This document shows, piece by piece, positions 1-64,000 of a stretch of DNA of 64,000 bases (position 1 is its first letter; every line of letters begins with the position of its first letter). Location: assembly GCF_006016075.1 (NCBI RefSeq), contig NZ_CP040093.1, positions 1,427,069 to 1,491,068 of the forward strand. Direction: 5' to 3'. This DNA is from Caloramator sp. E03. GTDB taxonomy: Bacteria; Bacillota; Clostridia; Clostridiales; Caloramatoraceae. Position numbers and translations under genes: made by a program. The notes under the pieces are model-generated. The model was not told the origin of the DNA. It did no database searches and saw nothing but the letters and a program-made list of their open reading frames with translations.

Positions 1-841
1 TTTTCCATCTTCCATCTTTTTCTATTTTAATAGAGAAGTTAGAAGTTATTCCCAAATTCTTAACTTCAAGAGAAAATACTCCAAAGGGTGATACAATCAA
101 ATTATCATTTTCTATTGAAATTCCATCAACTTCAAATCTAACATTAGAATAATTATGTAAAATATCATTATAAATAGCCAATTGTCTATTTACTGCTTCT
201 TCTCCTTCTATACCAACTTTTATAGAAAAATAATCATTTTTAAATACTTCAGACATATTTCTTAAATAGTTATTATAATTATGTAATATATTATTTATAT
301 TCATAATTTTGCTATGTATATTTAAATCTTCCAATACATCAATATTGATTTTATGTTTAATTTCATTATTAATCCTAAAAATATTGTTAATAAGTTCTAA
401 ATGAGGTTGCAGAATAATATTCATATTTTTAAATTCAGCATCTTCATTTATTTGTTTAATAGATAATATAAGGTTATTTAAATATTCCATCCTTTCGTCA
501 TTATTTAAATATACTTTTTTATCGTTTTCTATAAAATTTATATCGGGTAAAATAGTATTAATGTTGCCTTTAAACTGATAATATCTTTTCTGCTTGTCCA
601 AAATCAAATTTCTTTTTATTTTTTCCTGCTTTTTTTTCTCTTCTATTTTTAAGTAATTAAGTAGTTTTTCTTTTTGATAAGCAGAATATGTTAGACCATA
701 AACTAAAGTAATTATACCTAATATTGTTTTAAATATTAAAAACATTTTAGAAGTAAAAGCTAAATCTAAAAATGCAATAAGTATAAAATAGCATAGTATT
801 ATGTTAATCCACGTTATAACTCTGTTAATTAATACTTGCAT
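1..841 (-). CDS. NERD-domain membrane protein, 3' end beyond the window
   Basis: Open frame with no stop up to the window edge, about 280 residues visible. The ATG at 841 follows GAGGGG with 6 nt spacing. Two hydrophobic segments (about residues 11-31 and 33-52) are followed by a basic, Glu/Lys-rich coiled-coil stretch (55-90) and a helical middle. From about residue 208 the pattern KVGIEGEEAVNRQL, then VSPFGVFSLEVKN, matches the NERD (nuclease-related) domain, with the Glu-x-Lys of the restriction-like core. NERD proteins are presumed nucleases or DNA-processing factors, often membrane anchored; the role here is unknown. It is the last visible member of the minus-strand recR side. The fold call is fairly sure, the function is not. 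Confidence 0.7.
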   Translation of the reverse strand, partial: MQVLINRVITWINIILCYFILIAFLDLAFTSKMFLIFKTILGIITLVYGLTYSAYQKEKLLNYLKIEEKKKQEKIKRNLILDKQKRYYQFKGNINTILPDINFIENDKKVYLNNDERMEYLNNLILSIKQINEDAEFKNMNIILQPHLELINNIFRINNEIKHKINIDVLEDLNIHSKIMNINNILHNYNNYLRNMSEVFKNDYFSIKVGIEGEEAVNRQLAIYNDILHNYSNVRFEVDGISIENDNLIVSPFGVFSLEVKNLGITSNFSIKIEKDGRWK

Positions 842-915
842 ATTTTTCCCCTCTTTTATATGTTCTAAGAACTTTTCATTGTTAAATATATTGCTATTTT
901 TAAATATAAAAGACA

Positions 916-931
916 GGGTCATTGCTGACCC
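916..931 (-). terminator. possible weak terminator hairpin
   Basis: GGGTCA/TGACCC stem with a 4-nt loop, followed on the minus strand by the loosely T-rich TGTCTTTTATATTT. It lies just past the 71-aa gene and before the NERD gene. Confidence 0.4.
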
Positions 932-956
932 ATCTAAAAAATTATATTCTTATCTT

Positions 957-1172
957 TTAAAAAACATATTTTTCATCAAGCTTTGTTATAACTTTAAAAA
1001 TATTCTTTTTCTTTTCAACTAAATAATATTTTTTTCTGCCCTCTTCATTTACGCATATAAAAAGCTCATCATTTTCATTTAAATTTTCTTTATTATCCTC
1101 TATTGTTGAAATAATAATTTTCCTTACTTCATTGTCAATTTCAATTTTATCTTCAACTTGTAAATCTATCAT
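957..1172 (-). CDS. small acidic protein of unknown function
   Basis: 71 residues, rich in Glu, Lys and Ile, no membrane segment and no recognised motif. The ATG is preceded by a good GGAGG at 8 nt, so translation is likely. It sits 50 bp downstream of recR on the same strand, where Bacillus has yaaL and bofA; it resembles neither. It is probably in the dnaX-recR transcription unit. Confidence 0.6.
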   Translation of the reverse strand: MIDLQVEDKIEIDNEVRKIIISTIEDNKENLNENDELFICVNEEGRKKYYLVEKKKNIFKVITKLDEKYVF

Positions 1173-1222
1173 TATTATCCTCCAGCTTTACTTAGCTATA
1201 CAATTAATTTTATAAAAGCTTT

Positions 1223-1819
1223 TTATATCTCCCTTCTTCCCTCAAGTGCCTTACTCAAAGTTACTTCATCAGCATACTCAAGGTCTGCTCCAACAGGAAT
1301 CCCGTGAGCAATTCGGGTAACTTTTACTCCAAGGGGTTTTAGGAGCCTTGCAATATACATTGCTGTAGCCTCCCCTTCAACATTGGGATTAGTTGCTATT
1401 ATAACTTCCTTTATATCCGGGTTAATCCTGCTTAAAAGTTCCTTTATTCTTATGTCATCAGGTCCTACCCCTCCAAGGGGTGATATAACACCATGAAGGA
1501 CATGATAAAGCCCCTTATATTCCTTAGTTTTTTCCATTACAACTACATCCTTAGGCTCTTCAACAACACATATTGTGTTGCAATCCCTCGATGTATTTCT
1601 ACAAATAATACAAGGGTCATCATCTGTTAAGTTACCACAAACAGAGCAATATTTTATATTTTTTTTAGCATCTAAAATTGCATTTGAAAGTTTTTCAGCC
1701 TCAGAAATATCCATATTAAGTATATAAAAAGTAAGCCTTTGTGCTGTTTTAGGGCCTACTCCTGGAAGCTTTGAAAGCTCTTCTATAAGGCGGCTTATAG
1801 CTTGTGGATAAAAATTCAA
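1223..1819 (-). CDS. recR: recombination mediator protein RecR
   Basis: Recombinational repair protein that works with RecF/RecO to load RecA on gapped DNA. From the N-terminus: helix-hairpin-helix with [12 protein letters not shown], a four-Cys zinc finger (CSVCG...CIIC), the Toprim domain (VVEEPKD, then [12 protein letters not shown]) and the C-terminal [12 protein letters not shown] start it at the TTG at 1819: AAGGAG lies 8 nt before it and the product is then 198 aa, the usual family length. The upstream in-frame GTG overlaps the SD itself. It lies 12 bp after ybaB in the conserved dnaX-yaaK-recR operon. Confidence 0.96.
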
Positions 1820-1831
1820 ATATATCACTCC

Positions 1832-2167
1832 TTAAAAGAGGCCCGGTATATTCAACCCTCCAGTAATTTTGCCCATTTCTGTTGCCATCATCTCTTCAGC
1901 TTTGTTTAAAGCTTCATTAACTGCTGCAAGCACAAGATCCTGTAACATTTCAACATCATCTGGATCAACAACTTCTTGTTTAATCTTTATATCAACTATC
2001 TGCTTCTTTCCATTAGCAACTGCAACAACTGCACCGCCTCCTGATGATGCCTCAACTGTCTTTTGCTCAAGCTCAACTCTCATATCTTCAAGCTGTTTTT
2101 GAAGCTTTTGAGCTTGTTTAATAAGATTATTCATATTTCCTCCCATTTGAGGTATTCCACCTCTCAT
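1832..2167 (-). CDS. YbaB/EbfC nucleoid-associated protein
   Basis: 111 residues. The Gly/Met-rich N-terminus, [19 protein letters not shown] helix, [22 protein letters not shown] strand region and C-terminal [13 protein letters not shown] are typical of the YbaB/YaaK family of small dimeric DNA-binding proteins. The ATG has AAGGAGG 7 nt upstream. Its place between dnaX and recR is the usual one. Confidence 0.95.
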
Positions 2168-2237
2168 AATATGACCTCCTTAATCTTTATACCTTATTAT
2201 ATGCACTTTCTTTCTTATTGTAACATTACAAGCTACA

Positions 2238-3851
2238 CTATTCAATTACTTCAATAATATCATCTCCAAGTATATTCTTTGCAAGTTCTATACTTTTATC
2301 TATATCGCTTTTATCTTGTTCTAAAACTTTTAAAGCAATTTTAACAGGTTTATTCAACACCTTTGAATAGTACTCTTCAAGTACCTTTTTATGTTCTGCA
2401 GAACTTTCAATATTTTTCTTACTAAAAGCAAATTTCTCTTCAAACCCTATTACTATTATATTATCATTGACATCTATTACATCCCCTGGTGCAAGATAGG
2501 CATATAAAACCATCTTCCTGTTTCCTTTTAAAAGATTTAAAACATCTTGAAATGCTGCTCTTGCCTCATCTAAATTGAGCGTACCTTCACTTTTTACTTT
2601 TGGCTTTGCCTTCTCTTCAATATCAGACTTTTTCTCTTTATCCTTTTTAATTTTTTTATTATCCTCTTGCCTTTCTTCTTCAGTTTTTATTATTACAGAT
2701 TTTGATTTTAATTTTTCCTCAAGAGAATTTAGCCTGCTAAGCATTACTTCAATAGAAGTATCAAATTCAACTTTGCAATATTTAATTACTGCCATCTCCA
2801 AAAAAATCCTCGGCTGGGAAGTATATTTAGCGTTATTTTCTGCATCAGACATTATATTTATTGCCCTTAATATATCCTCACTTTTAAATTTTCTTGCCTG
2901 TTCCTTAATCAAATCTATTGTATCTTCGCCAGCATCTATAAGTTCCTCTGGCCTTTTGCTTACCTTAACCATAAGAAGGTTCCTAAAATGATGTGTTAAA
3001 TCTCTAATAAATAGAGTTACATCTTTTCCACTTAAAAGCACGTTATCGATTATCTTTATAGACTCTTCAACATTCCTATCCTGCATAGCATCTACAAGAG
3101 AAAATATAAATTCATTAGATGTTAATCCAAGCATTGATATGATATCATCATATTCTATCTTACCCTTTGACATTGCCATTGCCTGGTCAAGAATTGAAAG
3201 GGCATCCCTCATAGCCCCATCTGATACCCTTGCTATAGTTTTAAGAGTTCTATCTTCAGCAAAAACCCCATTTTCATCGACTATTTTTCTTAGCCTTTTT
3301 AGCATGTCCTCAGTCTTAATTCTTTTAAAATCAAATCTTTGGCATCTTGAAAGAATAGTCGTTGGAACCTTTTGTGGATCAGTTGTTGCAAGGATAAATA
3401 TAACATAAGAAGGGGGTTCCTCAAGGGTTTTAAGCAGTGTATTAAATGCCTCCATTGTAAGCATGTGGACTTCATCGATTATATATACCTTATATTTTGC
3501 CCTATGAGGGGGATACTGAACAGTATCAATCAAATCCCTTGCATTTTCAACCTTTCTATTTGAAGCAGCATCTATTTCAACTACATCAATTAAAGTGCCT
3601 CCATTAATCTCTCTGCATATTTCACATTCATTACATGGGTTCCCATTTTTAGGATTTAAACAATTAACAGCCTTAGACAGTATTTTAGCAGTAGATGTTT
3701 TACCAGTACCGTGAGTGCCACAAAAAAGATAGGCATGGGGAATTTTCCCTGATATAACCTGGTTTTTTATTGTTTTTATTATATTTTCCTGTCCTATAAC
3801 GTCCTCAAAAACTTTAGGCCTTAGCTCTCTATAAAGTGCCATATAGGGCAT
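2238..3851 (-). CDS. dnaX: DNA polymerase III subunit gamma/tau
   Basis: Clamp-loader ATPase of the replicative polymerase. Walker A GTHGTGKT (residues 45-52), the zinc module C64 and C73/C76/C79, Walker B IIDEVH (124-129) and the SRC motif near 168-170 are all present, followed by the collar and a Lys/Glu-rich linker to a tau-like C-terminus. 537 aa, close to Bacillus DnaX. The ATG has AGAGGTGAT upstream. The linker holds a 7-A run on the coding strand (2651-2657) that could allow slippage. It lies directly downstream of the SRP RNA. Confidence 0.97.
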   Translation of the reverse strand: MPYMALYRELRPKVFEDVIGQENIIKTIKNQVISGKIPHAYLFCGTHGTGKTSTAKILSKAVNCLNPKNGNPCNECEICREINGGTLIDVVEIDAASNRKVENARDLIDTVQYPPHRAKYKVYIIDEVHMLTMEAFNTLLKTLEEPPSYVIFILATTDPQKVPTTILSRCQRFDFKRIKTEDMLKRLRKIVDENGVFAEDRTLKTIARVSDGAMRDALSILDQAMAMSKGKIEYDDIISMLGLTSNEFIFSLVDAMQDRNVEESIKIIDNVLLSGKDVTLFIRDLTHHFRNLLMVKVSKRPEELIDAGEDTIDLIKEQARKFKSEDILRAINIMSDAENNAKYTSQPRIFLEMAVIKYCKVEFDTSIEVMLSRLNSLEEKLKSKSVIIKTEEERQEDNKKIKKDKEKKSDIEEKAKPKVKSEGTLNLDEARAAFQDVLNLLKGNRKMVLYAYLAPGDVIDVNDNIIVIGFEEKFAFSKKNIESSAEHKKVLEEYYSKVLNKPVKIALKVLEQDKSDIDKSIELAKNILGDDIIEVIE

Positions 3852-3930
3852 ATTATCACCTCTTTTTTAGTAAGGCAATTATTTCTTTATATACATTATA
3901 ATTATTATATCATTTTAACTCAAGGACAAT

Positions 3931-3953
3931 AAAAAAAGGCCTGTTACCAGACC
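3931..3953 (-). terminator. intrinsic terminator of the SRP RNA
   Basis: GGTCTG/CAGGCC stem with a GTAA loop followed on the minus strand by seven T and ATT. It ends the SRP RNA; some read-through into dnaX is possible. Confidence 0.85.
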
Positions 3954-3966
3954 ATATCTTTATATT

Positions 3967-4242
3967 TTAAGACCGTGCACCCTGCTTTGATATTGCTCAT
4001 CCGAGCGTTACCCGGGCAGTTAACTCCGACCAGGCACACCCGCGGCACACGAAAGGGTTCACTTACCGCTGCTTCCTCCCGGACCTGACGGGGTTCATGA
4101 ATTTCCGTTGCGCGGGACCCAATCCTCAACGCCACTTTTCCGGGGCAGACCCCACATAAGCAAACCTGGGCAGGGAATTCAATCCTGCTATAGCGGGTTG
4201 CAGGCTACAGGGCACCGCTACCTCCCCATCTAGCACGGCCAA
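3967..4242 (-). ncRNA. ffs: signal recognition particle RNA, large (6S/scRNA) type
   Basis: About 275 nt. The ends GGCCGTGC and GCACGGTC pair. The 5' part has the Alu-type GGGGAGGTAGCGGTGCCCTG, and the domain IV tip CAGGTCCGGGAGGAAGCAGC is the Ffh-binding hairpin. A large Alu-containing SRP RNA next to dnaX is the Bacillus/Clostridium arrangement. The exact ends are estimated from the terminal helix. Confidence 0.95.
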
Positions 4243-4269
4243 ATCTTAACTATATAATAATAATAAAAA

Positions 4270-4363
4270 TGGCGGAGAGAGAGGGATTCGAACCCTCGGT
4301 ACCCTTTTTATGAGTACACACGATTTCCAGTCGTGCGCCTTAGACCAGCTCAGCCATCTCTCC
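4270..4363 (-). tRNA. tRNA-Ser(GGA)
   Basis: 94 nt with a long variable arm, anticodon GGA at 4326-4328, T-loop TTCGAAT, and CCA encoded at 4270-4272. It is 27 bp upstream of the SRP RNA and probably transcribed with it. Confidence 0.97.
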
Positions 4364-4405
4364 ACACTGCTCTATTAGATCAAATTATGTGTCTTGACTT
4401 ATATT

Positions 4406-4434
4406 ATTATAAAGAAATTATAAGGGTATGTCAA
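4406..4434 (-). promoter_or_regulatory. sigma-A promoter for tRNA-Ser(GGA) and SRP RNA
   Basis: TTGACA (4429-4434), 17-nt spacer, TATAAT (4406-4411) on the minus strand, both hexamers perfect. The start would be about 35 nt before the tRNA. Confidence 0.85.
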
Positions 4435-4486
4435 CAATATATTTTATGCTGTGTATGCTGTAATCTACCAGTAAAGCTAATACTGT

Positions 4487-4516
4487 TTAAGGCTTCAGAT
4501 TCTCCTGAAGCCTTAA
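4487..4516 (-). terminator. hairpin after cotJC
   Basis: Perfect 12-bp stem TTAAGGCTTCAG/CTGAAGCCTTAA with a 6-nt loop, immediately downstream of the cotJ operon. No strong T-run follows on either strand, so efficiency is uncertain. Confidence 0.6.
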
Positions 4517-4526
4517 ATTATCAATT

Positions 4527-5126
4527 TTAACTATTTTCTTTTTTTATTGACATATCAAATACATTTTTACTATCAATATATTCATACAAATTAACCAATG
4601 CTTCCCCAAAGCGCTGGTAATGAACAACTTCTCTTTGCCAAAGGAACTTTAAAACTTTTTTTATATCCTCCTCATCAGTTAAAGCTATAAGGTGTTCATA
4701 GGTTGCCCTTGCTTTTTGCTCTGCAGCCATATCTTCATGAATATCAGTAATGGGATCTCCAAGGGTTGCAATATATGCAGCAGTCCATGGAATGCCATTT
4801 ACATCTGTTGGGAAAGGAGCATTATCATGTTGAACATATTGAGCTCCAAGACCTGCTTCTTTTAACTCTTCAGGAGTAGCGTTATGCATTATCTGATAAA
4901 CCATAGTTGCTATTATTTCAAGATGTGCAAGCTCTTCTGTCCCAATATCATTTAAAAGTGCCTTTGTCATTCCTGTTGGCATTGTATAACGTTGATTTAA
5001 ATACCTTATTGCAGCACCAAGTTCCCCATCAGGTCCTCCATATTGGGTAATTAAAAACTTTGCCATTTTAAGATCTTTGCTTTTTATATGAACTGGATAT
5101 TCCAGCTTCTTTTCATAAATCCACAT
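4527..5126 (-). CDS. cotJC: spore coat protein CotJC (manganese catalase family)
   Basis: 199 residues from the ATG at 5126, chosen because AGGGGG lies 7 nt upstream and CotJC proteins begin MWIYEKK; an upstream in-frame ATG lacks support. The four-helix ferritin-like core carries Glu/His positions of Mn-catalases (GTEELAHLEIIATM, AAEQKARATYEHL, REVVHYQRFGEAL). It is part of the inner spore coat in Bacillus. It ends the cotJA-cotJB-cotJC operon; the gap to cotJB is 11 bp. Confidence 0.93.
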   Translation of the reverse strand: MWIYEKKLEYPVHIKSKDLKMAKFLITQYGGPDGELGAAIRYLNQRYTMPTGMTKALLNDIGTEELAHLEIIATMVYQIMHNATPEELKEAGLGAQYVQHDNAPFPTDVNGIPWTAAYIATLGDPITDIHEDMAAEQKARATYEHLIALTDEEDIKKVLKFLWQREVVHYQRFGEALVNLYEYIDSKNVFDMSIKKENS

Positions 5127-5137
5127 ATATATACCCC

Positions 5138-5413
5138 CTATTCCCCTATTTCCCATGGCCACGGCTCATTAACCCATTCCCATGGATACTGGCTCTGGCT
5201 AAACCCAAAATTAGTAAGCATACCGTACTGTTTTTCATACCTTTCTTTTAATTCCATAAGTTCCTTAGTAAATTTGTTATAATCCATTATAGCCTGTTGA
5301 TTCATAGGATGATTGTCAAGATAAAGATTTAATTCAACAACTGCAAATTCAAGTTCTTTGATTTTTTTCATCATCTCTGCACGGGACATGTTTCCATAAT
5401 ACATATTTTCCAT
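5138..5413 (-). CDS. cotJB: spore coat protein CotJB
   Basis: 91 residues. The helical N-terminal half (KKIKELEFAVVELNLYLDNH), the MDYNKFTKELMELKERYE helix and the C-terminal W-rich PWEWVNEPWPWE match the CotJB family. It sits in the middle of the cotJ operon with short intergenic gaps. Confidence 0.92.
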   Translation of the reverse strand: MENMYYGNMSRAEMMKKIKELEFAVVELNLYLDNHPMNQQAIMDYNKFTKELMELKERYEKQYGMLTNFGFSQSQYPWEWVNEPWPWEIGE

Positions 5414-5424
5414 ACAATTCCCTC

Positions 5425-5628
5425 CTATTCCAAAGATTTTATAGGATAAGGAATATAAAGATTTGGAAACAGTGTTCCCTTTAAAAGGGCCTCATCAAGA
5501 GGGAACATTTTTATATAAGGTTGATCAGGAATAAATGCTCTTGATATTGTAATTTTTATACCACCTGGTATTGGGATTTGCTTTTGCATATACATTGGAT
5601 TCATGCATGGGAAATAGAATTGATTCAC
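5425..5628 (-). CDS. cotJA: spore coat associated protein CotJA
   Basis: Short protein with the CotJA signature: RAFIPDQPYIKMFPLDEALL followed by KGTLFPNLYIPYP. I place the start at the GTG at 5628, 8 nt after AGGAG; the in-frame GTG at 5637 overlaps that SD and is unlikely to be used. It is the first gene of the cotJ operon, which is mother-cell expressed in Bacillus. Confidence 0.88.
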   Translation of the reverse strand: MNQFYFPCMNPMYMQKQIPIPGGIKITISRAFIPDQPYIKMFPLDEALLKGTLFPNLYIPYPIKSLE

Positions 5629-5755
5629 ACCTTTCACTCCTAAAATTATAATACACTAATATAATATTCATGCATAAAAATAAAGGTTACATAATATAAT
5701 AACCTTTTAAATTCTTCTTATGGTTAATTACTTTTTTTAAATATTATGTTCAAAA

Positions 5756-5812
5756 AAGAAAAATGCTCTTATGATTTAATTTAACTTAGTTTTTAAATCA
5801 TAAGAGCATTTT
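5756..5812 (-). terminator. strong terminator after tRNA-Ser(CGA)
   Basis: Long inverted repeat (about 19 bp arms around AATGCTCTTATGATTTAA) with a 13-nt loop. On the minus strand it is followed by TTTTTCTTTTTT. Confidence 0.85.
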
Positions 5813-5849
5813 CTTATAACGCCTTTAGCTAAATCAAAGCTTTACTCGT

Positions 5850-5940
5850 TGGCGGAGAGAGTGGGATTTGAACCCACGGTGCGCTTTTAACGCACACACG
5901 ATTTCGAGTCGTGCACGATAGACCACTCCGACATCTCTCC
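5850..5940 (-). tRNA. tRNA-Ser(CGA)
   Basis: 91 nt, long variable arm, anticodon CGA in the loop CTCGAAA, T-loop TTCAAAT, CCA encoded at 5850-5852. Confidence 0.97.
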
Positions 5941-5958
5941 ATATAAATGCACTTTAAT

Positions 5959-5987
5959 ATTATACTAAAATACCCTTTATAAATCAA
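5959..5987 (-). promoter_or_regulatory. sigma-A promoter for tRNA-Ser(CGA)
   Basis: TTGATT (5982-5987), 17-nt spacer, TATAAT (5959-5964) on the minus strand, about 19 nt before the tRNA. Confidence 0.75.
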
Positions 5988-6033
5988 TAAACATAATCTA
6001 CTATATCTAAAGAATAATCTAAATTTTACATAA

Positions 6034-6504
<471 letters not shown>

Positions 6505-6510
6505 TTATAT

Positions 6511-6539
6511 AAAAAAAGTACATAGCATCTGCTACATAC
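6511..6539 (-). terminator. terminator of the coiled-coil gene
   Basis: GTATGTAG/CTATGTAC stem with a 6-nt loop, followed on the minus strand by seven T. Confidence 0.8.
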
Positions 6540-6575
6540 CATAGTCATGGATGATAGTTCCATACTTATAATTAT

Positions 6576-6983
6576 CTATTTTGCTAATTTTAAATACTCA
6601 ACATCATAGGTGTTTTTCATAGTTACCTTTTCAACTTTATCCATCTTTTCATTTAAATTTTTTATATCCTCTGATAAGCTCTTTATAGATAAAGTCAATA
6701 TTTCCTTTGTTTCTCTCTGCTCTTTAATAACTTCCTCTAATTTTCTTTCTGTTTCCTCTTTATTGCTACTATAACCTTCAAATAGTACAGAAATTTTAGG
6801 CTTAATATCGTTTTCAATTGTAAAATTAACCTTTTTTACTTCTTTTTCCAACCCGTCAAATCTTTTTTCTAAGCCGTCAATTCTTTTTTCTAAGCCGTCA
6901 ATTCTTCCATTTACATCTTTAAAACCTTGCTGCATTTCAACATACATTTTCTCCATCAATTCAAATAACTTTCCATTGTCCAT
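6576..6983 (-). CDS. coiled-coil protein with heptad repeats
   Basis: 135 residues, no membrane segment. Residues about 27-47 hold three copies of a seven-residue unit (RIDGLEK), encoded by a 21-bp DNA repeat near 6850-6905; the rest is also predicted coiled coil. The C-terminus (VEKVTMKNTYDVEYLK) resembles that of the 82-aa protein at 19035-19283 (IEYVTSKNWNEITKLK), which lies just inside the other end of the integrated element. Function unknown. Confidence 0.75.
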   Translation of the reverse strand: MDNGKLFELMEKMYVEMQQGFKDVNGRIDGLEKRIDGLEKRFDGLEKEVKKVNFTIENDIKPKISVLFEGYSSNKEETERKLEEVIKEQRETKEILTLSIKSLSEDIKNLNEKMDKVEKVTMKNTYDVEYLKLAK

Positions 6984-7135
6984 ATTTTCACCTCCACTAA
7001 TATTAATTATAATACCTAAAACTTTTTTTGACTATAACAATTTAATAGAACTATTTTATATTTCCTGATAGAATTTTTGTTTGTATTTTATTTAAACAGC
7101 TTTTCATGATTTAATTTTGTTTTTTATTTTAAGAA

Positions 7136-7175
7136 AAATTAAAAGCCCTTGAAATTTAGTACCTTCAAGGACTTT
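7136..7175 (-). terminator. former terminator of tRNA-Arg, now separated from the gene
   Basis: CCTTGAA/TTCAAGG stem with AAAG/CTTT extension and a 10-nt loop, followed on the minus strand by TTTTAATTTTT. It directly follows the displaced tRNA 3' half, so it ended the tRNA before the element inserted. Confidence 0.75.
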
Positions 7176-7177
7176 CG

Positions 7178-7228
7178 TGGTGCACCTGAGAGGATTCGAA
7201 CCTCCGGCACACGGTTTAGGAAACCGTT
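7178..7228 (-). pseudogene. displaced 3' half of tRNA-Arg(CCU), left attachment site
   Basis: Minus strand: anticodon-arm remainder, T-arm GGAGG-TTCGAAT-CCTCT, acceptor CAGGTGC and CCA. No D-arm or 5' acceptor lies beyond 7228. Positions 7208-7228 are identical over 21 bp to 19966-19986 inside the intact tRNA; outside that core the T-stems differ at two compensated base pairs. This is the host 3' half cut off by integration. Confidence 0.85.
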
Positions 7229-7335
7229 TAATGCTATTTTTAGGACAAGCTCTATACTTTAAAAGCCTTGATATATCTACATTTGTTTGTTTTGATAATT
7301 TATGCCATTACCTCAAAAATCGTTTATTTTTTTGT

Positions 7336-7426
7336 GGGTTGCAGTACGGTTGCAGTACAAAAACATCCTCCGTATACATTGATTTTACTAAGTTTTAAGG
7401 CATAATAAAATTTTAATTGCAGTACA
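7336..7426 (+). repeat. left arm-type integrase sites (inferred)
   Basis: A tandem 11-bp repeat containing TTGCAGTAC twice (7339-7347, 7350-7358), with a third copy near 7418. The same 23-bp double repeat occurs at 19865-19887 near the right end, on the same strand. Paired repeats near both att cores are typical of the sites bound by the N-terminal domain of Tn916/phage-type integrases. Confidence 0.6.
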
Positions 7427-8066
7427 AAATAAAGGATGTAAATTAAGCTTACAGCCTTTTTAATATTAGGCTGGCAGGTAACTCTTCAATTAACTTTTGG
7501 TCGCCCAAATTTTGGAGGAGTAAATTGTATCTTTGAATAAGGTTATACTACAAAATTTATAGTCCAACTTAATTTTAAGGTGGTTATTAATTTTAAATGC
7601 TGTTAAGTAAAATCTTACAAAGGGTATTTCCAAAATGGAATATCCTTGCGAAACCATCACTAAACAAATTTATTATTTAGTAAAACTAACGCCCCAATTT
7701 TTCGGGTGGTTGTTACTCTTTTTTAAGTAATAGCTATCTATGAAATTTTTTACTTACAACTCCTTATTTTAAATTCCTGAGAACGCAATTTTGCGTTTTC
7801 TAAATTTTACCTTTACGATGTCGGTTAAAGATACATCCTTTTTATTTTGATGTCTATAATACTGGAAATAGTGATATTATAGACGGCAAAAACACTGGAG
7901 AAAGTGCACAAAGAAAAGAAAAGAAAAGTAAAGAAAATAATAATAATAAAATATTATTATCCGTAATAACTCATTAAAGGCAAAAATAATCTCCCCAAAT
8001 TTGGGGAAATATAAATGTTCGCAGCTATCTATTTGTAAACTTGTAAACCATTTTAAAAATTTTATG
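7359..8066. other. gene-poor stretch of the element with hairpins and a decayed reading frame
   Basis: No convincing gene. Hairpins include AACGCAATTTTGCGTT (7782-7797) and the perfect palindrome TCCCCAAATTTGGGGA (7992-8007). The plus-strand frame 7804-7977 encodes a tail with TGESAQRKEKKSKENNNNK, which resembles the frame at 8666-8881. Lys/Glu/Asn-rich tails of this sort occur in phage replication proteins, so it looks like a remnant. Confidence 0.5.
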
Positions 8067-8300
8067 CTAAGGGGATTTTCGGGATTCGCAAGACCCGCAT
8101 CTCCCCCACCCCTCAGGAAGTACCTTTAAAATAGATTTTACCTTGGCAAGTACGGACAATCTGTCCGTGGTTGAAAATTCCTCAGGAAGTACCTTTAAAA
8201 TAGATTTTACCTTGGTGCAATGCTGCACTAAGGTTTTGCTGTTTTCGCAGCAATGCGATTTAACCTCTTCGCAGCAATGCGAATAAGTTATACCCCCCAC
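8067..8300 (-). CDS. doubtful 77-aa reading frame built from palindromic repeats
   Basis: The frame encodes repeated units (YSHCCEEVKSHCCENSK, and two copies of KVKSILKVLPE) and has no clear SD before its start. Its DNA is two 36-bp direct repeats plus four short hairpins (8152-8168, 8215-8228, 8245-8258, 8268-8283). It may be a relic of a repeat-bearing replication protein or merely open because of the repeats. Function unknown. Confidence 0.25.
   Translation of the reverse strand: MGGITYSHCCEEVKSHCCENSKTLVQHCTKVKSILKVLPEEFSTTDRLSVLAKVKSILKVLPEGWGRCGSCESRKSP
8111..8215. repeat. two 36-bp direct repeats separated by 33 bp
   Basis: Copies at 8111-8146 and 8180-8215, starting CCTCAGGAAGTACC and ending TTTTACCTTGG, appear identical. 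The spacer holds the hairpin ACGGACA-ATC-TGTCCGT. Confidence 0.85.
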
Positions 8301-8665
8301 CTTCTAATTTACAAAGTCCATAACATGCCCTCGAACCTGTCAACAATTTTTTATATATATTTTTAACCTTTCCTATTATCCTGTTATAGTCAAATAAAGA
8401 GAGAATATAATAGTTTCTGCATACATAAATCATTTTGCTCTCTTTACTTTTCTTTACTTTACTTTCCTTTACTTTACTTTGTGAATTAATGTTAACATTA
8501 ACTATCTTATTGGCGGTATTAATGTTAACAATAACAAGGTTTTTGTATGCATTAATTTTTTAACCTCCCGTCAGTAGTGTCGATAGGTTATCTAAACTAA
8601 AAATTATAATATCTAAAATAATTAGTGACAGTGATGTCTATTATTTGATTTTTTACTTAAATTAA
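8301..8665. other. AT-rich non-coding stretch with operator-like palindromes
   Basis: No gene seen. It contains a pyrimidine-rich run of CTTTACTTT units (about 8436-8480), the perfect 16-bp palindrome TTAATGTTAACATTAA (8486-8501) and a second near-copy at 8519-8534, which look like binding sites for an unknown regulator. Confidence 0.5.
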
Positions 8666-8881
8666 TTTTACATATTTTACCTGTTTGACGTTAATTCCGA
8701 GTTAATGGAAGTTATTTCGGAGTTTACTGGGGTTTCCTCTGGAGAAAACTCAATAAACTCTGGAGAAAGTACACAAATAAAAGAAAAGAAAATAAAAGAA
8801 AATAAAAATAAAATAAATAATATAAAATTAGCTACTGACGAGACTAATTTTATTAAAAATATGGTTTCACAAAATTGTTAA
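8666..8881 (+). pseudogene. possible remnant of a phage-type replication or regulatory protein
   Basis: Open frame ending at 8881 (ATG at 8705 gives 58 aa) with ELMEVISEFTGVSSGENS followed by a basic KEKKIKENKNK tail. No SD precedes the ATG. The tail matches the frame at 7804-7977, so these are two decayed related copies. It is on the strand opposite the element's live replication genes. Confidence 0.35.
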
Positions 8882-8965
8882 ACCATAACAACTTATTTCT
8901 ACCTGCTATATTTCTTAAATAGTCTAACCTTTTTATGTTGAAAAGTATGCCCTAACTAAAATAAT

Positions 8966-8998
8966 TAAAGGACTCCGTAATTTATGGAGTCCCTTTTG
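8966..8998 (+). terminator. hairpin with short T-run
   Basis: GGACTCC/GGAGTCC stem (8970-8976, 8986-8992) with a 9-nt loop, followed by CTTTT. It could end transcription running rightward from the remnant frames. Confidence 0.5.
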
Positions 8999-9490
8999 GA
9001 AGGAAGTCGTTATTTTTATTTTTATATCTAACGGCTTAATGTGGTCATGCTGCTACCGTATAATTTTCTTTTCTGGAAGAACCTATAAAATATAAATAGA
9101 TTCGTTTACAGGTGCATATATAATTTACCCCTTGAACGTTTCTTTTTTTAGGAACACGGATATAATATTATTTTTATAGGTCAAGGTTGACACGGCACAA
9201 CAAGAAAATATTTTTTTATTTTTATGTGAATTTTATATAAAGGCAATAATTAGCTTATGCCAGTATGCTCATTTTAGAAACAATCAACTGTCCAATTGTA
9301 TATACCCTTAACCCGTATATAGTATATTGATGCAGAGATATTTTACCTATGCAGTGAGGCTTGTGGTATCCACAATTTAATATTTTACATGTTCACTACC
9401 CATTAGGGGTATATTCCCCTTGCATGCGTAATAACTCCTCTTTGTCGTCCCTGCCGCCCGTTCTCCCAATATTGAGATGTTTTTGATTTT
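8999..9490. other. non-coding stretch downstream of the sigma factor gene
   Basis: No gene seen on either strand. It holds two small hairpins, TTGTGG-TAT-CCACAA (9361-9375) and AGGGG-TATATT-CCCCT (9405-9420), the second a possible weak end for the minus-strand operon. Confidence 0.4.
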
Positions 9491-10297
9491 TTAAATCATG
9501 GGGGTATTCCTCATTATCTCTCCTAACTTTTCAGGAGGTGTATTTTTTATTATTTCTCTTAACTTTTCCCTTAGCAGCTCTCTTTTCATTACGGTTAATT
9601 CAACGGTACTTGTTGTAAAGCTTGTCTGTACTTTCGGTTTAGAATAATCAACTGCCTTTACATAAAAAGTATTTTCATCTATCCAATGCCTGTAAATCAC
9701 TTTTAATTTTCTTACCTTAGTCCGCAAATTATTTTTTAACCGGCTTTTAAAATTTCTAAACTCTTTGTTAGTCATTCCCATTCTTTCAGCAATTGAGTTT
9801 TCCGTTAGTCCATAAACAAATTTTAATTTTATAAACTCTAATTCCTGCTCTGTTAGTTTCTCCTTTAATGCTGCCCATACTTCACTTTTAAATTCCTTCT
9901 TCTCTAATTCCTCATCTATAATAAAACTTTTATCTTTCAACATATCAATAAAGGTTAAATTATCTTCTTCCCCTTCATTGTTAATCTTTTCATCAAGGCT
10001 TAGAGTTTCCTCATGCCCTTCTAATGCTCGTCTTATTGTTTGTTTTATCCATATAACCGCATAGGTTGAAAATTTGTTACCCATTGAAGGATCGTATTTT
10101 TCTATTGCTTTAATAAGTCCTATCGTCCCTATCTGTATTAAATCCTCTAAGTCAAAGTCCTTGTAATTATCCACTTCAAACAGGACATAATATTTATTAG
10201 CTATATGCCTAACAAGGTTAATGTTTTTTAATATCAGCTGCTCCCTTGCTTTTTTATCACCTTTCATATACATTTCAAACATCTGTTCATTAGTCAA
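9491..10297 (-). CDS. sigma-70 family RNA polymerase sigma factor of the element
   Basis: About 268 residues. Region 2 is clear: DLEDLIQIGTIGLIKAIEKYD followed by NKFSTYAVIWIKQTIRRAL. Region 4 (LTEQELEFIKLKFVYGLTENSIAERMGM) follows, and then a C-terminal extension of about 75 residues. I start at the TTG at 10297 (AAGGA upstream); the longer frame has no SD and would run through the repeat array at 10322-10563. As the distal gene after the replication block it may direct late element genes, or act in trans on a helper phage or host; no late genes are present. Confidence 0.8.
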   Translation of the reverse strand: MTNEQMFEMYMKGDKKAREQLILKNINLVRHIANKYYVLFEVDNYKDFDLEDLIQIGTIGLIKAIEKYDPSMGNKFSTYAVIWIKQTIRRALEGHEETLSLDEKINNEGEEDNLTFIDMLKDKSFIIDEELEKKEFKSEVWAALKEKLTEQELEFIKLKFVYGLTENSIAERMGMTNKEFRNFKSRLKNNLRTKVRKLKVIYRHWIDENTFYVKAVDYSKPKVQTSFTTSTVELTVMKRELLREKLREIIKNTPPEKLGEIMRNTPMI

Positions 10298-10321
10298 GGT
10301 ACCACTTCCTTTTTTTACCTT

Positions 10322-10563
10322 ATGACAACTCTGTGACAACTTTAAAATTTGAAAAGCCTTGAAAAATCTACGTTGTGACAAGTGTGACAACTTTGACCCC
10401 TTATTGTTTTATATATATTTTTATATTCTTTTATCCATATAAGACTTATACAACAAAATTTGTCATAGTTGTCATAAAAATAATATAAATATAGTAATAT
10501 CAAGGGTTTAAAGGTATTCTAAAACTTGTCACAAACCTGTCACAACCTGTCACAACCTGTCAC
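10322..10563. repeat. array of TGTCAC/GTGACA boxes
   Basis: At least nine copies of a TGTCAC-like box. GTGACAA or TGACAA type copies lie at about 10323, 10332, 10373 and 10383; TTGTCAT copies at 10460 and 10469; TGTCAC copies start at 10527, 10538, 10548 and 10558. The last four are spaced 11, 10 and 10 bp, i.e. on one helix face. Between the two groups is an AT-rich stretch (10403-10525). This suggests an iteron origin or a cooperative operator upstream of the sigma factor. Confidence 0.7.
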
Positions 10564-10685
10564 CGGGTATTTATTACCACTTACCAGTTGATTTTGCAAG
10601 TTTTTATTTGTTTCTTGCATTTTGTAAAGAATATTATAGCATTTTTTATTAATGTTAAGGTAATATTGCAATTTTATTTATTATT
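10564..10685. other. AT-rich gap without gene
   Basis: Nothing recognisable between the box array and the truncated primase gene. Confidence 0.4.
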
Positions 10686-10949
10686 TTACTCATTTCTTAT
10701 GTTATATTTTCCCTTTATTTCCTTTGTATGACCTGCCTCTAACCAGTCTGAAATGTCCCCTTTTGGTGGTAAATTCAAGTCTAAAACAGATAAAATTTTA
10801 ATTGATCCAAGGTTTTTTTGTTGGTATACCAACTTTTTTTGATTGGATCCAACGTTTTTTTCATTGGATCCAAAGTCAAAATCATTGTTTTTTTGTATAT
10901 TAAGTTTGTTTTTTTGATATTTTAATAATGACTCTGCAATATATTCCAT
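10686..10949 (-). pseudogene. truncated Toprim/primase tail with seven-residue repeats
   Basis: 87 residues. The C-terminus (VLDLNLPPKGDISDWLEAGHTKE) is the end of Toprim-type primase or RepA-like helicase-primase proteins, which are normally several hundred residues long. The catalytic part is missing. The middle is four seven-residue units (GSNEKNV, GSNQKKL, VYQQKNL, GSIKILS) encoded by exact 21-bp DNA repeats with palindromic centres. No good SD is seen at the annotated start. It lies 48 bp past dnaB. Probably a deletion remnant, possibly kept for its DNA repeats. Confidence 0.55.
10801..10875. repeat. four palindromes at an exact 21-bp period
   Basis: Palindrome centres lie at 10805.5, 10826.5, 10847.5 and 10868.5. 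Units are a degenerate TTGATCCAA, GTTGGTATACCAAC (10820-10833) and TTGGATCCAA twice (10843-10852, 10864-10873), separated by T-runs. A period of two helical turns places all centres on one face. Confidence 0.8.
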
Positions 10950-10978
10950 GTGTGCTATGCCTGCATTTTAAAAAATAA

Positions 10979-11005
10979 TATCATAACGAAATTTACGTTA
11001 TGATA
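10979..11005. repeat. hairpin overlapping the dnaB stop codon
   Basis: Perfect 10-bp arms TATCATAACG/CGTTATGATA around AAATTTA. The minus-strand dnaB stop (10998-11000) lies in one arm. No T-run follows, so it is not a standard terminator. It belongs to the element's family of hairpins with AT-only centres. Confidence 0.75.
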
Positions 11006-12272
11006 CTTTATGTATTCCTGTTATAATCTGAAATTCTCCCATCCAATTAAGCTTAATTGTTCCTGTCCTGCCTCCTCTGTTTTTTGATATATTTATTTCA
11101 ATTATCCCTTTGTCTTTACTATTAGCATTATAGTATTCATCCCTGTAAAGTAATAAAACAACATCTGCATTTTCTTCAATCCCCGAACTTTCTTTAAGGT
11201 CTGATAATGCAGGTCGTTTGTCCCCCCTTGATTCTACCCCTCTGTTAAGCTGGCTTAATGCTATTACAGGAACATCAAGGTCTTTTGCTAAATTCTTTAG
11301 CATAATACATATATTTGTTACCCTCTGTCTTTCTGTTTCCGCATCTGCATTAACTAAGCCTATATGGTCTACTATTACCATGTCTAACATATTTTTTATT
11401 TTAAACTTCTTAGCTTGTCTTATTATGTCATTGATGTTAAGCCCTGCTTTATCTATTACAATTAATTTCTGCTTTGAAAATCTATCTTGTGCATTATTAA
11501 GTTTTTTTATTTCCTCTGGTGTTATTCTCCCTATATCAATTTTAGCCATATCAACTAAGCTTTGCGACGCTAATATCCTAAGTCCTATCTCAATAGCCGT
11601 CATTTCAAGGGAAAAATATAAAACATTTTTTGTTTTGGAAACATAATCAGCAATATTTATTGCTAATGCCGATTTACCCATTCCCGGACGTCCTGCTATT
11701 ACATACATTTTCTTATTCTGAAATCCATTAAGTATTAGGTCAAGCTGTGAAATATTGCAGGTAATGCCTTTAATTTTCCCTCCTTGTTTCATGTTCTCAT
11801 CTATAACATCAAACAATTCCTTGTTTATTTTCTCCGCTGTCCATATATCCATTTTATCATCATCAAAGGTGATTATATCCTGCATAAGCTCATTTATAAG
11901 GATGTTATAATCTTTATTTTCTATATCCTTATAAACATTCGTAAAGGTATTTATTAGCTGTCTTTTATAATAATTATTTTTTATAATCTCTATTTTATTT
12001 TTATCTAAGAAAATATCACCATGCATTGCTAAGTCTGATATATAACTATGTCCGCCTATTTCTTGAACATTTATCTCATTAGCGATATTTATAATATCAA
12101 TTGATTTACCTTCTTGAAAAAGCTTAAACATTACAGCATATAATTTTTGATGTTTAGGTATATAAAAATGCTCTGGTTTAAGATCTATTTCAACAATAAC
12201 CTCATTCTTTGTTAATATAAGCCCTAATATAGCCTGTTCTGCTTGAAGGTTAAATAATACTTTCTGTTCCAC
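10998..12272 (-). CDS. dnaB: replicative DNA helicase (DnaB/G40P-like)
   Basis: 424 residues: the N-terminal DnaB domain (NLQAEQAILGLILTKNEVI), then the RecA-like ATPase with Walker A GRPGMGKSALA (about 193-203), FSLEMT, Walker B MVIVDHIGLV, the SQLNRGVESR arginine-containing loop and SSGIEENADVVLLLYRDEYY. Hexameric helicase that opens the fork. It is directly preceded by a loader-like gene and an initiator-like gene, the gene 38-39-40 order of phage SPP1. It is the element's own copy; the host dnaB is not in this window. Confidence 0.93.
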   Translation of the reverse strand: MEQKVLFNLQAEQAILGLILTKNEVIVEIDLKPEHFYIPKHQKLYAVMFKLFQEGKSIDIINIANEINVQEIGGHSYISDLAMHGDIFLDKNKIEIIKNNYYKRQLINTFTNVYKDIENKDYNILINELMQDIITFDDDKMDIWTAEKINKELFDVIDENMKQGGKIKGITCNISQLDLILNGFQNKKMYVIAGRPGMGKSALAINIADYVSKTKNVLYFSLEMTAIEIGLRILASQSLVDMAKIDIGRITPEEIKKLNNAQDRFSKQKLIVIDKAGLNINDIIRQAKKFKIKNMLDMVIVDHIGLVNADAETERQRVTNICIMLKNLAKDLDVPVIALSQLNRGVESRGDKRPALSDLKESSGIEENADVVLLLYRDEYYNANSKDKGIIEINISKNRGGRTGTIKLNWMGEFQIITGIHKVS

Positions 12273-12288
12273 CTACGGCATACCTCCA

Positions 12289-12549
12289 TTACATTAAATC
12301 GCTTAAGTCTGCTTCTTTAATCCATGTGTTATTAGTATTAATTTCTGCCTTAAAAACATCTGCCATACTTGGAGAAAAGGAAACATTTTTTAATACCCAA
12401 TCGATTCTTTGCTTAAATTCTTCATCTGTCATGTCCTTCATGTATTCGTACCATTGTTTAGCTCTTTGTGTAGTCATTAAAAAGCCTTTCTCTTTATACT
12501 CAATATCTAACTTATTAACAAACTCTTTAAATACATTAACATCCAACAT
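12289..12549 (-). CDS. probable helicase loader (G39P-like)
   Basis: 86 residues from the ATG at 12549 (GGAGTGATTTCG upstream); it overlaps the end of the initiator gene by 14 nt, implying coupled translation. The pattern WYEYMKDMTDEEFKQRIDWV followed by FSPSMADVFKAEI resembles the 'loader and inhibitor of G40P' family, small phage proteins that deliver the helicase to the initiator. The assignment rests on this short pattern and on its position between initiator and helicase. Confidence 0.6.
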   Translation of the reverse strand: MLDVNVFKEFVNKLDIEYKEKGFLMTTQRAKQWYEYMKDMTDEEFKQRIDWVLKNVSFSPSMADVFKAEINTNNTWIKEADLSDLM

Positions 12550-13414
12550 CGAAATCACTCCAATTATTGTTAATATCCTTATTATCATAATTACCTTCAA
12601 TTATTTTTTGAAGGTTAGAAGGCTTAATTATCCAATCAAAACAAGCCTTCCATTTTCCACTTCTACCCGATAGGAAATCGCTATTATTAACTTTCTCAAA
12701 TAAATCTTTAAAGAAATTAATATCTGGATTCTCTTTCCATCTCTGCCTTACCGTTTTTTGTCTGCTCCCTTTTATATCCCTAATTTTTGGAAGTGTAACA
12801 CAAATATTATTAAAAAGATTCTTAATCTCTTCATAGGGCGTTTGAGTAAACGACTTGTCGTTTACACTATCTTCGTAAGAAGATAGTAATATATTATTAT
12901 TGTTAATTGTAATACTGTTATTTGTATATTCTGCATTTTCCATAACTGGATTTTGCAGAAGTGGTTTTTTCTCCATTCCGTCATTTTGCATGAACGGTTT
13001 TAAGCTTAAGCTTTGATTTTCCTTAATTTTTGCCACTTCTTCATTTTGCATAAGTGGCTTTATATCCACTTCTTTATTTTGCATAAGTGGTTTTTCTACT
13101 ATTTCGGTATTTTTATATAGTGGATTTAATTTATAAAAAACTCTTCTATACTGACCTTTACTATTTTTTTCTTTGCTTTTTGAAATAAAACCTGTTTTAA
13201 TTAAAATATCTAAGTGTTTATAAAATCTATTCTTGTCTATTTTTAACTCACTTGTTATAAGTTCAAGTGAAGGAAAGGCGTAACCGTCATTACCTGCGTA
13301 TGAACATAAATAGCAATATATAGCCTTAGCCTCAATAGTTAACCTTGTATCCTTCATTACTTGTTTTGGTATTATCCCGTAACCTGAGAAATTACTTGTT
13401 TTATCATCGCTCAT
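12536..13414 (-). CDS. phage-type replication initiator (G38P/DnaD-like) with internal repeats
   Basis: 292 residues from the ATG at 13414 (AGGGGTGAT upstream); the longer frame starts inside an SD-less hairpin. Residues about 20-100 form a winged helix with LTIEAKAIYCYLCSYAG, common in plasmid and phage initiators. Residues 108-155 hold four KPLMQN-type units (108, 119, 139, 150). The C-terminal part (NSDFLSGRSGKWKACFDWII, then EGNYDNK) is the conserved end of phage initiators. The repeats are iterons at DNA level, so the origin probably lies in this gene, as oriL does in SPP1 gene 38. Confidence 0.82.
   Translation of the reverse strand: MSDDKTSNFSGYGIIPKQVMKDTRLTIEAKAIYCYLCSYAGNDGYAFPSLELITSELKIDKNRFYKHLDILIKTGFISKSKEKNSKGQYRRVFYKLNPLYKNTEIVEKPLMQNKEVDIKPLMQNEEVAKIKENQSLSLKPFMQNDGMEKKPLLQNPVMENAEYTNNSITINNNNILLSSYEDSVNDKSFTQTPYEEIKNLFNNICVTLPKIRDIKGSRQKTVRQRWKENPDINFFKDLFEKVNNSDFLSGRSGKWKACFDWIIKPSNLQKIIEGNYDNKDINNNWSDFDVGC
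12846..12887. repeat. two abutting perfect hairpins inside the initiator gene
   Basis: GTAAACGAC-TT-GTCGTTTAC (12846-12865) is followed with no gap by ACTATCTTC-GTAA-GAAGATAGT (12866-12887), then by an AT-only stretch (about 12888-12930). They lie about 60 bp from the iterons, so they could be part of an origin (unwinding region or single-strand structure). Confidence 0.75.
12950..13090. repeat. iterons within the initiator gene, candidate origin of replication
   Basis: Four copies of ATTTTGCATAAGTGG or close variants start at 12950, 12983, 13043 and 13076; spacings are 33, 60 and 33 bp. Three are flanked so that arms such as CCACTT/AAGTGG or CCGT/ACGG form imperfect dyads. They encode the KPLMQN repeats. 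An AT-rich region with two hairpins lies on the 12840-12940 side. Confidence 0.65.
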
Positions 13415-13432
13415 ATAATCACCCCTTAGTAT

Positions 13433-13458
13433 AGGTGGACGGAAAATTCCGCTCACCT
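13433..13458 (-). promoter_or_regulatory. leader hairpin before the initiator gene
   Basis: Minus-strand stem with AGGTG/CACCT and CGGAA/TTCCG segments separated by 2-nt internal loops, ending about 19 nt before the initiator ATG. It overlaps the stop codon of the 18-aa upstream frame, suggesting translational control. Confidence 0.5.
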
Positions 13459-13509
13459 AAGCCTTTCCCTTTCCTCGGTGGTTTGCAGCATGTTTATTAA
13501 CTTGTCCAT
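13453..13509 (-). CDS. 18-aa leader peptide upstream of the initiator
   Basis: MDKLINMLQTTEERERLR. The SD is near-ideal (AAGGAG, 8 nt before ATG), better than most genes here. It ends inside the leader hairpin, 38 bp before the initiator start. The gene may be a short regulatory frame controlling the initiator; conservation is unknown. Confidence 0.45.
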   Translation of the reverse strand: MDKLINMLQTTEERERLR

Positions 13510-13545
13510 CTTTTCATCTCCTTTCTGATTATGCTTCATTAGCTC

Positions 13546-13583
13546 AATCCAAAATTGGATTCAGCTAACCACCAAATGGTGGT
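13546..13583. repeat. two hairpins of the AT-centred family
   Basis: AATCC-AAAATT-GGATT (13546-13561) and ACCACC-AAAT-GGTGGT (13568-13583), six bases apart in a 235-bp gap between genes. Neither has a T-run on the transcribed strand. Confidence 0.7.
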
Positions 13584-13744
13584 CAGCTTTTTATGTTTTT
13601 AACCAGCGACAAATTCCGCTCGTTAAAAATCAGCTTTTTAGTGTTTTATGTCATATTTTGGTAAAAACAAAGTCTTTATTTTATAACTGAAAGGTATTAT
13701 AATTAATCATAGGGTTGACTTTTAGGTTTTCTGTTACGGAAAGC

Positions 13745-13978
13745 CTATTTTTTTAATATCTTTGTCATTGCTTCAAGTAATTCATGGGCTTGTTTCGCTT
13801 TAGGGTTAATTATTAAAACTGTTTCTTTTTTATACGGTAATATTGCGAATGTAAACTTAGGGTCTGTTTCTGTCTTATGCAACATTAGCGGCAATTCGGA
13901 TTTATAAATTTCCTTATCATCAATTGTTATTTTTAAAATATGCTTTTCATTTTCCATATTGTTTTTAGCTGTTTTCAT
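13745..13978 (-). CDS. small protein of unknown function
   Basis: 77 residues, alpha/beta-looking (HILKITIDDKEIYKSELPLM, AILPYKKETVLIINPKAKQ), no membrane segment. ATG with GGAAAGGGG upstream. It lies in the early minus-strand operon of the element. Unrecognised. Confidence 0.6.
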   Translation of the reverse strand: MKTAKNNMENEKHILKITIDDKEIYKSELPLMLHKTETDPKFTFAILPYKKETVLIINPKAKQAHELLEAMTKILKK

Positions 13979-14030
13979 GAAATTTTACCCCTTTCCTTTT
14001 CATCATGTATTTTTATAATTTTTCTAACTA

Positions 14031-14201
14031 CTAACGGTTATGCTTTAAGCATAATAACTCAATTTCTCTTAATAAGTCCTCTTGCTTTTCTAAAATCTCA
14101 TATACTTTGTTTTTTCTCTCTGGCTCATCTGCTTCATAGCAGGTCTTTTTTATAACAAGTCCGCCTTTATATTTTTTAATTATCACCCTTGTTTTGCTCA
14201 T
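14031..14201 (-). CDS. small basic/helical protein of unknown function
   Basis: 56 residues from the ATG at 14201, preceded by AAGGAG at 8 nt; the longer frame lacks an SD. Lys/Glu-rich with a helical C-terminal half (KVYEILEKQEDLLREIELL). Early operon of the element. Unrecognised. Confidence 0.6.
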   Translation of the reverse strand: MSKTRVIIKKYKGGLVIKKTCYEADEPERKNKVYEILEKQEDLLREIELLCLKHNR

Positions 14202-14227
14202 ACTTATAGCTCCTTTCTGTAATAACT

Positions 14228-14251
14228 GGAACAAATTCCGCCTTAAAGGCG
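14228..14251. repeat. two small abutting hairpins
   Basis: GGAA-CAAA-TTCC (14228-14239) and CGCC-TTAAA-GGCG (14239-14251) in the short gap between two genes; members of the element's hairpin family. Confidence 0.55.
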
Positions 14252-14255
14252 AAAT

Positions 14256-14501
14256 TCATTCCATCCATGACGTTTCATTAACCCATTTTATAAAAGCTTC
14301 CCTTGGAATTAATATTCTTCTTTTTGCTGCCTGTATCTTAGGAAAATCCTTTCTATGTACTAAGTTAAGCATGGTATTATATCCTACCCCTAACATTTTA
14401 GCTGCTTCATCAATGTTAATTGTTAGTCTTTCAATCTTCTTCTTTAATGGCTCATCGTTATAAACTTCATAACCCATGTCATTTTTAATCGTATTTTCCA
14501 T
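14256..14501 (-). CDS. excisionase-like helix-turn-helix DNA-binding protein
   Basis: 81 residues. LTINIDEAAKMLGVGYNTML followed by VHRKDFPKIQAAKRRILIP and EAFIKWVNE is the MerR-like winged helix of the excisionase/HTH_17 family. Such proteins act as recombination directionality factors or as AlpA-type activators in islands. It is in the leftward early operon, so it would be made when the repressor is relieved. Confidence 0.8.
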   Translation of the reverse strand: MENTIKNDMGYEVYNDEPLKKKIERLTINIDEAAKMLGVGYNTMLNLVHRKDFPKIQAAKRRILIPREAFIKWVNETSWME

Positions 14502-14640
14502 AATCTAATTACCCCTTTCTATATTGTTTTTACTGTTACTTTTTAAGGTGAATTTTTTTAAAAGGTATAAATGTATTACCTTGGTGTTTGGTGTGCTAAA
14601 ATATGCTCTCCTCTGGGAACTTTTTAAAATAATTTTGATT
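14502..14640. other. short gap without gene
   Basis: AT-rich, nothing recognised. Confidence 0.3.
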
Positions 14641-14910
14641 TTAAAATTGACCTTTTAACCTATTAACTAAAATCTCTTTTTGTTTTGTTGATAGTTTTCT
14701 CGGAGGTCTAACTGATAACCAATTTTTCAATACAATAAAAGTTAATCCCCCATCGCCATTATCTTTTTTAAATTTAACTCCTTCTGGATTCGCCTCTGCA
14801 TACTTTTTAAGCTTTCTTATCAAAGGCTTATTATAGGTGAAAATTTCTGCTTCCTTGTCCTTCTCGTTAAATATGATAATTGTTTCCTTTTCTTCAAGTG
14901 TTAAACTCAT
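14641..14910 (-). CDS. phage-associated protein of unknown function
   Basis: 89 residues. MSLTLEEKETIIIFNEKDKEAEIFTYN with a C-terminal WLSVRPPRKLSTKQ matches a small family common in Firmicute prophages and integrated elements whose function is unknown. ATG with GGAGG upstream. Early operon of the element. Confidence 0.7.
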   Translation of the reverse strand: MSLTLEEKETIIIFNEKDKEAEIFTYNKPLIRKLKKYAEANPEGVKFKKDNGDGGLTFIVLKNWLSVRPPRKLSTKQKEILVNRLKGQF

Positions 14911-14932
14911 GATATAACCTCCCCATTCGCTT

Positions 14933-15106
14933 TTATTGCTGCTCTTTGCAATGTTCCCCGATATTATCAGATAAGCTTTTTAAATACCTGTTTTCCATCT
15001 CTAAGATTTTAAGCCTTATTGTTAATTCTGCATTTTTAGAAGATAATTCCTTGATGTCGTTAATAAGTGCATCAATTATCATATCTTTTCTTTGGCACTC
15101 ACACAT
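14933..15106 (-). CDS. 57-aa leucine-zipper-like protein
   Basis: MCECQRKDMIIDALINDIKE then a coiled-coil stretch with regularly spaced Leu/Ile (about residues 12-45). The SD is excellent (GGAGGG before TTTAAAATG). Too short to stand out by length, but the signal and operon position support it. Function unknown; it may be a small regulator. Confidence 0.6.
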   Translation of the reverse strand: MCECQRKDMIIDALINDIKELSSKNAELTIRLKILEMENRYLKSLSDNIGEHCKEQQ

Positions 15107-15238
15107 TTTAAACCCTCCTTCCCTTATTTGGGGATTTACAAAATTTTAATTCCTTTGTTTTGCTTTATGATTATGGACAGCGGTGTCGTTAACCATTTTT
15201 AAGAATAATTAACTTTCTTCCTGTGATAGCTTGGACAC

Positions 15239-15250
15239 TCCAATTTTGGA
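15239..15250. repeat. small palindrome next to the Cro-like gene
   Basis: TCCA-ATTT-TGGA just past the stop codon of the XRE gene. Confidence 0.45.
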
Positions 15251-15253
15251 TAC

Positions 15254-15460
15254 TCATACAATTTTAAATATTTCGTCAAAGTCAACTTCTAATGCCTCAG
15301 CTATGGCTTTAGCGGTTTTAGGAAAAATATTTTTTCCCTCCTCCGCTCTAATAATTGATAGATAGCTAATACCTGCTTTTTTACCTAATGCTCTATAAGT
15401 AAAGCCCTTTTTAATTCTAATTACCTGCAAATTATTTGGTTTAGCAAGAACTTTCTTCAT
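15254..15460 (-). CDS. Cro-like XRE-family regulator
   Basis: 68 residues from the ATG at 15460, which has AGGAGG 7 nt upstream (the frame extends eight codons further, through the SD). The HTH is NLQVIRIKKGFTYRALGKKAGISYLSIIRAEEGK. First gene of the leftward early operon, divergent from the larger repressor, as cro is from cI. Confidence 0.88.
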   Translation of the reverse strand: MKKVLAKPNNLQVIRIKKGFTYRALGKKAGISYLSIIRAEEGKNIFPKTAKAIAEALEVDFDEIFKIV

Positions 15461-15501
15461 TTTTATACCTCCTAAATTCTTCATTCTTCATCTTTTATTT
15501 T

Positions 15502-15530
15502 ATTATATTCTTCGTTTTTATCACTGTCAA
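15502..15530 (-). promoter_or_regulatory. leftward early promoter
   Basis: Perfect sigma-A promoter on the minus strand: TTGACA (15525-15530), 17-nt spacer, TATAAT (15502-15507). It drives the Cro-like gene and probably the whole replication operon. Confidence 0.88.
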
Positions 15531-15562
15531 TAAAAATGTTTCAATTTTATTCGTTATTGTGA

Positions 15563-15585
15563 TATAATATTCTTAAATGAAGAAT
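15563..15585 (+). promoter_or_regulatory. -10 box and operator-like dyad for the repressor gene
   Basis: TATAAT at 15563-15568 with no good -35 box, followed by the dyad ATTCTT-AAATG-AAGAAT (15569-15585). AAGAAT half-sites recur on the Cro side (about 15470-15490 and 15505-15512), so both promoters may share operators. Confidence 0.5.
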
Positions 15586-15593
15586 TCAAAGGG

Positions 15594-16430
15594 GTGATAA
15601 TTATTTTTAAAGAAAGACTTAAACAATTAAGAGAAGAAAAAGGACTAACCCAACAAGGATTAGCAGAAGAACTAAAAATAGGACGTGCTTCAATAAGCAA
15701 TTATGAATTAGGAACAAGAACGCCAGATATTGAAATTTTATCTAAACTTGCAGACTTTTTCGGCGTAACAACAGATTATTTAATAGGGAAAAGTGATTAT
15801 AGGACGTGGGAAGAGGAATATATTATAAAAAACTTTGAAAAAAAATATAGTTTTTGTGAATTTGATGATTTTAAATGTAATAACGAAAGAAAAGTTATAT
15901 TAAATAAAATTATTTTAAATAATATTGAACCTTTAAGTAAAAACATAATAATTTACTTTAAAAATCATTTAGAAATAGAGCAATCAAAAGAACCATTAGA
16001 AATTAGCTTACAAATGCAAAAATTAATTAAAGATTTATTAAACTTCTTTGAAAAGTTAAATGAATTTACTAAACATGATAATTATTTTTATGCTATTTCC
16101 CCTAATCTTGCAATAAATACATTTAAGAATTATATTAATAGTAATTTTAATAAAACAACTCAAAAAACATATAATGATATTCAATTTTACGAATTTATTG
16201 ATATGACAAACTTTTTAACTAATAACCTTTACCCATTATCAAAAGAAATTTATTCTGATATACAAAAAATAATAGGTCTTTATATTAGTAATTTATCCGT
16301 TAGTTCTAAAATCTTAAATTACATAATCTTAAAAAATTCCGATAATTTGCCCCTAAATTATAAAGAAAAAATAGCTAAAAATATAGAAGAAATTATACAA
16401 AAAATTTCAAATGATAAAGAAAATAAATAA
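15594..16430 (+). CDS. XRE-family repressor (CI/Stl-like) with long C-terminal domain
   Basis: 278 residues. N-terminal HTH: FKERLKQLREEKGLTQQGLA then ISNYELGTRTPDIEILSKLADFFGVTTDYLIG. The C-terminal 200 residues are Asn/Lys/Ile-rich and match no peptidase domain I know; no Ser/Lys dyad of LexA-type self-cleavage is apparent, so induction may be by a partner protein as in satellite repressors. The start is uncertain: the GTG at 15594 is inside the SD (AAAGGGGTGAT), and the family start corresponds to ATT at 15600 or 15603. Confidence 0.82.
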   Translation: MIIIFKERLKQLREEKGLTQQGLAEELKIGRASISNYELGTRTPDIEILSKLADFFGVTTDYLIGKSDYRTWEEEYIIKNFEKKYSFCEFDDFKCNNERKVILNKIILNNIEPLSKNIIIYFKNHLEIEQSKEPLEISLQMQKLIKDLLNFFEKLNEFTKHDNYFYAISPNLAINTFKNYINSNFNKTTQKTYNDIQFYEFIDMTNFLTNNLYPLSKEIYSDIQKIIGLYISNLSVSSKILNYIILKNSDNLPLNYKEKIAKNIEEIIQKISNDKENK

Positions 16431-17209
16431 TTATATTCTTAATGTTTTATACTCTCCCACCCCCTAACCTTTATATACACAGCCCTTTAGCTTTAACTTC
16501 TTTTCCCTAAGTATAGAATTAAAAATTTTTTATTATGGCATCGATAACTTATCGACCCCTTATAGTACATTCTACTAAGGTATAGAAGTTAAAAATTTTT
16601 TATTATGACTGCAAATACAAAGGAAAACAGGGAAGAAAACAAAGAAGATACTTCTATATTTTCCCCGTGGAAAACTCCGAAGAAACGGGGTAAAGTAAAG
16701 TAAACGAAAGTAAATAATAATAAAAAATATTATTATCAATCCCCCAGCTTAAAATGGGAAAAATAATATAATGGTGGGAACGGTGCAAAGGAACTTTTTC
16801 CAATAGGGTAACTTATGAAAAAAAGGGGTAATTAAAAATGATATACCCTCAATTTGAGATAGGTTGAAAATTCATCATTTGGTTATTCTCACCGCTGCGA
16901 ATAATCAAATTTTTTAAACCATTTTTAAAAACTTATCGCAGCAATGCGAAAGGTATTAACTAATTACTCAAACCATATATTAAAATGCTTTTCGCAATGG
17001 TGCGAATTGCAGGTATACCAAAAATTGAGAGGACAGGAGATATAAAAAATTTGAGTTTTTTCTCTAATTTGTTCAAGTAACGGATTTTCAAGTACCCACA
17101 ATTTGTGGGTAGGGGGTATAAAAAAGTTTGAGTTTTTCAGCAATACCGTGCGTCCCCAGCTTCACTTATAAAAAATTTGTAAAATGAAATTTTAAGGGAG
17201 GTATTATAA
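16431..17209. other. 780-bp non-coding stretch with repeats and hairpins
   Basis: No convincing gene; a 33-codon frame at 16604 has no SD. Contains a direct repeat (16511-16537 and 16580-16607) and hairpins TCGATAA-C-TTATCGA (16541-16555), TCGCA-GCAA-TGCGA (16936-16949), TTCGCA-ATGG-TGCGAA (16991-17006) and ACCCAC-AATTT-GTGGGT (17094-17110). Also a purine-rich run like those at 7910 and 8780. Confidence 0.6.
16511..16607 (+). repeat. 27/28-bp direct repeat
   Basis: GTATAGAA, one or two variable bases, then TTAAAAATTTTTTATTATG, at 16511-16537 and 16580-16607. A 15-bp hairpin lies between them. Confidence 0.8.
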
Positions 17210-17788
17210 ATGCCGCTTATTAACCCTTCACCCATAACCTATAAAGACTATATAAACATGAATGTTAAAGATACACTCGAAGTAATAGACGGTATTCCTT
17301 ACAATATGTCGCCGTCCCCTTCAAGGATTCATCAAAAAATTATTATTGAACTTGTAACTTTAATAAACAATCACTTAAAGTTGAATAATATGCCCTGTGA
17401 AGTCTATTCTTCACCTCTTGATGTTATATTTATTAACGAAAATGAAGATATTTATTCTTCAAGAAACATTGTGCAGCCTGATATTCTTGTTATATGCGAT
17501 AAAAATAAACTCTCGGATAAAGGAATTATAGGCAGTCCTGATTTTATTATCGAAATTGTATCTCCTTCATCGGCTGCACTTGATTATATTAAAAAGCTTA
17601 ACCTTTACAATCAATACAAAGTTAAGGAATACTGGATTATTAACCCTGCAACATTAAAAATACTTGTTTATAAGCTCATGGAAAACAATGAATACGGTCA
17701 ACCTGAACAGTTTACCTTTGATGATATAGTTAAACTGGATCTGCTTAATTTAACTATTGACTTTAACTTAATTAAAGAGGTGTTATAA
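17210..17788 (+). CDS. Uma2-family (DUF820) restriction-like endonuclease
   Basis: 192 residues. The PD-(D/E)xK-type core shows DTLEVIDGIPYNMSPSPS, then VQPDILVICDKNKLS, then SPDFIIEIVSPSSAALDYIKKLNLYNQY and KEYWIINP, the Uma2 pattern with catalytic Asp, Glu and downstream Lys positions. The family is abundant in cyanobacteria and some Firmicutes and of unclear biology. The stop codon abuts the integrase ATG, so the two are translated together. ATG with GGGAGG upstream. Confidence 0.85.
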   Translation: MPLINPSPITYKDYINMNVKDTLEVIDGIPYNMSPSPSRIHQKIIIELVTLINNHLKLNNMPCEVYSSPLDVIFINENEDIYSSRNIVQPDILVICDKNKLSDKGIIGSPDFIIEIVSPSSAALDYIKKLNLYNQYKVKEYWIINPATLKILVYKLMENNEYGQPEQFTFDDIVKLDLLNLTIDFNLIKEVL

Positions 17789-18973
17789 ATGCCTAAAAAA
17801 AGAGGAAACAACGAAGGTACTATTTACAGGCGTCCTAATGGGCTTTGGTGTGCCCAAATTACCTTAGGAAGGGACGAAATGGGAAAATTAAAGCGAATGA
17901 CATTTTACGGGAAAACAAGGCAAGAAGTATCGGAAAAGATTAATAAAGCTTTAACTTCATATTCAGCGGGTATTTTAGTTGAACCTTCACAAATAACCTT
18001 AGGGAATTGGCTTAATACTTGGCTGTTTGAGTATAAGAAAAATAGTTTAAGACCTTCAACGCTACAAAGTTATGAATATTTAATTAGATATCATATTAAT
18101 CCTGCATTAGGACATTATAAATTAAAAGAGTTAAGGTCTGAACATATACAACTTTGTTACAACGAAAAACTTAAAGAAGGTTTATCACCTAAAACTATAA
18201 GAAATTTACATAACGTTATAAATGCAGCATTAAAGCAAGCTGTAAAAAATAACTTAATTACCCGTAATGTAACCGAAACAACAAGTTTGCCAAAATACAA
18301 GAAAAAAGAAATTAAAGTTTTAACACTTGAAGAACAGGACAAATTCATTAAAGCCCTTGAGGGGGAACGTCTTAAAGCTGCTTTTATTTTAGCACTTTCA
18401 ACTGGACTTAGGCAAGGTGAATTATTAGCTCTTACATGGGATAATATAGACTTTAAAGAAGGCACTTTAACGGTTAAAAAGTCATTGAAAAGAGTTAAAA
18501 ACTTTGATAAAAGCATAAAAAAGAATACAGTTTTGATATTTCAAGAACCTAAAACATCATCTGGTATTAGAATTGTACCAATCCCTCCCTCTGTAATTGA
18601 AGAACTTAAAGAACACAGGAAGGCACAACTTCAAGAAAAGCTTAAAGCTGGTGAAGTTTACGAAGATAATAACTTAGTCTTTGCAAGTGAATTAGGTCGC
18701 CCTATTGAACATAGTCATTTATTAAGAGTTTTTTATAGAATAACTGAAAAAGCTAATATTGATATAAACTTTCATGCTCTGCGTCATACCTACGCTACAC
18801 GACTTTTAGAAACAAACGAACATCCTAAGGTAGTTCAGGAAATTTTAGGGCATAAAGATATAACAACAACATTAAACATTTATTCCCATGTTATGCCTGA
18901 GGTTAAAAAAGCTGCCGCAATGAAAATTAATCACTTATTCGAAATTGATAAGAAAAATAAAAAATCTAATTAA
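17789..18973 (+). CDS. int: tyrosine recombinase/integrase
   Basis: 394 residues in the phage/Tn916 layout: N-terminal arm-binding domain (GTIYRRPNGLWCAQITLG, 10-60), SAM-like core-binding domain (70-165) and the catalytic domain with R208 (TGLRQGE), K255, H329/R332 (HALRHTYATR), H355 (LGHKD) and nucleophile Y365 (TLNIYSHV). All catalytic residues are present. Its SD (GAGGTG) lies inside the end of the Uma2 gene. It lies about 1 kb from the right att core in tRNA-Arg. Confidence 0.95.
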   Translation: MPKKRGNNEGTIYRRPNGLWCAQITLGRDEMGKLKRMTFYGKTRQEVSEKINKALTSYSAGILVEPSQITLGNWLNTWLFEYKKNSLRPSTLQSYEYLIRYHINPALGHYKLKELRSEHIQLCYNEKLKEGLSPKTIRNLHNVINAALKQAVKNNLITRNVTETTSLPKYKKKEIKVLTLEEQDKFIKALEGERLKAAFILALSTGLRQGELLALTWDNIDFKEGTLTVKKSLKRVKNFDKSIKKNTVLIFQEPKTSSGIRIVPIPPSVIEELKEHRKAQLQEKLKAGEVYEDNNLVFASELGRPIEHSHLLRVFYRITEKANIDINFHALRHTYATRLLETNEHPKVVQEILGHKDITTTLNIYSHVMPEVKKAAAMKINHLFEIDKKNKKSN

Positions 18974-19034
18974 TTATTTATACCCTTTACCCTTTGTGTT
19001 ATAATATAAATACCACTTTCGGAGGTGTTTTAAT

Positions 19035-19283
19035 ATGGATAATCAAAATCTTTTGGCTGCAATTGAAGAACTACTTGATAAAAAGCTTGAACCTATTAAC
19101 AACAAACTTGATAACATGGAGAAAAAATTAAATGCAGTATTTGACCAAGTGGTCGACCTTACAGAGTTTAAAACCGAAGTTAAAGAAAAACTTGATAACA
19201 TTAGAGATGATATTAATGCTATCGAATATGTAACATCTAAGAACTGGAATGAAATAACTAAGCTTAAAATAAAAGCTGTATAA
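19035..19283 (+). CDS. small coiled-coil protein
   Basis: 82 residues, almost wholly coiled coil (IEELLDKKLEPINNKLDNME). GGAGGTG precedes the ATG. C-terminal IEYVTSKNWNEITKLK resembles the 135-aa protein at 6576-6983 outside the other junction. Related coiled-coil proteins often sit beside integrases in clostridial elements, but the role is unknown. Confidence 0.75.
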   Translation: MDNQNLLAAIEELLDKKLEPINNKLDNMEKKLNAVFDQVVDLTEFKTEVKEKLDNIRDDINAIEYVTSKNWNEITKLKIKAV

Positions 19284-19317
19284 AAACTAAGCCAAAATTT
19301 AGGCTTAGTTTTTTATT
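19284..19317 (+). terminator. intrinsic terminator
   Basis: AAACTAAGCC/GGCTTAGTTT stem with an 8-nt loop followed by TTTATTT, right after the coiled-coil gene; it probably ends the Uma2-int unit. Confidence 0.88.
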
Positions 19318-19864
19318 TATGTTTTCGAAAGTAAACGCTCGGTTTTATTGTCTTTACTTTTAAATTTAACATAGGATGTCGTAAAACACGACTCCCTTAA
19401 CCATTTTCCAAGAAATAACTAAAATTGCACCGACCGAAATAGTCGGCACAAATTCAATGACAATAGAAAAGAAATTCAAAAATATTATGCTCTGCAATTC
19501 ACCCCGTACCTTTTAGTACGATCTCCTTTAACCAATACAAAATTGGATTCGTTTAATTTGTGAACAGTATCCCGTTTTAAGATACCTTTAACCTATGTAA
19601 TTATATTATATTTCTTAGTTATAAAATTTTAAAAATGAATAGATGACTTTCCAAGTTAGGAAGTCACCTTTGCAAAGGTACTAAGGTATTATCCTAACAT
19701 TTTCCCCTCTTGTCCATCTATATTAACTCGATTTAGCTAACTTTAAAATCGATTTTAAAGTTATACCTCAATCCCCCTCCAAAGTTATAATTTTAGTTTG
19801 CCGATTTAAAAACGGAAAAGCAAAAAATAAAAAAAGCAGGAATGAATTTTATCCTGCATTTTTT
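19318..19864. other. non-coding right end of the element, rich in hairpins
   Basis: No gene seen. Hairpins: GTCGT-AAAAC-ACGAC (19378-19392), CCGAC-CGAAATA-GTCGG (19430-19446), CGTAC-CTTTTA-GTACG and CCAAT-ACAAA-ATTGG (both about 19500-19550), and a GACTTTCC/GGAAGTC stem near 19645. Several are followed by TTAACC. Confidence 0.6.
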
Positions 19865-19887
19865 GGGTTGCAGTACGGTTGCAGTAC
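19865..19887 (+). repeat. right arm-type integrase sites (inferred)
   Basis: Two tandem 11-bp units containing TTGCAGTAC, identical over 23 bp to 7336-7358 at the left end. They lie 79 bp from the right core; the left pair lies about 110 bp from its core. Confidence 0.6.
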
Positions 19888-19935
19888 TAAGACCATTTTT
19901 TGAAATCTCACAATCGTTGCAAGTCTTGATTTATC

Positions 19936-20012
<77 letters not shown>

Positions 20013-20120
20013 ATATTAAGAACACTTATTATTATATTAATTAATTTTTCTATTGTCAATGTTATATGCAGGAATTTTAAAATTCATTATTCTAATTTTG
20101 TTTATTTTTACTCCTTTTAA

Positions 20121-20206
20121 AATGCTAAAGCCTATAATACTGTTTAATAAACTTTCAGTCTGCTTAAAAAGCATTATTCTTTCCTACAGTATTATAGGCT
20201 TAGCAT
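20121..20206. terminator. long inverted repeat after the ferredoxin gene
   Basis: Arms of 22-23 bp starting AATGCTAAAGCCTATAATAC (20121-20143 and 20186-20206, one bulge) around a 42-nt loop. It could terminate the minus-strand hcp operon or be a small fold-back element. Confidence 0.5.
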
Positions 20207-20267
20207 TCTTTATATAAAATATAATCTCCATTTTATATCACTTATAGAAGCAGATTCATATTTTGCT

Positions 20268-20996
20268 TTATATATATTCTTTACCTATAACTTCACCTTC
20301 GATGCCTATTGTCACAACCTTAATAGGTATATTAACACCTGATCTGTCCCTGGCAGTTTTAGCTGCCATTGAAATTCCTCCACAGCATGGAACCTGCATT
20401 CTTAGAACTGTTATGCTCTCTAAATCGTTTATCCTTATAATCTCCTCAAGCTTTTCTGTGTAAAATTCTATATCATCAAGCTTCGGACACCCTACTACAA
20501 CAGCCCTGTCCTTTAGATAATCGTTGTGATAGTTTCCGTAAGCAAAAGGAACACAGGTTGCAGTTATTAATAGATCAGCACTTTCAAAGTAAGGTGCGTT
20601 AGGAGGAACTAATGCAAGCTGAACAGGCCACTGTCTTAATTTTGATGAAACCTTCACATTTGAATCATTAGAGTCATTTCTATTAATCTGCCTCATCTGG
20701 CTTCCCGGGCACCCCGTATGATGCTTATGTGCGTGTGGTTTTTTTGCATCATCCTTTTTCCCTAAATACTCCTTTACAGCCTCTTCATCAAACTCTGCTG
20801 CTTCCCTCTCTATAATTTTTATTGCATCCTTTGGGCAATGTCCAAGACAAGCTCCAAGCCCGTCGCAATAGGTATCGCTAACAAGCCTTGCCTTCCCATC
20901 TATAATCTGAATGGCTCCCTCTGCACAGTTTGGCACACAAAGGCCGCAGCCATCACACTTTTCTTCATCTATATGAACTATTTTTCTTTTTGCCAT
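20268..20996 (-). CDS. ferredoxin-type 4Fe-4S protein paired with Hcp
   Basis: 242 residues. Two N-terminal clusters: CDGCGLCVPNC (about 14-24) and CDGLGACLGHC (about 44-54). A His-rich linker (HAHKHHTGC) and a C-terminal domain with conserved Cys (TCVPFAYGN, GCPKLDD, VPCCGG) follow. Proteins of this kind lie next to hcp in many anaerobes and are thought to be its electron donor. AAGGAGG precedes the ATG; it is 67 bp after hcp. Confidence 0.88.
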   Translation of the reverse strand: MAKRKIVHIDEEKCDGCGLCVPNCAEGAIQIIDGKARLVSDTYCDGLGACLGHCPKDAIKIIEREAAEFDEEAVKEYLGKKDDAKKPHAHKHHTGCPGSQMRQINRNDSNDSNVKVSSKLRQWPVQLALVPPNAPYFESADLLITATCVPFAYGNYHNDYLKDRAVVVGCPKLDDIEFYTEKLEEIIRINDLESITVLRMQVPCCGGISMAAKTARDRSGVNIPIKVVTIGIEGEVIGKEYI

Positions 20997-21063
20997 ACTA
21001 ATACCTCCTTTCTTTTATATTAATATAATAAATATTTTACAGGCTAAAAACAACAATTAAGTG

Positions 21064-22362
21064 TTATCCAAGCATCTTTGCTAAGTCTGCCTTTGCATCA
21101 CCACTTATAAGGTTGAGGTTGAAAGTTTTAACAAGAACATCTACAACCTGTGGTGATAGGAATTCTGGAGCCTTAGGTCCTATATATATATTTTTAACAT
21201 TAAGGCTGAAAAGCCCAAGAAGTATTGCAACGGCCTTTTGCTCAAACCATGAAAGAACTATAGTTAAAGGCAAGTCATTTACTGTGCAGTTAAATGCTTC
21301 AGCTAGGGCAAGAGCAATTTTAACAGCTGAAATTGAGTTATTGCACTGTCCAAGATCTATATATCTTGGAATATTTGTACCCGGTACTGTTCCATAGTCC
21401 ACATCGTTAAACCTGAACTTTCCGCAGGATGTTGTAAGAAGTACGCAATCCTTTGGAAGTGATGTTGCAAGCTCCCTATAATAATCCCTTCCCTTTGTTG
21501 GTGCATCACAGCCTGCTATTGTAAAGAACCTTCTTATCTTTCCTGTCTTTACTGCATCTATTATTTCAGGTGCTATACTTAAAACTGTGCTATGATGAAA
21601 ACCTGTAATTAAAGTCTTATCAGATTCTATATTTGCCTTTGGAAGGGATAAAGCCTTTTCAATTATTGGTGTAAAATCGTCGTTTTCTATTTTAGTAACT
21701 TCTTCAAGCCCTATCACATCATAAGTGTATATTCTATCTTTATAATTTCCATTTAAAATAGGCATTACACAGTTTGTTGTAACAAGTATTGCCCCTGGAA
21801 ACTCTTCAAATACTTTTCTCTGATCATACCATGCTTTCCCTACATTGCCTTTAAGGTGAGAAAACTTTTTAAGATGAGGATATCCATGGGCTGGAAACAT
21901 TTCTGAGTGCGTATACACATTTATTCCTTTGCCTTCAGTCTGTTCTAAAAGCTTTTCAAGTGCATAAAGGTTATGTCCAGTTACAAGTATGCAGTTTCCT
22001 TCAACCTTATCCTCTGAAACTACAACCGGAGTTGGGATTCCAAGTTTATCTGTATGAGCTTTATCAAGAAGCTCCATAACCTTAACTGTTGCCTTTCCTA
22101 CTTTAAGTGCCATATTTATATGATCTTCAAGGTTAAAATTAACATTCGTTAAAGTCGTATAAAGAGCTTCATGAGTTATTGCATCAACCTCTGGATCTGT
22201 ATATCCCATCTGTCTTGCATGAACTGCATAAGCAGCAACCCCTTTAAGCCCAAGTATTATTGTATCCTGAAGGCTTGCAATTGTTGGGTTCTTGCCGCAG
22301 ACTCCAAACTTTGTACATCCTCCCTTTGGTGTTTGTTCACATTGATAACAGAACATATCCAT
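21064..22362 (-). CDS. hcp: hydroxylamine reductase / hybrid cluster protein
   Basis: 432 residues. N-terminal C5-x2-C8-x7-C16-x5-C22 binds the [4Fe-4S] cluster; hybrid-cluster ligands appear in VTGHN, TTNCVMP, AGCDAPTKGRDYY, LTTSCGKFRF and LGQCNNSISAVKIA. The enzyme reduces NO or hydroxylamine in nitrosative stress. It is about 110 residues shorter than the Desulfovibrio/E. coli type, like the short class of thermophiles that lacks part of domain 1. GGAGG precedes the ATG. Confidence 0.94.
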   Translation of the reverse strand: MDMFCYQCEQTPKGGCTKFGVCGKNPTIASLQDTIILGLKGVAAYAVHARQMGYTDPEVDAITHEALYTTLTNVNFNLEDHINMALKVGKATVKVMELLDKAHTDKLGIPTPVVVSEDKVEGNCILVTGHNLYALEKLLEQTEGKGINVYTHSEMFPAHGYPHLKKFSHLKGNVGKAWYDQRKVFEEFPGAILVTTNCVMPILNGNYKDRIYTYDVIGLEEVTKIENDDFTPIIEKALSLPKANIESDKTLITGFHHSTVLSIAPEIIDAVKTGKIRRFFTIAGCDAPTKGRDYYRELATSLPKDCVLLTTSCGKFRFNDVDYGTVPGTNIPRYIDLGQCNNSISAVKIALALAEAFNCTVNDLPLTIVLSWFEQKAVAILLGLFSLNVKNIYIGPKAPEFLSPQVVDVLVKTFNLNLISGDAKADLAKMLG

Positions 22363-22406
22363 TAAAATTCCTCCTTAATTAGTACTTTTCTTTACTTTCT
22401 GATTAG

Positions 22407-22449
22407 ATTATAATTAATTCTAAGATTAAACTCGGTAACCGATGTTACC
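22407..22449 (-). promoter_or_regulatory. hcp promoter with Fnr-type operator at about -41.5
   Basis: Dyad GGTAAC-CGAT-GTTACC (22434-22449) with TATAAT (minus strand, 22407-22412) and no -35 hexamer (CCGAGT there). With a start near 22400 the dyad centre is at -41.5, the class II activation position for Crp/Fnr proteins. The same site lies 18 bp before the regulator's own ATG. Confidence 0.75.
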
Positions 22450-22467
22450 ATCAAAAGGAGGATTTTT

Positions 22468-23151
22468 ATGAAGCTTGAAAGATTTATTAGCAGCCTTAAA
22501 AACTTCGATCTATTTAAGGAATATGATGAAAAGGGCCTCCTTAAAATATTCAAAGAATTAAACTACAAAATAGTTGAATATAAAAATGAAGATGTGATAT
22601 TCTTTGAAAATGAAGAATGCAGAAATTTAAGTTTAATACTTGAAGGTGGAGTTAGAATTCAAAAGATAGACTCTTTAGGAAGAGTTCTAACTGTTGCTGA
22701 ATTTGATGCTTTTGACATTTTCGGCGAAAATCTTATATTTGGAAATAGGGATAAATACCCTATGACTGTTGTTTCTAATGGAAATTCAATAATTTTGCAT
22801 ATTGAAAAGCAGTCTGTAATAAAACTATGCCTTGAAAACCAAAAATTTCACCTTGAATTTTTAAAAACAATTTCAAATAAAGCAATAGTACTAAGTACAA
22901 AATTAAAAGAGGTAACTTTAAAAACAATAAGGCAAAGGATTTGTGAATATCTTCTTTGGCAGTACTCAATTCAAAAAACTAATACAATATATATAGGCAT
23001 GTCTAAAAAAGAATGGGCTGATAAAATAGGGGTTCAAAGACCTTCGCTTTCAAGAGAACTTATAAAAATGAAGGAAGAAGACCTTATTGATTATGATAAG
23101 GATACAATAACAATTAAAAATATAAAAGAGCTTGAAAATTATATTGTATAA
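22468..23151 (+). CDS. Crp/Fnr-family regulator, HcpR-like
   Basis: 227 residues: N-terminal cyclic-nucleotide-type beta barrel (EDVIFFENEECRNLSLILEGGVRI, FDIFGENLIFGN), long dimerisation helix and C-terminal winged helix (MSKKEWADKIGVQRPSLSRELIKMKEEDLI). No N-terminal Fe-S Cys motif. Divergent from hcp with the dyad between them, as for the HcpR group that controls hcp in Clostridia. The effector is unknown from sequence. Confidence 0.87.
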   Translation: MKLERFISSLKNFDLFKEYDEKGLLKIFKELNYKIVEYKNEDVIFFENEECRNLSLILEGGVRIQKIDSLGRVLTVAEFDAFDIFGENLIFGNRDKYPMTVVSNGNSIILHIEKQSVIKLCLENQKFHLEFLKTISNKAIVLSTKLKEVTLKTIRQRICEYLLWQYSIQKTNTIYIGMSKKEWADKIGVQRPSLSRELIKMKEEDLIDYDKDTITIKNIKELENYIV

Positions 23152-23152
23152 A

Positions 23153-23188
23153 AAGCCTATAACTGCACTTATAAGCAGCTATAGGCTT
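23153..23188. terminator. bidirectional terminator
   Basis: AAGCCTATA and CTGC segments pair with GCAG and TATAGGCTT; it lies between convergent regulator and signal peptidase genes. T-runs are weak on both sides. Confidence 0.65.
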
Positions 23189-23191
23189 AAT

Positions 23192-23710
23192 TTACTTTAA
23201 TAATCCCATCCTATTAAATGGGAAAATTATATATATTGCCTTCCCTTCAATTTTATCCGCCTTAATATAGCTATAATTCCAGTACCTGCTGTCCTGTGAA
23301 TTTGGTCTATTGTCCCCAAGAAAAAAATACTCCCCAGAAGGTACTATAAAGCTTTCCATACTTGTATAATCATCTTTATTTACAACATAGGGCTCATCAT
23401 ACTTTTTACCATTTATATATACAGTTCCATCTTTTATGTCTATTTTATCTCCTGGAAGACCAATAAGCCTTTTAATAAGCCTTTCATGAAGTTCATCAGA
23501 ATAAAACACAACTATATCCCCTCTTTTAAGTTTCTCAGGATGATAAACCCTTGTAACAAATATTCTGTCCTGTGGCTTTATTGTAGGATACATAGATTCT
23601 GTTGGAACTAATATCTTAAAAAATAAAAATTTATTTATTGCAAGTGCAATTATAAAGGCTATTACTATTGGTACAACCCATTCCTTTATAAATAATTTTA
23701 TATTATCCAA
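23192..23710 (-). CDS. lepB: signal peptidase I
   Basis: 172 residues from the TTG at 23710, chosen because AGGAGG lies 7 nt before it; the ATG 12 codons upstream has no SD. One N-terminal membrane anchor (about 11-30). Catalytic S39 (VPTESMYPT) and K80 (RLIKRLIGLPGD), plus the box E FLGDNRPNSQDSRYWNY. Cleaves secretory signal peptides on the outer face of the membrane. Compact Bacillus SipS-type. Confidence 0.94.
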   Translation of the reverse strand: MDNIKLFIKEWVVPIVIAFIIALAINKFLFFKILVPTESMYPTIKPQDRIFVTRVYHPEKLKRGDIVVFYSDELHERLIKRLIGLPGDKIDIKDGTVYINGKKYDEPYVVNKDDYTSMESFIVPSGEYFFLGDNRPNSQDSRYWNYSYIKADKIEGKAIYIIFPFNRMGLLK

Positions 23711-23890
23711 TGTCTTTCCTCCTCTTATTGCATTTAAATACTTCATTAATTATCGTACCATTACTTTAAATATTTTGCATCAAAAATTTTACCTTATTTC
23801 AATAGTTAATAATTATTTAAAACAATATTCCAAAATTCAACATATTATGATTATATAAAACGACACTAAATAAAAGCAAGGTGATATACC

Positions 23891-24778
23891 ATGCTTCATT
23901 TTAAGCCACTATCTTTAGAAGACAAAAAAATATTTGACAAATATACTAATCCCTATAAATTCAAAACAAGCGACTTTTCTTTTATAGACATTTTTATGTG
24001 GAGAAATGCATTTGATATTAGTTATTGTATATATGATGATGCTTTAATAATTAAAAAAATAGACTTTGATGGCTCAATTTGTTTTTTGCAGCCTCTTGGC
24101 TACCGATGCGATAACCTTGAAAAAATATTAAAAAAACTTGAGGAGCTTAAAAAGTACTATGATTCACCATGGCTTATTAAATATGCAGAAACATCCTTTA
24201 TAAAGGATTTAACCTATCTATATCCTAACAAATATTTTATCAAAGAAGATAGAGATAGTTTTGATTATATATATGATTCTAAAAAACTTATCTCTCTTTC
24301 TGGAAATGTGCTAAGTAAAAAAAGAAACAACTATAACCATTTCATTAAAAACAATAATTATAAAGTTAAGATATACAATAATAAACTATTAGAAGACTGT
24401 ATTTATATATCTAAAAGCTGGTATGAAAAATGCTCTGAAGTTCCCTATCTATCTTTTGAAGCTGAAACTGTAAGAGAACTTCTTGAAAATTCTTCAACTC
24501 TTTCTTTCGAATGTATAGTTATATATGTAGACGATATACCCTGTGGCTTTTCAATTGGTGAAAAATTAAATAAGGATATGGCACTTATCCATATTGAAAA
24601 GGCCGATAGAAGTATAAGGGGGCTTTATTCATTTATAAATAAGTGCTTTGTTGAAACTTTCTACAAAAATATACCATATATAAACCGTGAAGAAGATTTA
24701 GGAGTTAATAATTTAAGAAAATCTAAACTTTCCTATAATCCACTTTGGCTTGAAAAAAAATACTTTATATGTTCATAG
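23891..24778 (+). CDS. DUF2156 (phosphatidylglycerol lysyltransferase C-terminal-like) protein
   Basis: 295 residues, soluble, two GNAT-like halves. TSDFSFIDIFMWRNAFDISY and the YIYDSKKLISLSGNVLSKKRNNYNHFIK region are the standard DUF2156 marks; this fold is shared with the aminoacyl-transferase part of MprF. Without the membrane flippase the substrate is unknown. ATG with AAGGTGAT upstream. Its last residues YFICS and stop codon lie in the terminator hairpin shared with the convergent gene. Confidence 0.8.
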   Translation: MLHFKPLSLEDKKIFDKYTNPYKFKTSDFSFIDIFMWRNAFDISYCIYDDALIIKKIDFDGSICFLQPLGYRCDNLEKILKKLEELKKYYDSPWLIKYAETSFIKDLTYLYPNKYFIKEDRDSFDYIYDSKKLISLSGNVLSKKRNNYNHFIKNNNYKVKIYNNKLLEDCIYISKSWYEKCSEVPYLSFEAETVRELLENSSTLSFECIVIYVDDIPCGFSIGEKLNKDMALIHIEKADRSIRGLYSFINKCFVETFYKNIPYINREEDLGVNNLRKSKLSYNPLWLEKKYFICS

Positions 24779-24809
24779 GGTGCTTAGCACCTCTATGAAC
24801 ATATAAAGT
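24762..24809. terminator. bidirectional terminator that encodes both C-termini
   Basis: Arms ACTTTATATGTTCATAG and its complement (17 bp) plus an inner GGTGC/GCACC stem. The stop codons of the convergent genes (24778 plus, 24793 minus) are both in the arms, so both proteins end YFICS. Confidence 0.85.
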
Positions 24810-25191
24810 ATTCAATTCTATCAGTATCTAATCCAAAATAAACCCACCTTCTGCCATTCCATCTCCAGCCTGCAATAGAATTCCTACCAACAAAGGTAAG
24901 ATACATCCAAAAAGCTCTGCCATTTCTTAACCAAATATATACAAATCTATAAAGGCAGCGCCTAATTGCTCCTGTGTCAACTGCTGATGGAGCAGGCCCA
25001 AATCCTGGACCTTTTGGTTTTGCTGGTGCCTGCATAGGGGGTACACTCTTTGGAGGTCCTAAAGGAGAAGCTCCTGGGAATTGACGATAGTTATCCTCCT
25101 GTTGTCCATTTAAATTTTCTTCCTCTTCAAACCCTGTTCCAAACCTTTCCATTATATGGCCTATTGGGACTTCATAAAATTCAAAATCCAT
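24793..25191 (-). CDS. Pro/Gly-rich protein with aromatic C-terminal domain, unknown function
   Basis: 132 residues. Acidic N-terminus, a Pro/Gly-rich linker (about 40-72: PPKSVPPMQAPAKPKGPGFG) and a C-terminal domain dense in Arg, Trp and Tyr (RRCLYRFVYIWLRNGRAFWM, NSIAGWRWNGRRWVYFG). That C-terminal pattern recurs in sporeforming clostridia to my recollection, without known function. GGGGAG precedes the ATG. Confidence 0.7.
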   Translation of the reverse strand: MDFEFYEVPIGHIMERFGTGFEEEENLNGQQEDNYRQFPGASPLGPPKSVPPMQAPAKPKGPGFGPAPSAVDTGAIRRCLYRFVYIWLRNGRAFWMYLTFVGRNSIAGWRWNGRRWVYFGLDTDRIEYFICS

Positions 25192-25263
25192 ACTTTCTCC
25201 CCTTTTAAATAATTACATTACATAATCATAATATGAAGTAACTATTTAAATGGTTAATAATTT

Positions 25264-25767
25264 TTATTCATTTTTTCCGCAACACTTTTTATATTTTTTA
25301 CCGCTTCCACAGGGACATGGTTCATTTCTTCCTATCTTATTTTGATTAACAACTGTATGATCTATGTTGTACTGCTTTCTTATTTGTTTTCTTTTTTCTA
25401 ATGTTAATATATTATCCCATGATTTTAAATCATAGAGCCAGTTTGCCTTAGCATCAATCATGTTATAATAAAGCTTTTCAAAATTTATATCAAGTTTAAA
25501 GCTTGAATCCTCTTCTAAACTTTCAAGATCAAGCATTTCATTTAAACTTGTGTTTATCCCTTGAAGAAATCCTAAAACTTCCTCATTGCTTAAACCATAT
25601 TTTTCTCCGAATTCCTTTACTGTACTTTCTATTATATTAGCACCATTTTTTAATATGTCGTCATAAATATCCATTTCTTTTTTTAAGTATTCTTCCCAAA
25701 ACTTATCATATTCTTCCTGTGTTCTTGGCTTTGATGCAAGTTCTTCCCATTTCTTAAATAATCCCAT
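25264..25767 (-). CDS. SEC-C motif protein
   Basis: 167 residues. Mostly helical and acidic with a C-terminal SEC-C zinc motif ([19 protein letters not shown], 144-162), the same zinc motif as the end of SecA. Stand-alone SEC-C proteins are thought to bind proteins or metal; the function is unknown. AAGGGG precedes the ATG. Confidence 0.82.
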
Positions 25768-25846
25768 ATCTATTCCCCTTTTCTTATAATATTCCTTTGA
25801 TATTATAACATCTTTTTATTGCTATAACCATTTAATATTTATAATC

Positions 25847-25873
25847 ACATACAAAAAATCTTCACATATAATA
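25847..25873 (+). promoter_or_regulatory. sigma-K-like promoter
   Basis: AC (25847-25848), 16-nt spacer, CATATAATA (25865-25873), fitting the mother-cell sigma-K pattern AC-N16/17-CATAnnnTA, 31 bp before the DUF4397 gene. Confidence 0.45.
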
Positions 25874-25903
25874 TTATAGTAAAACAAATTATGAGGTGAT
25901 CAA

Positions 25904-26563
25904 ATGAATTTTTTCCCATTTGAAGAATGTCATGACTGCCCCTACTATAGGATGAAGTCAGGAATATCTTATATACGAATACTTCATGCCTCTCCTAACT
26001 CCCCAGCAGTTGATGTATATGCTAATGATAAACTGATAGCTAAAAATCTCTCCTATAGAGGCTTTACGCCATATATAGGAGTTCCAGAAGGCCAGTACAG
26101 AGTTAAAGTTTTTGCAACAGGAACAAAGGAAAAGCCTGTATTAGATACTGAATTAAGTCTTCCCGGCAACGCATCCTACACTATTGCTGCTATTGGGAAT
26201 CCTAATGAAATAAGCCTTTTTCCTATTGTAGAACACCAAAAATCTTTAAGCCCAGGCAAACTTTTTTTAAGGTTTGCTCATTTATCCCCCAATGCTCCTT
26301 CAGTTGATATTGTAACTACTGATGGAAAAAAGCTCTTTGAAGATATATCTTACAAAGAAGTAGATGATTATATAGAAGTTAACCCCGGTACCTATTCAAT
26401 TAAAATCAATCCTTCTGGTACAAATAATACTGTTCTTTTTGTGCCTAACATTAGACTTTTACCAAATAGGTACTATACTATATATGCTGTAGGTCTTGTT
26501 GGCGGTAAACCATCTCTTCAAGTTTTAATACCACTTGATGGTACTTCTTATTTAAGGGAATAG
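25904..26563 (+). CDS. DUF4397 repeat protein, possible spore surface protein
   Basis: 219 residues, no signal peptide. Two DUF4397 units: YIRILHASPNSPAVDVYAND (about 23-112) and LFLRFAHLSPNAPSVDIVTT (about 122-213). N-terminal ECHDCPYY may bind metal or crosslink. DUF4397 is a beta-sandwich seen in surface proteins; absence of a signal peptide and the sigma-K-like promoter suggest assembly on the spore from the mother cell. GAGGTGAT precedes the ATG. Confidence 0.82.
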   Translation: MNFFPFEECHDCPYYRMKSGISYIRILHASPNSPAVDVYANDKLIAKNLSYRGFTPYIGVPEGQYRVKVFATGTKEKPVLDTELSLPGNASYTIAAIGNPNEISLFPIVEHQKSLSPGKLFLRFAHLSPNAPSVDIVTTDGKKLFEDISYKEVDDYIEVNPGTYSIKINPSGTNNTVLFVPNIRLLPNRYYTIYAVGLVGGKPSLQVLIPLDGTSYLRE

Positions 26564-26583
26564 GAATACTCTATTCCCTTCAT
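26554..26583. terminator. terminator between convergent genes
   Basis: AAGGGAATAG/CTATTCCCTT stem, 7-nt loop. It overlaps the DUF4397 stop (26561-26563) and touches the end of the next minus-strand gene. Confidence 0.7.
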
Positions 26584-27167
26584 TTTGTGTTATATTTAAA
26601 ATATACATCACAGTGTGCAAAACGGTCAAAAACGTTAATTTCGTTTATTATGTCTTTTCTCTTTGAAATAAAAAAGGATATAGCCTCCCATAAAAGAACC
26701 CATCCTCCAATATTAAACCCTTCAAGTGCCGTATTTAAAAATATATTTGATTTAAATTGTTTTTCCAATACAAGGGCTGAAAACAAAAGAAAAAAGGAAA
26801 TCATAGTAAACAAAATTGTTCTCCTATAGGATTGTTTAAGTAACCTTAACTCCCCTCTTAAATATAAGGAATAATAATTTTTAAGCTTTAATGATATCAA
26901 TCTTTCAGCTTCTTCATTCCTTACCTCATTTGATATGTAAAAGCATATTTCTATATTATGTTTAAAAGGTATATCATAAGAGCAGCTCCTTAAGAAAAAA
27001 TCAAGGTCTGGATCAAGATCTCTTTTTTGAAATGGTGCATTATCCCAATCATTGAATATATCTGTATACTTATTTAAAGATACTTCAATTATATAATTCC
27101 CTGTATTCGGATTTTTCTCATATATTTTTTTTAAATAATCATCCCATTTAAATCTTCTTAATGCCAT
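26580..27167 (-). CDS. membrane protein of unknown function
   Basis: 195 residues. Soluble N-terminal half (about 1-110; RFKWDDYLKKIYEKN, DLDPDLDFFLRSCSYDIP), then two membrane segments (about 115-133 and 145-165) and a short basic tail. No family recognised. AAGGAGTG precedes the ATG. Confidence 0.65.
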   Translation of the reverse strand: MALRRFKWDDYLKKIYEKNPNTGNYIIEVSLNKYTDIFNDWDNAPFQKRDLDPDLDFFLRSCSYDIPFKHNIEICFYISNEVRNEEAERLISLKLKNYYSLYLRGELRLLKQSYRRTILFTMISFFLLFSALVLEKQFKSNIFLNTALEGFNIGGWVLLWEAISFFISKRKDIINEINVFDRFAHCDVYFKYNTK

Positions 27168-27263
27168 AAATTCACTCCTTAGGACAAATCATTACAATAG
27201 TATATATTTATCTTTTCCATTTTTTAATATAAAATTATATATATAATTTATTGGGGGTATATT

Positions 27264-27734
27264 ATGAAAATATATAAAGCATATTATATGTCAAAAATCG
27301 GTATGATTGAAGTTTCCGGAAATGAAGAGGGTATATTATCAGTATCTTTTATTGACATTGAAGGCGTTGCTGAAACCGCAAGGGAAAATATCCACTCAAG
27401 TCTTATAAACTGTATAGAACAGCTTGATATGTATTTTAAAGGAAATCTAAAAGAATTTAACATTAAGCTTAATATTAAAGGAACAGAATTCCAGAAAAAG
27501 GTTTGGAGTGAACTTTTAAAAATACCCTTTGGTAAAACAGTCAGCTACTTAGATATTGCAAAGGCAATAGGAAATGAAAAGGCTGTAAGGGCTGTTGGCG
27601 GGGCAAATAACAAAAACAAAATAGCAATAATCATACCCTGCCATAGAGTAATTGGAAAAAACGGTGAGCTTGTAGGATATGGTGGTGGATTAGATAAAAA
27701 GGAATGGCTTTTAAAACATGAAGGGGCACTTTAA
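27264..27734 (+). CDS. ogt: methylated-DNA-[protein]-cysteine S-methyltransferase
   Basis: 156 residues. Active site IIPCHRVIG with C126; recognition helix KAVRAVGGANNKN; C-terminal GYGGGLDKKEWLLKHE. Suicide repair of O6-methylguanine. Stand-alone Ogt type without an Ada domain. SD GGGGGT before the ATG. Confidence 0.94.
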   Translation: MKIYKAYYMSKIGMIEVSGNEEGILSVSFIDIEGVAETARENIHSSLINCIEQLDMYFKGNLKEFNIKLNIKGTEFQKKVWSELLKIPFGKTVSYLDIAKAIGNEKAVRAVGGANNKNKIAIIIPCHRVIGKNGELVGYGGGLDKKEWLLKHEGAL

Positions 27735-27750
27735 TGTGCCCCATTTTTTT
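27723..27750. terminator. bidirectional terminator overlapping both stop codons
   Basis: GGGGCAC/GTGCCCC stem with a 6-nt loop followed by seven T on the plus strand. The ogt stop (27732-27734) and the minus-strand MATE stop (27731-27733) share the loop. Confidence 0.88.
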
Positions 27751-29089
27751 GAATATGATTAAGGTTTCTTATTTCAACGTATAAAAATATTGCTGTGATA
27801 AGAGATGATAAAAAGTCTGCTGAAGGCCCTGCAAGCCATACCCCCTTCAATTTAAATATCCTTGGCAATATAAGCAAAAGCGGTATGAGTATGATTACTT
27901 GTCTTGAAAGGCTTAAAAACATTGAATGTTTTGGTTTCCCTACGGCCTGAAAATAGTTTGAGCTAACTATTTGAAAGCCTATTATGGGAAGCATTGCAAG
28001 GAAAATCCTTATTCCATTTGAACCAATTTTTATAAGCTCATTATCTGTTCTATTAAAAATACTTATTATTGATACAGGGAATAGCTCAACTATTATAAAT
28101 CCTACTATACAAATAGAAGTTGCTGCAATTATTGCAAGCTTTAAAGTTTTCTTTACCCTGTCATATTTTTGTGCCCCATAGTTATAGCCTATTATTGGCT
28201 GAGCCCCCTGATTTATTCCAAATATAGGCATTAAAATTAGCATTGATACACTGTTTATAATTCCCATTGCAGCTATTGATATATCCCCACCATACTTTGC
28301 AAGGCTCCTATTAAGAATTATAGTAACAACGCTTGCTGCAAGCTGCATAGAGAAAGGGGATATGCCGATAGAAAATATTGAAAGGATTATTCTCTTTTTT
28401 AAATATAAATTTTTTCTATGAATCTTAAGCATACTTCTTTTGCCAAAGAAATACAACAAAACCCATGCTGCACTTAAAGCCTGGGATATTATTGTGGCAA
28501 TAGCAGCTCCTTTTATTCCCTGATGGAATACAAATATGAATATAGGGTCAAGTATTGTGTTAGCTATAGCACCTATAAGCATAGTAAACATTGCTGTCTT
28601 TGGATTAGCATCTGCTCTTATTAGATTATTCATTCCAAAGCCAACGTTTTGAAATATAACTCCTAATAGTATTATAGTTATATAATCATCTGCATATTTT
28701 ATTACAGCCTCCCCTGCCCCAAAACTTCTCAATATAGGCCTTTTATATAAAAGTCCAAATACTGTAAGTATCAATGAGATTATAACAAGAAGTATTAAAG
28801 CATTGGCTACAATTTTTTCAGCTTCATCTCTTCTTTGCTGCCCAAGCCTTATTGAAACAAGAGCTGTTGATCCTATTCCAACAAGCATTCCAAATGCCAT
28901 TATCACCGTAGTAATAGGAAAAGTTATTGCTATTCCTGATATAGCAAGGGAACCTACTCCCTGTCCGACAAATATCCTATCTACAATATTATATAAAGCA
29001 TTTACAATCATTCCTACTATTGCTGGTATAGAAAACTTTAAAAGCAGCCTCCCGATTCTTTCTTCACCAAGTTGTTTTGCTCTATCCAT
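27731..29089 (-). CDS. MATE-family multidrug/cation antiporter
   Basis: 452 residues, about 12 membrane helices in two related halves. N-terminal LLLKFSIPAIVGMIVNALYNIVDRIFVGQG is the family signature; the second half repeats it (ISPFSMQLAASVVTIILNRSL). Exports drugs or metabolites using a Na+ or H+ gradient; substrate not predictable. AAGGAGG before the ATG. Confidence 0.92.
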   Translation of the reverse strand: MDRAKQLGEERIGRLLLKFSIPAIVGMIVNALYNIVDRIFVGQGVGSLAISGIAITFPITTVIMAFGMLVGIGSTALVSIRLGQQRRDEAEKIVANALILLVIISLILTVFGLLYKRPILRSFGAGEAVIKYADDYITIILLGVIFQNVGFGMNNLIRADANPKTAMFTMLIGAIANTILDPIFIFVFHQGIKGAAIATIISQALSAAWVLLYFFGKRSMLKIHRKNLYLKKRIILSIFSIGISPFSMQLAASVVTIILNRSLAKYGGDISIAAMGIINSVSMLILMPIFGINQGAQPIIGYNYGAQKYDRVKKTLKLAIIAATSICIVGFIIVELFPVSIISIFNRTDNELIKIGSNGIRIFLAMLPIIGFQIVSSNYFQAVGKPKHSMFLSLSRQVIILIPLLLILPRIFKLKGVWLAGPSADFLSSLITAIFLYVEIRNLNHIQKNGAH

Positions 29090-29185
29090 AATTACCTCCT
29101 TACATCCAAAATATAAGCAAATGTGTAAACATATACTATAATATCATAAAAACCTATATAATTAAAACTTTACTTTATATCTTTT

Positions 29186-30421
29186 CTATACATAAGCTGA
29201 ATTTTTATCATCATAAACCTCAAGGCATCTCATAAATAATGATGCTACAAATACAACTCCTCCAAGTATAATCCATCCATTTTCTATGCTTATATAACTT
29301 AAAGCCTTTCCCATTCCCATAGGTCCTAAGGTATGTCCAAGTCCTAAAATCATAGGTAATACTGCATTCATTCTACCTCTATGAGATATTGGAGTATGAT
29401 TAGCAATAAAAGGAGATACATTTATTGAAAGAATTATTTCTCCTATTGTAAATATGAAAGCTGCAACAAAAAAGAATGGAAGTGATTTAATAAGCCCAAG
29501 CATTCCAAACCCCACAGCATACAAAAGGCCTCCATAAAACATACACCTTATATTTTTTATTTTCTCAGTTAATTTTGTCATTATTGGAGTAAAAAGCATA
29601 ACTATAAGACCATTAAAACTTGCAATTAATCCATAATACCTTGGTCCAGCATCTTTAAAATTCTGACTTGTTTGCATTGGAAGCATAAATGACCATTGGG
29701 AATATACAAAATTGTATCCAAAAATAATTAATGCAAAATATAAAAGTATTGGTCTTTTTAAAAGTATTGAAATCGTAGAGCCTTCCTCTCTTTTTTCAAG
29801 TATTCTTCTTTCATCATTTATATCCTGTTTTGTAAGATATATTGTTTCCTTTACAAACAATCCTATAAGAATAAGGGATACTATCGTCGTTGCAGCATCT
29901 CCTATAAATACTATTGGGAGATGATTTTGGAACAAAAATCCCCCTATAATTGGGCCTACTGCAAAGCCTATATTCCATCCCATGTAAACTAAAGCATAAG
30001 CCCCTTTTCTATTCTCAGGGGTTGTAAGGTCTGCAAGAAGGGCATCATAAGCAGGCCCTGAAATCGAATGACATGCACCTGCTGCCATAATAACATACAT
30101 CATTTTTGTTGAGGGCTCCATAAAACCACATATAATGTACAAAATCGTTCCAAAAAAACCAAAGAACATTATAATGAACTTTCTTCCTATTGTATCTACA
30201 AGTTTGCCTCCTATAATTGACATTGGCATAAACAAAAAACCAGCTATACTAATATAAAAACCGGCCTGGGCCTTTGAAAGTCCTATTTTTTGCGTAAGTA
30301 TAAGTGTCATTAAGGGCATTACAAAACTCCCCATAGAATTTACTATTCTTGATATAAATATTACATATATCTCCTTTGGCAAACCTTTATAGGGATTTAA
30401 TAGATTCGCTGTTTTTCTCAT
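29186..30421 (-). CDS. MFS transporter
   Basis: 411 residues, about 12 membrane helices. Motif A-like GGKLVDTIGRKFIIMFFG after helix 2; the second half has LTEKIKNIRCMFYGG at the equivalent loop. Resembles the drug-efflux branch; substrate unknown. GGAGG before the ATG. A terminator-like hairpin lies in its leader. Confidence 0.88.
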   Translation of the reverse strand: MRKTANLLNPYKGLPKEIYVIFISRIVNSMGSFVMPLMTLILTQKIGLSKAQAGFYISIAGFLFMPMSIIGGKLVDTIGRKFIIMFFGFFGTILYIICGFMEPSTKMMYVIMAAGACHSISGPAYDALLADLTTPENRKGAYALVYMGWNIGFAVGPIIGGFLFQNHLPIVFIGDAATTIVSLILIGLFVKETIYLTKQDINDERRILEKREEGSTISILLKRPILLYFALIIFGYNFVYSQWSFMLPMQTSQNFKDAGPRYYGLIASFNGLIVMLFTPIMTKLTEKIKNIRCMFYGGLLYAVGFGMLGLIKSLPFFFVAAFIFTIGEIILSINVSPFIANHTPISHRGRMNAVLPMILGLGHTLGPMGMGKALSYISIENGWIILGGVVFVASLFMRCLEVYDDKNSAYV

Positions 30422-30496
30422 GATTTTTCCTCCAAATTTTAGATAATCAAAAACTTATATCATAGATATTAAAATAAATTTTGATAGCTCCCCCCT

Positions 30497-30543
30497 AAAA
30501 TAAAAGACTATAGATGATTACCGCCACCTATAGCCTTAGTCTT
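30497..30543 (-). terminator. terminator-like hairpin in the MFS leader
   Basis: Minus strand: AAGACTA and CTATAG segments pair with CTATAG and TAGTCTT, then TTTATTTT. It lies about 76 nt before the MFS start, between divergent genes, so it may be an attenuator. No known riboswitch recognised. Confidence 0.4.
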
Positions 30544-30701
30544 AATATTTAAAATAATAAATTTCTTTCTATGCCTAATGTTAAGTATATGCTATAATAT
30601 TCTTTTTGTCAACACTTCCTTTTAAAGGAAAAACTTTTTAGTTGATATATATATGTATTCTGCTATAATTTATTTAAATATTCTTTATTTGGGAGAAGTT
30701 T

Positions 30702-31298
30702 ATGGATAATATAAAAAAAATATTATTTAATTTAAGTGGAAAAATATACACCCCTAAATATGCGTTAGGTGATTACACTAAAATACTTCATATAAGTGAT
30801 ACTCCAACAACTATATACGGAAGTATTATAAATCTTGCAAAAAAAACAAATCCAGATATATTAATTCATACTGGTGATGTAGCTGATGACATAAAGCTGC
30901 AAATGGCCCCTCAGCTTTTAAACAGCTATAGAGTTAAAGTTACAAGATTTTTATCATCATTAACACCATACATTAAAGATAGGATTATAATCGTTCCTGG
31001 GAACCATGATAATATAGATATACTAAAATCTATAAATTCAGTTGAAATATTAAAAGAAGGAAGTATATTGAATATAAATGATTTTAAAATTGGGCTTTCC
31101 CATAGCTTTAATAATCTCCCAAAGGAATGCACATTTTATCTCTATGGCCATGACAAAACATTATCAAACAAAAAAGAATATTTGAATGGAATCTATTATA
31201 TTAATATAATAGATATAGAAAGAAAAAAAGTAATAGAACTCAGCTATCCATCAGGGACAGACGCATATAGAACAAGGAAAAAGAAAACAGGTATTTAG
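30702..31298 (+). CDS. metallophosphoesterase-fold protein with altered metal ligands
   Basis: 198 residues. Calcineurin-like pattern: HISDTPTT (30-37), HTGDVAD (56-62), VPGNHDN (98-104), SHSF (133-136), YGHDKT (148-153). The usual DxH is D-T-P and the usual GHTH is G-H-D-K, so two of the metal-binding His are missing; GD, GNHD and one late His remain. Activity may be lost or changed. The next gene starts 10 bp on and they probably form a pair. GGGAG precedes the ATG. Confidence 0.78.
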   Translation: MDNIKKILFNLSGKIYTPKYALGDYTKILHISDTPTTIYGSIINLAKKTNPDILIHTGDVADDIKLQMAPQLLNSYRVKVTRFLSSLTPYIKDRIIIVPGNHDNIDILKSINSVEILKEGSILNINDFKIGLSHSFNNLPKECTFYLYGHDKTLSNKKEYLNGIYYINIIDIERKKVIELSYPSGTDAYRTRKKKTGI

Positions 31299-31308
31299 GA
31301 GGATTTTT

Positions 31309-32319
31309 ATGTTTTCACTTGTAAGAACGGGTCCTAAACTAATAGTTTTTGGCAGCAATAACGTTTGTGATTTGTCAAACTTGTTAAGAGATAATTTTAA
31401 TGGAGTTGTAATGGGTCTTGACCAGGCCCTTGAAATTTCTCAGGAAGATAGTACTATAATTTTTATTACAGATCCTGATAAAAAAATAGCCCATCTTAGT
31501 GACGTAAAATCAATAGTTTTAGTCCCTCAAAGATCTGACTTTCTTTTCTCTTCAATATTAAATTTTAAAGCTTATTCATATATTCAGGATTCCCATATAG
31601 CTCCTGGAACAATAATAATGAGAGTATTAGGAGATACACAAAAGATTATTGAAAGCATAAGACAAACCTACGATGGAAAAGTAATGTCAATTTATGAATG
31701 CCTTGATAAAGGAATATCAAATCAGTCTATATTGAGCTTTACAGAAAATCCCATAAACAAAAACTTAACCCTTAAGGATTTTAAAAAGGAGCATATACTA
31801 ATAGATCTTCCCCCACATATACTTCATAAAAGGTTAGTAATTCAAGCATTAAGATTTTTAAACGAAGGTCTTGTTGATAAAGAATGGTATGATCTTCAAA
31901 TTAAAATATATGATAGATACAGTAAGTACAAGCTTCATTATGAAAGACTCTCAATTATACTTGACAACCTTGAACTTGGTCTAATACTTGGTGAGTCATG
32001 GACAAAGGACTATCCAAGGTTTTTAATGAGTGTACTTGTATATCAGGTAAGGCTTTTTACCCTATTAAATCCTATTGAAATTAAAAAGCTACTCCTCGGT
32101 ATGGAATATCTTGAAGATGGAACAAGGATTTGCGATTTAGACCTTATATATAAGGGGAAAAAGGTTGATTGGGTTGAAACCCTTGACCATTCAACTAAAG
32201 GATTAACAAGACAGGAAGTGGGCTTAAAATATAGAGAAGAAATTTATAATAAGCTATCAAATGAATATATAGAAAAGATAAAAAAATATGACCAGGAAAT
32301 TATTAAAATGAGGGATTAA
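31309..32319 (+). CDS. protein of unknown function paired with the phosphoesterase-like gene
   Basis: 336 residues, soluble. The N-terminal part looks Rossmann-like (PKLIVFGSNNVCDLSNLLRD; STIIFITDPDKKIAHLSDVK); the C-terminal half is helical (KLHYERLSIILDNLELGLIL) and ends with a basic segment. No catalytic motif recognised. Strong SD (AGGAGG) 10 bp after the preceding stop. Confidence 0.7.
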   Translation: MFSLVRTGPKLIVFGSNNVCDLSNLLRDNFNGVVMGLDQALEISQEDSTIIFITDPDKKIAHLSDVKSIVLVPQRSDFLFSSILNFKAYSYIQDSHIAPGTIIMRVLGDTQKIIESIRQTYDGKVMSIYECLDKGISNQSILSFTENPINKNLTLKDFKKEHILIDLPPHILHKRLVIQALRFLNEGLVDKEWYDLQIKIYDRYSKYKLHYERLSIILDNLELGLILGESWTKDYPRFLMSVLVYQVRLFTLLNPIEIKKLLLGMEYLEDGTRICDLDLIYKGKKVDWVETLDHSTKGLTRQEVGLKYREEIYNKLSNEYIEKIKKYDQEIIKMRD

Positions 32320-32350
32320 TAAAATTAGAACCTTACTTTTATCAACATGA

Positions 32351-32557
32351 GCTGTTATTACATCTATTACATTAGGGCTGTCTATTCCATCAATCGGAGG
32401 AATAATTGGTTGTGCACCTGTACCAACTATAATATTATCAGCAGTTGCAAGTTCAGGAGTATCCTCTGTGGCCTCAGTAATAAGCCTTATGTCTACGTTT
32501 TATTTTTTAATCTCTTTATTTTGTCCAATTTGTAGTTTAAATTTAAATAATAAGTAA
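32351..32557 (+). pseudogene. hydrophobic reading-frame fragment
   Basis: An open frame of about 68 codons with no ATG, GTG or TTG near its beginning and no SD encodes a strongly hydrophobic, Ser/Ile-rich sequence (GLSIPSIGGIIGCAPVPT; ISLMSTFYFLISLFCPIC) ending at TAA. It looks like the truncated tail of a membrane protein. Confidence 0.35.
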
Positions 32558-32645
32558 TTGTCCCTTTTTTGCTTCTATCCTTGGGATGGAAATTATGGTA
32601 TAATACTCATGTATTTTGAACTTAATAAATAAGGGGAATAAAGAT

Positions 32646-33203
32646 ATGAATCCTAACAAAAAATCACTCTTAACTTCTATAATATTAATTTTAATTTACA
32701 TAGTTACAGTTAAAGCAATGTTAAATAAATCTGTAGATAGAAAGTTAAATGCTTTATTAGATTTATCAGGCTATGGAAGTGACTTTTATATGATAAATGA
32801 ATATTTTTCAAAGCTGGGATATAAAGCAAAGACTACTAAAATTAAAGATAATATATATAATGTAAAAGTATATTACGGCCCTTTTTCGGTAGATAAGATT
32901 TTTAAATGGGATTATTCAACAAATAAAGATGAAGAAAATGATATAAAAAATTTAATTAAAAGTTATTGGGAGAAAAATAAAAATAAAAGCGAAGAAGACA
33001 GAATGTATGAAATAGAAAGAATGATGAAAAATTACTATCCGTATAATGGCAATAGTATGTATATTGATGTTAAAAAAGAGAATAACAAAATTATTGTTAA
33101 AATGCCAAGTGATCTTTATTCAGGCTTCTCAAAGGAAATAGAAAGAACTAATTTTTTAAAAAGTTATCTATATAAAAGCGTATATATATTTGAAGTAGAT
33201 TAA
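32646..33203 (+). CDS. single-pass membrane-anchored protein of unknown function
   Basis: 185 residues from the ATG at 32646 (AAGGGG upstream); the longer frame begins at an SD-less TTG. One N-terminal membrane segment (about 8-24) and a Lys/Glu/Tyr-rich extracytoplasmic domain with YYPYNGNSMYIDVKKENNK. No family recognised. Confidence 0.65.
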   Translation: MNPNKKSLLTSIILILIYIVTVKAMLNKSVDRKLNALLDLSGYGSDFYMINEYFSKLGYKAKTTKIKDNIYNVKVYYGPFSVDKIFKWDYSTNKDEENDIKNLIKSYWEKNKNKSEEDRMYEIERMMKNYYPYNGNSMYIDVKKENNKIIVKMPSDLYSGFSKEIERTNFLKSYLYKSVYIFEVD

Positions 33204-33236
33204 AAGCTGCCCTCTGGCAGCTTAATTTGTTTTTTT
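33204..33236 (+). terminator. intrinsic terminator
   Basis: AAGCTGCC-CTCT-GGCAGCTT followed by AATTTGTTTTTTT. The T-run extends into the end of the convergent DUF5317 gene. Confidence 0.9.
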
Positions 33237-33770
33237 ACCTTTCATGCCCTGTATTATAAACATCATAAATCCAATTGCGGCTATTATATCTCCTATGCTT
33301 ATAACATAATGCCTAAGATAAGTCTTTGGTATTATATCGCCTAAAAAACAAAGCCTTGTTCCTTCATTTTGAACAACATAAAGCCCCTCAGATGATGCCC
33401 TAACAGCATCAATAGAAGGTGCAAGCCCTGCTGCAACAGCAGCTTTTGCACTAACAGGCATAGCGCCACCATTTGAAAAAATTGCAAGGGCATTTAATAA
33501 AAATCCAAATCCCATAATTAAAATATATTTATTTTCCCTATTTAAATATATGAATAAAAATATAAGTGCGTATTCAATAATATAAATTAGTGTTGTTAAA
33601 TATCCCCTTGATAATATTCCTCTTCTTACAAGAGAAAATAAAATAAATTCAACAAAAAATGCCCCAACAGCTAAATACAAAGCCTTTAGTTTTATATCTT
33701 CAAAATTTTTAAGGCTTCCTTTTAATATATATCCAATTATTATTCCAATAATTAATGCTTCAAGAAACAT
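33222..33770 (-). CDS. DUF5317 membrane protein
   Basis: 182 residues, about five membrane helices. The conserved SNGGAMPVSAKAAVAAGLAP stretch and the DIIPKTYLRHYVISIGDIIAAIGFMM end are the family marks. Function unknown. It starts 9 bp after the HD-GYP gene and is probably co-transcribed with it. Confidence 0.8.
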   Translation of the reverse strand: MFLEALIIGIIIGYILKGSLKNFEDIKLKALYLAVGAFFVEFILFSLVRRGILSRGYLTTLIYIIEYALIFLFIYLNRENKYILIMGFGFLLNALAIFSNGGAMPVSAKAAVAAGLAPSIDAVRASSEGLYVVQNEGTRLCFLGDIIPKTYLRHYVISIGDIIAAIGFMMFIIQGMKGKKTN

Positions 33771-33779
33771 AATTTTACC

Positions 33780-35033
33780 TCACGCTTTTTTACTTTTTAT
33801 CTTTAAAAAAGTATTTACTATATCCGGATGAAATTGTGTGCCGCTATTTTTAATAAGCTCATCTTTTATTTCATCCCAAGGCATAGCTTTTCTGTATACT
33901 CTGTCCGTTGACATAGCATCAACTGCATCGGCAAGCTGAAGTATAAAAACGTCCTTTCCAAGCTCCTCAGCCTTTTTACCCCAGGGATATCCTTTGCCAT
34001 CGTATCTTTCGTGGTGATATCTTACAAGATGGGGTATATCTCCAAAATCCTTAATATCCTTTAATATGTTGTACCCAATTTCTGGGTGGGATTTTATTAA
34101 ATTATATTCTTCTTCAGTAAGCTTACCTGGTTTATTTAAAATGCTGTCTTCTATTCCTATTTTTCCTACATCGTGAAGATAGGACGCAATTATTAGCTGC
34201 TCTACTCTGCTCTCGCTATAGCCAAGCTCCCTTGCTATATCTTCTACTATCTTTGCAACATTTCTTGAATGTCCCTCGGTGTATTTGTCCCTCGCTTCAA
34301 CAGCATGCATAAGGGCTTTCACAGTTTCCAAATACTTAGTTTTTACCTCTATATATAAGTAATATGTATATCTTGCAAGAAGAACTGGTACCATAAGTAT
34401 CAATATTCCTGCTACGTTATAGTTTCTATAAAGATAAGCAAGTAAATATCCAAAGGGTGCCATTGCTATTATATTTAAAAGGCCAAATCTAAATGTGTTA
34501 ACAAATTCCTGGAGGATGTTGTTGTTTGATAAAGAGTACATAAGTATAGCCATTATTAAACTATTAACCGTTAAAAATACAATTATAAAAGAAAATATCT
34601 GCAAAAACTCAAGTATGAATATATTATTACTAAATGAATAACGAATAAAACTATTATAGGCAATAGATGAGCTATATGCAGATATTGCCATATTAGATAT
34701 ATTAAACAATGTTATATATACAGGTGTGTTAAAAACATGTATATATCTGTCAGGTTTCTTATAAATTCTGAATGCCATACCTAAAGATATTATTACCATC
34801 GTCCAAAAACCGCCAAAAAGAATAATAGATGCAACTGTAATTGCAAATCCAGAGCTAATCCTAATCTTTTTAAAACCAACAGAAAGGGATTCAGTTATTA
34901 TTGATAATATAATAAAAAAAGCAATGTCAATTAAATCTACATCAACTTTTAAGTATTTATATGAATTATAAAAAGAATATGCTGCAATTAAATATAACAT
35001 TGAAAGATATATTACTAATCTTTTATTTTTCAT
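33780..35033 (-). CDS. membrane-bound HD-GYP domain protein (putative c-di-GMP phosphodiesterase)
   Basis: 417 residues from the ATG at 35033, 5 nt after GGAGG (the ATG four codons earlier overlaps the SD). Seven or eight membrane helices (1-220), then HD-GYP: EARDKYTEGHSRNVAKI, SYLHDVGKIGIED, RYHHERYDGKGYP, QLADAVDAMSTDR. All metal and GYP residues are present. Likely hydrolyses c-di-GMP; the membrane part may sense a ligand. Confidence 0.9.
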   Translation of the reverse strand: MKNKRLVIYLSMLYLIAAYSFYNSYKYLKVDVDLIDIAFFIILSIITESLSVGFKKIRISSGFAITVASIILFGGFWTMVIISLGMAFRIYKKPDRYIHVFNTPVYITLFNISNMAISAYSSSIAYNSFIRYSFSNNIFILEFLQIFSFIIVFLTVNSLIMAILMYSLSNNNILQEFVNTFRFGLLNIIAMAPFGYLLAYLYRNYNVAGILILMVPVLLARYTYYLYIEVKTKYLETVKALMHAVEARDKYTEGHSRNVAKIVEDIARELGYSESRVEQLIIASYLHDVGKIGIEDSILNKPGKLTEEEYNLIKSHPEIGYNILKDIKDFGDIPHLVRYHHERYDGKGYPWGKKAEELGKDVFILQLADAVDAMSTDRVYRKAMPWDEIKDELIKNSGTQFHPDIVNTFLKIKSKKA

Positions 35034-35051
35034 ATTTACCTCCATAATAAT

Positions 35052-35248
35052 AAAAAGGCCGATTTATTTATATTATATTCCCCATGAAAAGTGTGATCCA
35101 CCTGCAAGAACAAGTGTTAAAAGAGCGATTAATAATGGTAAATACTTTTTCACAGCAATTCCCCCTTTATACGTGTTCACAGGGCTTCGCTATAACCTGT
35201 GCCAAATTCTCCGCTAAAGGAAGGTAAAAAAATTTAATCGGCCTTTTT
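35052..35248. repeat. inverted repeat enclosing a small peptide gene and structured leader
   Basis: AAAAAGGCCGATT (35052-35064) and AATCGGCCTTTTT (35236-35248) pair over 13 bp, 170 bp apart. Inside are the 26-aa frame and a CACAGG/CCTGTG hairpin near 35172-35200. It could be a folded leader RNA of the HD-GYP operon or a small fold-back element. Confidence 0.5.
35073..35153 (-). CDS. 26-aa hydrophobic peptide
   Basis: MKKYLPLLIALLTLVLAGGS then HFSWGI. GTG start with GGGGG 7 nt upstream. It looks like a lone signal-peptide-like or membrane peptide, as in small secreted signals or sporulation micro-proteins. It precedes the HD-GYP gene on the same strand. Confidence 0.5.
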   Translation of the reverse strand: MKKYLPLLIALLTLVLAGGSHFSWGI

Positions 35249-35253
35249 TTCAG

Positions 35254-35871
35254 CTATAAAGTTATTCTCTGTATGCGCCTGTTTATTGCATCGAGTGTTG
35301 CCTTTGCTATTGTTTCGTTTATATCCTTTTTAATTATTGCAGATCCTACAAGGGTTTCCTCGTTTCCACCAAGCATTACGTTCACTAAAACTGTAGCTAT
35401 ATTGATATTATTGCTTGAATTTATTATTACATCTTGTACATCGAATATATATGCTTGTCCCAAAATTTGCTCAACAGTTTTTACGGTTGCTGCTGCTACT
35501 ATTTTCTTCCTGTTTGCTGCTGTATTGATTCCTACTTCCTTTGTTGAATATTCCTTTTCATCATATATTAATGTTACACTACATTCTATAACATTATCCT
35601 TCGATATAACTGATACCCCACTAAGCCTTATCCTTTTTACTACTACACAATCTTCACTTTGTATTGCGGCAATGCTTATCTTATTCTTATCTATTCTATA
35701 ATTAAATTGGGCATATAGGGTTGATTCAATATCCCTTACTATCTGCTTTGGAGAGCGAATATTATTAGCAAGTATATGTATCTCCTGTATTTCTTCTTTT
35801 TCTGCAACAACTTTGGAATTTATAACCCCTTCAATTTTATTCAAAATTTCCTGAATTGCATTAATATCCAT
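35254..35871 (-). CDS. protein of unknown function
   Basis: 205 residues from the ATG at 35871 (GAGGG, 7 nt). Two halves: a helical N-terminal part (IQEIHILANNIRSPKQIVRDIESTLYAQ) and a beta-rich C-terminal part (RIRLSGVSVISKDNVIECSVTLIYD; AANRKKIVAAATVKTVEQILG; NVMLGGNEETLVGSAIIKKD). No signal peptide or known motif. Unrecognised. Confidence 0.65.
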   Translation of the reverse strand: MDINAIQEILNKIEGVINSKVVAEKEEIQEIHILANNIRSPKQIVRDIESTLYAQFNYRIDKNKISIAAIQSEDCVVVKRIRLSGVSVISKDNVIECSVTLIYDEKEYSTKEVGINTAANRKKIVAAATVKTVEQILGQAYIFDVQDVIINSSNNINIATVLVNVMLGGNEETLVGSAIIKKDINETIAKATLDAINRRIQRITL

Positions 35872-35962
35872 AATCAAACCCTCTTTCACCAACTTTATTA
35901 ATATAATAACATATTTTTACATTGCCTACAATTGTTTATATTGTAATTTTAAAGGTAAAATA

Positions 35963-37114
35963 TTATTTATTTTTACCTTCTATTATTCTTCTTATAAATG
36001 GAACCTTAATACTAATAGCACTCTCTGGGCAAAGTTCCTGACAGCAATAACACCTTATACATTTTTTATAGTTATGAACTGGAGCTTTCTTTCTGTCATT
36101 CTTATCCCAATTTACTGCTTTTGGCTCAACAGGACATATATTAATACATACTCCACATTTTACGCATTTATTTATATCTATATATGGTTTTGGAACAATA
36201 TAGTTTCTTAAATGCCCCCCTATAAAATTAAGAGGCTTAAAAGGAGTAACAGGAGTTCTATTTACGCTAAAACTATTATCAATAAACTGCTCTAAGTCAT
36301 CCCCCACAAGTTCAATTTCATTTTCAATATAAGTCCCAAGTCCCATTTCTTTCCCAAACTTTATAGTAGGAACATATTCAGGATTAACATTCACCATCCT
36401 GCATACAACACTGTCAAGGGCAACAGGATCAGAGGATATTAGAATAACATTCATCTTTTTAGGAGTTCCTCCCCTGGGGCCGTTTCCTTCCATTGCATAT
36501 ATTCCATCCATTATATAAAGCCTTGGCTTTAAGAATTTATTTAAATCAATAAGCATCTTAGCAAAATCATTTACATTAGGAAGCTTTACATGAAACTCTC
36601 CCTTAAGCTTTCCTGGAATACATCCAAACTGATTTTTAACTGCTCCAGTTAGTTTTGTAAGACCGTGGGTTTTAAGCTTTGGAAGGCTTATAATGCCATC
36701 GCACTCCAAAACTCCCTTTGCAATAGTAAACCTTTTATTCTGTATTCCTTCTTTAAAGGTTACTTCCTCGCCGCTATTAAAATCTGCAAATTTTATATCA
36801 AGCTCTTTAGCTACTTCTTCTATCCCGCACTTTCTTGCCGCAAACTCAGGTGTTTGAAGCGCGGGAGAATCGCCATAGGATAAAACTGCCCCACCTTCTC
36901 TTAAAATCTGTGCAACAGCTTTAAAAACCACAGGATGAGTAGTGACGCATTTCTCAGGAGCCTCCCCTGTAAGCATATTAGGCTTTAAAAGTATTCTCTC
37001 CCCTTCTTTAACAAAACTCTCTAAAGTACCAATTAGTTCTATCCCCCTTTTAATACTCTCTTTTACCTTGTCGTAATCATAACTGTCACATCTTATTACC
37101 GCAACCTTTGACAT
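35963..37114 (-). CDS. DUF362 iron-sulfur protein
   Basis: 383 residues. DUF362 core (1-290) with ILLKPNMLTGEAPEKCVTTHP and LPKLKTHGLTKLTGAVKNQFG, then two 4Fe-4S motifs, CVKCGVCINICP and CIRCYCCQELCP. The fold is known from proteins of anaerobes with unassigned redox roles. GAGGTG before the ATG. No obvious operon partner. Confidence 0.88.
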   Translation of the reverse strand: MSKVAVIRCDSYDYDKVKESIKRGIELIGTLESFVKEGERILLKPNMLTGEAPEKCVTTHPVVFKAVAQILREGGAVLSYGDSPALQTPEFAARKCGIEEVAKELDIKFADFNSGEEVTFKEGIQNKRFTIAKGVLECDGIISLPKLKTHGLTKLTGAVKNQFGCIPGKLKGEFHVKLPNVNDFAKMLIDLNKFLKPRLYIMDGIYAMEGNGPRGGTPKKMNVILISSDPVALDSVVCRMVNVNPEYVPTIKFGKEMGLGTYIENEIELVGDDLEQFIDNSFSVNRTPVTPFKPLNFIGGHLRNYIVPKPYIDINKCVKCGVCINICPVEPKAVNWDKNDRKKAPVHNYKKCIRCYCCQELCPESAISIKVPFIRRIIEGKNK

Positions 37115-37188
37115 ACCAACACCTCAACTTAATTAAAATCTATATATATTATAACTATTTTAACACATTTTATTTCCACATTGTAACA

Positions 37189-37297
37189 GGGACAGTTACT
37201 TATTTACTCGACTTCTGAAACAATTAACTAAAAAGTTTTCTCCGTCTCCGGTGCCAGGCACCAAGGATGGAGAAAGCTTTTTCACACTAACTGTCCC
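37189..37297. repeat. REPIN-like nested palindrome
   Basis: Outer arms GGGACAGTTA/TAACTGTCCC (37189-37198, 37288-37297), a middle 14-bp stem around TTTTCTCC/GGAGAAA (37230-37243, 37268-37281) and a GGTGCC-A-GGCACC core (37250-37262). This nested form with the GGTGCC core resembles REP elements mobilised by REP-associated tyrosine transposases. No transposase gene is in the window. Confidence 0.7.
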
Positions 37298-37342
37298 CTA
37301 ATATACCCCCCTAAGATACCCTAAGAATATAAGTATTTTGTC

Positions 37343-37368
37343 ACATTTTATCGAAACTTCATATATTA
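37343..37368 (+). promoter_or_regulatory. weak sigma-K-like promoter
   Basis: AC (37343-37344) and CATATATTA (37360-37368), but with a 15-nt spacer, one short of the usual; 27 bp before the YVTN gene. Confidence 0.3.
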
Positions 37369-37394
37369 TACTAAGAAAACTGCGAGGTGATATT

Positions 37395-39317
37395 ATGTAT
37401 AGAACCTTTGCCATATATGTTGCAAATATGAACTCTAATACCGTAAGTGTAGTCGACAGCGGCTCAGATAAAGTTCTTTCAACAATCCCCGTTGGCTCTG
37501 CACCATACAGCATAGCTAAAACATCCGACGGGAAATATATTTTTTCTATGAATTCAGGGGATGGAACTGTAAGCATGATTGAAACAACAACAAGCAATGT
37601 TATCTCTGTAATAAACGTAGGAAGTTTTCCTATTGCAGGAGTAGTAAGCCTCGACAATAGATATTTATACGTTGCATGCAGAGACAGTGAGATGGTGTCA
37701 GTAATAGATATAAGTTTAAGAACCGTTATCGGAAATATTGTATTAAACTTTAAACCAGTAAAACTTGAACTCTCTCCTGATGGCAGAAAAATATTTGCAT
37801 TATGCATTAACTCCCTTTCAATACCTGTAATCGATACGGAAACTAATACAATTATTAAAAGAATAGCTCTTCCTGGGACATCCTATTACACTCCTACGGA
37901 TTTTAAAATATCTCCAAATGGAAAGACTGCCTTTTTCGTAAGCTTTCAAAGACCTGCAATAGTTGGAATCGATGCTGAAAATCTGACAGTAATTGAGCCT
38001 ATAATATCTTTCTCCTCAGGAGTTTTAAATCCCACATCTGTTTGTATTTCACCAGACAGCAATTATGTTTTTGTAACCGGTGTCAGCAAAAGCAGCGGAG
38101 TTATAATGCGTATAAAAGAAACCCTTCCAACAAAAATATTAACAACAAAAATCGTATATGCAGTTCCTTACAAATCAATTATAACTTCCGATAGCAGCAG
38201 ACTTATAGTGCTTAATAATATATCGGGGAGCATAACTATATTTGATACAAATAATCTCGACAAATACACAAGCCAATATCTCGGAGGAGCACTTACGGAT
38301 ATAGTATTAACCCCGAGCTGCAAATATGCCTATATAACTAACCAGCCTCTTAAGGCTATTATTAAGATGGATATAATTAATAAGGTACCACTCCTTGCGC
38401 TTCCAATAGGAGATTTTCCAATAGCATCACAGGGAACCTATATAGACCTTCCAACTCCTCCTTCTATGAAACTTTTTAGGCCCCTTGTTAAAGATACAGA
38501 GCCCTTTGACTTAGCAAAGGACGGAACTGCAACAGTTGACATTAACCCTTCTCTTATTATGGATGCTGAAGGGAATATATTCGGAATTGTAACAGATCCG
38601 GATAATAACCCTATTTCCAATGCAGAAGTCAAAGTCATAGATGAAGATAACCATACAGTGAACTTTGACTATACAGACTCAAGGGGTAAATTTATGTTCA
38701 GGCTCGTACCTTCAAAAGAATACTCCCTTGTTGTGGTCTCTCCAGACCATCTGTTATCAAAAATAATACCCTTTTCATTAACATCAGGAGAGCAGAAGGA
38801 AATGGATGTAAAACTTACAGAGGCCGAAATCTCTTCCCTTGGAGTGCTGCTTGGAGAAATGATTGATGAGAATATGCTTGGTATTAGAAACGGTGTTGCA
38901 AATCTTTATAAAAAAACAGATGGAGGCGATGCCTTTTTTGCTCATGGATACTCTGAAGTAAAAGGACTTTACAGGATACCCTATATACCTTTAGGATTAT
39001 ATACTTTAAAAATACAAGTTCCTGGATATGTCCCCTATGAAAGTCTTGTAATATTTGACAGGGAATATCTTGTTGCAATAACAACTTCAAGACTATCCTT
39101 AGATACTTCAAATCCAAAGGGAAAAATTTCTGGAAGAGTAATGTATTACAACGCCCCAGTTGCTAACTCTTTGCTTGAACTTTATAAAAAGGACGGAGAA
39201 TCCTATATAACTGTTTCAGTAACTTCAACTGATGAAAATGGATACTATGAATTTAAAAATTTGCCCGCAGGAAACTACTTTATTGAATGCAAAAAACTTG
39301 TAGAAAGTCAAATATAA
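37395..39317 (+). CDS. YVTN beta-propeller protein with carboxypeptidase-regulatory-like domains
   Basis: 640 residues from the ATG at 37395 (GAGGTGATATT upstream); the longer frame is not supported. No signal peptide. Residues 1-330 are YVTN-type propeller repeats (TVSVVDSGSDKVLSTIPVGS, TVSMIETTTSNVISVINVGS). Then three CarboxypepD_reg-like beta domains (from about 395, 495 and 590; GNIFGIVTDPDNNPISNAEV, GKISGRVMYYNAPVANSLLE). Likely structural or adhesive. It begins a block of similar proteins before the ger operon. Confidence 0.85.
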   Translation: MYRTFAIYVANMNSNTVSVVDSGSDKVLSTIPVGSAPYSIAKTSDGKYIFSMNSGDGTVSMIETTTSNVISVINVGSFPIAGVVSLDNRYLYVACRDSEMVSVIDISLRTVIGNIVLNFKPVKLELSPDGRKIFALCINSLSIPVIDTETNTIIKRIALPGTSYYTPTDFKISPNGKTAFFVSFQRPAIVGIDAENLTVIEPIISFSSGVLNPTSVCISPDSNYVFVTGVSKSSGVIMRIKETLPTKILTTKIVYAVPYKSIITSDSSRLIVLNNISGSITIFDTNNLDKYTSQYLGGALTDIVLTPSCKYAYITNQPLKAIIKMDIINKVPLLALPIGDFPIASQGTYIDLPTPPSMKLFRPLVKDTEPFDLAKDGTATVDINPSLIMDAEGNIFGIVTDPDNNPISNAEVKVIDEDNHTVNFDYTDSRGKFMFRLVPSKEYSLVVVSPDHLLSKIIPFSLTSGEQKEMDVKLTEAEISSLGVLLGEMIDENMLGIRNGVANLYKKTDGGDAFFAHGYSEVKGLYRIPYIPLGLYTLKIQVPGYVPYESLVIFDREYLVAITTSRLSLDTSNPKGKISGRVMYYNAPVANSLLELYKKDGESYITVSVTSTDENGYYEFKNLPAGNYFIECKKLVESQI

Positions 39318-39343
39318 AGAGTGCCTTTGGCACTCTTTATATT
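39311..39343. terminator. bidirectional terminator containing both stop codons
   Basis: 15-bp perfect stem AATATAAAGAGTGCC/GGCACTCTTTATATT with a TTT loop. The plus-strand TAA (39315-39317) and minus-strand TAA (39337-39339) are mirror positions in the arms. Confidence 0.85.
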
Positions 39344-40215
39344 GTAATGCTCTTTGTTGATTTGATTTTGTATTCTCCCTGTGGAACCTTTGTAAAAAGG
39401 TAAACTCCTTCATCGTTAGTTCTTGTAACTGCAATAGGTGTAAGACTTCCATCAGCTTCTACTCTGTAGAGAACTACATCTGCATCTAGTATTGGAACGT
39501 TGTTATTATCTGTAATAACACCGCTGATTGTACCCTTTGAAGCCTGAGGATCAACATTAAGGGTTGCCATAACCTTTGCAATTGTAGAATCAGCGCTTAT
39601 TACAACAGAAATTGCAACAGGTATATATCCAAGCCCGCTAATCCTTATAATATAATTTCCTTTCTGTAAATCTCTAAAAGTAAACTGACCAAATTCGTTT
39701 GTATAAGTTACAGCAATAAGGGTTTCATGCCCAAGTTCATCCACCTGATAAAGGTTAATAATAGCTCCCTTTACAGCACGTGGAGGAGTCTGGTTATCCA
39801 TTACTTCACCTGCAATTATTGATAAAAGAGCATCAGGATCCCTTGTTAAAATAAAGTTCTTTTCAACCTGCTGCCTTGGAAGGAGCGCAAAGGGAAGCTG
39901 CTCAGCAAGCAAATACCCATCTGCCTTGGCATATATATGGTACTCCGGTCCTGGAGGGAAGGGAGATATTATATAGCTACCATCTGGTCCTGTAACGGTG
40001 TGGGCAAGGGGGTTGTGATCCCTATCCATGATCTTTATCGTTGCGCCAGATATTGGATTCCCCTGAGTATCCTTAACCGTTCCAAATATAGTTCCTGCTT
40101 CAAGGTTAGGATTGGGTTTTAAACTCAAGTCAAGCCTTATCTCCTGACCAAGCTCCGATAGCGACTTTTTAATAGACTGGCCAAGTTCATACTGGTCCTG
40201 TATAACTCCAGCCAT
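39337..40215 (-). CDS. carboxypeptidase-regulatory-like repeat protein
   Basis: 292 residues, no signal peptide. A short helical N-terminus, then three CarboxypepD_reg-like domains of 70-90 residues (GTIFGTVKDTQGNPISGATI about 41; IAGEVMDNQTPPRAVKGAI about 134; GTISGVITDNNNVPILDADV about 228). Each ends in the GxYxI type strand. Divergent from the large DUF11 gene with sigma-K-like boxes between. Probably spore-surface structural. Confidence 0.82.
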   Translation of the reverse strand: MAGVIQDQYELGQSIKKSLSELGQEIRLDLSLKPNPNLEAGTIFGTVKDTQGNPISGATIKIMDRDHNPLAHTVTGPDGSYIISPFPPGPEYHIYAKADGYLLAEQLPFALLPRQQVEKNFILTRDPDALLSIIAGEVMDNQTPPRAVKGAIINLYQVDELGHETLIAVTYTNEFGQFTFRDLQKGNYIIRISGLGYIPVAISVVISADSTIAKVMATLNVDPQASKGTISGVITDNNNVPILDADVVLYRVEADGSLTPIAVTRTNDEGVYLFTKVPQGEYKIKSTKSITI

Positions 40216-40244
40216 AGTATTACCTCCTCTTCAATTTTCTAATA

Positions 40245-40271
40245 TATATTATGAAATTCGACATTATTTGT
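40245..40271 (-). promoter_or_regulatory. sigma-K-like promoter (leftward)
   Basis: On the minus strand AC (40270-40271), 16-nt spacer, CATAATATA (40245-40253), 30 bp before the carboxypeptidase-regulatory-like gene. Confidence 0.5.
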
Positions 40272-40300
40272 GAAATCAACCCATATTATTCTTATATGTT

Positions 40301-40328
40301 ACATAAAAATCAAAAAAAGCATATTATA
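40301..40328 (+). promoter_or_regulatory. sigma-K-like promoter (rightward)
   Basis: AC (40301-40302), 17-nt spacer, CATATTATA (40320-40328), 24 bp before the DUF11-type gene. Confidence 0.5.
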
Positions 40329-40351
40329 TTATAGAAAACGGGGGTGATAAT

Positions 40352-43300
40352 ATGGCTTTTGATATAGATAAACTTGAAGTAACAATATCTCCTTACAATA
40401 TTCCAATGGTCATTGGCAAGTATAAAAAAATAAGAATAAATATAAAAAACAAAAATGCTTCAGATTGGGCATATAACCTTTCTATAACTTTAAATTTAGC
40501 TGACGGTCTTACAGTATATTCAAGCGATATACCCTACTCAAACTATAATTTTAATATTGATGGAACAAGCAAAATAGAATGGATAAATATTAAAGACATT
40601 GCCCCAAATGAAACTGATTTTAATTTTGATATTGAAATAAAGTGCAGTGAAAAATTTAAGGATAACAGCTATATACCCTTTGACTATGCTTTTTCAGGCT
40701 GCTATATTAAAACTTCTATAGATACCAAACCAAGAGGAAGCTTTGATACAGGAAATCAAAAACTAAGTAAAACTTTAAATATAAATCCTTATACAGTAAG
40801 ATATTCAATTACTATACAAATGCCTTCAAAAATGCCAAAGGGAGCAGGGTATAATCCTAATCTTTCAGATTATGCCTACCCCTTTACCTGCAGCATAACA
40901 ATAGATAACAATACAAGAGAATCAACTTTAACCAATATTAGATTTATCGCAGGAAATGGGCTAAGATATTTAGGAAATTTAACTGCAAACGGAGCTGACA
41001 GAGAAAAATTTTTAAATCCATTAATATTTTATCCAGCAGGAAATAACAATAATGTAAAACTTGTATGGTTTAATGTAAATTTGAGCCAAGGCTCATTAAA
41101 CAATATATCCTTTAATCTTGCTATATGGGATAGATATACAAATAAAGGGATTGAAAATACCGGGGATGTTATAACCCATGGAAGCATAATAACATCTACA
41201 GCAGAGGGCTTTGGTGAGTATAATATTGAAAGCACTTATGATATTAGAGCAATGGATATTATTATAGACAAGAGCTCTGATAAGTATACAATAGATGTGG
41301 ATGATATTTTAATAAACACTTTAAACTTAAAAGTTAACCAATATCACTCTATAGATTCTGTTTTAGCTTTTGACATGCTCCCTGATGGGCAGGAATATAT
41401 AGATTATGTAGAAACAGAGCCCTCAGAAATATTTAAAGATACTATAACAGGAATTACAAGAATAACCTATGACCTTTTAAGCCTTCCCCCTTTATACTCT
41501 AAAACTATTATATTTAAAGCTAAGGTTTTACCCTCTTATATTTCTACAGTTTATCCTGTATCCTGCGGTGATGTTTTTATAAACAGCTGCAGCATTGAAG
41601 GTATAAACCACGATTTTAGTGAACCCGTATCAGATTCATCCTCAATAAAGCAAAGCATTAAAAAACCCTTCGTACAAAAAAGCATAATAAATCTTTATTA
41701 CAGGAATGATATTGTAAAAAACATTTCATCCCTATGTCCCTTTGACAAAGTTGAATTCCAATTAACATACAATGCAGAATCTATAAGGGCTTATCAAAGG
41801 CAGATAAAAATTGATGATTTCTTCCCCACCCTTTTAGATATTGAAAATATTAATTTTCAATATGAAGGCTATGTACCCCTTAGCCTTACGCCCTATAAAA
41901 TAGACCCCTACGGCTTAAGATGGGAATTAGGAGATGTCCCAGGAAACAGCTACTTTAAAGTTAGATTTATATGCTCTGTTTTGGATATAAACTATGTACC
42001 CTCCTTTAAGTTTAACCTTTTGAAAATGAGCGGTATAAATAAGGATAATAAGTCTTACAGCAGCCGCTCACAAGCTAAGGTTTCCTTTGGAATTCCAAAT
42101 ATAACTTTAACTAAAACAGTTTCAGGACCAAATATAAATGCTGTTAAAATAGGTGAAAAATACTCTTTTAATATAACAATATCAAATATTGAGTCTACAA
42201 ACTTAAATGCAACGGATGCCTTTGATTTTGAACTATTAGATAACTTATCTGAATATTTTAATCTTGATGTATCTTCAGTAAAAGTTACAGGAAGCGGGCA
42301 GTATTTAGAGCCTGTAATAGATTCTTCATATATTAAAATCCCAATTAAAAAGCTTCTCGTAAATCAGTCTTTAACTTTAAAATACGATTTTGTAATAAAT
42401 GATAATTTAACTGCTGGAACAATAATTACAAAAAGCTGCAATAGTACTTCACCCTATTCACAGCCCTACAACCCTTCAATTCCTAATTACAGATATGAAG
42501 GACTTGACAGGAGTTTTTCAGTAACTTTAAAAGCTCAAAACGTTACAATAACAAAAAGCTATGATAACAACATCAAAATGGCAGGAAGCAGTATAGACTA
42601 TCTTATAAATATAACTGTCCCAAAGGGAACAAAGGCATTAAACCTTTCAGTTTCAGATACTATACCCCAAGGTCAAATCTTTTTAGGAAATTATACAAGA
42701 AATGGAGAAATTGTTAGCGTAACTCAAAGCGGAAATAAAATAACTTATCCTGAAGAATCCCTATTAGATGCATCCTTAACACCTATTACTATACAATATG
42801 GATTTACTGCAATGATTATAGACGTTTCCTATACAATAGGGCAAATAACAACAAATCAGACAAACTCTGCATCGGTTAAATGGAAAACCTTTGAGCAGAA
42901 TATAATTACTAAAAGTGCAAGCAAGACTGTAACTGTTAACAATCCTAATATAGTTCCTTCAGTTTTGCTTAAAAATATATCACTAAATGACTTATCCTTC
43001 TTACCTTACACCAATATAAAGGATGAAAATATAGTAGATATTCAAATAAAAGCTTACAACAATAGTAATATAGGGGCAAAAAATATAAAACTTGAAGGGA
43101 TGCTACCTGACATTTTAAATTTTATATCCTTCCTTTCTATTGAATCTGGAAGAGCTGTTTTTGATGAGGAAAATAAAAAGTGGTTGTGGGAAATAGAAAG
43201 CATTAATAAAGGCTTATCTTCTATTCTATTAATAAGATGCAGGACAGCTAAAAATCTTTCATCAGGATACAATACAAAATTTATCTGTAAAGCCCTAAGC

Positions 43301-43771
43301 TATTTAAACGAAATATCATACAGCAAAATTTACGGCCCTTCCCTGTCGAGTGATGCAGAATTATATGTTCCTGCAAATTTAAGCTTTACTCCCCATCCTC
43401 TTTATAAAATAAAGGAAAACAGTGCTTATATAATAGCCTACAGAGGAGGATATGCATCGGTAGAATGCAGCATTGTAAACAAAGGATACGGTATTGACAG
43501 TTTTAACCTTTCAATAACTCCTTTTTCCTATTCCTATAGCATATTTATAGATAGAAAAAAGATTGCAGATGTTCCAAAGAATACTCCTTTCTCACAGGAT
43601 ATACCTGAGCTTTCAAGCCTGCCTCCTGAAAGCTTAAAAAGATTATACCTTTCAATATATATACCTTATGACGCTCCTTTAAATAAAACTGAGACCTTTA
43701 ATATGACATTAAAATCTCTATCAACTCCAAGCATATATAAAACTATAACAACAACGATTTTGGACCCGTAA
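40352..43771 (+). CDS. large DUF11-type repeat protein, putative spore surface protein
   Basis: 1,139 residues, no signal peptide and no membrane anchor or LPxTG. Successive Ig-like beta domains; several match the DUF11 pattern (ITLTKTVSGPNINAVKIGEKYSFNITISN; VTITKSYDNNIKMAGSSIDYLINITVP; LPDILNFISF). Rich in Asn, Ser, Ile and Tyr. Such proteins are normally cell-surface fibres; lack of an export signal and the mother-cell-type promoter suggest deposition on the forespore. Shares an operon with the next gene (13-bp gap). Confidence 0.8.
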   Translation: MAFDIDKLEVTISPYNIPMVIGKYKKIRINIKNKNASDWAYNLSITLNLADGLTVYSSDIPYSNYNFNIDGTSKIEWINIKDIAPNETDFNFDIEIKCSEKFKDNSYIPFDYAFSGCYIKTSIDTKPRGSFDTGNQKLSKTLNINPYTVRYSITIQMPSKMPKGAGYNPNLSDYAYPFTCSITIDNNTRESTLTNIRFIAGNGLRYLGNLTANGADREKFLNPLIFYPAGNNNNVKLVWFNVNLSQGSLNNISFNLAIWDRYTNKGIENTGDVITHGSIITSTAEGFGEYNIESTYDIRAMDIIIDKSSDKYTIDVDDILINTLNLKVNQYHSIDSVLAFDMLPDGQEYIDYVETEPSEIFKDTITGITRITYDLLSLPPLYSKTIIFKAKVLPSYISTVYPVSCGDVFINSCSIEGINHDFSEPVSDSSSIKQSIKKPFVQKSIINLYYRNDIVKNISSLCPFDKVEFQLTYNAESIRAYQRQIKIDDFFPTLLDIENINFQYEGYVPLSLTPYKIDPYGLRWELGDVPGNSYFKVRFICSVLDINYVPSFKFNLLKMSGINKDNKSYSSRSQAKVSFGIPNITLTKTVSGPNINAVKIGEKYSFNITISNIESTNLNATDAFDFELLDNLSEYFNLDVSSVKVTGSGQYLEPVIDSSYIKIPIKKLLVNQSLTLKYDFVINDNLTAGTIITKSCNSTSPYSQPYNPSIPNYRYEGLDRSFSVTLKAQNVTITKSYDNNIKMAGSSIDYLINITVPKGTKALNLSVSDTIPQGQIFLGNYTRNGEIVSVTQSGNKITYPEESLLDASLTPITIQYGFTAMIIDVSYTIGQITTNQTNSASVKWKTFEQNIITKSASKTVTVNNPNIVPSVLLKNISLNDLSFLPYTNIKDENIVDIQIKAYNNSNIGAKNIKLEGMLPDILNFISFLSIESGRAVFDEENKKWLWEIESINKGLSSILLIRCRTAKNLSSGYNTKFICKALSYLNEISYSKIYGPSLSSDAELYVPANLSFTPHPLYKIKENSAYIIAYRGGYASVECSIVNKGYGIDSFNLSITPFSYSYSIFIDRKKIADVPKNTPFSQDIPELSSLPPESLKRLYLSIYIPYDAPLNKTETFNMTLKSLSTPSIYKTITTTILDP

Positions 43772-43784
43772 ACGGGGTGATTAT

Positions 43785-44594
43785 ATGAATAAAAAAACAG
43801 CAAAATCCAAAAATAAAAAAATAAACTACAAAAAAAGTGAGATAAAAATTGATTTATGTTTAGAAGAAGTTAAAACTTCAGGAAGGATTATAATAAAAGG
43901 GAAAATAATCGATGAGAATTCAAAGGCAATCAAGGGGGCTAATGTAAAAATAACTGATGAGAATTTTAATCCATTAAATCACACAAAATCAAACTGCCAG
44001 GGAGAGTTTTCGTTATATACAAATGAAGAAAAAATAATTATAAACGCAGAGCATAAGGGTTTTTATACCTTTACAAGCAGGATATATTTGAAAGATGAAA
44101 AGGAGCTTCAAAACCTTTTAATAAAACTTTCTAAAATAAAACAAGTACAAAATATATTAAAGGGAACGTATGTTTGTGGTTTTAAACCCATAAAAGAAAC
44201 AGAAGTTGTGCTTCAAAACACAAAAGATAAAAATATAAAATATACAGCAACAACAAACGAAAATGGAGTTTTCTTGTTTAGCAATATACCTTTTGGAAAA
44301 TATATTCTTTCTTTGAATTCAAATGAATACTGCACTAAAAACATAAAGATTTGTATAAATCGCTGCAGGCAGTTTTATAATATAGGCATAATTTGTACAA
44401 AAAGAAAAATGAAATTTGGCACTGTAAACGGCGTAATTACTGATAATTCAGGAAATCCAATAGATAGTGCATTAGTAGTTTTGTTCGATGCTAAAAATAA
44501 TATCCCTCTTTATACAACCTATACAAACGAAAAGGGTGTATACCTTATTGGAGGGCTTTTACCCGGAAAATATTATATAATAGCTCAAAAATAA
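43785..44594 (+). CDS. carboxypeptidase-regulatory-like repeat protein
   Basis: 269 residues. Very basic N-terminal 30 residues (KKTAKSKNKKINYKKS), then three domains: GRIIIKGKIIDENSKAIKGA (about 32), LKGTYVCGFKPIKETEVVLQ (about 125) and GTVNGVITDNSGNPIDSALV (about 208). No signal peptide. Partner of the DUF11-type protein; same domain family as 39337-40215. Confidence 0.8.
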   Translation: MNKKTAKSKNKKINYKKSEIKIDLCLEEVKTSGRIIIKGKIIDENSKAIKGANVKITDENFNPLNHTKSNCQGEFSLYTNEEKIIINAEHKGFYTFTSRIYLKDEKELQNLLIKLSKIKQVQNILKGTYVCGFKPIKETEVVLQNTKDKNIKYTATTNENGVFLFSNIPFGKYILSLNSNEYCTKNIKICINRCRQFYNIGIICTKRKMKFGTVNGVITDNSGNPIDSALVVLFDAKNNIPLYTTYTNEKGVYLIGGLLPGKYYIIAQK

Positions 44595-44632
44595 ACCTCT
44601 TTTATAAATAATTTTGTAAAAGAGGTTTGTTT
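44593..44632 (+). terminator. intrinsic terminator
   Basis: AAACCTCTTTTA/TAAAAGAGGTTT stem with a 12-nt loop, followed by GTTTTA; separates the surface-protein genes from the ger operon. Confidence 0.8.
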
Positions 44633-44705
44633 TATGCATAATAAATCAAAACTTGGTAACTACTAACATATAAGGAATACATAATCTTACGAAAGCAGGA
44701 TGTAT

Positions 44706-46229
44706 ATGATTAAATTATTTAAAAACAAAAATATTAATGATAAAAATATACCCGAAAACCTTTCTAAATCCTTAGATAAAAACATTGATACTTTTAAAAA
44801 TATTTTCTCCTTTGATGATACTGTAATATTTAGAAGCATAGAAAATATATACGATAAAGACTTTAAAGCTTGTCTTATTTATATCTCAGGAATGATAAGC
44901 CCTGAAATAGTAAACTCTAATATAATAGGGCCATTAATGAAAATTGATTTTAAGGAAACAGAAAACAGCTTAATTTTAGACACCCTTAAAAACAAAGTGA
45001 TTTCCTCCTGCGAAATTTTCGAATGTGAAGCAATAGATGAAATAACTTTAAGCCTTTTTAACGGGTGCACTGTACTTCTTATTGAAAACTTTGAAAAGGC
45101 TCTTGTTATTTCATCAAAGGGATATAAAGAAAGATCTATTATAGAACCGGACTCCGAAAGAGTAATAAGAGGCCCGAGGGAAGGTTTTACAGAAGGAATA
45201 CTAACAAATCTTTCTCTAATAAGAAGAAGGATTAAAACCCCTAACCTGAAATTTAAATTCATGAAAATAGGCAGAATAACAAAGACAAAGATATGCTTAT
45301 GCTATATTGACTCAATCGCCGATGTCAGGATAATAAATGAACTTGAAAAAAGGCTCAAAGATATTGACATAGACGGAATCCTCGACTCTGGATATATTCA
45401 GGAAATTATAAAAGACAGCCCAATATCTCCCTTTAAGACAATAGGAAGCAGCGAAAGGCCGGATTCTATCGCTGCAAAACTTTTAGAAGGAAGAATCGCT
45501 GTTTTTGTTGATGGTTCTCCACTTGTTTTAACCCTTCCATATATTTTTATGGAATACTTCCAGTCAAATGAAGATTATTATTTAAATTATTATTATGCGT
45601 CTTTTAATAGAATATTAAGAGTTTTTGGTGCTTTTTTGTCCGTAAGCGTTCCTGCAGTTTATGTAGCTCTTATGACCTATCATCAGGAATTAATACCAAC
45701 ACCTCTACTGCTTAGTATTTCAGCAGCAAGACAAAAGGTTCCACTTCCTACTATATTTGAAGTCCTTGGACTTTTATTAGTTTTTGAAATAGTAAGGGAA
45801 ACAGGCTCGAGGCTTCCTGCCACAATAGGTCAGACAATAAGCATAGTTGGAACCTTAGTTATAGGTCAGGCAGCTGTTGAAGCAAGAATAATAAGTGCCC
45901 CTGTTATTATAATTGTAGCATTAACAGGAATAACTGAGCTTTTAATACCAAAGCTTATGAGTGCTATGATAATAATACGTTTTATACTTATAATTCTGTC
46001 ATCAATTCTTGGACTTTACGGCTATATATTTGGTACAATAGGCGTCTTTATTCATATATTCAGCATACGCTCATTTGGAGTACCTTATATGCTTGGATAT
46101 GGTTCAATAAAGCCGCAGGATATAAAAGATACATTTATAAGAGCTCCCTGGTGGTATATGATTTACAGGCCAAACCTTATTGCAAAAAAGAATTTAATAA
46201 GGCAGTCAAAAAAAAGTGAGGATAAATAG
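44706..46229 (+). CDS. gerKA: spore germination receptor subunit A (GerA family)
   Basis: 507 residues from the ATG at 44706 (AGGA then 5 nt); an ATG two codons earlier overlaps the SD. Cytoplasmic N-terminal domain (1-240), a hallmark RIAVFVDGSPLVLTLPYIFMEYFQ stretch, then about five or six membrane helices. Subunit of nutrient receptors in the inner spore membrane. First gene of the A-C-small-B operon; the gerK-like order is common in Clostridia. Which receptor type is not certain. Confidence 0.9.
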   Translation: MIKLFKNKNINDKNIPENLSKSLDKNIDTFKNIFSFDDTVIFRSIENIYDKDFKACLIYISGMISPEIVNSNIIGPLMKIDFKETENSLILDTLKNKVISSCEIFECEAIDEITLSLFNGCTVLLIENFEKALVISSKGYKERSIIEPDSERVIRGPREGFTEGILTNLSLIRRRIKTPNLKFKFMKIGRITKTKICLCYIDSIADVRIINELEKRLKDIDIDGILDSGYIQEIIKDSPISPFKTIGSSERPDSIAAKLLEGRIAVFVDGSPLVLTLPYIFMEYFQSNEDYYLNYYYASFNRILRVFGAFLSVSVPAVYVALMTYHQELIPTPLLLSISAARQKVPLPTIFEVLGLLLVFEIVRETGSRLPATIGQTISIVGTLVIGQAAVEARIISAPVIIIVALTGITELLIPKLMSAMIIIRFILIILSSILGLYGYIFGTIGVFIHIFSIRSFGVPYMLGYGSIKPQDIKDTFIRAPWWYMIYRPNLIAKKNLIRQSKKSEDK

Positions 46230-46231
46230 TT

Positions 46232-47374
46232 ATGAAGTTTAAAAAAGCCTTACTTATATCAATAATATTTAATTGCCTTTTTTTATCAGGCTGCTGGAAC
46301 TATAGAGAAATAGAACAATTTTCTATAGTCTCAGGATTTGCAATAGATAAATCAGAAAACAAATATATTTTAACAGCTGAAATAATTGAATCAACAGGAG
46401 GAAGAGATACAAAAACAAGTACAAAGCTTATAAGTTCAGAGGGAGTAACTATATTTGATGCAATAAGAAACATGATTAGATATCCAGGCAAAAAATTGTA
46501 TTTCAGTCATACCAAAGTAGTTATAATAAGCAGCGAAACAGCAAAAGAAGGCATGATACCAGTACTTGACTTAATAAACCGCGATATAGAACCAAGATAT
46601 ACAATGAAAATTTTAATTTCAAAGAATATAGAAGCAAAAAAAATACTTGAAGCAGGAAGCGGCTCTGAAATATTTTCCTACACATTAGATGATATGCTTG
46701 ATGCACAAAAAAATCTCTCTAGTGCTCCAGCGGTTGAAGTATGGGAATTTATAAATGATTTATGCAAAGAAGGTGTTTCTGCAACTTTGCCTACAGTAAC
46801 ATTAGAGATGATGAATGATAAAGCTACTCCTAAAGTTGAAGGTAGTGCTGTTTTCAAAGGCGATAAGCTTATAGGGTATCTTAATGGAAAAGATACAAAG
46901 ACTTTCCTTTTTATAAAAAATAAGATTAAGGGAGGTCTAATCACTAAAAAAATTAACATAGAAAATAATTCTGCAAATATGTCTCTTGAAATCTTTAGCA
47001 ATAAAACAAAAATAAAACCTAAATTTAAAAACAGTAAATTAATAATTGATATTTCAACAGATACAGATGTTTCAATAGGAGAAGTAAGTGGAGATATGGA
47101 TTTTTCAAAAGAAGAGGTACGGGAAAAAATAAAATCTTATTTTGAAGAAGAATTGGAAAATCAAATAAAAGATTTAATAAAAAAAGTGCAAACTGAATAC
47201 GACAGCGATATATTTGGATTTGGAAGCACCATTAAAATAAAAATGCCTTCCCTGTGGAAAGAGATTGAACCTAAATGGGATGAAGTATTCAAAACAGTTG
47301 ATGTTAACGTTAAATCAAATATAAATATTAAAAATACTGCATACACTTCAAAACCAATTAAAATGGGTGATTGA
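46232..47374 (+). CDS. gerKC: Ger(x)C-family spore germination lipoprotein
   Basis: 380 residues. Signal peptide with lipobox LSGC (C21), then CWNYREIEQFSIVSGFAID, the family signature. The lipoprotein subunit of the germinant receptor, on the outer face of the inner spore membrane. The start is 3 bp after the gerA stop. Confidence 0.92.
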   Translation: MKFKKALLISIIFNCLFLSGCWNYREIEQFSIVSGFAIDKSENKYILTAEIIESTGGRDTKTSTKLISSEGVTIFDAIRNMIRYPGKKLYFSHTKVVIISSETAKEGMIPVLDLINRDIEPRYTMKILISKNIEAKKILEAGSGSEIFSYTLDDMLDAQKNLSSAPAVEVWEFINDLCKEGVSATLPTVTLEMMNDKATPKVEGSAVFKGDKLIGYLNGKDTKTFLFIKNKIKGGLITKKINIENNSANMSLEIFSNKTKIKPKFKNSKLIIDISTDTDVSIGEVSGDMDFSKEEVREKIKSYFEEELENQIKDLIKKVQTEYDSDIFGFGSTIKIKMPSLWKEIEPKWDEVFKTVDVNVKSNINIKNTAYTSKPIKMGD

Positions 47375-47376
47375 TT

Positions 47377-47610
47377 ATGCTTTTTATGTGTACTTTAGTT
47401 TACATTTCTTTTTTATTAATAGATTTTATTCCTATACTCAAAAGCAAGAATTTAAAAAACATAATATTATATTCAGTAATAATATTGACTGCATATACAT
47501 TTACATTTTTAAAAGATATTGGTGTCAAAATTCCAAGCATAGCAAATTTTTTAAAAGAAATAACTTTATTTATAGTAAACAGCCTTTTTAAGGGGGCAGG
47601 TACAGCATGA
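47377..47610 (+). CDS. small two-helix membrane protein within the ger operon
   Basis: 77 residues from the ATG at 47377; two hydrophobic segments (about 2-17 and 27-46) and an amphipathic end. It overlaps the gerB start by 4 bp (ATGA) and follows gerC by 2 bp, so it is clearly in the operon. It could be a D-type accessory subunit; small membrane subunits are known in other germinant receptor operons. Confidence 0.7.
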   Translation: MLFMCTLVYISFLLIDFIPILKSKNLKNIILYSVIILTAYTFTFLKDIGVKIPSIANFLKEITLFIVNSLFKGAGTA

Positions 47611-48695
47611 TAAGAGAAACTGTTTCAGACAAACAGGCTATTTCAATGATGACTATGTTTATTATAGGAAGCAGCGTAGTCCTTGGTGTTGGCTCCGAAG
47701 CTAAGCAGGATATATGGCTTGCTATAATTATTGGTATTCTTTTTGCCTCAATTATTATATTTGTTTATGTAAAAATTCATTCTATGTTTCCTGAAAAAAA
47801 CCTTTTCGAAATACTGAATACTATTTTGGGAAAATATATAGGTAAATTTATATCCCTATTATATATTTGGTATTCCTTTCATCTTGGGGCATTGGTATTT
47901 CACAACTTTTTTCAATTTATTAAGGTTGTTTCCTTCCCTGAAACTCCTGAATTTGTACCATTAGTATTTATGGGAATAGTTTGTATTTGGGTAGTGAAGG
48001 AAGGAATAGAAGTTTTAGGAAGGATGTCATTTTTTTTTACTATTATATTAACTATAATCATAATATTAGTAATCTCTTTAAATTCTACTGTAATGAATAT
48101 TAACAATATATGCCCTATGCTTTATAACGGAATTAAACCTGTACTTAGCAGCGCTTTTGGGATATTCTCCTTTCCCTTTGCAGAAACTGTAATATTTCTT
48201 GGAACTTTTAATTTTGATAAAAGTAAAAATAATCCATTTAAGATTTATTATATATCCCTTTTATTTGGAGGAACCATTATTTTGTTGGTTTCTCTAAGAA
48301 ACATATTAGTTTTAGGATGCTCTTTGTTAGAATCTCTTTATTTTCCAGCCTATACTGCCGTAGAACTTATAGAAATAGGAGAATTCATACAAAGAATTGA
48401 AGTTGCAGTTTCAGTTGTTTTTCTATATGCTGGATTTATAAAAATAAGCGTATGCCTTTTTTGTACATGTAAAGGTATTGAGAATCTATTTAATCTTGAC
48501 AGTTATAAAGTAATAGCAGCACCTGTAGGTCTTTTAATGATGACCTTCTCCTGCAATCTATATGAGAGTATAATGGAAATGCAGGAATGGGCTTTTATGG
48601 TATACAAATATTATGCCTTTCCCTTTCAGGTTATTCTTCCTTTAATCATATTAATAGCAGCAAAGATTAAACTAAAAAAACAAAATAGCAGTTAG
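47607..48695 (+). CDS. gerKB: spore germination receptor subunit B (GerAB/ArcD/ProY family)
   Basis: 362 residues, 10 membrane helices of the APC superfamily. ISMMTMFIIGSSVVLGVGSE at the N-terminus and the PxxTxxEL-like FPAYTAVELIEIGEF in the middle fit. Binds the small germinant in the receptor. Starts inside the stop of the small gene (ATGA), so it is translationally coupled. Confidence 0.9.
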   Translation: MIRETVSDKQAISMMTMFIIGSSVVLGVGSEAKQDIWLAIIIGILFASIIIFVYVKIHSMFPEKNLFEILNTILGKYIGKFISLLYIWYSFHLGALVFHNFFQFIKVVSFPETPEFVPLVFMGIVCIWVVKEGIEVLGRMSFFFTIILTIIIILVISLNSTVMNINNICPMLYNGIKPVLSSAFGIFSFPFAETVIFLGTFNFDKSKNNPFKIYYISLLFGGTIILLVSLRNILVLGCSLLESLYFPAYTAVELIEIGEFIQRIEVAVSVVFLYAGFIKISVCLFCTCKGIENLFNLDSYKVIAAPVGLLMMTFSCNLYESIMEMQEWAFMVYKYYAFPFQVILPLIILIAAKIKLKKQNSS

Positions 48696-48701
48696 TTCAT
48701 A

Positions 48702-49508
48702 TTACCAATCCCTCGAGGAGCCTCCGCCTCCAGAGGAACCACCTCCAAAGCCTCCAAAGCCTCCTCCAGAACCTCCGAAGCCTCCGCCACCGAATCCACC
48801 TCGTCCTCCTCTTCCTCCTCCAAAGAGTAAGGACATTATAATCCTAAGTATCGTCCACCTGAAAAAGAAACCATCAAGGGACAAAAGAATAATAATAAGA
48901 ATCATAAGAACAAATGGATTCACGCTAACACCGTTTATATTGACATCCCTGCTTTTGTAAATATTTCCATTGCCTTCAAGAGAGGTTAAATTTATATTAT
49001 ATTCCTTTGCAACTTCGCTGCAAATTGCTGCATATCCCTTTAAAATTCCTGTCTCATAATCTCCATTTTTAAAATAGGGTATCATGTAATCATCCTGAAT
49101 TCTTCCAGTTTTGCCATCAGGAAGCACTCCTTCAAGCCCATACCCCACTTCAATCCTCGACTTTTTAAGAGAACTTGGGTTTTTAAAGGCAACAAGTATC
49201 AAAACACCGTTATTCTTATCCTTACTTCCTATTCCCCACTTTCTAAAAAGTCCCGTTGCATAATCTTCAATAGGAACATCATCAGTGTTTTCCATTATAA
49301 CCGCAGCAACTTCAGCCCCAGTTTTTCTATAAAGCTCATCACCAATTTCCACTATTTTATCTTCAACGTTCTCTGAAATTACCTCTGCATAATCGTTTAT
49401 ATATTTTTTACTTGTAGGATTAGGATAATTAATGTCTGCAAATCCAAGGGAGGTTAAGATTATTATAAACAAAAACAAACTTAATATTATTTTTTTAAAA
49501 CGCTTCAT
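48702..49508 (-). CDS. TPM-domain protein with Gly-rich tail (YgcG-like)
   Basis: 268 residues from the ATG at 49508 (GGTGAGG upstream). Signal peptide (1-24), TPM/DUF477 domain (about 25-165; YINDYAEVISENVEDKIVEI, KDKNNGVLILVAF), one membrane segment near 205-225 and a C-terminal Gly/Ser-rich tail. Partner of LemA in many bacteria; the role is in envelope maintenance but unclear. Confidence 0.9.
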   Translation of the reverse strand: MKRFKKIILSLFLFIIILTSLGFADINYPNPTSKKYINDYAEVISENVEDKIVEIGDELYRKTGAEVAAVIMENTDDVPIEDYATGLFRKWGIGSKDKNNGVLILVAFKNPSSLKKSRIEVGYGLEGVLPDGKTGRIQDDYMIPYFKNGDYETGILKGYAAICSEVAKEYNINLTSLEGNGNIYKSRDVNINGVSVNPFVLMILIIILLSLDGFFFRWTILRIIMSLLFGGGRGGRGGFGGGGFGGSGGGFGGFGGGSSGGGGSSRDW

Positions 49509-49517
49509 TTTCCTCAC

Positions 49518-50072
49518 CTAAAAATTTACTTTAGGAGCATTTTGTGACTCAGGAGATGCTTCAAAGTACGGCTTCTCACTAAATCCAAAAAGTCTTGCTA
49601 TTATTACCGTTGGGAATCTTTTTACCTTTAAATTATAATCCTTTACAGCTTCGTTATAATCCCTTCTTGAAGTTTTTATCCTGTTTTCAGTACCAGCGAG
49701 TTCATCCATTAGCTGCCTGAAATTAGCATCAGCTTTTAAATTAGGATAGTTCTCAACTACAACAAGAAGCCTTGATATTGCACTATTTAGCTCATCATTT
49801 GCCTTTGCCTGCTCGCTTATTGTTTTTGCACCCGCAAGCTTTGCTCTTGCATCAGCAATATTGCTTAGAACTTCCTTTTCATGGGAAGCATATCCCTTAA
49901 CCGTATTCACAAGGTTCGGTATTAAATCTGCCCTTCTTTGAAGGTCGGTCTGTATATTGCTATAGGATTGGGAAACTTTCTGCTCTGATGATACAAGACT
50001 GTTATAAGAACCTACAACCCAAAAAACTATTACAGCAATTATAGAAATTATTATTATAGTTGATTTTTTCAT
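49518..50072 (-). CDS. lemA: LemA family protein
   Basis: 184 residues from the ATG at 50072 (AAGGAG, 8 nt); the GTG three codons earlier overlaps the SD. N-terminal membrane anchor (about 4-24), then the LemA helical bundle: YNSLVSSEQKVSQSYSNIQT, RRADLIPNLVNTVKGYASHE, RDYNEAVKDYN. Operon with the TPM gene. Confidence 0.93.
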   Translation of the reverse strand: MKKSTIIIISIIAVIVFWVVGSYNSLVSSEQKVSQSYSNIQTDLQRRADLIPNLVNTVKGYASHEKEVLSNIADARAKLAGAKTISEQAKANDELNSAISRLLVVVENYPNLKADANFRQLMDELAGTENRIKTSRRDYNEAVKDYNLKVKRFPTVIIARLFGFSEKPYFEASPESQNAPKVNF

Positions 50073-50253
50073 AGTCTTCACTCCTTAAAATTACTGCTAT
50101 TTTTTTAGTATTATATTAGTATTTTAACATTTTATTTTTAATTAGAATATATTAATTTTTTACTGATATTATTATTACTAAAAACGCAGCATATAATTTT
50201 AATAATTTTTTATATATCATTTTCTGAATTTTTTAATTTTTTATAATTATATA

Positions 50254-50301
50254 TTGAAATTCATATAATATTGTGATAATATAACTTAAGGAAACGTTTC
50301 C
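50254..50301 (+). promoter_or_regulatory. lacI-type promoter with operator at the start site
   Basis: TTGAAA (50254-50259), 17-nt spacer, TAATAT (50277-50282). The perfect palindrome GGAAACGTTTCC (50290-50301), the LacI-family operator form, lies at +1 and abuts the SD, so the regulator probably represses its own operon. Confidence 0.75.
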
Positions 50302-50314
50302 AAGGAGTGATATT

Positions 50315-51337
50315 ATGACTGCAACAATAAAAGACGTAGCAAAAAAAGCAGGAGTTGGTCTTGGGACTGTATCGAGAGTTTTAAATAACCATCCGTCGGT
50401 TTCAAAAGAAACAAAAAAAAAGGTTTTAGATGCTATAAAAGAGCTTGAATATAATCCAAACGCAATAGCAAGGAGTTTAAAGATAAAAACTACTCACTCT
50501 ATTGGTGTTATGATACCAGATATTTCAAGCGGTTTTTATCCTGAAATCGTTAGAGGAATTGAAGATGTGGCTAACAAATATAAATATAATATATTGCTTT
50601 TAAACACTGACCTTAAAAGGGAAAAAGAAAAACAAGCCCTTATAATGTTAAAGGAAAAAAAAGCTGACGGTATACTATTTATAAGCAATACCATAGATTA
50701 TAAACTTAAAAAAGAATTTCAAAACATAAATATACCTATAGTTTTAATTGCAACTAAAGATGATAATGATGAATTTTACAGCGTAACTATAGATAACGAA
50801 AAGGCAGCCTTTGAGGCTACAGATTATCTTATAAAACTTGGTCATGAAAATATAGCTATTCTTGCAGGAAAAAAGGAAGACCCAAATGCTGGAATTCCAA
50901 GAATAAATGGATATAAAAAAGCTCTTATTGAAAACAATATAAAAGTTAATGAAAACAATATTTTTTATGGAGATTATAAGTTTAAAAGCGGATATGAAAA
51001 TATGCTTAAAATTTTAAAGCTAAAGAAAAAGCCTACTGCAATTTTTGCAGCCTCAGATACTATGGCAGTTGGTGCTGCATCCTGTGCAATGCAGATGGGT
51101 TATAAAATACCTGATGACTTCTCAATTATAGGCTTTGACGGTATAGAACTATCGGAGTATTTTTACCCTCCTTTGACCACTATTAAACAGCCGAGATATG
51201 AAATGGGCGCAAAGGGTATGGAAAAACTTTTAAAAATAATAAGGGGGGATACCGTAGAGAAATCTACTGAGCTTGAATTTCAGCTCATTAAAAGAAGTTC
51301 CTGCAAGTTTAGGGGGGATGAAATTGAAACTTATTAA
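50315..51337 (+). CDS. LacI-family transcriptional regulator
   Basis: 340 residues. HTH TIKDVAKKAGVGLGTVSRVLNNHPSVS with hinge YNPNAIARSL, then a periplasmic-binding-like effector domain. It is the first gene of a sugar uptake/phosphorylase operon, overlapping the permease by 20 nt. The effector is probably a disaccharide or its product. Confidence 0.93.
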   Translation: MTATIKDVAKKAGVGLGTVSRVLNNHPSVSKETKKKVLDAIKELEYNPNAIARSLKIKTTHSIGVMIPDISSGFYPEIVRGIEDVANKYKYNILLLNTDLKREKEKQALIMLKEKKADGILFISNTIDYKLKKEFQNINIPIVLIATKDDNDEFYSVTIDNEKAAFEATDYLIKLGHENIAILAGKKEDPNAGIPRINGYKKALIENNIKVNENNIFYGDYKFKSGYENMLKILKLKKKPTAIFAASDTMAVGAASCAMQMGYKIPDDFSIIGFDGIELSEYFYPPLTTIKQPRYEMGAKGMEKLLKIIRGDTVEKSTELEFQLIKRSSCKFRGDEIETY

Positions 51338-52181
51338 AAAACATTATTTTGAAATACTGCTAGTACTTCCACTTTCAGCATACATCTTAGGATTTACAAT
51401 TCTTCCGATTATAAAAACGATACTTTTGAGTTTTCATGATAAGAATACAGGAGCTTTAGGATTTTCAACCTATCAATATCTATTTTCTAAAAAAGATTTT
51501 AATATGGCGATAATAAATACTGTTGCAGTAACATTAGTTGGTCTTACCTTTCAGCTTATAACAGGTCTTTTCATTGCAATGTCATTAAAAACTGATTTTA
51601 AAGGAAAAGGCCTTATAAGATCCTTAGTTCTTCTTCCTATGGGAGTTCCTACATTGGTTTCAGGTGTAACTCTTTTGTATATATTTGGTACCCAAGGATA
51701 TCTTAACGAACTTTTATTTAAGCTTGGAGTTATAACAAAACCTATTGCTTGGACTTCTGGAGGCATAAAAAATATATTCGTAATTGCAATAGCGGATTCA
51801 TGGAAGGTTCTACCTATTGTGGTACTTTTGTTATTAGCCGGTTTGGAATCGATTCCAAGTGATGTGTATGAAGCAAGCGCAATAGATGGAGCTTCAAAAT
51901 CCCAAACCTTTTTTAACATAACCCTTCCTCTTCTAAAACCCTCTATAACAATGACGATTATACTAAGGGCTGTTGATTCCTTTAGAATCTTCGAACTGCC
52001 AAAGATACTTGCAGGAAGAGTTACTCCTTTCCTCGCTACCTATGCCTATGATGAGTATGCATACAACAACGCCAATGCTTCAGCAGCAGCATCAACAATA
52101 CTTCTTATGATTATAGTTATATTTATGATTCTCTATTTTAAGTTTGTAGATAAAGGAGGAGGTATGAAGTATGGCAAGTAA
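51318..52181 (+). CDS. ABC sugar transporter permease (MalF-type)
   Basis: 287 residues, six membrane helices, with the EAA loop EASAIDGASKSQTFFNITLPLL. I start at the ATG at 51318, which directly follows a run of G; a TTG two codons later has better SD spacing. Overlaps the lacI end, so coupled translation is likely. Confidence 0.9.
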   Translation: MKLKLIKKHYFEILLVLPLSAYILGFTILPIIKTILLSFHDKNTGALGFSTYQYLFSKKDFNMAIINTVAVTLVGLTFQLITGLFIAMSLKTDFKGKGLIRSLVLLPMGVPTLVSGVTLLYIFGTQGYLNELLFKLGVITKPIAWTSGGIKNIFVIAIADSWKVLPIVVLLLLAGLESIPSDVYEASAIDGASKSQTFFNITLPLLKPSITMTIILRAVDSFRIFELPKILAGRVTPFLATYAYDEYAYNNANASAAASTILLMIIVIFMILYFKFVDKGGGMKYGK

Positions 52182-52992
52182 AAAGATATACAAAAAACTT
52201 CTATTCTACCTTGGAATAATACTAATAATTCTGTTTATGACTATCCCTGTTTATATACTATTTAGAGTTTCCTTTGCCGTACCAGAAGATGTTTTAACCT
52301 CTTATCCTAAGTTTTTTATAACACGATTTGAATTTAAGCATTGGCAGCAGGTATTTAGCTCAGGCAATCTTTGGCCTCCTCTTTATAAAAGCTTTATAGT
52401 TGCAACCTTTACTATGATATTTGCCCTTGTAATATCGGCACCTGCCTCCTATGCTATTTCAAGATTTGATAAAAAGATAAAATATGCAGTAATACTTTCT
52501 CTATTCTTTACAAGGATGTTCCCAAACGTTGGTATCGCTCTGCCTATATCAGTAACATTTTTAAAATGGAATCTTACCGATAAAAATATAGGCCTTATAA
52601 TGGCACACCTTATAGAGCAGCTTCCCTTTATAGCCTGGATTTTAGTTTCAACCTTCGAAACTATTCCCTTTGACCTTGAGGAAGCTGCATCGATTGATGG
52701 TGCCGGAAGGATAAAAACCCTTTTAAAGGTTGTTCTTCCTGTTGCAGCCCCAGGGCTTGCTGTTGCTGCAATGTTTACATGGCTTAATTCTTGGAATGAA
52801 TTCACCTATGCCCTTTATTTGTCACTTTCAACTAAGACATTACCTCTTCAAATTTACTACTACGTTTTAAGAGGAGGTTTTTTTCAGCAGGCTGCTTATT
52901 CAACAATACTTACAATACCTGTTTTAATTATAACCTTTGCACTTCAAAGATATATAAGATCAGACTATCTTGGCGGAGCTATAAAAGGTTAA
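52171..52992 (+). CDS. ABC sugar transporter permease (MalG-type)
   Basis: 273 residues, six membrane helices, EAA loop EEAASIDGAGRIKTLLKVVLPV. GGAGGAGG upstream. Overlaps the previous permease by 11 nt. No ATPase gene lies in the operon; a shared MsmX-type ATPase elsewhere is likely. Confidence 0.92.
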   Translation: MASKKIYKKLLFYLGIILIILFMTIPVYILFRVSFAVPEDVLTSYPKFFITRFEFKHWQQVFSSGNLWPPLYKSFIVATFTMIFALVISAPASYAISRFDKKIKYAVILSLFFTRMFPNVGIALPISVTFLKWNLTDKNIGLIMAHLIEQLPFIAWILVSTFETIPFDLEEAASIDGAGRIKTLLKVVLPVAAPGLAVAAMFTWLNSWNEFTYALYLSLSTKTLPLQIYYYVLRGGFFQQAAYSTILTIPVLIITFALQRYIRSDYLGGAIKG

Positions 52993-53036
52993 TCACTGCC
53001 ACAGGCAGTTAAAATAAAAATTTAAGGGGGATATTT

Positions 53037-54263
53037 ATGAATTACAAAAAAATTACTGTATTTTTACTTTCATTAATAATGGCTTTAAGTTTATTTGCAG
53101 GCTGCGGTAAAAAAGAGTCTGGTCCTGCAACGCTGAGAATTACAATGGGGCTTGGAGAAGAAGAATGGAAAGTTATGAGGGAAGATGTTTTTCCAGCCTT
53201 TGAAAAGGCCAACAACTGTAAAATAGAAGCTATACAAATTGAAGCATCTGATGTAGTTAAAAAATTAGAAGCGATGAAACAAGCTAACAAAATGGAAATA
53301 GACCTTATAGCACAGGATAACATGGCTCTTGCTCCTCTTGTTGATAAGGGACTTGTAGAAGATATATCTGAATTTAAAAGTAAAATACCTGCAGAGATTA
53401 TCCCATCCCTTATTAGCGTTGGAGAATTTGAAGGAAAACTTTATTTCTTCCCATTTAGACCAAACGTTGAAATTAATTTTTACAACGAAGCAAAACTAAA
53501 TCAATATGGTTTAAAACCTCCTGCAAACTGGGATGAACTGTTAAACCTTGCAAGGACATTGAAGGAAAAGGAAGGCGTTGGCAAAGTTGGTATTAAGGCT
53601 GTTTTTGATGGAAATACAACTGTTCAGCTTTTTGAATTTATAAGACAGGCAGGAGGAGATCCTCTCGTATTAAATGACGAAGGAAGCGTTAAGGCCTATA
53701 CTTTCTTAAAGCAGCTTTGGCCATATCTCTCTCCTGATTCCCTAAAGGCTGACTGGAATACAACCAACCGCTTCCTTGCTGAAGAATCTATGTATCTTGC
53801 TGCAAACTGGCCCTTTGGAGTTAATGTAATAGTTAAAGACGGCGGCAAGAAAGAGATTAAGGCATACGGAGGTTTTTCAGGACCAGTTAAAGCATCAAAG
53901 GTTTTAGGTGGAGATGTTCTTGGAATTCCAAAAGGTTCTCCAAACAAAGAACTTGCTCTTAAATTTATTGAGTACTTAATGTCAAAGGATGTTCAGGAAA
54001 CCCTCGCTTCAAAACTTGCTTGGCCATCTGCAAGAACCGATGCCTATGCTAAAGTTGAAGACTGGCAAAAACCATATTTTGATGCTATTAACGAAGCTAT
54101 GAAGGTTGCACAGCCAAGACCAAATCTTGTTTATTGGGCAGATGTTGACAAAGCATTAAACGATGCTCTTAAGGAAATAGTTGTGGACGGAAAGGATATT
54201 AAGGCAACATTAGACAAATATCATCAAAAGATCGAAGAAGCAAAACAAAATTCTGGCAAATGA
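53037..54263 (+). CDS. sugar-binding lipoprotein of the ABC transporter
   Basis: 408 residues. Signal peptide with lipobox FAGC (C23), then a type I extracellular sugar-binding fold (EEEWKVMREDVFPAFEKANN; RPNVEINFYNEAKLNQYGLK; LNDALKEIVVDGKDIKATLD). Delivers the sugar to the two permeases. Confidence 0.92.
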   Translation: MNYKKITVFLLSLIMALSLFAGCGKKESGPATLRITMGLGEEEWKVMREDVFPAFEKANNCKIEAIQIEASDVVKKLEAMKQANKMEIDLIAQDNMALAPLVDKGLVEDISEFKSKIPAEIIPSLISVGEFEGKLYFFPFRPNVEINFYNEAKLNQYGLKPPANWDELLNLARTLKEKEGVGKVGIKAVFDGNTTVQLFEFIRQAGGDPLVLNDEGSVKAYTFLKQLWPYLSPDSLKADWNTTNRFLAEESMYLAANWPFGVNVIVKDGGKKEIKAYGGFSGPVKASKVLGGDVLGIPKGSPNKELALKFIEYLMSKDVQETLASKLAWPSARTDAYAKVEDWQKPYFDAINEAMKVAQPRPNLVYWADVDKALNDALKEIVVDGKDIKATLDKYHQKIEEAKQNSGK

Positions 54264-54316
54264 TAATATGGCATGCTTTTGGCATGCCATACTGCTAAAA
54301 GAAGGGAGACACTGCA

Positions 54317-56647
54317 ATGGATGAAGTAATAAATAATCTTATTTTAGATGAATGGAAAATAATTGAAGATAAATTTATTCAGGAAAACAATCTTAAAAAC
54401 GAAACTCTCTTTTCAATAGGAAATGGATACATTGGAATGAGAGGCAATTTTGAGGAAGGAATATATAATAAAGAATTTACAATAGAAGGGACATATATAA
54501 ACGGTTTTTATGAAACCCATAAAATAAGTTACGGCGAGAGAGCATATGCTTTCCCAGAAACTGGCCAATCCATGATAAATATAATAAACAGCAAAACCAT
54601 AAAGATATTTGCAGATGATGAGGAGCTTTTAGTTGATAAAAGCAAGATAATAGATTATATGAGAGTTTTAGACTTTAAAGAAGGAACATTAAAGAGAAGT
54701 ATAATATACGAAACTAAAAAAGGAAAAAGGATAAGCATAGAATTTGAAAGGCTTGCAAGCTTTACCCAAAAACATCTTTGCATTATAAGGCTTTCTTTAA
54801 ACTCAATAGATTTTGAAGGGAAAATCAAATTAGTGTCTTTGATTGATGGAGATGTTAAAAATTCTATATCTATCGACGATCCAAGATCAGGTTCAGGAAT
54901 ATTAGACAAAGCTTTTATAATTAAAGAAAGTAAGATAGATAAAGATATACTGAAAATGAAAATAAAAACAAAAAATTCAGGGCTTGAGCTTTTGTGTACA
55001 TCCAAAAATATATTAAAATTCAGCAAGGATTATATTTCTTATGACTATAAAGAAGAGTATAAAATAGGTATCTGTTATGAATTCAATATAAAAGAATCTC
55101 AACAAATATTTTTTAATAAATATATAGTTTATATAACTTCAAGGGACTGCTGCGAGCATGATATGGATGATATCAGCAGTGAAATATTGAATACAGCCTA
55201 TAATAAAGGATTTGAAAAAATCAAATATGAGCAGATGGAATATCTAAAGGATTTTTGGTACAAATCAGATGTTGAAATAAAGGGAGATTTGCATCTTCAG
55301 CAGGGAATAAGGTTTAATATGTTCCACCTTTTACAGTCAACAGGAAGGGATGGAAAAACAAATATAGGTGCAAAGGGTTTAACTGGGGAAGGATATGAAG
55401 GACATTATTTTTGGGATACAGAAATGTATGTTGTTCCATTTTTTACATTTACAAAGCCTGAAATAGCAAGAAAGCTTTTGGAATATAGATATAATACTTT
55501 AGATAAGGCACGAGAGCGGGCAAGACAGATGTCCCATAAAAAAGGAGCTCTCTTTCCTTGGAGGACTATAAATGGGGAGGAATGCTCTGCATATTTTCCT
55601 GCATCTACCGCACAGTATCATATCAATGCGGACATAGCTTACGCTATAAAAAAATATGTTGAAGCAACAGAAGATTTTGATTTCTTAAGGGAAATGGGAG
55701 CAAAGATTTTATTTGAAAGCGTTAGGATTTTTGCTGATATAAGCCACTTTGTTGAGAATAAAGGCTATTGTATTGATGGTGTAACTGGTCCTGATGAATA
55801 TACAGCAATTGTTAATAACAATGCCTATACAAATATAATGGCAAAGGAGCATTTAAAATACGCATTTGACACAGCAATTCTTTTAAAAGAAAAATATATA
55901 AGCGATTTTAACAATATAAAAAGTGAAATAGGTCTTGAAGATAATGAAATAGATAATTGGAAAACTATATCTGATAATATGTATATACCCTATGATAATA
56001 ATCTAAAAATTCACCCACAGGATGATACATTCCTTAGCAAAAAAATATGGGATTTTGAAAATACTCCAAAGGAAAAATATCCTCTACTTTTAAATTATCA
56101 TCCTCTTATAATATACAGGCACCAAGTGTGTAAGCAGGCTGACTGGGTTTTAGCACTATTTTTATACAGCGAAAAATTCGACATAGAACAAAAGAAACGG
56201 GACTATGATTATTATGAAAAAATCACAACTCATGATTCTTCACTTTCACCCTGTATTTTCAGCATAGTTGCCTGCGATATAGGGTACATCGATAAAGCCT
56301 ATGATTACTTTATAAAAACCGCTAGAATGGATTTAGATGATAATCACGGAAATACAAAAGACGGCATTCATGCTGCTAACATGGCAGGCTCATATATGGA
56401 TATAGTATTCGGATTTGGAGGTTTTAAAGTTTCAGAGGATAAAGTCTTCTTCAAACCTGCACTCTTAGGTTCATGGGAAGGATATTCATTTAAAGTAAAT
56501 TACAGAAAAAGACTTATAAAAGTATCCGTTGATAAGAAAAATATTTGCTTTGATTTACTTGAGGGAGAGGATTTAACTATTTTCTGCTATGATAATGAGT
56601 TAAAACTCTCAAAGAACAAATCCTATATAGTTGATTTAGAGCGCTAA
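54317..56647 (+). CDS. glycoside hydrolase family 65 disaccharide phosphorylase
   Basis: 776 residues. N-terminal beta-sandwich, then the (alpha/alpha)6 barrel with catalytic Glu in TGPDEYTAIVNNNAYTN (about E494) and phosphate-binding HDSSLSPC. Uses phosphate to split a glucose disaccharide into beta-glucose-1-phosphate plus glucose. Maltose, trehalose, kojibiose and nigerose enzymes look alike, so the substrate is not fixed. No beta-phosphoglucomutase gene follows. Confidence 0.9.
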   Translation: MDEVINNLILDEWKIIEDKFIQENNLKNETLFSIGNGYIGMRGNFEEGIYNKEFTIEGTYINGFYETHKISYGERAYAFPETGQSMINIINSKTIKIFADDEELLVDKSKIIDYMRVLDFKEGTLKRSIIYETKKGKRISIEFERLASFTQKHLCIIRLSLNSIDFEGKIKLVSLIDGDVKNSISIDDPRSGSGILDKAFIIKESKIDKDILKMKIKTKNSGLELLCTSKNILKFSKDYISYDYKEEYKIGICYEFNIKESQQIFFNKYIVYITSRDCCEHDMDDISSEILNTAYNKGFEKIKYEQMEYLKDFWYKSDVEIKGDLHLQQGIRFNMFHLLQSTGRDGKTNIGAKGLTGEGYEGHYFWDTEMYVVPFFTFTKPEIARKLLEYRYNTLDKARERARQMSHKKGALFPWRTINGEECSAYFPASTAQYHINADIAYAIKKYVEATEDFDFLREMGAKILFESVRIFADISHFVENKGYCIDGVTGPDEYTAIVNNNAYTNIMAKEHLKYAFDTAILLKEKYISDFNNIKSEIGLEDNEIDNWKTISDNMYIPYDNNLKIHPQDDTFLSKKIWDFENTPKEKYPLLLNYHPLIIYRHQVCKQADWVLALFLYSEKFDIEQKKRDYDYYEKITTHDSSLSPCIFSIVACDIGYIDKAYDYFIKTARMDLDDNHGNTKDGIHAANMAGSYMDIVFGFGGFKVSEDKVFFKPALLGSWEGYSFKVNYRKRLIKVSVDKKNICFDLLEGEDLTIFCYDNELKLSKNKSYIVDLER

Positions 56648-56666
56648 CCCCTATTTAAAGTATATT

Positions 56667-56700
56667 TTAAAGGCTGCCTAAATTTTGGCAGCCTCTAATA
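56667..56700. terminator. hairpin after the sugar operon
   Basis: AGGCTGCC-TAAATTTT-GGCAGCCT between the phosphorylase gene and the convergent Spo0E-like gene; no strong T-run on either side. Confidence 0.55.
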
Positions 56701-56712
56701 ATATGCATATAT

Positions 56713-56904
56713 TTATTTTCTATGGCTTGTACTAATATATTTCAAAATCAGATCATCGAGTTTCTGGCTTATGGATATAATTTGAGGTACAACAAGTTTA
56801 TCGCTTCTGCTTATAAGTTCCTCAAGCTCCATCTTTAGACTTTCTATCTGGGTTTTGAAATATTCCGGACTATTGTCTTTTGACATATCTCTAAAGTCCT
56901 TCAT
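56713..56904 (-). CDS. Spo0E-family small protein (aspartyl-phosphate phosphatase-like)
   Basis: 63 residues from the ATG at 56904; another ATG two codons earlier is closer to the SD (AAGGGG). C-terminal ISISQKLDDLILKYI matches the Spo0E SxxxD motif, and the two-helix hairpin length fits. Spo0E proteins dephosphorylate Spo0A~P and delay sporulation. Confidence 0.7.
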   Translation of the reverse strand: MKDFRDMSKDNSPEYFKTQIESLKMELEELISRSDKLVVPQIISISQKLDDLILKYISTSHRK

Positions 56905-57068
56905 AATCATTCACCCCTTTATATTTTTATACAATTTTTTCTTCTGCTATTAATTTAATTATATACGATAATTATTATTAAATAAACATGTTTTTCTTTT
57001 TAACATATACTTAACATTCATGGAAATTCGTTATATATTTTTAATTTATTTAATAACTCTTTACAGCA

Positions 57069-57120
57069 GCAAAACGAAGCTTCCTGATGCACAAATTTAC
57101 ACCATGAAGCTTCGTTTATA
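57069..57120. terminator. terminator of the aminotransferase operon
   Basis: AAACGAAGCTTC/GAAGCTTCGTTT stem (57072-57083, 57106-57117) with a 22-nt loop. Confidence 0.65.
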
Positions 57121-57160
57121 TTCTATTATGCCATATTACTATGCTTTTTATAAATATACA

Positions 57161-58339
57161 TTACATTGTTTTTTCTACGCATTCAACGAGTTTTTCAGCT
57201 ACATACTGTGCATCCTCTAATGTAAGGATTGAATATAATGGTAAGGATATTTCATTCTTGTATTGATCATAAGTGTTAGGATAATCCTCTATCTTATATC
57301 CAAGATTTTTGTACAATGTAAGCATCGGAAGAGGAATGAAGTGAACATTAGTTGCTATATCCATATCAGCCATCATTTGTATAACAGTATTTCTCTTTTC
57401 TTCATCGAAGCCCCTTATTCTTAATGGATATAAATGATAGCATGTTTCCTTAATACTATCTTTCGCAAATGGAATAATAGCCCATTGCTTTTTAGAGAGT
57501 ATTTCATTGTATACCTCAACAATTTCTTTACGCTTTTTTAACATATCATTAAACCTTTTAAGCTGCACTAAACCTATCGCAGCCATAATATCTGTCATGT
57601 TACACTTTAATCCATCAGTTACTATATCATATTTCCAAGCTCCCGCTTTCATCTTTGACAGAGCGTCCTTTGTCTGTCCTTGAAGTGATGTGTATTTAAA
57701 CTCTTTGTATAAATCCTCTTTTCCTTTAAAATTATTATCATTGTAGGTTATAGCTCCTCCTTCTGCAGTAGTCAAATTCTTTACTGCATGAAAAGAGAAT
57801 ACATGAAAATCCATCTGTCCTCCAACCTTTTTGCCTTTATATTCTGCCCCAAAGGAATGAGCAGAATCTGCTATTAATATTATATCTTCCCTTTTTTTAG
57901 CTTTTAAAACCTGTCTTAGCCTATCATAATCAACTGGAACGCCAGCAATATCAACAGCTATTATAGCCTTTGTTTTTGATGTTATAGCATCATATACTCC
58001 TTCTTCATCTATTAAGAAGCTATCTTTTTTTACATCAACAAATTTCGGTTTTATGCCTCTATGCAAAATTACATTTGCAGTTGCAGCGTATGTATAAGGA
58101 GTTGTAATAACTTCATCATCCCCTCCAATATTGAAAACCTTTAATATAAGTTCAAGACCTGCTGTTGCACTATTTAGAGCTACTGCATGTTTTGTACCAC
58201 AATAACTTGCAAGGTTATTTTCAAATTCATAAGTCTTAGGCCCTGTTGTTATCCATCCTGATTTTAAGACTTCAACAACTGCATCTATTTCCTCTTGAGT
58301 TATATCAGGAGGCGAGAAAGGTATCTTTTTATTTTCCAT
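57161..58339 (-). CDS. DegT/DnrJ/EryC1/StrS-family aminotransferase
   Basis: 392 residues from the ATG at 58339 (AGGAAGG, 9 nt). PLP lysine in FSFHAVKNLTTAEGG, DSAHSFGAEYKGKKVGG upstream of it, and KSGWITTGPKTYEFENNLAS at the N-terminus. Such enzymes transaminate nucleotide-linked keto-sugars for surface glycans. 11 bp after a second, different family member. Confidence 0.9.
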   Translation of the reverse strand: MENKKIPFSPPDITQEEIDAVVEVLKSGWITTGPKTYEFENNLASYCGTKHAVALNSATAGLELILKVFNIGGDDEVITTPYTYAATANVILHRGIKPKFVDVKKDSFLIDEEGVYDAITSKTKAIIAVDIAGVPVDYDRLRQVLKAKKREDIILIADSAHSFGAEYKGKKVGGQMDFHVFSFHAVKNLTTAEGGAITYNDNNFKGKEDLYKEFKYTSLQGQTKDALSKMKAGAWKYDIVTDGLKCNMTDIMAAIGLVQLKRFNDMLKKRKEIVEVYNEILSKKQWAIIPFAKDSIKETCYHLYPLRIRGFDEEKRNTVIQMMADMDIATNVHFIPLPMLTLYKNLGYKIEDYPNTYDQYKNEISLPLYSILTLEDAQYVAEKLVECVEKTM

Positions 58340-58359
58340 TAAAATCATCCTTCCTAATC

Positions 58360-59481
58360 TTATTTTCTATAGAAATTCTTTATAGTTTCGCATACATATA
58401 AAACTTCATCCTCTGTTATCTCTGGGTATATCGGAAGAGCAATAATGCTTTGAGAGATTTTCTCTGAAACTGGGAAATCACCCTTTTTATATCCAAGGTG
58501 CTCAAAACTCCTTTGAAGATGAAGAGGCATAGGATAATATATGCTATAACCTACTTCCTTTTCTTTAAGATAATTTGCTAAATTATCCCTATCTTCAGCT
58601 AATATATTAAATACATAATATACTCCCTTTTGCTCATACTTAATCTTAGGAAGCCTTATATATGAGCAATCCTTTAAATTTTCCATATAAATATTTGCAA
58701 CTTTATTTCTTTTTTCGATTGCATCATCTATATATTTTAGTTTAACGCTAAGTATAGCTGCCTGAAGAGTATCAAGCCTTGAATTATAGCCTATGTAATC
58801 ATAGTGATATTTTTTAGATGCCCCATGAACCCTATAGCTTTTTGCAAGTTTTGCAAGGCTCTCATCATTAGTAATAATCATTCCCCCATCACCATATCCT
58901 CCAAGGGTTTTGGTTGGGAAAAATGAAAATATACCAAAGTCCCCTATTGTTCCTGCATGCCTATATGTATTACCATTGCCCTTCCATCTCATTCCAAAGG
59001 CCTCTGCAGCATCCTCAAGTACTCTAAGGTTATACTTTTTAGCAATTTCCATTATTCTATCCATATTTGCCATCTGATCAAATAGATGTATAGGAAGTAT
59101 ACCAACAGTATTATTATTTATTTTTTCCTCTATCATATCTGTATTAATCTCAAAGGTATCCTCATCAATATCAACAAATACAACTTTACCACGATTTCTT
59201 AATACACAAGAAGCTGAAGCTAAAAATGTAAAGGGTGATGTTATAACTTCTTTTCCATCTTTAAAACCTAAAATATCCGCAGCAATGGTTAGAGCATCAG
59301 TTCCAGATGCAACACCTATTGCATACTCTGCCCCTGTATAATCTTTTATTTCCTCTTCAAATTCTAAAACCTTACCTCCAAGTATAAAATCACCTTTGGA
59401 AACTACTGACTGTATTGCATCATTAAATTCACTTTTTCTATTATTATATTCCCTAACCGATGTATAAAAAGGAACCTTCAT
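58360..59481 (-). CDS. DegT/DnrJ/EryC1/StrS-family aminotransferase
   Basis: 373 residues. FSFFPTKTLGGYGDGGMI holds the PLP lysine; DAAEAFGMRWKG and KGDFILGGKVLEFEEEIKDY fit. About one third identical by eye to its neighbour, so it probably acts on a different sugar of the same pathway. No dehydratase or glycosyltransferase neighbour is visible. AAGGAGG before the ATG. Confidence 0.9.
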   Translation of the reverse strand: MKVPFYTSVREYNNRKSEFNDAIQSVVSKGDFILGGKVLEFEEEIKDYTGAEYAIGVASGTDALTIAADILGFKDGKEVITSPFTFLASASCVLRNRGKVVFVDIDEDTFEINTDMIEEKINNNTVGILPIHLFDQMANMDRIMEIAKKYNLRVLEDAAEAFGMRWKGNGNTYRHAGTIGDFGIFSFFPTKTLGGYGDGGMIITNDESLAKLAKSYRVHGASKKYHYDYIGYNSRLDTLQAAILSVKLKYIDDAIEKRNKVANIYMENLKDCSYIRLPKIKYEQKGVYYVFNILAEDRDNLANYLKEKEVGYSIYYPMPLHLQRSFEHLGYKKGDFPVSEKISQSIIALPIYPEITEDEVLYVCETIKNFYRK

Positions 59482-59737
59482 CTATATATCCTCCTTAATA
59501 ATTATTATACTGTTAATTATACTACTTTTTTTATTTGTTTTTCAGTTTTAACACAATATTCTTAAATCATTAATAATTATTTTATAAATATATCTTCATA
59601 CAACATGATCTTCCATATACATTACATCATCTTTATTTTAAAACTTAATTTTTAATTTAATTTTTTATCTGATTTTAAACAAAAAATCCTTCAATGCATA
59701 TTATAATATTGTATCTTAAATTAATAGGAGGTTAAAA
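59482..59737. other. AT-rich divergent gap
   Basis: Promoter region between the aminotransferase and ferritin-like genes; no specific site recognised with confidence. Confidence 0.3.
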
Positions 59738-60184
59738 ATGAACATTTCCCCTCTCCCTGGAATGCTTTGTAATTATGATTTATTTCAAAAATCCCTTATG
59801 CTTATTAAGGAAGCTGTTCAGGACGAAAGAAAAGATGAACTTTTTTACGATTATTTAATAAGCGTTGCTCCAAACCAAGAAGCAAAACAGATTATCGAAT
59901 CTATAAGAAACGATGAAAGAAGGCATAATCAAATATTTAGAGCAATTTATAAAAACTTTACTGGTCAGGACATTCAATCAGTTGATGAGCCTTTCGAAAA
60001 ACCATCCTCTTATCTTGATGGTCTTAAAATGGCCCTAAAGGGCGAACTATCTGCTGTTGTTAAGTACAGACAGATTAAAGAAGGCCTTCCTCTTGGGTGT
60101 TATCAAGATCAGGTATTTAATATTATAACCGATGAACTTAGACACAGCTCATTTTATAATTATCTTATAACTTTTGCAAAATAA
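59738..60184 (+). CDS. ferritin-like / rubrerythrin-type protein
   Basis: 148 residues. Two helix pairs with VQDERKDELFYDYLISVAP, RNDERRHNQIFRAIYK, LKGELSAVVKYRQI and ITDELRHSSFYNYL: the E...ExxH pattern of a di-iron ferritin-like fold. No rubredoxin domain. Possibly oxidative-stress or spore related. AGGAGG before the ATG. Confidence 0.82.
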   Translation: MNISPLPGMLCNYDLFQKSLMLIKEAVQDERKDELFYDYLISVAPNQEAKQIIESIRNDERRHNQIFRAIYKNFTGQDIQSVDEPFEKPSSYLDGLKMALKGELSAVVKYRQIKEGLPLGCYQDQVFNIITDELRHSSFYNYLITFAK

Positions 60185-60238
60185 TATGTTCTCTTTTTAA
60201 ATTTTATATTTTATAATGTTAATAGAATTGAATATTAA

Positions 60239-60327
60239 GCAATTACTAGGGGAGCATTTGCTGAGAAGGCTGCAAAGCCTGACCCTTTGAACCTGTTTGG
60301 GTAATGCCTGCGTAGGGAAGTAATTGC
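60239..60327 (+). promoter_or_regulatory. TPP riboswitch (THI element)
   Basis: P1 GCAATTAC/GTAATTGC encloses GGGGAGC, CTGAGA, ACCCTTTGAACCTG and GGGTAATGCCTGCGTAGGGA, the core conserved motifs. It controls the thiD-thiM-thiE operon that follows. Confidence 0.97.
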
Positions 60328-60353
60328 ATCTATTGATATATTTAAGTATATAA

Positions 60354-60380
60354 AAGATGCAATTATTTGCATCTTTTTTT
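60354..60380 (+). terminator. riboswitch-controlled terminator
   Basis: AAGATGCAA-TTAT-TTGCATCTT and a T-run. Its GATGCAATTA (60356-60365) is the exact complement of TAATTGCATC (60321-60330) in P1, so ligand-free RNA can form an antiterminator and TPP binding frees the terminator. Confidence 0.92.
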
Positions 60381-60407
60381 GTTATTTAAAAATAAAGGAG
60401 GAATATT

Positions 60408-61214
60408 ATGAAAAACGTATTAACAATTGCAGGATCTGATTCCTGTGGAGGAGCTGGAATTCAAGCTGACATCAAAACCTTTAGTACTCTTGGTACTTAT
60501 GCCATGAGCGTTATAACTGCTGTAACTGCTCAGAATACAAAGGGAGTTTTGAGTGTTGTCGAACTTGATACTGAAATTATAAAAAAGCAAATCGACTGCC
60601 TCTTTGAAGATATCGAAATTCATGCATTAAAAATAGGTATGGTATCGAGTATAGATATTATCGAAACAATAGCTAATCGTATTAAATATTATAAATTTAA
60701 AAATGTTGTATTAGATCCAGTTATGGTATCTAAAAGTGGTTATCACCTTCTAAGAGATGAATCAAAGGATGCACTTATTAAAAACCTTTTTCCACTATCA
60801 CTTATTGTAACACCAAACCTTTTCGAAGCTGAAGTTATTACTGGAGATAAAATAGAAACCATTGATCAAATGGAAAATGCAGCAAGAAAGATATATAACC
60901 TTGGTGCCAAAAACGTAGTTGTAAAAGGCGGTCATTTAACTGGTGATGCAATAGATGTATTCTTTGACGGAAAGGATTTTATACACATCAAAGGAAAGAG
61001 AATTAATACTAAAAATACCCATGGTACAGGATGTACATTTTCATCTGCAATTGCCGCATATATCGCAAATAGCTACTGCGTATATGATGCTGTAAAAAAT
61101 GCAAAGGAATACATAAACGGCGCAATAGAAAATTCCATAGAACTCGGACATGGAGTTGGTCCTGTTAATCATTTTTATAGTTTATATAAAAAGGCAGGAA
61201 TAACAAATAAATAG
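60408..61214 (+). CDS. thiD: hydroxymethylpyrimidine / phosphomethylpyrimidine kinase
   Basis: 268 residues, ribokinase fold. GSDSCGGAGIQADIKTF at the N-terminus, VLDPVMVSKSGYHLL, and the anion hole NTHGTGCTFSSAIAAYIAN. Phosphorylates HMP twice for thiamine synthesis or salvage. AAGGAGG before the ATG. Confidence 0.95.
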   Translation: MKNVLTIAGSDSCGGAGIQADIKTFSTLGTYAMSVITAVTAQNTKGVLSVVELDTEIIKKQIDCLFEDIEIHALKIGMVSSIDIIETIANRIKYYKFKNVVLDPVMVSKSGYHLLRDESKDALIKNLFPLSLIVTPNLFEAEVITGDKIETIDQMENAARKIYNLGAKNVVVKGGHLTGDAIDVFFDGKDFIHIKGKRINTKNTHGTGCTFSSAIAAYIANSYCVYDAVKNAKEYINGAIENSIELGHGVGPVNHFYSLYKKAGITNK

Positions 61215-61316
61215 ATATAATAGTTTTACCACTGCCTTATATGCTTATATGTTTATTACAACATTTATATATAATGCTAAGCCTATATATAAATTTTAAG
61301 TTGGGAGGAAATAAAA

Positions 61317-62117
61317 ATGTTAAAATCAATTGCTAATGTTTTAAAAAAAGTTCGTGAAAATACCCCTCTTGTTCAATGCATAACAAATTACGTTACAATC
61401 AATGATTGTGCAAATATTCTCCTTTGTTTTGGTGCTTCTCCTGCAATGTGTGAATCTAAGTATGAAGTCGAAGAATTTGTAAATCTCATCTCTGCACTTT
61501 ATATAAATCTTGGAACATTAACCGCGGAGCAGGAAGAAGCATCTATAATTGCAGTAAAAAAAGCAAAAGAATTAAATAAACCTGTTGTACTTGATCCTGT
61601 TGCCTGTGGAGCAATAAGCAGAAAAATGGATATAGCAAGGAAACTTCTCCAATATGGAAATATTTCTGTAATAAAAGGGAACATAGGAGAAATAAAATCC
61701 CTTGCAGGGTTCTCTGGAAAAGTAAGAGGAGTTGATTCAATAGACGATGGCGAAGATGCAATAGAAGCCTGTATATCTCTTGCAAATCAGTATAATACTG
61801 TTGTTGCAGCTACAGGTAAAAGGGATATTATAACAGATGGAAAAAGGACATGTCTTATTTACAACGGCACACCAATATTAACATTAATCACTGGAGCAGG
61901 CTGCATGGTTGGTGCCTTAACTGCTGCCACTTCTATATGTAATGATAGGTTTACATCAACAGCAGCTTCAATACTTGCTATGAACCTTGCGGGAGAAATG
62001 ACACAAAATTCAATGGAAAAAGTTTTGCCTGGAACATTTAAAGTAAAACTATTTGACTTTATATATAACCTTACTGAAGATGATATATTGAATGGAGGTA
62101 AAATAGAATGCCTATAG
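61317..62117 (+). CDS. thiM: hydroxyethylthiazole kinase
   Basis: 266 residues. LVQCITNYVTINDCANILLCFGASPAM, VLDPVACGA and ITGAGCMVGALTAA (phosphate loop). Salvages the thiazole moiety. No thiC or thiG is in the operon, so it looks like a salvage set. GGGAGG before the ATG; overlaps thiE by 10 nt. Confidence 0.95.
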   Translation: MLKSIANVLKKVRENTPLVQCITNYVTINDCANILLCFGASPAMCESKYEVEEFVNLISALYINLGTLTAEQEEASIIAVKKAKELNKPVVLDPVACGAISRKMDIARKLLQYGNISVIKGNIGEIKSLAGFSGKVRGVDSIDDGEDAIEACISLANQYNTVVAATGKRDIITDGKRTCLIYNGTPILTLITGAGCMVGALTAATSICNDRFTSTAASILAMNLAGEMTQNSMEKVLPGTFKVKLFDFIYNLTEDDILNGGKIECL

Positions 62118-62728
62118 ATTATTCTCTTTACCTTGTAACCGATAGAAAAATATTAAATGGGAAGGATATCTTTAAAGCCGTTGAAGAAGCTATAAAAGGA
62201 GGAGTTACTATAGTTCAGCTCCGCGAAAAAGATATATCAAGCCTTGAATTTTATAATATAGCAATTAAAATGAAAAAGCTTACAAGTTATTATAATATTC
62301 CTCTTATAATAAATGATAGGCTTGACATTGCTCTATCCGTTGATGCTGACGGACTTCATATAGGGCAGGAAGATTTACCCCTTAAAGTTGCAAGAAAATT
62401 AATTGGCGATAAAATATTGGGGTATTCTGTCAGTAGCATTGAAGAAGCAATATATGGAGAAGAAAGCGGAGCTGATTACCTTGGTGCAGGTCCCGTGTAT
62501 CCAACTTTAAGCAAAGCTGATGCTAAAGCTCCTATTGGAGTAGAAACACTTAAAAAGATAAAAGATAGTGTTTCGATTCCCGTTGTTGGAATCGGCGGAA
62601 TAGGAATTTCAAATATAGAAGAAGTTAAAAAAACAAATATAGATGGTATCTCTTTAATATCTTCAATATTGGGAAGCAGCTCCATTGAAGAGGCTTCCAG
62701 AAAGTTAATAAGCCTTTGGAGAAAATAG
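62108..62728 (+). CDS. thiE: thiamine phosphate synthase
   Basis: 206 residues, TIM barrel. YLVTDRKILNGKDIFKAVEE, VQLREKDISS, INDRLDIALSVDADGLHIGQ, GAGPVYPTLSKADAKAPIG and VGIGGIG. Joins HMP-PP with thiazole phosphate. The ATG is in the thiM end with GGAGG upstream. Confidence 0.95.
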   Translation: MPIDYSLYLVTDRKILNGKDIFKAVEEAIKGGVTIVQLREKDISSLEFYNIAIKMKKLTSYYNIPLIINDRLDIALSVDADGLHIGQEDLPLKVARKLIGDKILGYSVSSIEEAIYGEESGADYLGAGPVYPTLSKADAKAPIGVETLKKIKDSVSIPVVGIGGIGISNIEEVKKTNIDGISLISSILGSSSIEEASRKLISLWRK

Positions 62729-62800
62729 AATTTTCCAATATCGAACCTTTTCTATAAAATTGCATAATATAATCTTGTACTAATCTTTTTGAGGTATAAC

Positions 62801-63412
62801 ATGGATTTTATTTCTGTTTTTCTTTTTGCAGTCTCTACAAGCACCGATAATTTTATTATTGGATTAAGTTATGGGATTTTAAAAATCAAAATCAATATAA
62901 TGAGCAATTTAATTATAGCCTTCATCTCTTGTATTGGTACTTTTATTTCAATGCTAATTGGAAAAACATTCGTAAACTATATTCCTTCAATTTATTCAAA
63001 TTATTTAGGGAGTGTATTGCTAATATTACTTGGATTATATATGTTAATAGGCTCTTTAAAGAAAAAAAGCCTTGCTTCTTGTGATAAAGGTAAAAAAAAC
63101 AATTACTATGAAAATTTTATTGAACATCCTGAAATAATTGACTCAAACAATTCTAAAAACATTGAATTTAAAGAGTCAATCCTCTTAGGCATCATACTAT
63201 GCATAAATAACTTTGGCCTTGGTATTGGTGCAAGCATTACTGGATTAAATATATATTTAACATCCTTTTGTTCAATGATATTTAGCATAGTATTTATTAA
63301 ATTAGGCTTTTATATTGGTAACAAATCTCTTCCTAAAAATTTGTCAAACTGTTGTGAGATTGTATCATCATTAATAATAATCATTCTTGGAATATACGAA
63401 TTAATTATATAA
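62801..63412 (+). CDS. ytaF: sporulation membrane protein YtaF (MntP-like)
   Basis: 203 residues from the ATG at 62801 (GAGGTATAAC upstream). Six membrane helices in two repeats with conserved Asp/Asn (STSTDNFIIGLSYGI, CINNFGLGIGASITG). Related to the MntP manganese efflux family; known as a sporulation protein in Bacillus. Confidence 0.87.
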   Translation: MDFISVFLFAVSTSTDNFIIGLSYGILKIKINIMSNLIIAFISCIGTFISMLIGKTFVNYIPSIYSNYLGSVLLILLGLYMLIGSLKKKSLASCDKGKKNNYYENFIEHPEIIDSNNSKNIEFKESILLGIILCINNFGLGIGASITGLNIYLTSFCSMIFSIVFIKLGFYIGNKSLPKNLSNCCEIVSSLIIIILGIYELII

Positions 63413-63465
63413 AATATTCATATTGTCCACAAACCATTTTTGTGTTAGGAACTTTTTCAGCAGTC

Positions 63466-63492
63466 TAAAACAGGTTTTGAACCTGTTTTTTA
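63466..63492 (+). terminator. intrinsic terminator
   Basis: AAACAGGTT-TTG-AACCTGTTT followed by TTTA. Confidence 0.88.
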
Positions 63493-63511
63493 TTCATAAT
63501 ATAGTGAACTA

Positions 63512-63537
63512 CCCCACTTATAGAAGTGGGGATTTTT
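63512..63537 (+). terminator. second hairpin with T-run
   Basis: CCCCACTT-ATAG-AAGTGGGG then ATTTTTG. Works as a terminator on paper; a similar hairpin occurs at ends of some IS200/IS605-type elements, but no such element is seen. Confidence 0.6.
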
Positions 63538-63623
63538 GTCGCTAATTAGTTAAAAAGATTGTTTTGTGTCATTTTTTGTCATACAACATAATATATATCA
63601 GAACAATATATTGAGGTGATAAT

Positions 63624-63923
63624 GTGAGAAATTGTGGATATAGCTGCCATGTACACCGTTTCTCTGGTTGTACTACAGTCTGCAAATGCCACAGTCATTA
63701 TTATAACTGCATATCCGACACTAACGAAAACTGTAGATGCCACAAACACTGTCTATACGGCAAAACTGATTCTGCCTGCGGTCACTGCCATGAGTTTAAA
63801 TTTTTAACCTGCTTTGATATTCCTATATGGGGTGGACGCCATATTCACTATTACTGTGGAATTACAAAAAAAGAAAAGGGACACCGCCACTATATAATGG
63901 GCTATACGCTTAAGGATTGTTAA
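63624..63923 (+). CDS. YmaF-family His/Cys-rich protein
   Basis: 99 residues, GTG start with GAGGTGAT upstream. Dense in His and Cys: CHVHRFSGCTTVCKCHSHYY, CRCHKHCLYG, CGHCHEF, GGRHIHYYCG, KGHRHYIMG. Likely binds several metal ions; function unknown (YmaF family in Bacillus). Confidence 0.82.
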   Translation: MRNCGYSCHVHRFSGCTTVCKCHSHYYNCISDTNENCRCHKHCLYGKTDSACGHCHEFKFLTCFDIPIWGGRHIHYYCGITKKEKGHRHYIMGYTLKDC

Positions 63924-63940
63924 TTAATTCAAAAATATTA

Positions 63941-63975
63941 AAAGCGCCAATGCATTAAATGTTTTGGCGCTTTCC
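63941..63975 (+). terminator. intrinsic terminator
   Basis: AAAGCGCCAA/TTGGCGCTTT stem with a 13-nt loop; a short T-run within the stem end. Confidence 0.75.
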
Positions 63976-64000
63976 TCATTTAGCAGCAGGAAACTCCCAC

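Follow-up and report, generated by a model that had tools for sequence, protein, structure and literature searches.

The integrative element and its genes

The window, by which we mean the whole 64-kb stretch of DNA analysed here, contains an integrative element of about 12.8 kb (7178..19986) bounded by two copies of the 3' sequence of tRNA-Arg(CCT). These copies form a 51-nt direct repeat (7178-7228 and 19936-19986, 90% identical), the second being the 3' part of the tRNA itself (19936-20012). One genome of the same genus (G005) has an empty site, its left and right flanks being joined through a single 51-bp copy, and in another (G006) a related element end borders the same tRNA. Just inside both element ends we observed a 35-nt repeat (7330-7364 and 19859-19893, 91% identical), each copy of which contains TTGCAGTAC twice. 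These repeats are candidate arm sites of the integrase, and a further copy lies beside the same tRNA in G006.

A tyrosine integrase (17789..18973, plus strand; phrog_1 integrase, E = 3.7e-88) adjoins the tRNA-side end. It is oriented the same way as a CI-type repressor-like HTH protein (15594..16430, plus strand; HTH_3, E = 4e-18), which is divergent from the replication genes running in the opposite direction. Also on the minus strand are an HTH_17 protein of the excisionase/regulator type (14256..14501; E = 2.8e-11) and, at the far end of the element beyond the helicase, a phage-type sigma factor (9491..10390; phrog_351, E = 1.3e-37). An 87-aa ORF (10686-10949, minus strand), whose terminus LPPKGDISDWLEAGHTKEI resembles the C-end of a phage primase, is probably a primase remnant. 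No capsid or packaging genes were recognised in the element's ORF list, and the element may be a satellite, an integrative plasmid-like element or a reduced prophage. Its size of about 13 kb, its tRNA attachment site, and an integrase and repressor divergent from the replication block are features that it presumably shares with Gram-positive phage-inducible chromosomal islands. It differs from these islands in having no terminase or capsid-interference genes recognised in its ORF list.

An initiator, a small ORF and DnaB form the replication block

The replication block lies on the minus strand in the order initiator, 86-aa ORF, DnaB, an arrangement proposed in an earlier note on this DNA and confirmed by coordinates and profile matches. 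The initiator (12536..13414, 292 aa) comprises an N-terminal HTH_36 winged helix, an iteron-encoding linker and a C-terminal DnaB-associated domain. It matches phrog_19658 'replication initiation' (E = 9e-34), and its N-domain was assigned to HTH_36 (PF13730; E = 1.8e-13, 50.5 bits against a curated cut-off of 25). The RepA_N domain (PF06970) is absent from its Pfam matches. The C-domain (12539..12838, minus strand) is helical, about 100 aa long and confidently modelled by AlphaFold (pLDDT 90.8), and among its homologues it is joined to many different N-domains. Downstream lie the 86-aa ORF (12289..12549, minus strand), a possible divergent G39P-type helicase loader, and the DnaB-type replicative helicase (10998..12272, minus strand; DnaB_C, E = 5.9e-79).

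The earlier note had likened this block to the initiator-loader-helicase genes 38-39-40 of phage SPP1, and the likeness holds in part. The gene order is the same, the helicase is 34% identical to G40P (97% coverage), and the C-domain shows a distant relationship to its counterpart in G38P (probability 90% and E = 1.5e-6 by hhalign with G38P and two further sequences). The resemblance does not extend along the whole initiator: BLASTP found no similarity between it and G38P, whose N-domain is unlike the HTH_36 domain here, and the C-domain is the only part with a (distant) relation to the SPP1 protein. For the 86-aa ORF we obtained weak pairwise signals, by BLASTP against G39P (E = 8e-4) and the loader of Bacillus phage 031MP003 (E = 8e-7) and by hhalign against G39P (probability 32%), and no match to a G39P profile among Pfam and PHROG. 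A specific SPP1 likeness of the origin candidate described below is not supported, and its c[TNNC]g hairpin is absent from SPP1 gene 38. What is supported is a block of initiator, possible loader and helicase with an intragenic origin candidate.

Fold searches of the PDB with models of the small ORF and the C-domain gave no convincing match and neither support nor exclude G39P-like or DnaT/DnaD-like folds; sequence searches of the PDB returned chance-like matches only. A DnaT-like C-domain, prompted by the name 'primosomal protein I' in Pseudomonas phages, was rejected for want of Pfam support.

Initiator domains are exchanged between related loci

Two Caloramator-type loci, L002 and L004, have the same order of initiator, small ORF and DnaB, with the 86-aa ORF kept in the same place (61-66% identity). 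L002, from Caloramator fervidus, has a C-domain about 80% identical to that of the window and lies at a contig start, with an IS beside the initiator fragment. L004 combines an N-domain 70% identical to ours and five iterons of the same type with a different C-domain, and the same HTH_17 protein is found upstream of its initiator. Conversely, L005, from another family, has the C-domain in common and a different N-domain. Given these swaps, the N-domain travels with the iterons and the C-domain separately. A single-protein scan with the whole initiator found one relative in genome contigs and none in viral contigs.

Other parts of the neighbourhood also recur. Locus L002 carries a counterpart of the sigma factor (3002-3766) and one (4305-4700) of a coiled-coil protein that lies just outside our element (6576-6983, minus strand). 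Marinitoga camini viruses 1 and 2 (L365 34-2025 and L367 2201-4318) have a short ORF with the C-domain, a 69-aa ORF and then DnaB, in the same order as the window, and the 69-aa protein looks unrelated.

Iterons and an AT-rich stretch lie in the initiator linker

Four iterons at 33, 60 and 33 bp spacing had been described inside the initiator gene, encoding KPLMQN peptide repeats, and we found both as described. The 15-mer CCACTTATGCAAAAT and its variants occur at 13076-13090 and 13043-13057 (0 mismatches each), 12983-12997 (3 mismatches) and 12950-12964 (1 mismatch), and a fifth, weaker copy with 2 mismatches (12935-12949) abuts copy four. Matches in the rest of the 64-kb window were limited to four scattered ones with 3 mismatches, where chance predicts 4.9 over the whole window. 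The repeat unit is more aptly described as CCACTT-N13-AAGTGG, an interrupted inverted repeat of 25 bp, which is perfect in copies 1 and 2 and degenerate in copies 3 and 4. So read, and all on the minus strand, iteron 1 is CCACTTATGCAAAATAAAGAAGTGG (13066..13090), iteron 2 is CCACTTATGCAAAATGAAGAAGTGG (13033..13057), iteron 3 is CCGTTCATGCAAAATGACGGAATGG (12973..12997) and iteron 4, which the weak fifth copy overlaps, is CCACTTCTGCAAAATCCAGTTATGG (12940..12964). One iteron copy of L004 is a near-perfect palindrome, CCACTTCCTCAAAATGAGGAAGTGG.

Codon choice in the repeats points to constraint on the iterons at the DNA level, beyond the need of the peptide. When the window is compared with L004, same-residue codon pairs are identical in 90% of cases in the iterons and 67% in the N-domain, the comparisons within the repeats not being independent of one another. 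Moreover, both perfect AAGTGG arms contain the rare valine codon GTG, which encodes 6% of the valines in the window genes sampled. The earlier proposal that a single stretch of DNA provides both iterons and peptide linker is supported, and as an origin the stretch remains a candidate.

Between the iterons and the hairpins, and still within the initiator gene, lies an AT-rich stretch (12888..12930), which was also correctly reported and is, from its sequence, a candidate unwinding region. The order along the gene is iterons, AT-rich stretch, hairpins and C-domain.

Two abutting hairpins precede the C-domain

The two hairpins that the earlier note placed in the initiator gene are present, and they abut exactly. 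Hairpin 1 (12866..12887, plus strand, which is the template strand) reads ACTATCTTC-GTAA-GAAGATAGT and has a 9-bp stem and a 4-nt loop, of the form c(GNNA)g on the template strand (c-GTAA-g) and c[TTAC]g on the coding strand. Hairpin 2 (12846..12865, plus strand), GTAAACGAC-TT-GTCGTTTAC, likewise has a 9-bp stem, with a 2-nt loop (CTTG/CAAG). Hairpin 1 is preserved in C. fervidus L002, where its loop codon and one of the outer codons differ. When the window is compared with C. fervidus, none of the 12 codons with unchanged residues in the hairpin region differs synonymously, whereas 35 of 75 do so elsewhere in the C-domain. The hairpins are accordingly more than chance. Mentioned only briefly in the earlier note, they are the most informative feature of the locus. 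An intrinsic terminator or a nut/boxB site was considered and rejected: there is no T-run, the loop on the mRNA strand is not GNRA-like, and the hairpins lie within the reading frame.

A strand-specific hairpin class accompanies the C-domain

Because the hairpin region showed no synonymous change, we collected genes with the same C-domain, finding 269, of which 185 were non-redundant. Hairpins were counted in the 200 nt before the C-domain, with two controls: a codon shuffle that keeps the protein, and the 200 nt that follow in each gene. Across the 185 genes, which are partly related, we counted 143 perfect hairpins whose stems reach 7 bp or more; codon-shuffled sets had 19.5 each, and the adjoining C-domain DNA had 18. 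The excess consists mainly of 4-nt loops of one class, closed by C-G and having T first and C last on the coding strand. Such c[TNNC]g hairpins with a stem of at least 6 bp occur 52 times just before the C-domain, against 0.47 expected from the codon shuffle, which does not preserve dinucleotide content, and 0.42 from flanking DNA. The mirror class, with a G..A loop on the coding strand, was found 0 times among the 185 genes. With one mismatch allowed, 47 of the 185 genes carry a c[TNNC]g hairpin (maximum of 4 in 100 shuffled sets).

The class is thus present in about a quarter of the C-domain genes, and many others have no hairpin. Its members span 17 of 85 sequence clusters and have 28 different 5' arms. 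Coding-strand loops include TAAC, TGAC, TGGC, TTAC, TAGC and TACC, so that on the template strand the loop is c(GNNA)g with two variable middle bases. The stems covary in outer pairs that had not been used for selection: the seventh pair is kept in 33 of 42 cases, with both sides changed in 10. These statistics show that the hairpin is selected at the DNA level, its stem free and its loop fixed and strand-specific. The loop's codon frame is constant in 50 of the 52 hairpins, but we dropped this as evidence, as the few chance hairpins of shuffled genes share the frame.

The surroundings of the hairpin recur in the family as well. The AT content is highest in the 40 nt immediately 5' of the hairpin, at +0.12 to +0.20 over the gene mean, and a second hairpin starts at most 6 nt downstream in 23 of 45 hairpin-bearing genes, the window included, against 2.6 expected. 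As a control for the N-domain, we took 52 non-redundant HTH_36 homologues, 47 of which have another C-domain; none of the 47 carries the c[TNNC]g hairpin. It is thus with the C-domain, rather than the N-domain, that the hairpin is associated. One Clostridium group has an AAA triloop in place of c[TNNC]g, and a triloop hairpin of the type ATCAGATG-AAA-CATCTGAT was seen at the same place in L007, L008, L010, L011, L229 and L233.

The title of Nakano et al. 2002 (cited in PMC5090098) names d(cGNNAg) as one of four stable DNA tetraloop motifs obtained by selection. Hairpin 1 of the window is of this form, with a 4-nt G-N-N-A loop, closed by C-G, on one strand. The hairpin class itself is not described in the searchable literature, whose coverage is thin for the lambda papers of 1977-1983; prior notice of the lambda inverted repeat in those papers is likely.

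The same hairpin class occurs in lambda gene O

An origin inside the initiator gene is textbook knowledge for phage lambda. As in the window, lambda ori in gene O has inverted-repeat iterons, an AT-rich tract and an inverted repeat, all inside the initiator linker. The window follows the lambda-type layout, with its iterons between the N- and C-domains, its AT-rich stretch on the C-domain side of these and its inverted repeat on the far side. The lambda inverted repeat, a 28-bp repeat just right of the AT-rich tract (39162-39189), reads GTCAGAGaATTC-TGGC-GAATcCTCTGAC. Its loop, c[TGGC]g, belongs to the same class as that of window hairpin 1 and stands in the same codon frame. The two systems differ in that lambda has P as loader and uses host DnaB, whereas the element encodes its own DnaB and the small ORF.

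Viral contigs yielded close relatives of lambda O that were almost identical and hence uninformative, and we used a spread of named phages instead. A c[TNNC]g hairpin is present in 10 of 17 named genes against 0.26 expected, although not all of the 17 are independent, several being lambdoid relatives. The carriers include lambda (TGGC), mEp237, Perceval and Mulock (TGAC), Erwinia 59 (TAAC) and Hafnia Meifeng (TCTC); lambdoid O genes other than lambda's have TGAC, TAAC or TCTC loops, some of them on changed stems. Pseudomonas phage phi297 and Bacteroides phage BS-TP2 have the loop TGAC. Initiator genes of phages from several bacterial phyla, lambda among them, carry the class. The hairpin was not found in P22 gene 18 or in Gifsy-2 O. 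The C-domain of lambda O has no detectable relation to that of the window, so that linkage to a single domain family explains the pattern only in part.

O binds the lambda iterons, and the adjoining AT-rich tract opens before DnaB is loaded (PMC5043065, PMC7466680). Since published descriptions of a minimal lambda ori comprise the iterons and the AT-rich region and leave out the inverted repeat (PMC4488673, PMC5043065), the latter may be dispensable or modulatory. A plasmid parallel comes from the RepA_N initiator Rep of pSK41, for which the excerpted text of PMC5703833 describes an origin centrally in rep, a dispensable encoded linker peptide and a C-domain that interacts with DnaG primase. 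According to the same excerpt, the pPR9 initiator has a PF13730 (HTH_36) N-domain, as here. These Rep proteins resemble the window initiator in the linker position of the origin, a candidate one in the window, and in the modular exchange of N- and C-domains, and the excerpt makes no mention of this hairpin class (PMC5703833). An origin within the initiator linker is therefore already known, from lambda O and pSK41.

A lambda-like origin with a DNA hairpin is the favoured reading

On balance we favour the view that the element's origin of replication lies in the linker of its initiator gene and is organized like lambda ori, with the hairpin as a possible place of helicase loading. The parts of this reading carry different weight. 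The origin itself is probably located in the linker; that the hairpin acts as a single-stranded DNA structure appears about as credible as its opposite; and a role of the hairpin in helicase loading is put forward tentatively. In such an origin, the N-terminal winged helix would bind the four 25-bp iterons that are also read as KPLMQN repeats, as homology and codon constraint suggest. Binding would open the adjoining AT-rich stretch, by analogy with lambda, and the template strand of the opened duplex could then fold into the stable c(GNNA)g hairpin. The hairpin might mark or hold the site where the C-domain and the loader place DnaB, or else the start of a primer. The initiator would thereby consist of two exchangeable modules, the N-domain with the iterons and the C-domain with the hairpin, each having its DNA site beside its own coding part.

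The hairpins might instead be double-stranded palindromic sites for a dimeric protein, either a regulator or the initiator, since dimeric proteins typically bind palindromes and two stand here side by side. We consider this improbable: a double-stranded site is expected to keep its half-sites and not its spacer, whereas here it is the loop that stays the same and the stems that vary freely and covary from lineage to lineage, and one strand orientation of the loop class outnumbers the other by 52 to 0. Distinctly improbable, too, is action in the initiator mRNA, for example as a ribosome pause that helps the new N-domain act on its own origin. The hairpin does lie inside the coding region at a domain border; its loop, however, would be c(UNNC)g, which is not known to be a stable RNA tetraloop. 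RNA parameters favour the template-strand version (-10.2 versus -9.3), and the DNA beside the hairpin is on average AT-rich, both of which weigh against the mRNA. Such a pause would be in keeping with the fact that trans complementation of lambda O has long been questioned (PMC6022878).

We also give little credence to the idea that the linker repeats matter as peptide only and that the origin lies elsewhere, for example in the non-coding interval 13457-13744 upstream of the initiator. That interval has no listed gene and carries short repeats, and relatives have linker repeats of many kinds. Set against this, iteron codon conservation exceeds what the peptide needs, the AT-rich stretch and the hairpins are in the linker as well, and the origins of lambda and, in the excerpt of PMC5703833, of pSK41 lie at this very place. 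Rather less improbable, though still unlikely in our view, is that the element is what remains of a decayed prophage or satellite, with an origin that has ceased to work. The lack of recognised capsid and packaging genes in the ORF list, the primase-end-like fragment and the C. fervidus contig that begins with an IS beside an initiator fragment would all suit decay. Yet the genes for integrase, repressor, initiator, small ORF product and helicase all have open frames, the codons of the hairpins are still under constraint, one same-genus genome has an empty site, and another carries, at the same tRNA, an end related to that of the element.

Beyond the element, the reading of the linker as a lambda-like origin can be extended to a conjecture that we regard as possible but doubtful. 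The c(GNNA)g single-stranded DNA hairpin would be a general cis element of lambda-type origins across several phyla, folding on the template strand after the AT tract opens and serving as a loading or priming mark for helicase or primosome, which would then also be the function of the lambda inverted repeat. What is new here is the hairpin class, whose strong over-representation becomes visible when stems are compared by pairing and not by sequence. The extension of the pattern to lambda hints that phage replication origins share a part that has been overlooked. Should the hairpin be a DNA structure for loading the helicase or primosome, one mechanism would link phages of several phyla, the lambda inverted repeat would have a role open to testing in a model system, and annotators would gain a simple mark for locating phage origins.

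Further repeats within the element

Three similar AT-rich stretches (7890-7951, 8755-8816 and 16672-16733), one of which reads GESTQIKEKKIKENKNKINN, resemble the linker of other initiator genes and are possible remnants of a second initiator. A palindromic 16-mer, TTCGCAGCAATGCGAA, is repeated with variants towards both sides of the element, at 8238-8283 and 16929-16950.
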